Below are positions 1 to 42,839 of a stretch of 42,839 bases of DNA, one piece after another (position 1 is the first letter of the stretch; the number at the start of each line of letters is the position of its first letter). The DNA comes from an uncultured Burkholderiales bacterium. GTDB taxonomy: Bacteria; Pseudomonadota; Gammaproteobacteria; Burkholderiales; Burkholderiaceae_C. The stretch is from contig CAJCDH010000175.1 in NCBI GenBank assembly GCA_903961095.1, forward strand, positions 1 through 42,839, read 5' to 3'. Below the pieces are notes generated by a model. It did no database searches and was not told where the DNA came from. It saw nothing but the letters and a program-made list of their open reading frames with translations. The translations under genes were made by a program, and so were the position numbers.

Positions 1-335
1 AAAATGATGATGTAAGTCACAAAGGGAATCAAGAAAAAGCAAATGCCCGCAATGTCAATCCAAATTTGAGTTCGCTTGGAGAAACGGCCCGACACAACGT
101 CGATTTTGACGTGCTCTTGACGCAACAGGGTGTAACCAGCAGCCAGCATGAAAACCGCTGCAAACATGTACCACTGCACTTCCAGAAAAGCGTTGGAGCT
201 GAGGTTGAAAGCCTTGCGTGAGATGGCATTGCCAGCACTGATCAGCACTGAAAAAAGGACCAGCCAGGCCACCCACTTGCCAACCCATTCGCTGAATTGG
301 TCTATCCGTTTGGACAGAGATAACAAAGAATCCAT
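1..335 (-). CDS. TRAP transporter small permease (DctQ-like), partial, runs off the left edge
   Basis: My translation of the minus strand from ATG at 335: MDSLLSLSKRIDQFSEWVGKWVAWLVLFSVLISAGNAISRKAFN...LEVQWYMFAAVFMLAAGYTLLRQEHVKIDVVSGRFS; typical DctQ pattern. Absent from the ORF track because it is open at the edge. Confidence 0.8.
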   Translation of the reverse strand, partial: MDSLLSLSKRIDQFSEWVGKWVAWLVLFSVLISAGNAISRKAFNLSSNAFLEVQWYMFAAVFMLAAGYTLLRQEHVKIDVVSGRFSKRTQIWIDIAGICFFLIPFVTYIII

Positions 336-370
336 ATTGACTCCGAAAAAAATAACAACCACCGATTGTA

Positions 371-411
371 GAAAAAATGAAAAGCCCTGCAGAAGGGGTT
401 TACCCTTCAGG
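371..411 (-). terminator. Rho-independent terminator downstream of dxs
   Basis: Minus strand reads CCTGAAGGG TAAA CCCCTTCTGCAGG GC TTTTCATTTTTTC: bulged GC-rich hairpin followed by a T-rich tract, just after the dxs stop (430). Confidence 0.6.
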
Positions 412-429
412 ACTTGTCGCAGATCAAGA

Positions 430-2271
430 CTAGGCGTCGGGCCACTGATTCAAAATGGCTTTTTCAATGCCCAAGGCATCGAGACCTTGCATCGCCATGA
501 GCTTAGCTGGATCACCGTGTTCAATGAACTGGTCTGGAAGGCCCAATGATAGCAAGGGCTTGAGCAGATTTGATTTTTGCAAGAACTCACCCACAGCGCT
601 ACCCGCACCCCCCATCACGCAAGCATCTTCCAAGGTTACCAAACAGCTGTGTTTGGCAGCCATTTGCAAGATCATGGCTTCATCCAATGGCTTGGCCCAG
701 CGCATGTTAACCACCGTCGCGTTCAATTTTTCTGCCACTTCAAGCGCAGGGTAAAGCAAGGTGCCAAATGCCAAGATACACACGCCAGCACCTTCACGGC
801 GAAGCTCTGCTTTGCCCAAAGGTAAGGTGTCTAAATCGGTACCCGCAGCAACACCGACCCCCGCGCCTCTGGGATAACGCACCGCCACCGGATGGTTTTG
901 CGCATAGGCTGTGCTCAGCAACAAACGGCACTCGCGCTCGTCACTTGGGCAAGCAATGGACACATTGGGAATGCAGCGCAAAAAAGCAATGTCATAAGCG
1001 CCAGCATGAGTGGCGCCATCAGCACCCACCAAGCCTGCTCGGTCCAGGGCAAACACCACGGGTAAGTTTTGCAAAGCGACATCGTGAATAAGCTGGTCAT
1101 AGCCACGCTGCAAAAAGGTGGAGTAAATGGCCACCACAGGCTTGAGGCCCTCACAGGCCAAACCCGCCGCGAAAGTGATGGCGTGTTGTTCTGCAATGCC
1201 CACATCGTAATAACGATCTGGAAAGCGCTTGTGAAACTCCACCATGCCAGAGCCCTCGCGCATGGCGGGTGTGATGCCCACCAAACGTTTGTCGACCGCT
1301 GCCATGTCACAAAGCCATTGGCCAAAAATGTGCATGAAGGCTGGCTTGGCCGGCTTCGTAGCAGCCACCAAGCCCACCTTGGGATCAAACTTGCCTGGGC
1401 CGTGGTAGTTGACTGGATCTTCTTCTGCCAGCCTGTACCCCTGCCCTTTTTTGGTAATGACATGCAGGAATTGAGGGCCCTTTAACTGCTTGATGTTTTC
1501 AAGGGTTGGAATGAGTGAGTCTAAATCGTGCCCATCAATGGGGCCGATGTAATTGAAACCAAATTGTTCAAACATGGTGGCAGGCACCACCATGCCCTTA
1601 GCGTGCTGTTCAAAGCGCTTGGCCAACTCAAAAAGAGGGGGCGCGCTTTTCAAAACATTTTTACCCATGTTTTTGGCGGTTGAATAAAAACGGCCGCTCA
1701 TGAGTTGCGCCAAATAACGGTTCAAGGCCCCCACAGGCGGGCTGATCGACATGTCGTTGTCGTTCAAGATGACCAACAATTTGCAGTCTTCAATGCCCGC
1801 GTTGTTCATGGCTTCAAAGGCCATGCCAGCGGTCATGGCACCATCGCCAATGACGGCAATGGCGTGGCGTGATTCACCCTTTTGGCGCGCTGCAATGGCC
1901 ATGCCAAGTGCTGCAGAAATGCTGGTGGAGGAGTGAGCGGTACCGAAGGTGTCGTACTCACTTTCATCGCGGCGAGGAAAACCAGACAAGCCGCCTAATT
2001 GGCGCAAACTGGGCATGCGCTCGCGCCGACCCGTGAGTATTTTGTGCGGGTAGGTTTGATGGCCCACGTCCCACACAATGCGATCCTCTGGGGTGTTAAA
2101 AACATAGTGCAAGGCCACTGTGAGTTCTACGGTGCCCAAGTTGGAACTCAGGTGCCCACCAGTTTGCGACACGTTGTCCAAAACACACTGGCGAACATCA
2201 GCGGCCAAACGGGGTAAGTCACCGCGCTGAAGTTTTCGAAGATCAGCGGGAGAGTGAATCGATTCAAGCAT
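430..2271 (-). CDS. dxs: 1-deoxy-D-xylulose-5-phosphate synthase
   Basis: Translation [14 protein letters not shown]...[20 protein letters not shown]...[17 protein letters not shown]...; full-length DXS motifs. Confidence 0.97.
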
Positions 2272-2273
2272 GT

Positions 2274-3221
2274 TTAATTTTTCCGTTGCACCACTTGGGT
2301 GGCCAATGCACGCAAGGCTGCAGTGGCTGTGATGTTCAATCCGCTGGCATTGAGTGCAGACAGGGATTCTTCATAAAGATTGGCTGCCAACTGATGCGCC
2401 TGGTTCAGGCCCATCAGCGACACATAGGTGGGCTTGTCGGCGGCGGCATCTTTGCCTGCTGTTTTGCCCAAAGTGGCCGAGTCAGAGGTGACATCCAAAA
2501 TGTCATCTACGACCTGGAAAGCCAAACCGAGAGCCTGTGCATATTGCGTCAAGGCATCAAAAATAAGGGTCGATGGTTTGCCGGCACTGACGGCACCCAG
2601 TTGCACACTGCAAAGCAGCAGAGCACCCGTTTTAAGTCGATGCATCTGACGCAACTGACTCTCATTCAATGGCACACCCACGCTGGCCAAATCGATGGCT
2701 TGCCCACCTGCCATACCTTGATACCCAGAGGCACGAGCCAACAAAGACACTTGTGCGGCCTGGACACTGGCTTCGGTGCTGCCGTCTTGAGGGGTTAAAA
2801 ATTCAAACGCCAAGGCTTGCAAAGCATCACCCGCTAGCAGGGCCTGTGCTTCCCCATACTTCACATGCACAGTAGGCTTGCCTCGGCGCAGCACGTCGTT
2901 GTCCATGCAGGGCATGTCATCGTGAACCAAGGAATAGGCGTGGATCAACTCGACTGCACAAGCAGCCCGCAGTGCTGCCAAAGAACTGGGCTGGTCTGAA
3001 ACTGTGGCGGCTTCTAAATCAACACCCACGGCTTCTGCTGCTGCCAAAACCAACAGAGGTCGAAGACGCTTGCCGCCATCCAAAACAGAGTAGCGCATCG
3101 CATCGCCCAAGCCAGCCGGTGCGTGTGCATCGATGCCTTGCTTGAGCATTTGCTCGACTTGGGTCAGGCGCTCTTGCGACCAAGCTGTGAAATTGAAGTT
3201 GTTTGAAAAGGAAGAATTCAT
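2274..3221 (-). CDS. ispA: Polyprenyl (farnesyl/geranyl) diphosphate synthase
   Basis: Contains [25 protein letters not shown] (first Asp-rich motif) and FQVVDDILD (second). Start moved to MNSSFSNN. Confidence 0.95.
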
Positions 3222-3472
3222 GCGCCATCCCAAGGTTTCAAGGCCCCTTCATCCAACACATTGATTTGGTTTTCAATGGCGGCCAATCGCTCACGGCAAT
3301 AGGCCAAAAGGCTGGCGCCTCTTTGGTAGTGCGTGAGCAATTGATCAAGGGGCAACTGGCCTGATTCCAATTTGGCCAACAATTGTTCCAATTCTTGGGT
3401 CGCCTCTTCGTAACTGGCAGGCAGTGCCTGATCGGCCTGAGCTTTGTCTGGTAAAGGATTGGCTTTGGGCAT
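3218..3472 (-). CDS. xseB: Exodeoxyribonuclease VII small subunit
   Basis: [51 protein letters not shown]; start set at MPKANPLP; adjacent to ispA-dxs as in many proteobacteria. Confidence 0.93.
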
Positions 3473-3555
3473 GGCTGATTTAGATCTAAAGAAAAGCATT
3501 TTAGGACGACTTCGGCCCAAAATTGCTGACCTGAGGCTACAATCCCCCTTCATCG

Positions 3556-3634
3556 GCGGACTTCGGTCCGCTTTTTTCGCGGGAGAGCCCCTAAGTTCCC
3601 CGTGTGTTCCTGCCCCTTCATAGGGGGAGTCTCT
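3556..3634 (+). promoter_or_regulatory. Candidate structured 5' leader of the Rieske oxygenase gene
   Basis: Perfect hairpin GCGGAC-TTCG-GTCCGC followed by TTTTTT (3556-3577), then a potential long stem CCCCTA (3588-3593)/TAGGGG (3621-3626), extendable by GAGA/TCTC. Confidence 0.35.
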
Positions 3635-3648
3635 AGGTCAGGTCACCC

Positions 3649-4794
3649 ATGTCTGATTTAAGTCTTCAACTGCAGCAGGCCGCAAGCCAACTACCAGTTT
3701 CAAGCTATTTTGAGGATGCGCTATTTCAACGCGAGCTGAAAACCATTTTTCAGCAAGGTCCGCGTTATGTCGGCCATCAATTGTCCGTTCCCGAAATCGG
3801 GGACTATCATGCCCTGCCCCAAGAAGCAGGCGGACGTGCCTTGGTTCGTTCGCAACAAGGTATAGAGCTCATTTCTAACATTTGTCGACACCGCCAAGCA
3901 GTGATGTTGCAAGGACGTGGCTCTCTGAACACCCAGCAAAAAGGCAGTGCAGGCGGCAACATTGTGTGCCCCTTGCACCGTTGGACTTATGCGCCCCAAG
4001 GCCAGCTTTTGGGAGCACCACATTTTGCACAAGACCCTTGCCTGAATCTCAAAAACTACCCACTTCGAGAGTGGAATGGATTGTTGTTTGAAGACAATGG
4101 CCGAGACATTGAAACCGATTTAGAGGGCATGGGCCCACGCGCTGCACTAGATTTCACGGGCTTTAAGCTTGACCACATTGAATTGCACGAGTGCAATTAC
4201 AACTGGAAAACCTTCATCGAGGTTTACCTTGAGGACTATCATGTCGAGCCCTTTCACCCAGGATTGGGCAACTTCGTAACTTGCGATGATCTTAGCTGGC
4301 AATTCAAAAAAGAATTTTCAGTTCAAACAGTGGGCATTGCCAATCGCTTAGGCAAGGCTGGCAGCCCGGTCTATGAACGCTGGCAAAAGCAACTCTTGCA
4401 GTATCGCCAAGGCGCAGTTCCTGACTACGGCGCCATTTGGCTTACCTACTACCCACACATTATGGTGGAGTGGTACCCGCATGTGCTCACAGTGTCGACC
4501 TTGCACCCCATCAGTCCCGAAAAAACACTCAACATGGTGGAGTTTTACTACCCCGAAGAAATTGTGGTATTCGAACGTGAATTTGTGGAGGCACAAAAAG
4601 CCGCCTACATGGAAACTTGTCTTGAAGACGACGAAATTGCAGAGCGCATGGACGCTGGCCGCAAAGCCCTGATGCAGCGAGGCGACAACGAAGTGGGGCC
4701 CTATCAAAGCCCCATGGAAGACGGCATGCAACACTTTCACGAGTGGTATCGCAACAAAATGGGTGCATCGGTGAACGAAGCCACCAACGACTGA
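3649..4794 (+). CDS. Rieske-type aromatic ring-hydroxylating oxygenase alpha subunit family protein
   Basis: Rieske ligands CRHRQ and CPLHRW; mononuclear iron motif NWKTFIEVYLEDYHVEPFHPGL. Confidence 0.9.
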   Translation: MSDLSLQLQQAASQLPVSSYFEDALFQRELKTIFQQGPRYVGHQLSVPEIGDYHALPQEAGGRALVRSQQGIELISNICRHRQAVMLQGRGSLNTQQKGSAGGNIVCPLHRWTYAPQGQLLGAPHFAQDPCLNLKNYPLREWNGLLFEDNGRDIETDLEGMGPRAALDFTGFKLDHIELHECNYNWKTFIEVYLEDYHVEPFHPGLGNFVTCDDLSWQFKKEFSVQTVGIANRLGKAGSPVYERWQKQLLQYRQGAVPDYGAIWLTYYPHIMVEWYPHVLTVSTLHPISPEKTLNMVEFYYPEEIVVFEREFVEAQKAAYMETCLEDDEIAERMDAGRKALMQRGDNEVGPYQSPMEDGMQHFHEWYRNKMGASVNEATND

Positions 4795-4799
4795 GTTGC

Positions 4800-5705
4800 A
4801 TGCAAGCGCTCTGGATGGTTTTGGCTTCGCTGTTTTTCTCAATCATGAGTGTGTGTGTGAAGTTTGCAGCGGTGCACTTCAGCACATTTGAATTAGTTTG
4901 CTATCGCGGCGCCATTGGCTGCGTTGTCATGGGCATCGCTTGTCAACACAAAGGTATTTCACTTCAAACCAGTGTGCCCAAAATGCACTCTTGGCGTGCA
5001 TTCACGGGAGTGGTCTCTTTGGCTGCATGGTTTTATGCCATTGCTTACTTGCCCTTGGCCACAGCCATGACCTTGAACTACATGAGTGGCATTTGGGTCG
5101 CTGCCTTTTTAGTGGGCGCAACGCTTTGGAAAGGCAAGCTTCAAGATGTGAAGCGCCAACTCCCTGTGGTGCTCACTGTGGTCATCAGCTTTTTGGGCGT
5201 GGTCATGATCCTCAGGCCCACCATCGATCAAAACCAAGTGCTTGCAGGCTTGGTTGGCTTGTCCTCAGGCATGATTGCCGCAATGGCCTACATCCAAGTG
5301 GCTGAACTTGGCAGAAAAGGCGAGCCCGTTGAGCGCACGGTATTTTATTTTTCTTTGGCTGCCGCAGTCACTGGCGCACTTGTCATGTTGTTCACGGGCA
5401 CCAGCGATTGGATTTGGCCGCAAGCTTGGCTGTTGTTACCCATTGGCATCTTGGCTGCATTAGGCCAATGGTGCATGACCCGCGCTTACAACGATGGGGC
5501 AACCATGGTGGTTGCCAACTTGCAATACTCAGGCATTGTTTTTTCAGCCTTGTTCGGCTTGTTTTTATTTGGCGATCAAATACCTTGGATCGGTTGGGGT
5601 GGTATTGTGATCATTGTTTTAAGTGGCATTGCAGCCACCTTTTTAAGTGGCCAAAGTATGGCCAGCACAGCAGCGCAATTGCAAAGCAACAAAATCAATG
5701 ACTGA
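4800..5705 (+). CDS. DMT superfamily (EamA) transporter
   Basis: Two repeated hydrophobic EamA modules; start set at MQALWMVLASLFFSIMSVCVKF. Confidence 0.85.
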   Translation: MQALWMVLASLFFSIMSVCVKFAAVHFSTFELVCYRGAIGCVVMGIACQHKGISLQTSVPKMHSWRAFTGVVSLAAWFYAIAYLPLATAMTLNYMSGIWVAAFLVGATLWKGKLQDVKRQLPVVLTVVISFLGVVMILRPTIDQNQVLAGLVGLSSGMIAAMAYIQVAELGRKGEPVERTVFYFSLAAAVTGALVMLFTGTSDWIWPQAWLLLPIGILAALGQWCMTRAYNDGATMVVANLQYSGIVFSALFGLFLFGDQIPWIGWGGIVIIVLSGIAATFLSGQSMASTAAQLQSNKIND

Positions 5706-5715
5706 AGGAGTTAGC

Positions 5716-6576
5716 ATGTACACCACCCTCATCTCTGTTCAACAACTCAAAGATCTGCAGACATCTGGCAAACCGTTCATGGTGTTTGATTGCAGCTGTG
5801 ACCTCATGAAACCCGAAATGGCCGACACCATGTTTGCCACCGCCCGCATTCAGGGTGCACATCAAGCTCATTTAGATCGCAACCTCAGCACGCACGACTC
5901 AACGGCTGTGAATGGCGGCAGGCATCCACTGCCCGGGCGTGAGGCCGTGGCCGCTTGGTTAGGCAGCTTGGGTTTTCAAAATCACATGCAGGCGGTGGTT
6001 TACGACCGCAACGGTGCCAACTATTGCGGCCGCTTGTGGTGGATGCTGAAATGGTTAGGCCATGACGCTGTTGCCGTTTTAAATGGCGGACTTCAGGCTT
6101 GGGAAGCCTCAGGTGGCGCATTAGATACAGGCACGCCAGCAAGGCTGACGCCTAGCGAATCCAGGTTTGAATTGAATTCAGCTTTGCGTGAATGGGTTAG
6201 CACCGCTCAACTGGCGCCCCAAGTCGGACATCCCAATGTCAGCCTCATTGATGCTCGCGGTGCTGCGCGTTTTCGCGGTGAAATGGAACCACTTGACCCC
6301 GTTGCGGGTCATATCCCTGGTGCATTGAATCGCCCCTTCGCAGAAAATTTAAATGCTGATGGCATGTTCAAATCAGCCGAGGTTTTGCGCGCTGAATTTG
6401 AAAATCTTTTAGCAGGCAGAGACCCTGCCACTGTGGTTCATCATTGCGGCAGTGGTGTCAGTGCTGTGCCCAATATTTTGGCCATGGAGTTGGCCGGGCT
6501 GGGTGTCACCCGCCTTTACCCTGGTAGCTGGAGCGAATGGTGCAACACGCCTGGCCTTCCCTGCGCTAAGGGGTGA
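5716..6576 (+). CDS. Thiosulfate/3-mercaptopyruvate-type sulfurtransferase
   Basis: Two rhodanese modules, catalytic loop HHCGSGVSA; start set at MYTTLISVQQLKDLQ. Confidence 0.9.
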   Translation: MYTTLISVQQLKDLQTSGKPFMVFDCSCDLMKPEMADTMFATARIQGAHQAHLDRNLSTHDSTAVNGGRHPLPGREAVAAWLGSLGFQNHMQAVVYDRNGANYCGRLWWMLKWLGHDAVAVLNGGLQAWEASGGALDTGTPARLTPSESRFELNSALREWVSTAQLAPQVGHPNVSLIDARGAARFRGEMEPLDPVAGHIPGALNRPFAENLNADGMFKSAEVLRAEFENLLAGRDPATVVHHCGSGVSAVPNILAMELAGLGVTRLYPGSWSEWCNTPGLPCAKG

Positions 6577-6639
6577 GGCTAAGGCTGAGCATCAGGTTGA
6601 AGGGCGAGGGCTAAGTTCATCGCGCCTCCATACTCCCAC

Positions 6640-7512
6640 TCAATGCGGCGTGAAAGAATGCGCCAATACACTGACAGTGCTAACCAATGCAATGCCACTT
6701 GCCAGCCACACAATTTGCGCTGCCGTTTCGCCTGAACTTAAACGTTTTTGCAATTGCGGAATTAAATCGGCCAGTGCCACATAAATAAAACTGCTACTGG
6801 CAATGGCCAACATGTAGGGCAAGACGCCGTGGAGTTGCTCTAACAACACATAGCCAGCGAGTCCACCCAAAGCTGTAATTGCGCCTGCCAGTGAGACTTT
6901 CAAGATGGCCGTTTGCCGGCTTTGGGAACCCTGGCGCAAAACCACCAAATCGCCCATGTGATGCGGCACTTCGTGGGCCAAAACTGCCAATGAAGCAACG
7001 ACACCCAATTTCAAGTCGACCATGAATGCAGATGCAATAAGAACCCCATCTCCAAAGCAATGAACACTGTCTCCCGCCAAGATGGCCCAACCACCCGCAA
7101 GCGGCTTTGCGTGTGTAACGTGATCGTGTGAGGCATTCGTTGCATGTGAATGCTCGTGATCGTGTCCTTGAACCTGAGCATGCGCATGTCCGTGATCGTC
7201 TTGATGATCATGGCCATGGTGTGCTTCACCATGGTGGTGCTCGTGTCCGTGGTGCCAGAGTTCTGCTTTGTCGAGTAAAAAGAAGAACAACAAACCGATC
7301 AACAAGGTCATAAAAAGGTTGTGCGGTTCTACGCCTGCTTCAAAGGCTTCAGGCAAAAGATGCAAAAAAGCTGTTGCCAGCAATGCACCTGCAGCCAAGC
7401 TCAGCATGTGCTGGGTGTAGCGGCTCACGATACCAAAACTGAGCCAGGCCGCCAACCAAACACTTCCGATACCAGCGGCCAGGGTGCCCACCAAAATAGC
7501 CAATAAGGTCAT
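6640..7512 (-). CDS. ZIP family metal transporter with His-rich loop
   Basis: HGHEHHHGEAHHGHDHQDDHGHAHAQ His-rich segment, then GDSVHCFGDGVLIASAF and LAHEVPHHMGDLVVL (ZIP TM4/TM5 metal motifs). Confidence 0.92.
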   Translation of the reverse strand: MTLLAILVGTLAAGIGSVWLAAWLSFGIVSRYTQHMLSLAAGALLATAFLHLLPEAFEAGVEPHNLFMTLLIGLLFFFLLDKAELWHHGHEHHHGEAHHGHDHQDDHGHAHAQVQGHDHEHSHATNASHDHVTHAKPLAGGWAILAGDSVHCFGDGVLIASAFMVDLKLGVVASLAVLAHEVPHHMGDLVVLRQGSQSRQTAILKVSLAGAITALGGLAGYVLLEQLHGVLPYMLAIASSSFIYVALADLIPQLQKRLSSGETAAQIVWLASGIALVSTVSVLAHSFTPH

Positions 7513-7588
7513 TCAATTTCCAAGTGACGCTCAAACAGGATCTGAGCAAAAGCTAAATTATGCCTGTCTCCTTGCTAGAGACTTTGAG

Positions 7589-10006
7589 TCAAACTGCTTC
7601 GTGAAGCACGACATCGACAGGCACACCCCATAACTCGGCCTGCGCTTGCAGGTTTTGGATGTCTTGTTGTGCCCAATGGCCTCGGATGTAGCCCAAAGCC
7701 ATCATCGTGCCGGCCTCATAACCCCAACCAGCCGATGTGACCTCACCCACAAATTGACCTGCCACACTCAATGGCTCACCACCCCATAAATAATGTTGCG
7801 CCTCTTTGACAACAATTTTCACAAGCTTCTTCTCAGGTTTAAATGCGGCTTGGGCTTTTCTCGCAAGCAAAGCTTTCTTGCCTTTAAAGTCAGTTGTCTT
7901 ATTGAGTTTGACACCAGCCCACAGGCCTGCTTCAAAAGGCGTTTCATCGGGGCCCATCTCTGCGCCCCATGCTCGCCTTTGACGCTCTATGCGAAGTGCG
8001 TCCAATGCGAAGTAACCAGCATCGCGCAAACCCAGATCTGCACCAACCCCTTGGAGTGCAAGATAGACATGCCGTGTCATTTCGACTGGCACATACAACT
8101 CATATCCAGGCCCTCCCACATAACTCATTCGTGCAACACGCACTTTAGCGTGACCTAAATCAATTTCGCGAGTGTGTGCAAAAGGCAATCCTTGGGGTGA
8201 AAGATCTTCGTGCGAAAGCCTTGAAATCAAAGCCAGGGAATTGGGGCCCATCAAGGACAAGACGCAAAACTGCGCAGAGACATCATCCATGTAGACTTGC
8301 ATTTCTGAGGTGACATGTCTTTGTAGCCAATCCAAATCGCGCGTTGTTTGACCTGAACCTGTGATGACCATGAAGCGATCTGTGTTCAAGCGAATGACCG
8401 TGAGATCACTTTCAAAACCACCTCTATCGTTCAAAAGAGGGGTGTAAACCATCTTGCCAATGGCCACATCCATTTCATTGGCGCACATGATTTGTAAAAA
8501 AGCCAACGCGTCTCGGCCCCTGACAGAGAGTTTTGAAAACGAACTCTGATCGTACAAAGCCACAGCCTCACGGGTGGCTTTTTGTTCTGCCTGCACCCAT
8601 GGCAACCAATCTGGCGTGCCCAAGGTATCTAAAGCGGGTGGCGCATCCGCAGGTCGGAAATAGTTGACCCGCTCCCAGCCATTTTTACTTCCAAACTCTG
8701 CGCCTTTCGCTGCCAAAACGTCATACAAGGGCGAGCAGCGCAAAGGCCGTACCGTTTGCAACTCTTGCCTTGGCCAACGCATGGCGTAGTGCAAGCCCAG
8801 TGTCTCGGCAGTGCGTTCTGAAAGCGCCTTTCGGTTGCCCGTAAATGCGCCAAATCTGCGCACATCCACATCCCACAAATCAACACTGGGTTCACCGCCC
8901 ACAATCCACTCCGCCATCAAGCGGCCGGCACCGCCAGAGTTGGCAATGCCAGCTGAATTGAAACCAGCACACACAAAATAGTTTCGAACTTCAGGCGCTT
9001 CACCCAAAATGAAATTGCCGTCGGGTGTGAAACTTTCAGGTCCATTTAGCAACATTTTGACCTTGGCCGTTTCCAAACATGGCGTGCGGTGAATGGCGTT
9101 TTGCATCAAAATTTCAAACTGGTCCCAATCCTCACCTAACAACTCAAATTGAAAAGTAGACGGAATGGGGTGCACATTCCAAGGCTTGGCTACAGGCTCA
9201 AAGCCGCCCATGACCAGGCCTCCCACTTCTTCTTTGTAATAGATGTAGCCATCGGGATCGCGCACCACGGGCCACATGGGGTGAATGCCCTCAATCTTGT
9301 CGGTCACAATGTAGAAATGTTCGGCGGAATAGAGCGGCACATTGACACCGGCCAACTGTCCAAATTGTCGCGCCCATTGACCGGCACAATTCACCAAGAT
9401 GTCACACTGAATATCGCCTTGCTTGGTTTTCACACCCTTCACACGACCTTCATTCAATTCAACGCCTGTGACTTCTATGTCTTCAAAAATTTTGATGCCA
9501 CGCAGCCTTGCACCTTTGGCCAAAGACATGCACAAATCAGCAGGATTGGCTTTGCCGTCTCCAGGAATCCAAATACCGCCGGCCAGGTCATCGGTTCTAA
9601 GCAAGGGTGCGCGCTCACCCACCTCTTGCGGCGTAATTTCATGAGCCTCCACACCAAAGCTTCTAGCCAATGCAATTTGCTTGCGCAAAACTTTCATGCG
9701 CTCTGGCGTGCGCGCCACATTCACACTGCCACATTGCTTCCAACCTGTCGCCAAGCCTGTTTCTGCCTCTAGCGTTGAATAAAGTTCAATGCCGTACTTG
9801 CTCATTCGCGTCATGTTTCGATTGGGACGCATTTGCCCTACCAATCCTGCGGCGTGCCAAGTTGTACCGCTGGTTAGCTTGCCCTGCTCTAAAAGAACCA
9901 CATCGGTTTGACCCAACTTGGCCAAGTGATACGCCACAGAACAGCCTGCAATGCCGCCACCCACAATCACAATTTTGGCCTGTGTTGGAAAGCTTTGTGT
10001 TGCCAT
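7589..10006 (-). CDS. FAD-dependent dimethylglycine/sarcosine dehydrogenase-like protein with C-terminal GcvT domain
   Basis: N-terminal Rossmann KIVIVGGGIAGCSVAYHL; GTTWHAAGLVG, matching the covalent-FAD His motif of the DMGDH/SARDH family; GcvT-like C-terminal half (GYELYVP, WAGVKLNKTTDFKGKKALL). Confidence 0.9.
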   Translation of the reverse strand: MATQSFPTQAKIVIVGGGIAGCSVAYHLAKLGQTDVVLLEQGKLTSGTTWHAAGLVGQMRPNRNMTRMSKYGIELYSTLEAETGLATGWKQCGSVNVARTPERMKVLRKQIALARSFGVEAHEITPQEVGERAPLLRTDDLAGGIWIPGDGKANPADLCMSLAKGARLRGIKIFEDIEVTGVELNEGRVKGVKTKQGDIQCDILVNCAGQWARQFGQLAGVNVPLYSAEHFYIVTDKIEGIHPMWPVVRDPDGYIYYKEEVGGLVMGGFEPVAKPWNVHPIPSTFQFELLGEDWDQFEILMQNAIHRTPCLETAKVKMLLNGPESFTPDGNFILGEAPEVRNYFVCAGFNSAGIANSGGAGRLMAEWIVGGEPSVDLWDVDVRRFGAFTGNRKALSERTAETLGLHYAMRWPRQELQTVRPLRCSPLYDVLAAKGAEFGSKNGWERVNYFRPADAPPALDTLGTPDWLPWVQAEQKATREAVALYDQSSFSKLSVRGRDALAFLQIMCANEMDVAIGKMVYTPLLNDRGGFESDLTVIRLNTDRFMVITGSGQTTRDLDWLQRHVTSEMQVYMDDVSAQFCVLSLMGPNSLALISRLSHEDLSPQGLPFAHTREIDLGHAKVRVARMSYVGGPGYELYVPVEMTRHVYLALQGVGADLGLRDAGYFALDALRIERQRRAWGAEMGPDETPFEAGLWAGVKLNKTTDFKGKKALLARKAQAAFKPEKKLVKIVVKEAQHYLWGGEPLSVAGQFVGEVTSAGWGYEAGTMMALGYIRGHWAQQDIQNLQAQAELWGVPVDVVLHEAV

Positions 10007-10038
10007 GAATGAGATCTCCTAAGACACGTCCTCAACCG

Positions 10039-10881
10039 CTAACCCAAACGAAGTGCTGCAACACCAGAAAGAATGGCCACAGTGCCTGCAATTCTTTGCC
10101 GGGTCCAAACTTCTTTCAAGAACCAAGCGCCGATGAGCGCTGCAAAAAAAACCGAGGTTTCGCGCAGTGCCGCAACCATGGCAACAGGCGCCACCGTCAT
10201 GGCCCAAAGCGCAATGGCGTAAGATCCAATGGAAGCAAATGCGCCACCTGCAGCGACCGGCCAACGCTGACGCACATAAGGCCAGACTTGCCCTTTGCGT
10301 TGCATGAATACCAAAATTGCAAATGGCCATCCGTCAAGGACAAACAACATGCAGATGTATTGCGCAACGTGGCCTGAACTGCGCGCACCTTTGGCATCGA
10401 TCACAGTGTAAATGGCAATCAGCACGGCATTGATCAACGCAAACACGATGGCTTTGCGGTGTGTCCACCACTCCCGCGTAAAGCCAAGCAACAGGACACC
10501 CCCACAGATACACGCAACGCCCAAACAAGCCAAAGCTGACAACGACTCACCAATGAGTGCAAAAGATGTCAGTGCCACCAACATGGGCGCTGTACCACGC
10601 ATCAATGGGTAAGTGAGACCTAAATCGCCATGCTGATAGGCAGCAGCTAGCGCAAAGTAGTAACCCACATGCACGACCAAAGAGCCAAGGATGTAGGGCC
10701 ACGACTCAGCGGGAGGTGGGCCAACATACAAACAGACTGGCAGGGCCAACAGAGAACACAAGACATGGATCAGCGCAGTGTCCAGCGTTTTGTCAGAGCT
10801 AGATTTCACGAGTGCATTCCAACTGGCGTGAAGAAGTGCGCCTAAAAGCACCATGCACAAAACAGGCCAGGTCATGACCAT
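10039..10881 (-). CDS. EamA/DUF6 membrane protein of the phosphonate-operon-associated type
   Basis: Ten-TM EamA pattern; start overlaps the end of the HD gene, so part of the phn operon. Confidence 0.8.
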   Translation of the reverse strand: MVMTWPVLCMVLLGALLHASWNALVKSSSDKTLDTALIHVLCSLLALPVCLYVGPPPAESWPYILGSLVVHVGYYFALAAAYQHGDLGLTYPLMRGTAPMLVALTSFALIGESLSALACLGVACICGGVLLLGFTREWWTHRKAIVFALINAVLIAIYTVIDAKGARSSGHVAQYICMLFVLDGWPFAILVFMQRKGQVWPYVRQRWPVAAGGAFASIGSYAIALWAMTVAPVAMVAALRETSVFFAALIGAWFLKEVWTRQRIAGTVAILSGVAALRLG

Positions 10882-10882
10882 C

Positions 10883-11434
10883 TCAGGCTCTCAAAGCACA
10901 ACGTCTTGCAATTTGCATGTAATGGGAAAGCTCTGGCGTCTGAGTCTCTGGCTGTTTGGCCAAGTCATCCCAGAGTCTCAAACGAACTGCATCTGGCGCA
11001 CCAGGTTCTGCTATGAATTGAGCAGCTTCTTCTGCCGAAAAAATACCGCCTTGCAGTTTCAAGCTTCGCTTGGAGTCTTCAGACAAAGCACCGTAGTATT
11101 CAGGACGGGTGGCACACAAGTATCGTTTGGCATCCACATGACGCTGAACCGCATCAATGACCGCTTCAGAGAAAAGTCCGCGCATAAAGGGAACTACGCG
11201 GTATTGATGCACGTCATCTACACCCTGCATGCTGGGTGTTTCTCCCAAGTCATGCAACAAATGTCCCAAGTCGTGCAGAAAAGCTGCCGTGACCAATTCG
11301 TCGCTAGCCCCCTCTTGCTCACCCAAGTAGGCTGACTGCAAAGCATGTTGCAGTTGTGTCACAGGTTCACCGCTGTACTGCTCATGGCCGCGTTGTTGAA
11401 ACAATGTTTCGATGTCGTTAAGTGTCAAGGCCAT
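10883..11434 (-). CDS. PhnZ/TmpB-like HD-domain oxygenase (phosphonate operon HD protein)
   Basis: YSGEPVTQLQHALQSAYLGEQEGASDELVTAAFLHDLGH...HVDAKRYL; agrees with PhnZ as I recall it (YIGEAINQLEHSLQ...AALLHDLGH...HVAAKRYL). Confidence 0.88.
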   Translation of the reverse strand: MALTLNDIETLFQQRGHEQYSGEPVTQLQHALQSAYLGEQEGASDELVTAAFLHDLGHLLHDLGETPSMQGVDDVHQYRVVPFMRGLFSEAVIDAVQRHVDAKRYLCATRPEYYGALSEDSKRSLKLQGGIFSAEEAAQFIAEPGAPDAVRLRLWDDLAKQPETQTPELSHYMQIARRCALRA

Positions 11435-11461
11435 GGTAGAAATATACTCTCAAAGAATGAA

Positions 11462-13117
11462 TCATTCCGACAAAAGATCAGGCTGTTTAAGTCGTGTGCT
11501 TGTCAGCGCTCCTGCTTGTTCTAAGATGGGATATGCAATGGAACAAATGTGCGAATTGATGCGTTTCAAATCGCTGATTAAATCAATGTGCAAAGAACTG
11601 GTGCCGATACTTTGAGGTGTGTTTTCCTGTAAACGCGCCAAATGACGATTGGCGTATTCATGCTCTAAGTTTCTGAATTGCACTTTTTGCTCTAACAGTG
11701 CTTGTGCATTGCGCACGCCGCCTTCTAAGAAAACACTCATGCCCAATTGCAAGTTGGTCACCAAGCGTTGGTGTAAATCTTCAATTTCTGCAAATCCAGC
11801 TTCTGAAAAATTTCGACCTTTGGCAATTTTTTTGTCTTCAATGTCTTGAAGCACTCGCTCAATGATATCGCCCACTTGCTCCATATTGATGGCAAATGAC
11901 ATGATGTCGGCCCACCGCTGACCTTCTCTTTGTGACAAAGCCTCGCGCGAAATTTGAGTCAAATAAAATTTGATAGCGGAATACAAATCATCCACTCCAT
12001 CGTCCATATCACGCAACTTAGCAGCCAGCAAAGCATCGTCGTTTTGAATCACTGGCACGATACCGCGCAACATAGTCTCGACCACATCAGCTTGGTGTAA
12101 AGCTTCACGCGCTGCGCATGAAATGGCCAAGGAAGGCGTTGATAAAGCTGTCGGGTCAAGATATTTGGGCTGAACTTTGTTGTTATCAACTTCAGCTGAA
12201 GGTAGGTAATTGGTCAACCACTTGGCAATTTTGCCTGTGAACATGAACATTGACATCGCAAGTAACACATTGAACATGAAGTGAAAACTCACCACCGGAT
12301 CAAAACCTAGGGCTTGGATATTGTTTGCAAAAGGAAGGTAAAAACTTAAAAAAGGTATGGCTAGCGTACAACCAAGCGCTTTAAAGATTAGATTTCCCAA
12401 GGGCACACGTCGTACATCAGAAGATGATTTGGACATGGTTAAAAAAGCCAGCAAGCCACTGCCCAAATTGGCACCCAAGACCAAGCCCAAGGCCATGGGT
12501 AAGGAAACTACTTGTGTATGGCAAAGCGTGGCTGTAAGCAAGACCATGGCCAAACTAGAATATGAAATGACTGTTAAAAGTGCACCAATCAAAATCAAAA
12601 TTACAGGGTCATTGGGCAAGACGCTAAGCAGAACATGCATGCCATGAGACTGGGTGATGGGCGTTGTTGCTTCAACAATCAAGTGCAATGCCAGGGTCAT
12701 CAAACCCAAACCAATCGATACGCGACCCCATCGGCCCCACGTGTTGTTTTGGTTGGCAACAAACACCACTACCCCAAGCACAATCAACAAGGGCGACAAC
12801 CAACTCAAATCAAATGAGAACATCAAAGCCATCAAGCTGGTGCCCACATCAGCACCAAGCATCATGATGAGTGCCGTTGAGGTGAGAAACATACCCTGCC
12901 CAACAAAAGAGCTCACGATCAAACAAGTGGCTGTACTAGATTGCAGCAGGCTGCTAACCCCTAAACCTGATACGAAAGCTAATGCAGGCTTATTGACGCT
13001 GCTGGCCAATAAATCTCGCAGAGAAACGCCTAGAACTCGCAATATGCCAGTGCGCACGGTGTGCGTGCCCCACACCAAAAGTGCAATGGCTGCCAGCAAG
13101 TTCAAGAGGTTGTGCAT
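11462..13117 (-). CDS. Na+/phosphate cotransporter (NptA/PNaS family) with C-terminal PhoU-like helical domain
   Basis: LLQSSTATCLIVSSFVGQG (QSSSATT-like motif) repeated as ISYSSLAMVLLTATL; C-terminal region resembles PhoU (FAINMEQVGDIIERVLQDIEDK). Start reset to MHNLLNLLAAIALLVWG, avoiding a 100-bp overlap with phnY. Confidence 0.88.
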   Translation of the reverse strand: MHNLLNLLAAIALLVWGTHTVRTGILRVLGVSLRDLLASSVNKPALAFVSGLGVSSLLQSSTATCLIVSSFVGQGMFLTSTALIMMLGADVGTSLMALMFSFDLSWLSPLLIVLGVVVFVANQNNTWGRWGRVSIGLGLMTLALHLIVEATTPITQSHGMHVLLSVLPNDPVILILIGALLTVISYSSLAMVLLTATLCHTQVVSLPMALGLVLGANLGSGLLAFLTMSKSSSDVRRVPLGNLIFKALGCTLAIPFLSFYLPFANNIQALGFDPVVSFHFMFNVLLAMSMFMFTGKIAKWLTNYLPSAEVDNNKVQPKYLDPTALSTPSLAISCAAREALHQADVVETMLRGIVPVIQNDDALLAAKLRDMDDGVDDLYSAIKFYLTQISREALSQREGQRWADIMSFAINMEQVGDIIERVLQDIEDKKIAKGRNFSEAGFAEIEDLHQRLVTNLQLGMSVFLEGGVRNAQALLEQKVQFRNLEHEYANRHLARLQENTPQSIGTSSLHIDLISDLKRINSHICSIAYPILEQAGALTSTRLKQPDLLSE

Positions 13118-13121
13118 TCTT

Positions 13122-14579
13122 TCAAACCCAAGGGATTGAATAGGTTTTGATATTCGTAAAACTCTTGATGGCTTCTTGCACACCTTCTTTGTAGCCCAAG
13201 CCAGAATCCTTGATACCGCCAAATGGTGTCAGTTCGAGTCGGTAGCCAGGTACCTCTCGCACATTCACTGTGCCCATTTGAAGTTCATTCACAAAGCGCA
13301 CGATGTAGTCCATTCGATTGGTACACACCCCACTCGAAAGGCCATAGGCTGTGCCATTGGCGATTTGAATGGCCTCATCAATGTTCTTAAACTGAATGAT
13401 GGGCGAAACAGGGCCAAAGGTTTCCTCTTTCACCAGCATCATTTCGGGCGACACTTGGTCTAAAACTGTAGGCGAATACAAGGCACCTTGGCGCTCGTTT
13501 CCTACTAACAAACGCGCGCCCTGTGCAAGGGCTTCGTTGACCCGCGACTCAAAAAATTGGGCCGCGGCCTCATCAATCACGGTACCCATCAAATGATCTG
13601 AATTAGAAGGGTCGCCATACGACCACGCCTTGGTTTTTTGCACCACCAAATCTGTAAATTCAGCAGCCACCGATTGGTGCACCAACATGCGCTTGACAGC
13701 TGTGCAGCGCTGGCCCGAATTTTTATAAGACCCCTGAACAGCCAAGTTGGAAGCCTCTTCCAAATCAGCATCTTCCATCACAATAAGTGGATCGTTGCCA
13801 CCCAACTCCAACACGATGCGGCGATAGCCAGCTTTATTGGCAATGTACTTACCAATGGCAACACCACCTGTAAATGTAATGAGATCAACACTAGGGTGCG
13901 TCAACATCTCATCGGCAATTTCTCGTGGATCGCCAGTCACCACACTCAGCATCTCAGGTGGCAAGCCAGCTTCGTACAACAAGTCGGCAAAATAGATGGC
14001 TGAGAATGGCACCTTCTCCGAAGGCTTCAGAACCATGCGATTGTTTGTGGCAATGCTGGGAATCACTTTGTGCGCCACTTGATTCATAGGGTGATTGAAG
14101 GGCGTGATAGCCGTGATCACGCCCAACAATGGCGCGCGTTGTGTGTAAACACGACGTTGCTTGCCATGGTGTGTTAGGTCACAACTGAAAATTTGTCCAT
14201 CGTCTTTCAGAACCTCTTGAGCGCCAAACAACAACACATCACTGACACGTCCAGCTTCATACACAGCATCTTTAATGCACAAACCAGCTTCTGCTGAAAT
14301 GAGATTGGCAATGTCATTGAGGTGATCTCGCACCAAGGCTGCTGCCTTGTTCAGAATGGCCGCTCTTTCGAATCTTGACAATTTGGGTTGGTAGCCATGC
14401 GCCAAGCTATAGGCTAGCCTAACTTCTTCTAGCGTCGCTTTAGGTACCGTGCCTAAGCGCTCAGTTGTGAAAGGGTTGAAAACATCAATGGCACGCTCTC
14501 GACCTGCGCCTATTTTTTGACCCCCAATGCGCATGGCATTGAGTTGATGTTCTTGGATAAATTGGGCGACTTGACTCAT
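13122..14579 (-). CDS. phnY: Phosphonoacetaldehyde dehydrogenase (ALDH superfamily)
   Basis: ALDH motifs VLELGGNDPLIV, NSGQRCTAVKR; located between phnA and nptA in a phosphonate operon. Start at MSQVAQFIQ. Confidence 0.85.
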   Translation of the reverse strand: MSQVAQFIQEHQLNAMRIGGQKIGAGRERAIDVFNPFTTERLGTVPKATLEEVRLAYSLAHGYQPKLSRFERAAILNKAAALVRDHLNDIANLISAEAGLCIKDAVYEAGRVSDVLLFGAQEVLKDDGQIFSCDLTHHGKQRRVYTQRAPLLGVITAITPFNHPMNQVAHKVIPSIATNNRMVLKPSEKVPFSAIYFADLLYEAGLPPEMLSVVTGDPREIADEMLTHPSVDLITFTGGVAIGKYIANKAGYRRIVLELGGNDPLIVMEDADLEEASNLAVQGSYKNSGQRCTAVKRMLVHQSVAAEFTDLVVQKTKAWSYGDPSNSDHLMGTVIDEAAAQFFESRVNEALAQGARLLVGNERQGALYSPTVLDQVSPEMMLVKEETFGPVSPIIQFKNIDEAIQIANGTAYGLSSGVCTNRMDYIVRFVNELQMGTVNVREVPGYRLELTPFGGIKDSGLGYKEGVQEAIKSFTNIKTYSIPWV

Positions 14580-14599
14580 GACACTGACCTTTTCAAACT

Positions 14600-16565
<1,966 letters not shown>

Positions 16566-16589
16566 GCATCGAATTTGATCACAACTCGG

Positions 16590-16607
16590 TAAATTGTCAA
16601 CAATTTA
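16590..16607. promoter_or_regulatory. Probable GntR operator
   Basis: TAAATTGT-CA-ACAATTTA: perfect 8-bp arms around a 2-nt centre in the gntR/phnS divergent promoter; core TTGTCAACAA resembles FadR-subfamily GntR sites. Overlaps a minus-strand TTGACA (-35 like, 16600-16595). Confidence 0.65.
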
Positions 16608-16648
16608 CAAAAAACAATTGACATCCGACTATGCTTGGTTTCCAATGA

Positions 16649-16677
16649 TTTTCATGGGCTTGTCACACCACTGTCAC
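16649..16677 (+). promoter_or_regulatory. Putative Pho box (three PhoB-like heptamers, 11-bp period)
   Basis: TTTTCAT-gggc-TTGTCAC-acca-CTGTCAC, upstream of phnS; same architecture as the CTGTCAT-N4-CTGTCAT Pho box. Confidence 0.6.
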
Positions 16678-16722
16678 AGCACTGGTGGAAAGTTGTCTGT
16701 TTTAACTAGATAAGGATGACGA

Positions 16723-17754
16723 ATGCGCGCACTTTATAAATCCGCTCTGCTGGTCGGCGGTCTTTTAATAGGCTCAATGGCTTTGGCTCAAAAAACCCAA
16801 CTCTTGGTCTATACCGCACTCGAAGTTGACCAACTGAAAGCTTATCAAGAAGGCTTCAACAAAGTTCACCCTGAAATTGACATCAAATGGGTTCGCGATT
16901 CAACTGGTGTGATCACTGCCAAACTTTTGGCAGAAAAAGCCAACCCGCAGGCAGACGCCGTGATGGGCGTTGCAGCCACCAGCTTGGCCTTGATGAAGAA
17001 AAACGGCATGCTCGAGCCCTTTGCACCGCTGAATTTGGACGGCCTCATGCCTCAATACCGCGACAAGGCCAATCCACCCTCTTGGTGGGGCATGAATGTT
17101 TGGGGCGCCACCATTTGCTTCAACACCGTTGAAGCCAAAAAACGCAACATTCCAAAACCAGAAACATGGAAAGACCTCACCAAGCCTGAATACAAAGGTC
17201 AAGTGGTCATGCCCAATCCCGCTTCCAGCGGTACCGGTTATTTTGATGTCATCGCATGGCTCACATTGTTTGGTGACCAAAACGGCAAAGGCGGCGGCTG
17301 GAAGTACATGGACGGCTTGCATGAAAACATTGCGCAATACACTCACTCTGGCTCCAAGCCTTGCAACATGGCGGCAAGCGGCGAGTATGTGGTCGGTATC
17401 TCTTTTGAGTACCGCGCCAATGCCAATAAAGCCAAAGGCGCTCCTATCGATTTGGTCTTCCCCAAAGAAGGTTTAGGCTGGGATCTTGAGTCTTTTGCCA
17501 TTCACAAAGGCACCAAGAAACTAGACGCCGCCAAGAAATTGGCCAACTGGGCTTCAAGCAAAGATGCGATGAAGCTTTATGGCAAAAACTTCGCCATTAC
17601 AGCGCACCCCGGCGTGGCCGATCCATTGCCCAATGTGCCCAAAGACTATGAGTCACGTTTGGTCAAATTGGACTTCGAATATGCCGCTGAACAACGCGAG
17701 CGTATTTTGAACGAATGGAATGCCCGTTACAACGGAAAATCTGAAAAGCGTTAA
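16723..17754 (+). CDS. phnS: 2-aminoethylphosphonate ABC transporter substrate-binding protein
   Basis: Signal peptide MRALYKSALLVGGLLIGSMALAQ; iron/phosphonate-type SBP (LLVYTALEVDQLKAYQEGF...YKGQVVMPNPASSGTGYFDVIAWL); next to phnT, permease and phnW. Confidence 0.88.
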   Translation: MRALYKSALLVGGLLIGSMALAQKTQLLVYTALEVDQLKAYQEGFNKVHPEIDIKWVRDSTGVITAKLLAEKANPQADAVMGVAATSLALMKKNGMLEPFAPLNLDGLMPQYRDKANPPSWWGMNVWGATICFNTVEAKKRNIPKPETWKDLTKPEYKGQVVMPNPASSGTGYFDVIAWLTLFGDQNGKGGGWKYMDGLHENIAQYTHSGSKPCNMAASGEYVVGISFEYRANANKAKGAPIDLVFPKEGLGWDLESFAIHKGTKKLDAAKKLANWASSKDAMKLYGKNFAITAHPGVADPLPNVPKDYESRLVKLDFEYAAEQRERILNEWNARYNGKSEKR

Positions 17755-17765
17755 TTTCACCAAAC

Positions 17766-17800
17766 GGCCGCCCTGGCCTTGCCAAGGCGGCCTTTTTTTT
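17766..17800 (+). terminator. Intercistronic Rho-independent terminator/attenuator between phnS and phnT
   Basis: GGCCGCC...GGCGGCC stem (inner TGG/CCA) followed by T8. Confidence 0.85.
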
Positions 17801-17808
17801 GGTCACTC

Positions 17809-18882
17809 ATGTCTGCAGCCAGCCACTATCTTTCCCTTTCTCACCTGCATAAAGCCTTTGGCAATTTTGTTGCTCTGCAAGACATCAATCTCGACATTGT
17901 TCCTGGCGAATTAATTTGCTTCTTAGGACCTTCTGGTTGCGGTAAAACGACCTTACTGCGCATCATTGCGGGTCTCGAAGTTCAAACACATGGGGCCATT
18001 TACCAAGCTGGCAAAGACATCTCACGCGCGCACCCGGCAGAGCGCGATTACGGTATCGTTTTTCAAAGTTATGCCCTTTTTCCCAACCTCAACGTTGCAG
18101 ACAACGTCGCCTATGGCTTGGTGAACCGAAAAATGGCAAGGGCCCTGGTGTCAAAGCGGGTTCAAGAACTTCTCAAATTGGTGGGCCTGCCTGGCAGTGA
18201 CAGTAAATACCCAAGCCAACTGTCCGGCGGGCAGCAGCAACGCATTGCGCTGGCACGCGCCTTGGCCACATCACCAGGTCTCCTCCTATTAGATGAACCT
18301 TTGTCTGCATTGGATGCACTTGAGCGTGTCCGTTTGCGACAAGAGATACGAACACTTCAGCAAAGCTTGGGAGTGACCACCATCATGGTCACTCACGACC
18401 AAGAAGAGGCCTTGAGCATGGCCGATCGCATTGTGGTCATGAACCATGGTTGCATTGAACAAGTGGGCACGCCTACAGAAATATACAGAGAACCTGCCAC
18501 TGCCTTTGTGGCTGAATTTGTAGGCCAAGTCAATGTTTTGCAAGGCATCGTCAAAGACAGTCAACTGTTCTTGGGCAACATGCAAATTGACATGCACGAC
18601 ATCACTGGCAAATCCAGGCAAGCTGGCGACGTGAAAGTCTATTTGCGGCCAGAAGACATTTTGGCGCGGCCGATCTTAGCGGGAGATGCCTGCGTGTTTC
18701 AAGCTGAACTGATAGAGATTGATTTTTTAGGTGCCTTCTGCCATGTACACGTTCAAGCTCCAGCCCTTTCAAACAAACCACTGACTGTGTATTTGTCACT
18801 GAACTTTTTGGCAGAGCAACAACTTCAAGTTGGCTCCAAGCTAGCGATGAAACTGATGCCAGAGCGCATTAAACTTTTCTAA
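17809..18882 (+). CDS. phnT: 2-aminoethylphosphonate ABC transporter ATP-binding protein
   Basis: Walker A GPSGCGKTT, signature LSGGQQQRIALARAL, Walker B LLLLDEPLSALD; start after the terminator at MSAASHYLSLSHL. Confidence 0.9.
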   Translation: MSAASHYLSLSHLHKAFGNFVALQDINLDIVPGELICFLGPSGCGKTTLLRIIAGLEVQTHGAIYQAGKDISRAHPAERDYGIVFQSYALFPNLNVADNVAYGLVNRKMARALVSKRVQELLKLVGLPGSDSKYPSQLSGGQQQRIALARALATSPGLLLLDEPLSALDALERVRLRQEIRTLQQSLGVTTIMVTHDQEEALSMADRIVVMNHGCIEQVGTPTEIYREPATAFVAEFVGQVNVLQGIVKDSQLFLGNMQIDMHDITGKSRQAGDVKVYLRPEDILARPILAGDACVFQAELIEIDFLGAFCHVHVQAPALSNKPLTVYLSLNFLAEQQLQVGSKLAMKLMPERIKLF

Positions 18883-18889
18883 ATCAGGT

Positions 18890-20587
18890 ATGTCTCTCGC
18901 TATCCCACAGGTCACTCAGCGCAAGCACTGGAGCGACTGGCTTGGCTTTTTGGGTTTGACCTTGGCCCTGCTGGTGCTTCTGACTTTCTTAGCGGCACCA
19001 CTTCTAGCCATCTTGCAACAGGCCGCACAGGATGATCAAGGTCAATATGTGGGTCTGCGAAACTTTGCAGCCTATCTACAAACACCTGCTTTGTTGTACA
19101 GCCTTTGGAACAGCGTTTGGGTTTCCGCGCTCGTTACCTTGATTGTGGTGCCACTGGCATTTTTGTTTGCCTATGCTTTGACGCGAAGTTGCATGAGGGG
19201 CAAAGTCCTATTTAGAGCCATTAGCCTCATTCCCTTGCTAGCCCCCTCCCTGCTGTCAGCCATTTCATTGATTTATTGGTTTGGCAATCAGGGCGCTTTG
19301 AAAGGTCTCCTACAAGCGGTCGGCATCGATCAAATCTATGGTGCGTCCGGCATTGTCATTGCAGAATGCTTTGCGGTATTTCCACATGTGCTCATGATTT
19401 TGGTCACTGCACTCACATTGGCAGATGCACGCTTGTACGAGGCTGCTGCTGCATTGGGCACGCCGGCCAGCCGTCAATTTTTCACCATCACTTTGCCAGG
19501 CGCCAAATATGGTTTGATCTCAGCCTCATTGGTCAGCTTTACCTTGGTCATGACCGACTTTGGCATCCCCAAAGTTATTGGCGGCAACTTCAACATGATG
19601 GCCACCGATATTTTCAAACTGGTCATTGGTCAACAAGACTTTGCCAAAGGTTCTGTGGTGGCCTTGCTTTTGTTGTCGCCAGCAGTCTTGAGTTTTGCAG
19701 TGGATCGTTATGTCAGCGCTCGCCAAACAGCCATGCTTAGCGCTCGGGCTGTGGCCTTCCAGCCCAAACCAGATGCTCAGCACGACACCCTCATGATGCT
19801 CTACTGCATCTTCATTTCTGCTTTGATGCTGGCGATGTTGGGCATGGCAGTGTTTGCTTCATTTGCCAGTTTCTGGCCTTATGACCTTACTCCCAGCTTG
19901 CGGCATTACAAGCTTGGCTTGGTTGATGGCGAAGTGGGTGTAGGGTTCATCAACAGTCTTGAGATGGCTTCTGGCACAGCAGTTTTTGGTACTCTGCTTG
20001 TCTTTGTCACCGCCTACCTTCTCGAAAAAACCAAAGGCATGAACAGCCTGCGAGCACCGCTTCAATTGCTTGCGGTCATTCCCATGGCCGTGCCGGGCTT
20101 GGTGTTGGGCTTGGGCTATATTTTCTTTTTCAACATGCCAAGCAACCCGCTGCATGGCATGTACCAAAGCATGGCCTTGCTCACGCTCTGTACCATCGTG
20201 CATTTTTATACCACTGGCCATCTCACTGCCACAACCGCCTTGAAGTCTTTGGATGCCGAATTTGAATCTGTCAGCGCATCTTTGAAGGTTCCTTTTTACA
20301 AAACCTTTTGGCGTGTCACTTTGCCCATTTGCACACCAGCCATGGTCGACATTGCCCGCTATTTTTTCATCAACGCAATGACTACCATTTCAGCTGTGGT
20401 TTTCTTATACTCACCAGAAACCAAAGTAGCATCCATAGCCATTTTGAATTTAGATGAGGCTGGCGATATTGGCGCTGCCGCAGCCATGGCCGTGCTCATT
20501 GGCTTAATTTCTGCAACTGCAACCGCGCTCTTTGCTTGGCTCAGTTGGTTTGTAGACAAGCGAACGCAGGCCTGGCGCAGGCGTTAA
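18890..20587 (+). CDS. Fused (two-module) 2-aminoethylphosphonate ABC transporter permease
   Basis: 565 aa with two BPD-permease modules ([26 protein letters not shown] and [26 protein letters not shown]). Confidence 0.88.
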
Positions 20588-20595
20588 ATTTTCGG

Positions 20596-20617
20596 TTCAT
20601 CCTTGATGAAGTTTTTT
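20596..20617 (+). terminator. Weak intra-operon hairpin plus T tract between permease and phnW
   Basis: TTCATC-CTT-GATGAA-G-TTTTTT immediately after the permease stop. Confidence 0.35.
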
Positions 20618-20649
20618 CACTCACATTAATAATTGAGACATCTTTCACC

Positions 20650-21765
20650 ATGCAACGCGAAGCCATTCTTCTCACACCTGGCCCTTTAACGACCACCCTG
20701 CGAACCAAGTTGGCCATGTTGCGCGACTGGGGTTCATGGGACAGTGAATTCATTGCTGTCACAGCCCGCGTTCGCAAAAGTCTTTTGAACATTGTGCATG
20801 GCCAAGAATCCCATGTAGTGGTTCCCCTTCAAGGCAGCGGCACTTTCAGCGTTGAAGCGGCGGTGGCCACTGTAGTGCCGCCAACTGGGCATGTCTTGGT
20901 GTTAGACAATGGCGCATATTGCAAGCGCGCCGCCAAGCTCTCCACCATGATGGGGCGCAAAACCACCGTGGTGGCAACGCCTGAAGATCAGTGCGTCTCA
21001 CCTCATCAGCTTGAATCACTTTTAAGCAATGACCCCAGCATGACCCATGTGGTCCTTATTCACTGTGAAACTGGCGCTGGCGTGTTAAATCCATTGCACG
21101 ACATCGCCAAGGTGTGTGAAAAACATGGCAAAGGCCTGATCGTTGATGCCATGAGCTCTTTTGCAGCACTGGAAATTGATGCCCGCACCACACGCTTCGA
21201 TGCCCTGATTGCCGCCAGCGGTAAATGTCTTGAAGGCGTGCCAGGCATGGGCTTCGTGTTCATCCGCAAAGCCATCTTGGACAGTTGCGCTGGCAACAAC
21301 ACGTCATTGGCCATGGACTTGCACGACCAATACGTTTACATGGAAAAGACAGGACAATGGCGTTTTACGCCGCCAACTCACGTGATGGTGGCTTTGGCCG
21401 AAGCCATACAACAGTTTGAGGACGAGGGCGGTCAACCCACGCGATTGAAGCGCTACCAAAGCAATTGCAAAACTTTATTAGATGGCATGGCCGAATTGGG
21501 CTTCCAGCCTTACCTCGATCCTTCTGTACAAGCACCCATTATTGTGACCTTCCATGCACCGGCCGATGCCAACTACGAATTTAGAAAATTCTATGAAGCA
21601 GCCAAGAAACATGGCTTCATTTTGTACCCAGGCAAGCTCACAGAGATAGAAACCTTTCGTGTAGGTTGCATTGGTGCCATTGGCCCCATTGAAATGCAAC
21701 AGGCTGTTCATGCTGTGGCACTCACATTGAAAGAGTTGGGCATCGCCAGCGGCGCACCTGCTTGA
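20650..21765 (+). CDS. phnW: 2-aminoethylphosphonate-pyruvate transaminase
   Basis: [16 protein letters not shown]...[12 protein letters not shown]...[13 protein letters not shown]...IVDAMSSF...[16 protein letters not shown]; class V aminotransferase PhnW pattern. Confidence 0.95.
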
Positions 21766-21811
21766 ATTTTGTCAACGAATTGAATTTTTTCAGATTTTTA
21801 AAGGACTGAGC

Positions 21812-23185
21812 ATGGTCACCTCCAAAGTACATCCTGCACTTACAGCGGTTGAGAAAAGTGGCGCTCAAAAAGTCAAAGTGGCTGTGAGTGACATCGATGG
21901 AATTTTGCGTGGCAAGTATTTGCACATCGATAAATTCAAAAGCGCTGCTGAGCCCTACCCTGCGGGTGGTTTTGGTTTTTGTGATGTGGTGTTTGGCTGG
22001 GACTCTTCAGACCAGTGCTATGACAACACATCGGTCACTGGCTGGCAACACGGCTTTCCAGACGCCTTGGCGCGCTTGGACCTTGATACCGCACGCAAGG
22101 TTCCCTGGGACAACAATGTGCCCTTTTTTATAGGCGAATTCATTAACAGCGATGGCACACCCCATCCACTGTGCCCACGCCAAACCTTGAAAAAAGTTTT
22201 GAAACGTGCCGCAACAATGGGGCTCAATCCCATGTGCGGCATGGAGTTTGAATGGTTCAATTTCTTAGAAAATTCACATTCATGGCAAAGCAAGAAAGGT
22301 GTAGAGCCCACCCCCCTAACGCCTGGCATGTTTGGCTATTCTTTATTGCGCATGAATCAAAACCGCGAGTTCTTCAATGCCATTCAAGATGAAATGCTTC
22401 AGTTTGGTGTCCCCATCGAAGGCCTGCACACCGAAACAGGGCCTGGTGTTTATGAAGCCGCCATTGCGTTTAGCGATGCCCTCACGCAAGCCGACCGAGC
22501 CATCTTGTTCAAAACCGGCACCAAAGAAATTGGCGCTCGATTTGGCATCATGCCCAGCTTCATGGCCAAATGGAATGCTGCACTGCCGGGCTGTAGCGGC
22601 CACATTCACCAAAGCTTGAGCGATGGCAAAAAGAATTTGTTTGCCGACGCCAAAGGCCGCCATGGCATGAGCCAAGTTTTTGAAAGCTACTTGGCGGGAC
22701 AAGTGGCTCACCTGATGGAATTTGCGCCCATGTTTTGGCCCACCATCAACAGCTACAAGCGTTTGGTTGATGGTTTCTGGGCCCCCGTCAAACCCACATG
22801 GGGCGTTGACAACCGCACCGCCAGTTTCCGAGTGATTGCAGGCTCCCCCAAATCAACCCGGTTAGAAACCCGCTGCCCTGGTGCCGACGTCAACCCTTAC
22901 TTGGCCATGGCCGCAGTCATTGCAGCGGGTCTAGATGGTGTTGAAAAAGGCATGAAACTCACAGCACCCGCCATCCACGGTACCAATGGCGGTGCGGAAA
23001 ACATTCCCCGTGCGCCCAGAACCTTGATTGAAACCACACGCAATTTCCAACAGTCCAAAGTAGCACGTGATTGGTTGGGCGATACATTTGTGGATCACTT
23101 TTCAGCCACCCGCGAATGGGAATGGCGTCAATGGTTGGATGGCGTGACCGACTGGGAACTCAAACGCTATTTCGAAATCATTTAA
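21812..23185 (+). CDS. Glutamine synthetase family protein (gamma-glutamylpolyamine/amine synthetase-like)
   Basis: GMEFEWFNF (catalytic Glu), ETGPGVYEAAI, GCSGHIHQSLSDG, NSYKRLVDGFWAP, ASFRVIAG, TRLETRCPGADVNPYLAMAA; lacks the full GlnA-I N-terminal and adenylylation features. Confidence 0.88.
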   Translation: MVTSKVHPALTAVEKSGAQKVKVAVSDIDGILRGKYLHIDKFKSAAEPYPAGGFGFCDVVFGWDSSDQCYDNTSVTGWQHGFPDALARLDLDTARKVPWDNNVPFFIGEFINSDGTPHPLCPRQTLKKVLKRAATMGLNPMCGMEFEWFNFLENSHSWQSKKGVEPTPLTPGMFGYSLLRMNQNREFFNAIQDEMLQFGVPIEGLHTETGPGVYEAAIAFSDALTQADRAILFKTGTKEIGARFGIMPSFMAKWNAALPGCSGHIHQSLSDGKKNLFADAKGRHGMSQVFESYLAGQVAHLMEFAPMFWPTINSYKRLVDGFWAPVKPTWGVDNRTASFRVIAGSPKSTRLETRCPGADVNPYLAMAAVIAAGLDGVEKGMKLTAPAIHGTNGGAENIPRAPRTLIETTRNFQQSKVARDWLGDTFVDHFSATREWEWRQWLDGVTDWELKRYFEII

Positions 23186-23216
23186 TTTAAATTTTCAGAT
23201 CAAACTGGACACCTTT

Positions 23217-24350
23217 ATGAGCATTGACAAATTTTCATTCCCCACCCCCATTCACTTTGGCGTGGGGGCCCGCAAACTGGTGGGGCAACATTTGAAAAAC
23301 TTAGGTTACAAACGCCCCCTGATCGTGACCGACAAAGCCATGGCGAACTTGCCCCTGATGGCCGAGTTCATCGGCCACCTAGCAGGCTTGGAAGTGGCTG
23401 TCTATGCAGGCGTGCATGGCAACCCAACGGCATCACAAGTCACCGCTGGCGGTGCTGCGTTCAAGGCTCACAACGCCGATTGCGTCATTGGCTTGGGCGG
23501 CGGCGCCTCCTTGGACGTGGCCAAAGTGGTGGGCTTGTCTGCCACCCACGACGGCCCCATTTTGGAATACGCATGGGATCATCCCAATGTGCGCAGCATC
23601 ACTGGCGCATTGCCCTACTTTGTTGCACTTCCCACAACCTCAGGCACGGGTTCTGAGGTAGGCCGCTCTAGCGTGGTAAGTGAAGACGACACACATCAAA
23701 AGCGTGTCATTTTTCATCCCAAGTTGTTGGCACAAACGGTGTTTGCCGACCCAGAGCTGACTGTGGGTTTGCCTGGCAAGATCACTGCGGCCACTGGCAT
23801 GGATGCACTGACTCACAACATTGAAAGCTATTTGTCGCCTGCTTACCACCCATTGTGCGACGGTATCGCTTTAGAAGGCACTCGCATTGGCGCTGCAGCT
23901 TTGCACACAGCTGTGCATGAACCCCATAACCTCAAAGCTCGCAGCGACATGATGATGTCCTCCATGATGGGCGCAATTGCATTCCAAAAAGATTTGGGTG
24001 CGGTGCATTCTTGCGCGCATGCCTTGGGTGCTGTGCTTGACATGCACCATGGCTTGGCCAACGCGCTCATGATCGATGTGGTCATGGCCTGGAACTACGA
24101 AGCTGTACCAGAAAAATTCAATGAACTTGCGCACGTTTGCCATGTCAAAGGCGGCGGCAGTGCCTTTGTGCCTTGGCTCCAAGAATTGAAATTGTCGATT
24201 GGCATCACTGGCAATTTATCCTCGCACGGTGTGAAGGCCGAGCATCTGCCGCGCTTGGTTGAAATTGCGACGGCCGACATTTGTCACCAAACTAACCCGC
24301 GCCCTTGCACTGCAGCCGATTTTGAAAAGCTGTTCAAGGCAGCGATGTAA
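23217..24350 (+). CDS. Iron-containing (group III) alcohol dehydrogenase
   Basis: GLGGGASLDVAK, LPTTSGTGSEVG, GMDALTHNIESYLS, HSCAHALGAVLDMHHGLANALM. Confidence 0.93.
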   Translation: MSIDKFSFPTPIHFGVGARKLVGQHLKNLGYKRPLIVTDKAMANLPLMAEFIGHLAGLEVAVYAGVHGNPTASQVTAGGAAFKAHNADCVIGLGGGASLDVAKVVGLSATHDGPILEYAWDHPNVRSITGALPYFVALPTTSGTGSEVGRSSVVSEDDTHQKRVIFHPKLLAQTVFADPELTVGLPGKITAATGMDALTHNIESYLSPAYHPLCDGIALEGTRIGAAALHTAVHEPHNLKARSDMMMSSMMGAIAFQKDLGAVHSCAHALGAVLDMHHGLANALMIDVVMAWNYEAVPEKFNELAHVCHVKGGGSAFVPWLQELKLSIGITGNLSSHGVKAEHLPRLVEIATADICHQTNPRPCTAADFEKLFKAAM

Positions 24351-24363
24351 AGACAAGGTTTCT

Positions 24364-25149
24364 ATGTCATTGAATTCAAAGCGCCTCAAGATTGGCATCT
24401 CAGCCTGCTTCTTTCATCCTGACAGCGAGCGTCCTATCTTCAAAGGCAAGACGCTTCAGTACATCGAACAGTCTGTTGCGCATTGGGTGATGTCACAAGG
24501 CGACTTGGCAGTCATGATCCCCTCACCCGAAGGCGAGACTCAGGTGGGTGATGTGCAAATAGCCGACTACGCCCAATGGCTAGATGCTGTGGTGCTCATG
24601 GGCGGCAGTGATGTATGGCCCGGTAGCTATGGCGAAGAGGTGATGGATCCCCGCTGGGCGGGAGACAAGGTGCGCGATGCTTACGAAAAAAAATTGATCG
24701 AATCTTTTGTGGCTGCTGACAAACCCGTGCTGGGTGTATGCCGCGGCATGCAAATGATCAACGTGGCTTTTGGCGGCACTTTGTACCAAGACATTGCCAC
24801 GCAAAAACCGGAGGCACTCATGCACCGCGATGGCGTGAAGTACGACCTCAACCTGCACGAAGTGCATTTCAAACCCAATAGCAAACTTTCGAATTTATTA
24901 GGCGGCGTCAGTCAAGCCAAAGTCAACAGCATTCACCATCAAGGCGTGAAAGATCTGGCCGCTAACTTTGTGGTTGAAGCCTACTGCCCACACGACCAAA
25001 TTCCAGAGGCCATTCGATTTGAGGGCAATGCTTACATCGCTGCGGTGCAATGGCATCCTGAGTTTCACAAAGCGGCCCTTGGCACCTTGGATGACTCACC
25101 TATCCTTACCGACTTTTTAAATGCAGCACGCAGCAAGCAATCTGTTTAA
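24364..25149 (+). CDS. Gamma-glutamyl hydrolase, PuuD-like class I glutamine amidotransferase (peptidase C26)
   Basis: Catalytic GVCRGMQMINVAFGGTLYQDI and AVQWHPEFH; start set at MSLNSKRLKIGISACFF. Confidence 0.9.
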   Translation: MSLNSKRLKIGISACFFHPDSERPIFKGKTLQYIEQSVAHWVMSQGDLAVMIPSPEGETQVGDVQIADYAQWLDAVVLMGGSDVWPGSYGEEVMDPRWAGDKVRDAYEKKLIESFVAADKPVLGVCRGMQMINVAFGGTLYQDIATQKPEALMHRDGVKYDLNLHEVHFKPNSKLSNLLGGVSQAKVNSIHHQGVKDLAANFVVEAYCPHDQIPEAIRFEGNAYIAAVQWHPEFHKAALGTLDDSPILTDFLNAARSKQSV

Positions 25150-25194
25150 GCGTCCATTCTTCAATTCAACACTCCGAACCGCATTGGACTTTTT

Positions 25195-26580
25195 ATGAAA
25201 CTGCTAGACGTCATCAACCCTGCTACCGAAGAATTGATTACCCAACTGCGCATCGACGATGGCGCAGCCGTGACCATCAAGGCGCAAAAAGCCCGCAACG
25301 CACAAGCCTCATGGGCCGCCACATCTTTGGCGCATCGCATGGCATGCATTCAGCGTTTCCGTGGCTTGGTTCTGACGCAACTTGACGACCTTGCCAACAT
25401 CATGACGCAAGAAACTGGCAAGCCCTTGGGCCATTCGCGCAACGAATTGAACGGTTTCTTAGGCCGCGTCGATTTCTTTTTGGCTGAAGCTGAAAATATT
25501 CTTCAAACCGAAACGGTTTACGAGCAAGATGGTATGCGCGAGCAAATTCAACACATCCCCCTTGGCTTGATTGGCAACATCTCTGCTTGGAACTATCCTT
25601 GGTTTGTGGGTGGCAATGTGTTTGTGCCTGGCCTGCTCATGGGCAATGCCATTTTGTACAAACCTTCAGAGTTTGCCGCTATGAGCGGCATGGCCATGGG
25701 CCGATTGCTGCATGAGGCAGGCATTCCAGAAGACGTTTTCGCTACCCTCGTGGGCGCAGCCGACACCGGCAACGCTTTGCTTGCACAGCAACTCGACGGC
25801 ATGTTCTTTACTGGCTCATTGGCCACGGGCCAACACATCGCCAATGTCATGGGCCCGCGCATGACCAAACTGCAACTGGAATTGGGCGGCAAAGATCCCA
25901 CTTATGTGTGCGCCGATGCCGACCCTGTGGCGGCCGCTCAATCATTGGCCGATGGCGCCATGTACAACGCAGGGCAAAGCTGCTGCTCGGTCGAGCGTAT
26001 TTATGTGCATGCCAGCATTCATGACCAATTTGTGCAATCACTGGTCGATACAGTTCGCACCTTCAAAATGGGCGACCCCATGGCAGCAGACACCTACCTT
26101 GGCCCGCTTACGCGTGCCCCACAGCTCAAAGTGTTGGAAGATCAAATTGCAGATGCCAAAGCCAAAGGTGCGCGTTGTTTGCTGGGCGGTCAGCGCAGCA
26201 AAGGCCCCATGGGTGGCAGAGGCAATTGGTTTGAAGCCACAGTTTTTGACAACGTGAACCACAGCATGTCGCTGATGCGCGACGAAAGTTTTGGACCCAT
26301 CATAGGCATTCAAAAAGTGAGTGACGACGCAGAGGCTATTCGCCTCATGAACGACACGCAATATGGTTTGACAGCTGGCGTCTACACGCCCAGCGAACAA
26401 CACGCTCGTGAAGTACTTTCACAAGTTCGCGCAGGCACCGTGTACTGGAACTGTTGTGACCGCGTCAGCCCACGCTTGCCATGGAGTGGCTATGGCCATT
26501 CAGGCGTTGGCCTCACTTTGTCTCGCGAAGGCTTGGCCACATTCACGCGCCCTAAAGCTTGGCATTTGCGCAGCAATTGA
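25195..26580 (+). CDS. NAD(P)-dependent aldehyde dehydrogenase
   Basis: ISAWNYPW, LQLELGGKDPTYV, NAGQSCCSVERIYVH; ALDH superfamily. Confidence 0.92.
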   Translation: MKLLDVINPATEELITQLRIDDGAAVTIKAQKARNAQASWAATSLAHRMACIQRFRGLVLTQLDDLANIMTQETGKPLGHSRNELNGFLGRVDFFLAEAENILQTETVYEQDGMREQIQHIPLGLIGNISAWNYPWFVGGNVFVPGLLMGNAILYKPSEFAAMSGMAMGRLLHEAGIPEDVFATLVGAADTGNALLAQQLDGMFFTGSLATGQHIANVMGPRMTKLQLELGGKDPTYVCADADPVAAAQSLADGAMYNAGQSCCSVERIYVHASIHDQFVQSLVDTVRTFKMGDPMAADTYLGPLTRAPQLKVLEDQIADAKAKGARCLLGGQRSKGPMGGRGNWFEATVFDNVNHSMSLMRDESFGPIIGIQKVSDDAEAIRLMNDTQYGLTAGVYTPSEQHAREVLSQVRAGTVYWNCCDRVSPRLPWSGYGHSGVGLTLSREGLATFTRPKAWHLRSN

Positions 26581-26581
26581 C

Positions 26582-27244
26582 ATGCGCTTGGCCCTTTTCG
26601 ACTTAGACCACACCCTGCTCAATGGGGACAGCGATCAGTTATGGTGTGATTTTTTGATCGACAAAGACTTGCTCGACAAGGACATTTTCTCTGCTAAAAA
26701 TGAAGCTATGGCGCGCGACTACAAATCAGGTGCCGTCGATGTGCAGGCATTTTGTGAGTTTTACATTGGCACCCTGACGCTCAAATCACCTGCTGACTGG
26801 GAATTACTTCGTCAAGAATTTTTAAGCGGATGGGTGGCGCCGCGCTTGTGCGCTGGTGGCCAAGCACAAATCAAAGCGCATCAAGCCAAAGGCGATCTTG
26901 TTGTCATAACCACTGCCACCAATCGGTTCATTACAGAGTTAACTGCCACACACTTAGGCGTACAGAATCTGCTTGCCACTGAAGCCGAAATGCAAGGGGG
27001 TTTGTTTACCGGCAAAACGGCAGGCATTCTGAATATGCGCGAAGGCAAAGTCAGCCGGCTCAAGATGTGGTGCAAAGAAAACAATTTAGACTGGGCTGAT
27101 CTAGAAACTTGGGGCTATAGTGATTCCATCAACGACCTGCCGCTTCTGACAGCCGTCACGCACGCTACCGTCACGCAAGGTGATATGAAGTTGCGGGCTG
27201 AGGCTGCCAAAAGGGGCTGGCCCCAAATTGATTGGTTTGAATGA
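26582..27244 (+). CDS. HAD-IB (SerB-like) phosphatase
   Basis: Motif I LALFDLDHTLLNGD, motif II VVITTATNRF, motif IV YSDSINDLPLL; start reset to the ATG 2 nt after the ALDH stop. Confidence 0.88.
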   Translation: MRLALFDLDHTLLNGDSDQLWCDFLIDKDLLDKDIFSAKNEAMARDYKSGAVDVQAFCEFYIGTLTLKSPADWELLRQEFLSGWVAPRLCAGGQAQIKAHQAKGDLVVITTATNRFITELTATHLGVQNLLATEAEMQGGLFTGKTAGILNMREGKVSRLKMWCKENNLDWADLETWGYSDSINDLPLLTAVTHATVTQGDMKLRAEAAKRGWPQIDWFE

Positions 27245-27279
27245 AGCGCTTTTAACTTTGTAGCCAACACAGGATTGAC

Positions 27280-28290
27280 ATGACGAGCACTGTATTTACT
27301 GACATTGATTGGGCCAAAGATGGCAAGCAACTTGGCACCCTCAACCTGCCGCATTCACCCGACGACGATGCATGGGGCGTGATTCCGTTTCCCGCGGCCT
27401 CCATCAAAAATGGCAATGGCCCTGTGGTGGTGGTCACAGGCGCCGTACATGGCGATGAGTATGAAGGTCCTATCGTCATTTCTGAATTGATGCGCAACAT
27501 AGAAGCCCAGGATGTCACTGGTCAACTGATCTTGCTGCCCACCTTCAATGCGCCAGCCTTAAAAGCAGGCCGGCGCACCTCTCCCATCGACCAACTGAAC
27601 CTGAACCGTGTCTTTCCGGGTGATGACTTTGGCTTGCCTACACAGCAAATTGCCAGATATGTCACTGACCATCTGTTTAGCAAAGCCAATTTTTACATTG
27701 ACCTGCATGCAGGTGGACGCTCCTTGTTTATCCAGCCAAGCGCTCATGTGGTGATGGCAGATGGCATGCCCGCCGAATTGATTCAAGCCAATGCACGTTT
27801 GGCCGAGGCATTTGGGGTGGGCATTACCGTTCAGACCAGCAACATGGGCGACTACAGAACTGCTGCAGGCTATGTCACCTTCAAGGGCATTCCCATGCTT
27901 GCAGCAGAAATGGGCATGGGAGGCTGGGCCACTGCAGACTCTGTGAGGGCCACACGTGAAGCCACGCACAGAGTACTCAAACACACAGGGGTCTTGCCAA
28001 ATATAACAACCTGTCCTGGCGAAACAACGCAATGGACTCGCATTCATGGTACAGAAGCCTATGTTTTTGCACCTATGGACGGCTACTTTGAAAGACACTT
28101 CTCACTTGGGGATGAAATTCAAAAGGGACAATTAGCAGGTTGGATGCACCACCTCAATCGCCCCAACCTAGAACCTGAGCCCGTTTACTTTCAATCAAGC
28201 GGCACACTTTATGCTCACGGCCTGATTGGGCACGTCCGTGCTGGACAAAATTTGGCTGTGTTGGTTGAAAGCGTTAGCTCGCCCATTTAG
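27280..28290 (+). CDS. Succinylglutamate desuccinylase/aspartoacylase family zinc hydrolase
   Basis: VVTGAVHGDEYEGP (HxxE zinc motif), NLNRVFPG, FYIDLHAGG; DoeB/AstE-like. Confidence 0.88.
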   Translation: MTSTVFTDIDWAKDGKQLGTLNLPHSPDDDAWGVIPFPAASIKNGNGPVVVVTGAVHGDEYEGPIVISELMRNIEAQDVTGQLILLPTFNAPALKAGRRTSPIDQLNLNRVFPGDDFGLPTQQIARYVTDHLFSKANFYIDLHAGGRSLFIQPSAHVVMADGMPAELIQANARLAEAFGVGITVQTSNMGDYRTAAGYVTFKGIPMLAAEMGMGGWATADSVRATREATHRVLKHTGVLPNITTCPGETTQWTRIHGTEAYVFAPMDGYFERHFSLGDEIQKGQLAGWMHHLNRPNLEPEPVYFQSSGTLYAHGLIGHVRAGQNLAVLVESVSSPI

Positions 28291-28310
28291 GTTTTGGGCG
28301 CACGGTTTGA

Positions 28311-28673
28311 CTAAGCGCTAAGCTGCGCTGCAGTGACACTAATTTCAACACCGTATTCTTTTCCCGCCAATCGCGATACCTCTACCGTGGCTCTGGCGGG
28401 TGTTGCGCCAGGCACCACCCACTCTTCCCAAGCGCGGTTCATGTCTGAGAAGGTGTCCATGTTGGTCAAATAAATAGTGGCCATCAAAATTCTTGACTTA
28501 TCGCTTTTATTTTCCGCAAGGATGCGGTCAATGCTGGCCAAGGTTTGTTGGGTTTGAATGTAAATGTCTGGCGCGCAGTTGTCATTTGCAACTTGGCCCG
28601 TTAAAAAAACCATTCCATTGAATGACACGGCTTCAGACAAACGCTTGTCAGTTTCAAATCGTTCGATGCTCAT
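28311..28673 (-). CDS. RidA family (reactive imine/enamine deaminase-like) protein
   Basis: FNGMVFLTGQVANDN...QTQQTLASIDRILAE...WVVPGATPARATVEVSRL. Confidence 0.88.
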   Translation of the reverse strand: MSIERFETDKRLSEAVSFNGMVFLTGQVANDNCAPDIYIQTQQTLASIDRILAENKSDKSRILMATIYLTNMDTFSDMNRAWEEWVVPGATPARATVEVSRLAGKEYGVEISVTAAQLSA

Positions 28674-28702
28674 TCATTCGCTCCAATAGGTTAGAAGTGT
28701 TA

Positions 28703-29521
28703 TCAATCAGATTTAGCTTGCCCCATGTATTGCGTCAGAATCAGAAGAACCGAAGTGATCAGCACAATGAGGGTAGAAATTGCGGCAATGGTGGGGTCTA
28801 CCTGATCACGCAAGGCGTTGAACATGTTGCGCGTCAAGGTTGAGTTATCGCCCCCCGAGACAAACAAAGCCACAATAATTTCATCAAAAGAAGTTAAAAA
28901 TGCCAATACGGCACCCGAAACAACAGCAAATTTTATTTGAGGCAAGGTGACAGACCAAAACGCATACAACGGTGAAGCACCCAAACTGCGCGCAACGCGT
29001 TCTTGATCCATGTCATAAGATTTAAGCGCCGATCCCACCACCAACATCACCACGGGAATGGCCAACATGCAGTGCGCTAAGACCAAGCCTAGCAATGTAT
29101 TCACTAATTTGAGCTTCACATAAGCATAGAAAACGCCAATACCAATCAAGATAACGGGAACCACCATAGGTGTCAGCAACAACATCCAAATCCAGTTCAC
29201 ATGCTTGAAGCGAGATGTATGCAAGCCATAAGCAGCCATGGTGGCAAAGGGTGTAGCAAGCAACGCAGTGAGCAAACCCGCCTTCAAAGAAGTGGCAGTA
29301 GCCTGCATCCAAGCTGCAGAGTTGAAGTACGCTTCATACCACCTGAACGACCATTTTCTGGGTGGAAACTCCAAATACTGCGAAGCAGAAAAGGACATAG
29401 GCACAACCAACAAAGTTGGAATAACCAAGAAGGTCATCACGACGATGGCCACGGCATAAAGCCACAACCGAGACTGATGTGTAATTTGGGTGTCTGTCGC
29501 GGGTTGGCTTAACCAAGTCAT
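28703..29521 (-). CDS. Polyamine-type ABC transporter permease (PotC-like)
   Basis: BPD permease EAA loop VARSLGASPLYAFWSVTLPQIK; multiple TM segments. Confidence 0.9.
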   Translation of the reverse strand: MTWLSQPATDTQITHQSRLWLYAVAIVVMTFLVIPTLLVVPMSFSASQYLEFPPRKWSFRWYEAYFNSAAWMQATATSLKAGLLTALLATPFATMAAYGLHTSRFKHVNWIWMLLLTPMVVPVILIGIGVFYAYVKLKLVNTLLGLVLAHCMLAIPVVMLVVGSALKSYDMDQERVARSLGASPLYAFWSVTLPQIKFAVVSGAVLAFLTSFDEIIVALFVSGGDNSTLTRNMFNALRDQVDPTIAAISTLIVLITSVLLILTQYMGQAKSD

Positions 29522-30405
29522 GCCTTAACCACCTGATTCATTGGATTGGATATTTTCAAAAGCTTCATGAAAATCCAAATAAGCAAAGCAGTCATTGCCA
29601 GTAAAACCACCCCGAGTGCACTCGCAGCACCCCAATTGAAGAAAATTTCAATGTCATTGGCAATTCGGCTAGATACCATGATGACTTTGCCACCGCCCAG
29701 CACAGCCGGCGTTATGTAAAAGCCAAGGCATAAGATGAAAACAATCAAAGCGCCAGTTGCCATTCCTGGCAAGGCCAATGGGAAGAAGACGGACCAAAAT
29801 GTTTTTAGGGGGCTGGCCCCTAAATTGGCGGCAGCACGAAGATAGTTGCGATCGATGGCTCTCATGGAGGAGTACAGCGGCAAGATCAAAAAGGGCAACA
29901 TCACATGAACAGTTCCAATGAGGGTACCCAACATGTTGTGCACCAATGCAACGGGCTCATTCCACAAGCCCAATTCAATGGCCCAGTTGTTAATAAGCCC
30001 CTTGCGTTGTAACAACACAAGCCAAGCATAAGTACGAACTAATAACGATGTCCACAAAGGCAAGAGAACCGCAATCATGCAGATGTTGGCTGCTCGCTTG
30101 GGTAGCTCTGATAAAAAATAAGCCAAAGGGTAGCCAATGACAAGGCAAATTGCGGTGGTCATGAAACTCACCTCAAATGTGGCCTTGAAGGTTCTCAAGT
30201 AGGAAGGCTGCTCCCACATGCGAACATAATGTTCAGTGGTATAGGCTCCAGTATCTGACAACAAAGACAAGTAAAAAAGCCAGCCCACCGGCAGAACCAT
30301 GGTGATCACAATGAGCAACAAGGCTGGGGTTACCAAGCCGAGCAACCACAGTCGCTCAATGCTGTCTGCTCGCTTAAGCGCCAGTGCATTTGGCAATGTG
30401 CTCAA
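29518..30405 (-). CDS. Polyamine-type ABC transporter permease (PotB-like)
   Basis: EAA loop AAANLGASPLKTFWSVFFPLALPG; adjacent to the PotC-like gene. Confidence 0.9.
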   Translation of the reverse strand: MSTLPNALALKRADSIERLWLLGLVTPALLLIVITMVLPVGWLFYLSLLSDTGAYTTEHYVRMWEQPSYLRTFKATFEVSFMTTAICLVIGYPLAYFLSELPKRAANICMIAVLLPLWTSLLVRTYAWLVLLQRKGLINNWAIELGLWNEPVALVHNMLGTLIGTVHVMLPFLILPLYSSMRAIDRNYLRAAANLGASPLKTFWSVFFPLALPGMATGALIVFILCLGFYITPAVLGGGKVIMVSSRIANDIEIFFNWGAASALGVVLLAMTALLIWIFMKLLKISNPMNQVVKA

Positions 30406-31493
30406 GAAGTAACTCCCTCTTGGTTTAAAACCACGGTGTCCTGCACTGATACAGCCATCCTCAGCGAAGCACCAGGCATAAGATTTGGATGGCTTTGCAA
30501 CTCGACTGACGGCATGCGAACCTGAACCCTTATGTCGTTGGGCAGTTTGACCTCTAAAAGAGAGCTATCACCTTGGTACACCACATGAAGCAAGTGACCT
30601 GTAAATTCATTGAACTCAGAATTTAAATTTTCCTGACTCCCCAGGACCCTTAGGCGCTCAGGGCGAAGCATCAGAAGTGCAGCACCATGGCGTGTATCCT
30701 TGTGCAGGGTCTTGAAAGAAAAATTAGAAAAACTGGCGATACCATTTTCAATTTGAACGGGCACAAAAGTAGATTCCCCAATGAACTCTGCTACAAATTT
30801 GTTCAGTGGTCTTTCGTAAATGGCGCGGGGCGTATCCAACTGCATGATCTTGCCAAAATTAATCACAGCAATTCGATCGGACATGGTCAGAGCTTCACGT
30901 TGATCATGCGTCACATAGACCGTTGTCATGCCTAATTTCTCGTGCAACTGCCGCAATTCAATTTGCATGTGCTCGCGCAGTTGTTTGTCTAGCGCAGAAA
31001 GTGGTTCATCCATGAGCATGATGCGAGGTTCAAAGACCATGGCTCTGGCCAGCGCCACCCGCTGCTTTTGGCCACCTGACAATTGGTCAATGCCTCGTTT
31101 TCCGTAGCCTCCCAAGCGCACCATCTCGAGTGATCGCTCGACTCGCTCTTGGGCTGCTAGCCCTTTCACACCTCTGATCTTTAAGGGATAAGCCACATTC
31201 TCAGCCACAGTCATGTGAGGGAATAAAGCGTAATTTTGAAAAACCATGCCCACATCGCGCTGATGCGGCGGGACACACACCATCTCTTTATCGCCAAACC
31301 TTACGCTACCGCCATCAGGGCGGGTAAAGCCAGCCAATACCGTGAGAAGAGTGGTCTTGCCAGAGCCCGAAGGCCCTAGCAAGGTTAAAAACTCACCACT
31401 TTTAATTTCCAAATCAACATGATCTAAAGCATAAGTAGAACCATACTTTTTCGTGATTTTTTCAATGGAAATTGGCAGAGAGGCGTTTTTCAC
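30402..31493 (-). CDS. Polyamine-type ABC transporter ATP-binding protein (PotA-like)
   Basis: GPSGSGKTTLL, LSGGQKQRVALARAM, MLMDEPLSALD, C-terminal TOBE region. Confidence 0.92.
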   Translation of the reverse strand: MKNASLPISIEKITKKYGSTYALDHVDLEIKSGEFLTLLGPSGSGKTTLLTVLAGFTRPDGGSVRFGDKEMVCVPPHQRDVGMVFQNYALFPHMTVAENVAYPLKIRGVKGLAAQERVERSLEMVRLGGYGKRGIDQLSGGQKQRVALARAMVFEPRIMLMDEPLSALDKQLREHMQIELRQLHEKLGMTTVYVTHDQREALTMSDRIAVINFGKIMQLDTPRAIYERPLNKFVAEFIGESTFVPVQIENGIASFSNFSFKTLHKDTRHGAALLMLRPERLRVLGSQENLNSEFNEFTGHLLHVVYQGDSSLLEVKLPNDIRVQVRMPSVELQSHPNLMPGASLRMAVSVQDTVVLNQEGVTS

Positions 31494-31509
31494 AGGCAGG
31501 CTTCAAAAA

Positions 31510-32565
31510 TTATTCAGTCAACATGTTTTGATAAAGCTCGGAGGCGCGGCCTTCAAACTTGGTATACCAAGCCAAATCAATCGGCAGTTGTTTGGCTGCG
31601 TTGTCTGGATGCGATGGCAAAGTTTTGGCATATGCGGGAGTAATGGCCGAGCCCTCATAGGCTTTTTTATTGGTAGGTCCGTAAGTGATGTACTTGGTGA
31701 ATTCAGCTTGGTATTGAGGCTTGCTAATCTCGTTCAGAAATCTCATGGCCAAGGCTTTATTGGGTGCACCCTTCGGTACGCCAAAGCAGTCGTAATCTAA
31801 CAAGCCTTGGTTAAATGTGTACGCGACTTGCGCACCGTCCTTGGCCACCACATCGAAACGGCCGTTCCATCCTGTGATCATGTCCACCTCGCCATCCTTC
31901 ATCAGTTGTGCATGCTGTGCACCGGATGACCACCAAACAGCAACATGGGGCTTGAGTTCTTTGATTTTCTTAATTGCGCGCTCAATACCGCCAGGTGCTG
32001 ATAGCACCTCATAAACCTTGTTTGGAGGCACACCATCTGCCATCAATGCTGGCTCAAGCGCGCCGGCAACACCCTTGCGATAAGAACGCTTACCAGGGAA
32101 TTTTTTCACGTCCCAAAAGTCAGCCCAACTTTGAGGACCATTTCTGCCATATGTTTTTGTATTCCAGGCTAGAACTGTCGAAAACACATCGCCACCGACA
32201 CAGTGCTCTTGCGTGAAGCCTGGTGCAAATGTAGACACATCGATGGTCTTGTAATCTAAAGATTCGAGCAGGCCCTCTGCGCCAGCACGAGCCGCACTGC
32301 CAGACCCACTTGCAACGATGTCCCAAGTGACTGCACCTGCCTTCACTTTCAATCTCAAGTCTGCAATACCAGTATAGGTTTCTTCCTTGACGGTAATGCC
32401 CAAGGCTTTTGCAGCAGGCTGAAACAAAGCTTTACTTTGACCTTCTTGGTACGCCCCTCCAAAGGAGACGATTGTCAATTGGGCACTCGCATTGCCCACC
32501 CATGACATGACGGCCACCAATGCACTGACCGATACAATTTTCTTAAAAATTTGCTGACTCAACAT
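31510..32565 (-). CDS. Polyamine-type ABC transporter substrate-binding protein (PotD-like)
   Basis: Signal peptide MLSQQIFKKIVSVSALVAVMSWVGNASAQ; LTIVSFGGAYQEGQSKAL...; start reset. Confidence 0.88.
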   Translation of the reverse strand: MLSQQIFKKIVSVSALVAVMSWVGNASAQLTIVSFGGAYQEGQSKALFQPAAKALGITVKEETYTGIADLRLKVKAGAVTWDIVASGSGSAARAGAEGLLESLDYKTIDVSTFAPGFTQEHCVGGDVFSTVLAWNTKTYGRNGPQSWADFWDVKKFPGKRSYRKGVAGALEPALMADGVPPNKVYEVLSAPGGIERAIKKIKELKPHVAVWWSSGAQHAQLMKDGEVDMITGWNGRFDVVAKDGAQVAYTFNQGLLDYDCFGVPKGAPNKALAMRFLNEISKPQYQAEFTKYITYGPTNKKAYEGSAITPAYAKTLPSHPDNAAKQLPIDLAWYTKFEGRASELYQNMLTE

Positions 32566-32666
32566 TGCAATTCTCCCTTGTAAAAAAGACATGAAAACCA
32601 ACCAGAACCGAAATTTTCTGAAGCGCAGGACGTTTCAAATATAGAAATTGATTGGCATCCTCAAAA

Positions 32667-32704
32667 GTGCCATTATCGAAACTCCACCATACCAATTTCA
32701 AAAT
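32667..32704. promoter_or_regulatory. Candidate MocR operator, copy B
   Basis: GTGCCATTATCGAAAC-6-ATACCAATTTCAAAAT, 22-bp period, in the ALDH/SBP intergenic region. Confidence 0.45.
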
Positions 32705-32716
32705 ACTCGAGCAAGC

Positions 32717-34210
32717 TCAAATTCGCGCCACCACACTTTTGGTTTTGCAATAACTCCCCACTGCCTCCAGCCCTTTCTCACGGCCAAAACCAGAGTGTTT
32801 ATTGCCACCAAAAGGCACGGCAATACCTCCCGCAAAATACTCATTCACATAAATCTGTCCGGCATCAATCTGCTGTGCCAATCGGTGGGCTGCACTTAAA
32901 TCTTTGGTGAAAATTCCTGCCACCAAACCAAACTGCGTGCCATTCGCTAAATGAACCGCTTCTTCAATGTCAACAAATGTTTGAATACAAAGCACCGGGC
33001 CGAATATTTCCTGCTGCACCGCAGGGTCAAGCAATGGCACCCGATCCAATAATGTGGGTTCATAAAACCAGCCCAGGCCTGTGTGAGGGTCGGTCTTGCT
33101 ATTGCCACCGCTTAGCACCTGAATACCTCTTGACTTGGCTGACTCAACATGGCCAGACACTCGCTTTAATTGCAACTCAGAATTGAGGGGCCCCATGCCT
33201 GAATTTCGAAGGCCGTGTCCTAAGTGAATGGCTTTGGTTTTTTTCAAAACCTTTTCAACCAAGGCCGCATGAATTGATTCATGCACCAGCAAGCGCGAAC
33301 CCGCTGAACATATTTGACCCGCATTTTCAAAAATGCCTGCAATCACATTATCAGCTGTGAGTTCTAAATCGCAATCAGCTAACGCAACAATGGGCGACTT
33401 ACCGCCCAACTCTAACAGCACGTGCGTGATGTTAGACGCCGCCATCCGCATCACATCGATGCCTGTGGTCACAGAGCCTGTGAACGTGATGTGGTGAACA
33501 CCAGGGTGTTTCACCAATGCTGCGCCGGCGGCCTGCCCTGTGCCTGTGATGACATTGAAAACACCTTTTGGCAAACCCGCTTCAATACACAACTCAGCCA
33601 AAATAAGGGCCGTTAAGGGTGTCTGCTCTGCAGGCTTTGCAATCACAGTGCAACCAGCAGCCAGCGCTGGGGCAATTCCCCTGGCTGCAGTTGACAGAGG
33701 GTAATTCCAAGGAATGATGTGCGCCGTGACACCCAGGGGCTCATTCATTGTGTAAGCCACATAATCGGGCCCGAGTGGAATACTGATGCCTTGGTATTTG
33801 TCGCAGGCACCCGCATAGTAGTCAAAACAATTGGCAGCACCTGCTACGTCTCCCATCGCTTCATCTAATCTCTTTCCAGCGTCTAAGGCCTCGACAAAAG
33901 AAAGCCTGTCCGAATTCTTTCGAATGAGCTCAGCCACTTTTCTTAAAAGCTTTCCACGCTGCGAGGGCGTCACACGCGACCACTCCGCTTTCAGGGCTTG
34001 TTGAGAAGATGCAACGGCACGGTCTACATCTTCAGCTTGACCCGCTGCGAATTCTGCAAAGACGCGAGCTGTTGCAGGATCCCAAGTTGCCATCGCTTGG
34101 CGACTTTCTGCTGCAACAGATTCGCCATCAATGAAGAGTGCATTGGGCAGTCCCTCGACCTTGCCAGTTGCCAAGTAATCCTTGACGGATGTCGCCAGGT
34201 CAAAGGCCAT
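32717..34210 (-). CDS. NAD(P)-dependent aldehyde dehydrogenase
   Basis: IIPWNYPL, VLLELGGKSPIVALADCD, NAGQICSAGSRLLVHE. Confidence 0.92.
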   Translation of the reverse strand: MAFDLATSVKDYLATGKVEGLPNALFIDGESVAAESRQAMATWDPATARVFAEFAAGQAEDVDRAVASSQQALKAEWSRVTPSQRGKLLRKVAELIRKNSDRLSFVEALDAGKRLDEAMGDVAGAANCFDYYAGACDKYQGISIPLGPDYVAYTMNEPLGVTAHIIPWNYPLSTAARGIAPALAAGCTVIAKPAEQTPLTALILAELCIEAGLPKGVFNVITGTGQAAGAALVKHPGVHHITFTGSVTTGIDVMRMAASNITHVLLELGGKSPIVALADCDLELTADNVIAGIFENAGQICSAGSRLLVHESIHAALVEKVLKKTKAIHLGHGLRNSGMGPLNSELQLKRVSGHVESAKSRGIQVLSGGNSKTDPHTGLGWFYEPTLLDRVPLLDPAVQQEIFGPVLCIQTFVDIEEAVHLANGTQFGLVAGIFTKDLSAAHRLAQQIDAGQIYVNEYFAGGIAVPFGGNKHSGFGREKGLEAVGSYCKTKSVVARI

Positions 34211-35314
34211 CTACTTCACCTCACTGACCTGATAGGTGGCGCGACTTAACCAATCAGGACTGATCTCGACACCCCAGCCAGGCCCCTCGGGCAGAGCAAT
34301 CATGCCGTCCTTGATTTTGTATGGTGATTGCACATACAGACCTTCTTGCCAGGGGTAGTAATCGGCACCTTCTATGGAATATTCCAAATATTTACCAGGA
34401 TTGGGAATGGCACACAACAGGTGCATGGTGAACAATGTAACCAAAGACCAATTGGCGCTGTGGGGTGTACATGGAAGCCCAGCAGCATGCGCCATTTGGG
34501 CCACTTGCATACTGCGCAGCATGCCGCCCATGTAGCAAACATCGGGCTGGACAATGTCCACAACCTTTGACTCAATCATGTGCTTCCAGATTGGCAAGTA
34601 GCAATCTTGCTCACCACCCGTCACATCCAAGCTCAAAGCCTCTCGAACTTCACGCGTTTGATCTAGCTCCCAGTAAGGACAGGGCTCTTCAAAGTGCGCA
34701 ACCCCGTTGTCTTCTAAAATTTTGCCAACTTGTATGGCACGTGCCGGCGAGTAACAACTGTTGCCATCCACCATCAACTCGGCTTGATCACCTAGCGCTT
34801 TTCGCATGGTTGGGACAATTTCTTCCGTACGCCCTTCCCACTCGTCTTGATCTCTGCCACATTCGGCTCCAACCCTGAATTTAAAAGCGGTAAAGCCGTC
34901 TCGTTCTTGAAGTTCTTGCATCCTTCGCGCTTCATCTTTGGGTGTAATGTCTCGCTTCATGGAGGATGCGTAGGCCCGAAGGGGTTTAACATGCCCCCCC
35001 AATAATTCGCAAACAGGCTTTCCTTGCAACTTACCCAACAAATCCCAGACTGCAGTTTCTACCCCGCCCATGGCGCGGTAAATGTAGGAGCCTGGAAACT
35101 TGTATTCCTTGTCGTGCACCAATGCCATTAAGCCTGCCATGTCATGAATGTCATGTCCCAAGGCATATGGCGCAACCTGACGGTGCAAGATGAGTGAGCT
35201 GATGTCTGAGTTGTAAGTTGAAACTTGCCCCCAGCCCTGAGATCCATCCTCCGCAGTGACCCTTGTAAAACCAACAAAGAGATCACTGAAGGTTTCTATG
35301 CATTTGATTTTCAT
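34211..35314 (-). CDS. Mandelate racemase/muconate lactonizing enzyme family protein (MR-type sugar-acid dehydratase or racemase)
   Basis: MKIKCIETFSDLF...; metal ligands LMVDGNS, FEEPCP, TGGEQ; VDIVQPDV and CTPHS consistent with the MR-subgroup Asp-His dyad. Confidence 0.88.
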   Translation of the reverse strand: MKIKCIETFSDLFVGFTRVTAEDGSQGWGQVSTYNSDISSLILHRQVAPYALGHDIHDMAGLMALVHDKEYKFPGSYIYRAMGGVETAVWDLLGKLQGKPVCELLGGHVKPLRAYASSMKRDITPKDEARRMQELQERDGFTAFKFRVGAECGRDQDEWEGRTEEIVPTMRKALGDQAELMVDGNSCYSPARAIQVGKILEDNGVAHFEEPCPYWELDQTREVREALSLDVTGGEQDCYLPIWKHMIESKVVDIVQPDVCYMGGMLRSMQVAQMAHAAGLPCTPHSANWSLVTLFTMHLLCAIPNPGKYLEYSIEGADYYPWQEGLYVQSPYKIKDGMIALPEGPGWGVEISPDWLSRATYQVSEVK

Positions 35315-35349
35315 ACTCACATGATCCCAAGGCATTGGTAGGGAAAGAA

Positions 35350-35387
35350 GGTCCATTTTGAAGAATGAGTGATACCATTTTGAAAAT
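35350..35387. promoter_or_regulatory. Candidate MocR operator, copy A
   Basis: GGTCCATTTTGAAGAA-6-ATACCATTTTGAAAAT: exact CCATTTTGAA direct repeat at 22-bp period between MR-enolase and mocR. Confidence 0.55.
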
Positions 35388-35402
35388 TAAATGGAGTCAA
35401 CG

Positions 35403-36905
35403 ATGGTCAAACGCGCGCGTGGTTCTTTGTTACTTTCTATCAAATTTGACAGGAATTCGCACCAACCCATTAGCACTCAGCTTTATGTTGCGATGCGAGA
35501 GTTGATTCTGGCTGGCGGATTTTTAGCCGGTGAACGTTTGCCTGCAACTCGAATCTTGGCCAAAGATTTGGGCATTTCCAGAACCACCGTCATTGAAGTC
35601 TTTGACCGGCTCACTTCAGAAAGCTTGGTGACCTCCAAAACTGGGGCTGGTACTTATGTCAGCAAGGCGCTAAGCGCTGAACGACCCAAGGCTGTCGTAT
35701 TGCAAACCGAGCTTCAAAATCAGCGCGCACCGCAACTTTCCAAATTGATGGGACAAGCCTTTCTTCGTTTCAGTGATCGCAAAAGACTGCCCCACGCGCC
35801 TCGCGCCTTCACAACCGCCTTGCCTGCCTTCGATTTTTTTCCGATGGCGCAATGGGCCAGACTCTCGGCCAAGTACATGCGCGGCTCTCGCGAAGACGTC
35901 ATGGGCTATGGCGACCCCAACGGCGCAGCCCAATTGCGCCGGGCCATCGCTTCCCATTTGCGCGTCAACAGAGGTATATCTTGTGAACCAGAGCAAATTT
36001 TCATAGTCAGTGGTGCCCAACAAGCCTTCCATTTGATTGGCTCCACATTGGTCAATCCTGGTGAAAATGTTTGGTTCGAAAATCCTGGTGCCATCGGCGC
36101 ACGAAATAGCTTGATTGCTTGCGGCGCCAACCTGATTCCCGTCCCTGTCGACAGCGAAGGCTTAAGGGTCGAAGACGCCTTAAGAATGTGCCCTGAATTC
36201 AGGCTGGCTTTTGTCACACCCTCGCATCAGCAACCCATGGGTAGCGTCATGAGCCTTGAACGCCGTTTTGCATTGCTGAGTGCCGCAGAAAAGGCCAAGG
36301 CTTGGATCATTGAAGATGACTATGACGGTGAATTTTTCTTTGGCAGTCACCCACCTCCCACGCTTAAAAGTGTGGACACCACTGGGCAAGTTATTTATGT
36401 AGGTACCTTCAGCAAATCTCTATTTCCAGCCCTGCGACTGGGCTATATGTTGGTACCTGATAGTTTGGTAAACACCTTTCAAACCATCATGTGCAATTAC
36501 TTACAAGGGGTCCCTTCTCATACACAATCGATGGTTGCCGAATTCATTGATGAAGGTCATTTCTCATCACACGTTAGGCGCATGAGGCTCATCTATGAGG
36601 AAAGACATGAGGCCTTGATCAGAGTAGCCCAGCAAAAATTAAGTGGCCTGCTTGAAGTCGAAACGACTCGAAGTGGGCTGCATACGATTGCTCATTTGCC
36701 GCGACAACTTTCTGAAATTGAAATTTCTAAAGCGGCCGAGCTCCTCAATGTCACCGCCTCCCCATTGGGCAGGTATGCGCTAGCCCCCTTGAAAACGCAA
36801 GGTTTGGTTCTAGGATTTGGGGGTGTCAACCCCCAACAAATTCAAGCAGGCTTAGAAGTATTGGCCAGCGTTCTTGAGAATCAGCAGAAACTAAAGCTCG
36901 GATGA
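35403..36905 (+). CDS. MocR/GabR family PLP-dependent transcriptional regulator
   Basis: GntR-type wHTH AGERLPATRILAKDLGISRTTVIEVFDRL fused to a class I aminotransferase-like domain with PLP-Lys motif GTFSKSLFPALRLGY. Confidence 0.92.
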   Translation: MVKRARGSLLLSIKFDRNSHQPISTQLYVAMRELILAGGFLAGERLPATRILAKDLGISRTTVIEVFDRLTSESLVTSKTGAGTYVSKALSAERPKAVVLQTELQNQRAPQLSKLMGQAFLRFSDRKRLPHAPRAFTTALPAFDFFPMAQWARLSAKYMRGSREDVMGYGDPNGAAQLRRAIASHLRVNRGISCEPEQIFIVSGAQQAFHLIGSTLVNPGENVWFENPGAIGARNSLIACGANLIPVPVDSEGLRVEDALRMCPEFRLAFVTPSHQQPMGSVMSLERRFALLSAAEKAKAWIIEDDYDGEFFFGSHPPPTLKSVDTTGQVIYVGTFSKSLFPALRLGYMLVPDSLVNTFQTIMCNYLQGVPSHTQSMVAEFIDEGHFSSHVRRMRLIYEERHEALIRVAQQKLSGLLEVETTRSGLHTIAHLPRQLSEIEISKAAELLNVTASPLGRYALAPLKTQGLVLGFGGVNPQQIQAGLEVLASVLENQQKLKLG

Positions 36906-36911
36906 ACTCAG

Positions 36912-36949
36912 TCTTTTTACGTGGTTTGCTAATATCTTCAAAACGGACC
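36912..36949. promoter_or_regulatory. Candidate MocR operator, copy C (inverted orientation)
   Basis: Minus strand GGTCCGTTTTGAAGAT-6-AAACCACGTAAAAAGA, 22-bp period, upstream of the GMC gene. Confidence 0.45.
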
Positions 36950-37002
36950 TTTTCACCAGACCAATGCCTGTGAAAAACTGAGCTTTTAAAAGCTAAAAAA
37001 CT

Positions 37003-38622
37003 TTGACCGAATTCGATTTTATTGTTGTGGGCGCGGGATCAGCAGGGTGCGTCATGGCCAACCGACTTTCGGCCTGCGGGCGATTTAAGGTTTTGTTGCT
37101 CGAAGCTGGCGGAAGTGATCAGCGCCTGTGGCTGAAGGTCCCCATTGGCTATGGCATGTCTTTTTTCAATCCGAGTGTCAATTGGATGTATCAGACTGAG
37201 CCCGATCCACAACTGAATCACCGCTCCGGTTATTGGCCTCGGGGTAAGGTCTTAGGCGGCTCTAGTGCCATCAACGCCATGGTTTTTATCAGAGGTCAAG
37301 CCCGTGATTTCGATGATTGGGCCAACTTAGGAAACCCTGGTTGGTCGTATCAGGATGTACTTCCTTACTTTAAAAAATTAGAAGACAGCCCCCACGGACC
37401 TAGCACATCGAGAGGTGTGAATGGCCCTTTGCATGTGAGCGACGTATCGAAACAGGTGCATCCTTTGTGCGAGCAGTTTTTAAAAGCTGGCGAAGAGCTG
37501 GGCCTGAAAAGAAATGCTGACATCAACGGCGATTCTCAAGAAGGTGTTTGCATCAATCAAATCACCACACGGAATGGTTTTCGAGAATCTGCCAGCAGTG
37601 CTTATCTCAAACCAGCCCTCAAAAGACCTAATTTAAAAGTCATCACGCACGCACATGCCTCGCGGGTACTTTTTGAAAATCGAAAAGCAGTAGGCATTGA
37701 ATTCCTCCAAGATGGCATCAAGCTCAGCGCTCGAGCAAGTCGTGAAGTCATTCTTTCTGCAGGCTCTATCAATACACCTCAAATACTCCAACTGTCTGGC
37801 GTGGGGCCTGGACAACTCTTGCAAAAGTTCAATATTCCCTTAGTGATCGATAGCCCAGCCGTTGGACAAAACTTGCAGGATCATTTGTGCATTGACTATA
37901 TGTACAGAGCCAAAGTACCCACATTGAACAAACAATTGGGTAGCTTGTGGGGACAAATTTGGTCGGGGCTTCAATACATGACAAAGCGTCAAGGACCACT
38001 GTCCTTGAGCATCAACCAAGGTGGCGGTTTCTGTAAATCAACAGAACAGTCTTCGCATCCCGACATGCAACTTTATTTTTCGCCACTCAGCTACCTTAAG
38101 GCAACGCCAGGCAAAAGAAAACTGACAGCACCTGACGCATTTCCGGGATTCTTGTTGAGCGCGCAACCTTGTCGCCCCGAAAGTCGCGGCAGCATCCATA
38201 TTCAAAGTCTAGACCCGCACCAAGCACCTCAGATATGGCCTAATTCACTTGCAAGCCCTGCTGACAAAGCCGCCATGCTTCTTGCTGCTCAGTGGTTGCG
38301 CAAGCTGGCAGGAACGCCCTCTCTGGGAAGCATCATTGATCATGAAATATTGCCAGGCCCTGAAGTCAAAAGCATCGATCAAATGATGACTGATATTTAC
38401 GCAAGAGCATCAACCGTATACCATCCTGTGAGTACTTGCAGAATGGGAGCTCACATTGACAATGCGGTTGTAGACTCACAACTTAGGGCCCATGGTCTTC
38501 AGTCTTTAAGAGTCGTTGATGCCTCCGTTTTTCCAACACTCACATCGGGCAACACCAATGCCCCGACCCTCATGGTTGCAGAAAAAGCTGCAGACATGGT
38601 CTTAGCAGATCATCAAGATTAA
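37003..38622 (+). CDS. GMC family FAD oxidoreductase (choline/alcohol dehydrogenase-like); TTG start
   Basis: FDFIVVGAGSAGCVMANRLS, GGSSAINAMVFIRG, VILSAGSINTPQILQLSGVGP, YHPVSTCRMG. Confidence 0.92.
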   Translation: MTEFDFIVVGAGSAGCVMANRLSACGRFKVLLLEAGGSDQRLWLKVPIGYGMSFFNPSVNWMYQTEPDPQLNHRSGYWPRGKVLGGSSAINAMVFIRGQARDFDDWANLGNPGWSYQDVLPYFKKLEDSPHGPSTSRGVNGPLHVSDVSKQVHPLCEQFLKAGEELGLKRNADINGDSQEGVCINQITTRNGFRESASSAYLKPALKRPNLKVITHAHASRVLFENRKAVGIEFLQDGIKLSARASREVILSAGSINTPQILQLSGVGPGQLLQKFNIPLVIDSPAVGQNLQDHLCIDYMYRAKVPTLNKQLGSLWGQIWSGLQYMTKRQGPLSLSINQGGGFCKSTEQSSHPDMQLYFSPLSYLKATPGKRKLTAPDAFPGFLLSAQPCRPESRGSIHIQSLDPHQAPQIWPNSLASPADKAAMLLAAQWLRKLAGTPSLGSIIDHEILPGPEVKSIDQMMTDIYARASTVYHPVSTCRMGAHIDNAVVDSQLRAHGLQSLRVVDASVFPTLTSGNTNAPTLMVAEKAADMVLADHQD

Positions 38623-38639
38623 CCCAAGGATCAGATTTC

Positions 38640-39932
38640 ATGTCATCTCTTGCTCTCATGGAAAACTGCAAACTCAGTCCGTACTGGTGGGAAAAAACGC
38701 CAAGACCCGTCTCACAGGAGAAAGCCTTACCTAGCTCTGTCGATGTCTTGGTCATAGGCGCGGGTTACACAGGGCTGCATGCAGCCTTGCAAACAGCCAG
38801 GGGAGGACGATCAACTTGGGTCATCGATGCGGAGGACGCTGGATGGGGTTGCAGTTCACGCAATGGCGGACAGATTTCAACCAGCATCAAGCCCACCTTT
38901 GAATCGCTGTCTCAACAACATGGTTCGAAAAAAGCCTTTGAGATCTTGAAGGAAGGGCAAAAATCGTTGGCATGGATTCAGCATTTTGTAGAGTCTGAAA
39001 AAATTGATTGTGATTTTGCCAACGTGGGGCGATTTCATGCTGCTCACAACGCTGAGCAATACGAAGCATTGGCAAAGAAGCTGACAAATCAGCCCAAGGG
39101 GCTTGAAGCAAAGGCTCATGTTGTTCCCCGATCAGAACAAAGGCAAGAATTGGGCTCAGATGTTTACTGGGGTGGTGTTGTTTATGAACAGCATTGCTCT
39201 GTTGATCCAGCGGCTTACCACCAAGGGCTTCTTGAGCGAGCTGTTTCAGCAGGTGTTGAAATCATCTCCAAATGCCCCGCTTTGAATATTCAAAAGAACA
39301 GCAATGGCTTCGAAATACAAACAACAAGAGGCATCATCAAAGCGAAAAATGTTGTCATTGCGACCAACGGCTATACCGGTAAACTCACACCCTGGCTTCA
39401 AAGACGTGTTATTCCCATTGGCAGTTACATGATTGCCACAGAGGCTTTACCGCCAGGCTTGATGGACAGACTGATCCCCAAAGATCGAATTGTCAGCGAT
39501 ACAAGACGCGTTGTTTATTACTACCGCTCGTCTCCCGATCGAACACGTATTTTGTTTGGTGGCAGAGTCTCACACCAAGAAACAGACCCTCGAATAAGTG
39601 GCCCCAAGCTTCACCATGACATGTCTGAAATTTTTCCAGAACTGAAAAATGTGGCCATCAGCCATTCTTGGTGCGGTTTTGTGGCTTACACATTTGATGA
39701 ACTCATGCACACAGGTGTGCATGATGGCATGCATTACGCCATGGGTTATTGCGGAGCTGGCGTGGGAACATCCAGCTACTTTGGCATGCGAATTGGTCAG
39801 CAAGTCTTGGGCTTGAAAGAAGGCAACACGGCCTTAGACGGTTTGCCATTCCAGACTCGCCCTTTTTACACTGGCAATCCTTGGTTTTTAGCGCCTTCCA
39901 TTCGCTACTACAGGTGGCTAGACAGTTTTTAA
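38640..39932 (+). CDS. FAD-dependent amine oxidase, PuuB-like (DAO superfamily)
   Basis: DVLVIGAGYTGLHAALQTARGG...DAEDAGWGCSSRNGGQ (typical of gamma-glutamylputrescine oxidoreductases). Confidence 0.88.
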   Translation: MSSLALMENCKLSPYWWEKTPRPVSQEKALPSSVDVLVIGAGYTGLHAALQTARGGRSTWVIDAEDAGWGCSSRNGGQISTSIKPTFESLSQQHGSKKAFEILKEGQKSLAWIQHFVESEKIDCDFANVGRFHAAHNAEQYEALAKKLTNQPKGLEAKAHVVPRSEQRQELGSDVYWGGVVYEQHCSVDPAAYHQGLLERAVSAGVEIISKCPALNIQKNSNGFEIQTTRGIIKAKNVVIATNGYTGKLTPWLQRRVIPIGSYMIATEALPPGLMDRLIPKDRIVSDTRRVVYYYRSSPDRTRILFGGRVSHQETDPRISGPKLHHDMSEIFPELKNVAISHSWCGFVAYTFDELMHTGVHDGMHYAMGYCGAGVGTSSYFGMRIGQQVLGLKEGNTALDGLPFQTRPFYTGNPWFLAPSIRYYRWLDSF

Positions 39933-39965
39933 AAGTCAAGCATCATTGCCGCCAAATAAACTGTC

Positions 39966-41264
39966 ATGAAATTTTCCAAGCCCCTTTGCGATTTGCCGCT
40001 TCAGTCTCCAAGGGGTTCACTTCATGTTTTGATTGTTGGATCGGGTGCAGTTGGACTTTCATGCGCCCTGTGGCTGTTAAAGACGGGCCACCGAGTCACC
40101 GTGTTTGACCCTAATCCACCACTTGAAGACATTGATTACAGAGGCGCATGCAGTTTTGGCAACGCCTGCTCCATTGCCTATGGTGCTGTCACGCCAGTCG
40201 CCATGCCAGGCATTTTGAAAGATGTTCCTAGCATGTTGACCAACCCACTGGCACATCTTTCCATTCAATGGCGAAACTTTCCAGAATTGATACCTTGGCT
40301 TTTACAGTTCATTCGCTCTAGCAAGTCAGAACGGGTTCTTGAAATTGTGAATGAACTGGCTGATCTCATGCGATTGGCAGAAGCTGGCATTGCACCTTTG
40401 CTTCAGGAAAGTGGCAGCCAACATTTAATTCGCAATCGTGAGTGTCTTTATCTTTATAAATCTGAAGAAAAATACCAGCAGGCTCAATACGGACTTCAAT
40501 TGCGGGCGAGCCAGGGTGTTCGCATGGAAACACTAAATGCCGCTCAAATTTATGAAAGGGAGCCGCATCTGACACCGGTTTATCACAAAGGTGTTTTGTT
40601 TTTGGATGCCTACAGCTTAGAAAGTCCACATGTTTACATGAAGAATTTGGCGAAGAGCATTCTTCAACGAGGTGGACAATTTGTGCGTCAGCAAGTCGAT
40701 GAAATTGTGCTTGGCGATGACCATGTCCAGCTCAGAGTTCATGGCATGCTCGGCGAGTGCGCAGATCAAGTGGTTGTGGCTGCCGGCGCATGGTCAAAAA
40801 AACTATTGTACGCCGATGATCAAGTACTCCTGAATACTGAGCGGGGCTATCACGTGATGTTTCCAGATTCTGGCAAATTATTGACAACGCCAACATGTTA
40901 TCCAGAACATGGGTTTTACATGACACCCATGATGGATGGCATTCGAGCAGCAGGCACCGTAGAGTTGGGCGGCCTGGGTGCAGCACCAAACCTCAAACGA
41001 ATTGAAGTCATCGAAAAAGCCACTCGGCAATTGATTCAAGGCTTAGGCCACAGCAGTGACACGTGGCTTGGACACCGCCCCTCCATGCCCGATTCTTTGC
41101 CTGTCATTGGTCAATCACCGCATAGCAAAAGAATCATTTATGCTTTTGGCCATGGGCACCTTGGACTTACCTTGGCCGGCATTACAGGCCGCTTGGTGGC
41201 TGAAATTGCTGGCGGACATACTTTGTCAAAAAATATCAATGCGCTGCGGCCACATCGATTTTGA
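39966..41264 (+). CDS. FAD-dependent D-amino-acid dehydrogenase-like (DadA-like) oxidoreductase
   Basis: HVLIVGSGAVGLSCALWLLKTGHRVTVFDPNPP, GNACSIAYGAVTPVAMPG, WLGHRPSMPDSLPVIG, FGHGHLGLTLAG. Confidence 0.9.
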   Translation: MKFSKPLCDLPLQSPRGSLHVLIVGSGAVGLSCALWLLKTGHRVTVFDPNPPLEDIDYRGACSFGNACSIAYGAVTPVAMPGILKDVPSMLTNPLAHLSIQWRNFPELIPWLLQFIRSSKSERVLEIVNELADLMRLAEAGIAPLLQESGSQHLIRNRECLYLYKSEEKYQQAQYGLQLRASQGVRMETLNAAQIYEREPHLTPVYHKGVLFLDAYSLESPHVYMKNLAKSILQRGGQFVRQQVDEIVLGDDHVQLRVHGMLGECADQVVVAAGAWSKKLLYADDQVLLNTERGYHVMFPDSGKLLTTPTCYPEHGFYMTPMMDGIRAAGTVELGGLGAAPNLKRIEVIEKATRQLIQGLGHSSDTWLGHRPSMPDSLPVIGQSPHSKRIIYAFGHGHLGLTLAGITGRLVAEIAGGHTLSKNINALRPHRF

Positions 41265-41292
41265 TTTTCAATTTTCAATCAATCAAAAGAAC

Positions 41293-42033
41293 TTAAAACG
41301 CAATGCCCCTCAAAGATCTAGCGCACAATACAAGCCCGCTGAGACATAAAAAACTGTGGATCAAGGGCTTGAGGAAAGCTGCTTGAATACGAACTGCCAA
41401 TTGATGCCCCAACCATACACCAAGCATGGCAAAAGGCAGAAGTAGCATCAAGCACTTCCAAAGGCCAACATCGCTCAAGCCGCCTGAGACACCCATCATG
41501 CAAAGCGCAATCGAAGACAGACCCATGATGGTCATCGGCATGGTCGCCCTGATCAAGTATGGGTCTGACAAGCGCTGAGCAAGCCACGACATCACAACTG
41601 GCCCTGCTGTGCCAAACATGGTTTCAACAAGCCCCATCATGAAGCCAGCCACGTGACGCATCGATGGCCTGAGCTGAACAGCCACTGGCGCGCCTTTGAG
41701 GCCTCGCCAGCCAATGAAGATGACATAGAGCCCCAAGCAAAGAAGCAAGCTATCACCCTGTGTGATGCGAGTGAGCACAATGCCAGCAAGTGCACCAACC
41801 ACGACAGAAGGTAGCAAGGGCGGCAACTCTTTCCACATCACCTGCCGAAAATTCAAACCCGTGTGCAACATGGCAGCAGGCACATCAATCAGAAGTACCA
41901 AAGGCACCACCATCGCAAGTGGCCAATCCCAAGCCAACAAGGGAACGATGATCAAGGCAGATCCAAACCCTGCAATTCCCAAGACAAAATAGCCCAAAAA
42001 CACGACTGCAAATTGAAAGAGGCCAGCTTCCAT
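41293..42033 (-). CDS. TSUP/TauE-SafE family membrane permease
   Basis: YFVLGIAGFGSALIIVPLLAW and second-half FMMGLVETMFGTAGPVVMSWLA; duplicated TSUP topology. Confidence 0.88.
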   Translation of the reverse strand: MEAGLFQFAVVFLGYFVLGIAGFGSALIIVPLLAWDWPLAMVVPLVLLIDVPAAMLHTGLNFRQVMWKELPPLLPSVVVGALAGIVLTRITQGDSLLLCLGLYVIFIGWRGLKGAPVAVQLRPSMRHVAGFMMGLVETMFGTAGPVVMSWLAQRLSDPYLIRATMPMTIMGLSSIALCMMGVSGGLSDVGLWKCLMLLLPFAMLGVWLGHQLAVRIQAAFLKPLIHSFLCLSGLVLCARSLRGIAF

Positions 42034-42822
42034 CTAGTTCAAAACACCCTGTGCAAGGACACAGGCAGCGTCTACTGTAAAGGCCTGATTGGCAATGGCC
42101 TCAACAACTTGCTTGGGTGACATACACGCAAATTCACTGACCTCACCATCTTGGTTAATGGGTGCCACATCTGGCGGCACCAGCAGGTTGTAAACCCACA
42201 ATGTTTCGTGGTGCCAACCTGTGGCCACTGCTCGGCAAGTACTGACATTGCCATAAGGGGCAGCCGTGAGGGCTAAGGCTTCAGAAATTCCAGCCTCTTC
42301 GGCCAATTCTCTAATGCTGCAAGTTTGAAGCGACTCACCTACTGGCAACCCACCAGCCGCAAGGTTGTCCAACATGCCCGGATCGGTGGGTTTGGTAAGC
42401 GCTCGACGTCCGCACCACAAATGCCCTTCATTCGTAAAGCCATTCACATGCACAGCATGACTGCGCAAACCAAAAAACCGAAAGGCTGATCTCTCCATTT
42501 CAAAAGCCGCGGGCAAGAGAGATGTAGGTTCCAAAGACTGTTGCCCAAGGCCAATGACTTCATCTTTCCAGTAGCTGAATTTTTCATTGCGCCAACCCGT
42601 GACATATCCAAGAGCATGCAGTCGTTGGGCCCACTGCGCCAACATGAGGCTGCGTGAATTGGGCGTCCCTTCCTGGGTATCCCATCTCAATCCTAGAGGC
42701 AAATGTGTCCAATCGCTACTCAGCTTTTGAAGTACTTCTGCATGCAAAGGTGTGAGGCGCCCAGTGGCTGTCTGCGAACCACCCAAGTACCAGGGAACCG
42801 AATCTTTCGGCACCGGCTGCAT
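42034..42822 (-). CDS. NUDIX hydrolase with N-terminal DUF4743-like region (5' end near window edge)
   Basis: Nudix box GGLPVGESLQTCSIRELAEEAGI. The true start could be MQPVPKD (42822), TTG 42834, or outside the window. Confidence 0.85.
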   Translation of the reverse strand: MQPVPKDSVPWYLGGSQTATGRLTPLHAEVLQKLSSDWTHLPLGLRWDTQEGTPNSRSLMLAQWAQRLHALGYVTGWRNEKFSYWKDEVIGLGQQSLEPTSLLPAAFEMERSAFRFFGLRSHAVHVNGFTNEGHLWCGRRALTKPTDPGMLDNLAAGGLPVGESLQTCSIRELAEEAGISEALALTAAPYGNVSTCRAVATGWHHETLWVYNLLVPPDVAPINQDGEVSEFACMSPKQVVEAIANQAFTVDAACVLAQGVLN

Positions 42823-42839
42823 GGCCTGCTTCAAGCACT

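Follow-up and report, generated by a model that had tools for sequence, protein, structure and literature searches.

A YjbB-type transporter gene in a phosphonate catabolic operon as a candidate phosphate outlet

In Burkholderiales, genes for YjbB-type transporters recur beside the phosphonate genes phnY and phnA, and the adjacency to phnY is not due to chance. We analyzed one such gene in a 42,839-nt stretch of DNA (the window) from an uncultured freshwater member of this order (GenBank assembly GCA_903961095.1, contig CAJCDH010000175.1, forward strand). Its sequence and gene neighborhood suggest that the encoded protein is rather probably a phosphate transporter of the YjbB type whose main role is to let out Pi from the phosphonate pathway. 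Pi excreted by cells growing on 2-aminoethylphosphonate (AEP) feeds primary producers (PMC8316502), and a transporter gene that accompanies phnA and phnY offers a concrete, testable candidate for the release route. If the assignment is correct, it would give YjbB, whose natural role is unclear, a physiological setting, and the gene could be used as a genomic marker for phosphonate users that release rather than keep Pi. A literature search that left most subscription papers outside its reach found no report on YjbB or Na/Pi transport in connection with phosphonate operons.

The operon and the transporter protein

The transporter gene (11462..13117, minus strand) is an intact open reading frame of 551 amino acids with its ATG at 13117 and its end at 11462. 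It begins 4 nt beyond the end of phnY (13122) and is followed after 27 nt by the start of an HD-domain gene (11434), in agreement with a preliminary description of the DNA that had placed an NptA-like gene between these two neighbors with gaps of less than 30 nt. The minus-strand run reads phnR-phnA-phnY-nptA-HD-DMT. Six related loci keep the same gene order, with nptA identities of 83-95%, and on this basis we refer to the host genome as Limnohabitans-like. The cultured Limnohabitans strain 2KL-17 also has nptA placed between phnY and the HD gene. The preliminary description also had the transporter embedded in a phosphonate catabolic operon, and this holds; these neighbors exceed curated family cut-offs: phnR, a GntR-family phosphonate regulator (15831..16565, minus; TIGR03338, 280.7 bits against 271.5); phnA, the phosphonoacetate hydrolase of the Pi-releasing step (14600..15817, minus; TIGR02335, 590.6 bits); phnY, phosphonoacetaldehyde dehydrogenase (13122..14579, minus; TIGR03250, 839.8 bits against 635.65); and Phn-HD, a phosphonate degradation HD-domain oxygenase (10883..11434, minus; TIGR03276, 240.2 bits against 214.6). 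An EamA/DMT-family permease gene (PF00892; 10039..10881, minus) lies 1 nt downstream of the HD gene, and terminator and promoter scans gave nothing clearly above shuffled sequences that would split the operon.

Unlike the TIGR03276 cut-off, the TmpB and PhnZ1 equivalog cut-offs were not reached by Phn-HD, and no recognized hydroxylase partner such as PhnY* or TmpA was noticed nearby. The minus strand also encodes an FAD oxidoreductase fused to a GcvT-type folate domain (7589..10006; PF01266, PF16350, PF01571 and PF08669), possibly an N-methyl-aminophosphonate demethylase. In many phn clusters (seven loci), the gene for this fusion and the DMT permease gene occur together.

The plus strand carries the uptake arm, which consists of phnS2 for a 2-aminoethylphosphonate binding protein (16723..17754; TIGR03261, 479.2 bits, over cut-off), phnT for the AEP transporter ABC ATPase (17812..18882), phnU for its double permease (18890..20587) and phnW for AEP-pyruvate transaminase (20644..21765; TIGR02326, 483.6 bits, over cut-off). 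The phnT and phnU genes were assigned from their open reading frames and from synteny in many phn loci. Directly after phnW (21812-27244) come genes for a glutamine-synthetase-like ligase, an Fe-alcohol dehydrogenase, a C26 gamma-glutamyl hydrolase, an aldehyde dehydrogenase and a HAD phosphatase, a set that we take to resemble a gamma-glutamylation route for ethanolamine. Parts of the set recur beside phn genes at four other loci. As read from its open reading frames alone, the region from 28703 to 42033 is a separate catabolic cluster, with a polyamine-type ABC transporter, an aldehyde dehydrogenase, an enolase-superfamily protein, a MocR-type regulator, and GMC and FAD oxidoreductases.

The membrane part of the transporter contains two Na_Pi_cotrans (PF02690) stretches. 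Repeat 1 (12677..13081, minus) has a QSST motif from residue 59, and in repeat 2 (12386..12646, minus) YSSLA replaces the canonical QSSS from residue 186. Domain and profile searches and a fold match identify the C-terminus as a PhoU-like tail (PF01895, two stretches; residues about 343-528; 11534..12091, minus). The protein passes the cut-off of TIGR00704 for YjbB-type Na/Pi transporters (236.3 bits against 210.1) and fails that of TIGR01013 for NptA/SLC34 importers (269.1 bits against 306.15). It aligns with E. coli YjbB over its full length (46% identity over 534 aa), a protein that RefSeq names putative phosphate export protein. In an alignment of 71 relatives, a QSS-type motif persists in repeat 1, whereas YSSLA or HSSVA is the usual form in repeat 2. 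According to the profile search, QSS is present in both repeats of solved SLC34 proteins; the window protein, with QSST followed by YSSLA, does not have a QSSS-type motif in each. We rejected the NptA importer label because the TIGR01013 cut-off is missed and the close relative is YjbB. The earlier view of a Na+/Pi cotransporter with a PhoU-like tail stands for family and tail, but the label of an NptA-like, low-affinity importer names the wrong subfamily.

An AlphaFold2 model (mean pLDDT 87, pTM 0.57) has a helical membrane part and the tail. The best solved fold matches of the tail are PhoU proteins, including P. aeruginosa PhoU (4q25, target TM 0.88). SLC34 structures were absent from the top fold matches of the model, and thus the membrane part is assigned from the profile match rather than from the fold; a single-sequence PDB search with the transporter found no match, but the profile search did. 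The first half of the tail retains D372xxxD376 and E413xxxD417, and the second-half metal-binding motif is lost (K518, S522), which leaves a PhoU fold with the acidic ExxxD-type motif in one half instead of both. The PhoU-like fold and the conserved acidic residues of its first half would suit a protein that is mainly a regulator, in which the membrane-anchored tail adjusts Pho signaling or the phosphonate enzymes and transport is secondary. However, the membrane part retains the conserved transport motifs QSS and GAN-G, the second PhoU motif is gone, and the host has a separate PhoU beside pst. We consider a mainly regulatory role very improbable.

Linkage to phosphonate genes and other neighborhoods

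The preliminary description had proposed comparative genomics of phnA-phnY-nptA adjacency, and a survey of 399 genomes drawn from the order supports the association. phnY was located 31 times, in 28 of the genomes, and the transporter gene 97 times, in 90 of them. For 12 of the 31 phnY loci, a transporter gene is found no more than 10 kb away, compared to 0.11 expected for random placement, and the corresponding count for phnA is 11 of 42 loci, compared to 0.16 expected; these figures treat loci as independent, though they are not. One of the twelve phnY pairings is weak (a distant homologue 8 kb away), and in the other eleven the two gene starts are at most about 3.1 kb apart. Tight pairing occurs in seven families of the order. 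Linkage to phosphonate systems at large was rejected, since the C-P lyase gene phnJ, used as a control, has the transporter nearby at only 1 of 41 loci. Ten of the 28 phnY genomes contain no YjbB-type transporter, which indicates that the gene is helpful but neither obligatory nor essential.

Because the loci are not independent, the phylogeny of the transporter matters. In a tree of 70 proteins, built by a quick search and including some long branches, the phn label requires nine changes, and at least seven of these are forced by branches with ≥95% support. Gene order also varies. Alphaproteobacterial loci read nptA-phnW-phnA-phnY, phnU-nptA or nptA-phnSTU-W-A-Y, such that the transporter gene is upstream of phnW in four genomes of one genus and on an Aminobacter plasmid, and elsewhere downstream of phnU or beside phnS. 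Such variation in order between lineages points to recruitment on several occasions. Vertical inheritance of one operon was rejected as the full account, given the nine label changes and the differing orders.

The window protein itself groups with 99% support with same-family relatives at unrelated loci, as would be expected if an ancestral yjbB-type gene had settled passively in the operon and were functionally unrelated to it. But the linkage is repeated across separate lineages and gene orders, and we give passive settlement hardly any credence. Within the host genus, a genome rated 100% complete has no match to phnA, phnY or the transporter, and the transporter gene may be gained and lost along with the phn operon.

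Relatives of the transporter are also found in other neighborhoods. At two loci the gene lies beside genes for glycerol-3-phosphate dehydrogenase, a polyamine-type ABC transporter and glycerophosphodiesterase (GDPD); at another it lies beside a PhoD phosphatase and an ABC permease; and on a Rhodobacter plasmid it accompanies ugpBAEC. Two genomes of another family have the transporter followed by an HD oxygenase gene. Pi is the product common to the phosphonate, GDPD, PhoD and ugp settings. There are exceptions. Several close relatives from the same family as the window protein adjoin housekeeping genes, for example one for a class I tRNA synthetase, and at three loci a YjbB-type gene near 9.2-10.8 kb has nucleoside-type ABC permeases on one side and cytosine deaminase/UPRT on the other, a setting that does not obviously release Pi.

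Na/Pi transporters are known to bind phosphonoformate and phosphonoacetate. Together with the tight linkage to phnY and phnA, this raises the question of whether the protein carries a phosphonate such as phosphonoacetate instead of Pi, either as an extra importer or as an exporter of intermediates. Close relatives in the phosphonate-free GDPD/GlpD, ugp and PhoD operons speak against such a substrate, as does the ABC phosphonate transporter that is also present in most phn loci having the gene, and we regard a phosphonate carrier as improbable. For Pi as the substrate, the wider proposal is that recruitment of YjbB-type transporters as dedicated Pi-efflux modules has happened repeatedly, in separate lineages, in Pi-freeing organophosphorus operons (phosphonate or glycerophosphodiester, used for C or N), and that these transporters are hence the route by which Pi returns to the water during phosphonate mineralization. 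We advance this generalization tentatively, as a possibility that falls short of an even chance.

Probable regulatory sites and the predicted direction of transport

The region between phnR and phnS contains two conserved elements. The first, TTTTCATGGGCTTGTCACACCACTGTCAC (16649..16677, plus strand), was identified by an exact-pattern search and has three PhoB half-sites spaced 11 bp apart, the last two of which match YTGTCAYN4YTGTCAY exactly. This is the only exact match in the 3.03-Mb genome, and 0.01 would be expected in the window. When one mismatch is allowed, further matches precede pstS, ppk, phoX and phnC by 51-78 nt and phoD by about 40 nt, so the uptake arm has the upstream PhoB box common to known Pho genes. 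The host genome also contains pst-phoU-phoBR-ppx-ppk and phnC. Because the exact box is unique, near matches precede Pho genes and pst-phoU-phoBR is present, this element very probably functions as a PhoB box that faces the phnSTU-phnW arm. It is retained in the six aligned loci and had not been foreseen in the preliminary description. Exact boxes are found in Limnohabitans-type loci and at one alphaproteobacterial locus, where the orientation is against the operon. Most other nptA-bearing phn operons have none within one mismatch, and the box is unsupported as a general trait of such operons.

The second element, the palindromic AAATTGTCAACAATTTACAAAAAACAATTGACA (16591..16623), is nearer phnR and almost wholly invariant in the six aligned loci, and it is a likely candidate for the PhnR (GntR) operator. 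The catabolic arm with nptA may therefore be under PhnR control and the uptake arm under PhoB control. AEP uptake in this lineage looks to be controlled by Pi starvation, and with a PhoB-controlled uptake arm AEP would be imported when Pi is scarce, such that an excess of Pi is not assured. This conserved box weakens, for this lineage, the earlier premise that Pi is in excess when the phosphonate is used for C or N.

The same Pho boxes tie the locus to Pi starvation and speak for a low-affinity, NptA-like Pi importer that supplements Pst and sits in the phn operon because both acquire phosphorus when Pi is short. True importers exist within the PF02690 family, and the host genome leaves room for one. 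The window gene is the only PF02690 gene found in it, and neither Pit (PF01384) nor the C-P lyase gene phnJ was found; with the assembly about 90% complete, these absences are provisional. The host may have no dedicated Pi importer other than Pst. However, the missed TIGR01013 cut-off and the replaced second QSSS motif count against an importer, as does the lack of linkage to C-P lyase, which is usually controlled by Pi starvation. The closest studied relative, YjbB, is insufficient for Pi import in E. coli (PMC13170248). Na-driven import would also be uphill in fresh water. With assumed freshwater ion levels and assumed internal values of 10 mM Na, 5 mM Pi and -140 mV, import coupled to one to three Na would cost 23-48 kJ/mol. 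Under these values net flux would be outward and export downhill in fresh water; the corresponding calculation for sea water with three Na, again with assumed ion values, gives net inward flux. We consider a supplementary importer unlikely.

Evidence on direction also comes from work on YjbB and on AEP-grown cells. In Pi-rich medium, PhoB is activated when YjbB is over-expressed, and the same work treats yjbB as a Pi exporter (PMC11389368), but its activity at normal levels is described as not known (PMC11850910). The dependence of the export evidence on over-expression counts against the explanation that we prefer. Murphy et al. reported that cells using AEP as N source excrete Pi (PMC8316502), and we found no exporter named in the text of that paper.

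The preliminary description had interpreted the transporter as a possible relief valve for Pi. YjbB homology, the published evidence for Pi export by over-expressed YjbB, the recurrent co-location with phnA/phnY and with other operons that release Pi, and the published Pi excretion on AEP all favor that interpretation, while its subfamily label was wrong and its Pi-excess premise is weakened. The relief-valve reading is partly supported, on stronger comparative grounds than those first offered but with a weaker Pi-excess premise in this lineage. According to the known pathway, AEP would enter through PhnSTU and be converted by PhnW to phosphonoacetaldehyde, which PhnY would oxidize to phosphonoacetate for hydrolysis by PhnA to acetate and Pi. 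A Pi outlet, presumably co-transcribed with phnA and phnY and induced by PhnR, would let Pi out when its release exceeds demand, and the PhoU-like tail may gate it. Export is the predicted direction. Because the uptake arm looks PhoB-controlled, the valve would be left mainly with overshoot protection in this lineage when Pi or AEP supply shifts, since intracellular Pi derived from AEP would rise fast once PhnA is on.

Comparison with known systems

The YjbB proteins of E. coli and Salmonella share with the window protein the two-repeat membrane part, the PhoU tail and YSSLA as the second motif. The genetic setting differs, in that E. coli yjbB is flanked by metH and pepE and belongs to no catabolic operon, whereas the window gene is inside a phosphonate operon. 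The NptA/SLC34 type II Na/Pi cotransporters belong to the same superfamily, with PF02690 repeats and a first QSS motif that aligns to the solved SLC34 chains, but this match covers only the two membrane repeats, and the tail matches PhoU. Compared to PhoU accessory proteins, the tail superposes on 4q25 but is fused to a transporter and no longer has the second-half metal motif. Finally, the window shares phnW, phnA, phnY, phnR and phnS, all over their family cut-offs, with the PhnWAY (PhnW-PhnY-PhnA) clusters for AEP degradation, and differs from these clusters in two additions: nptA, placed between phnY and the HD gene, and a very probable PhoB box on the uptake arm.
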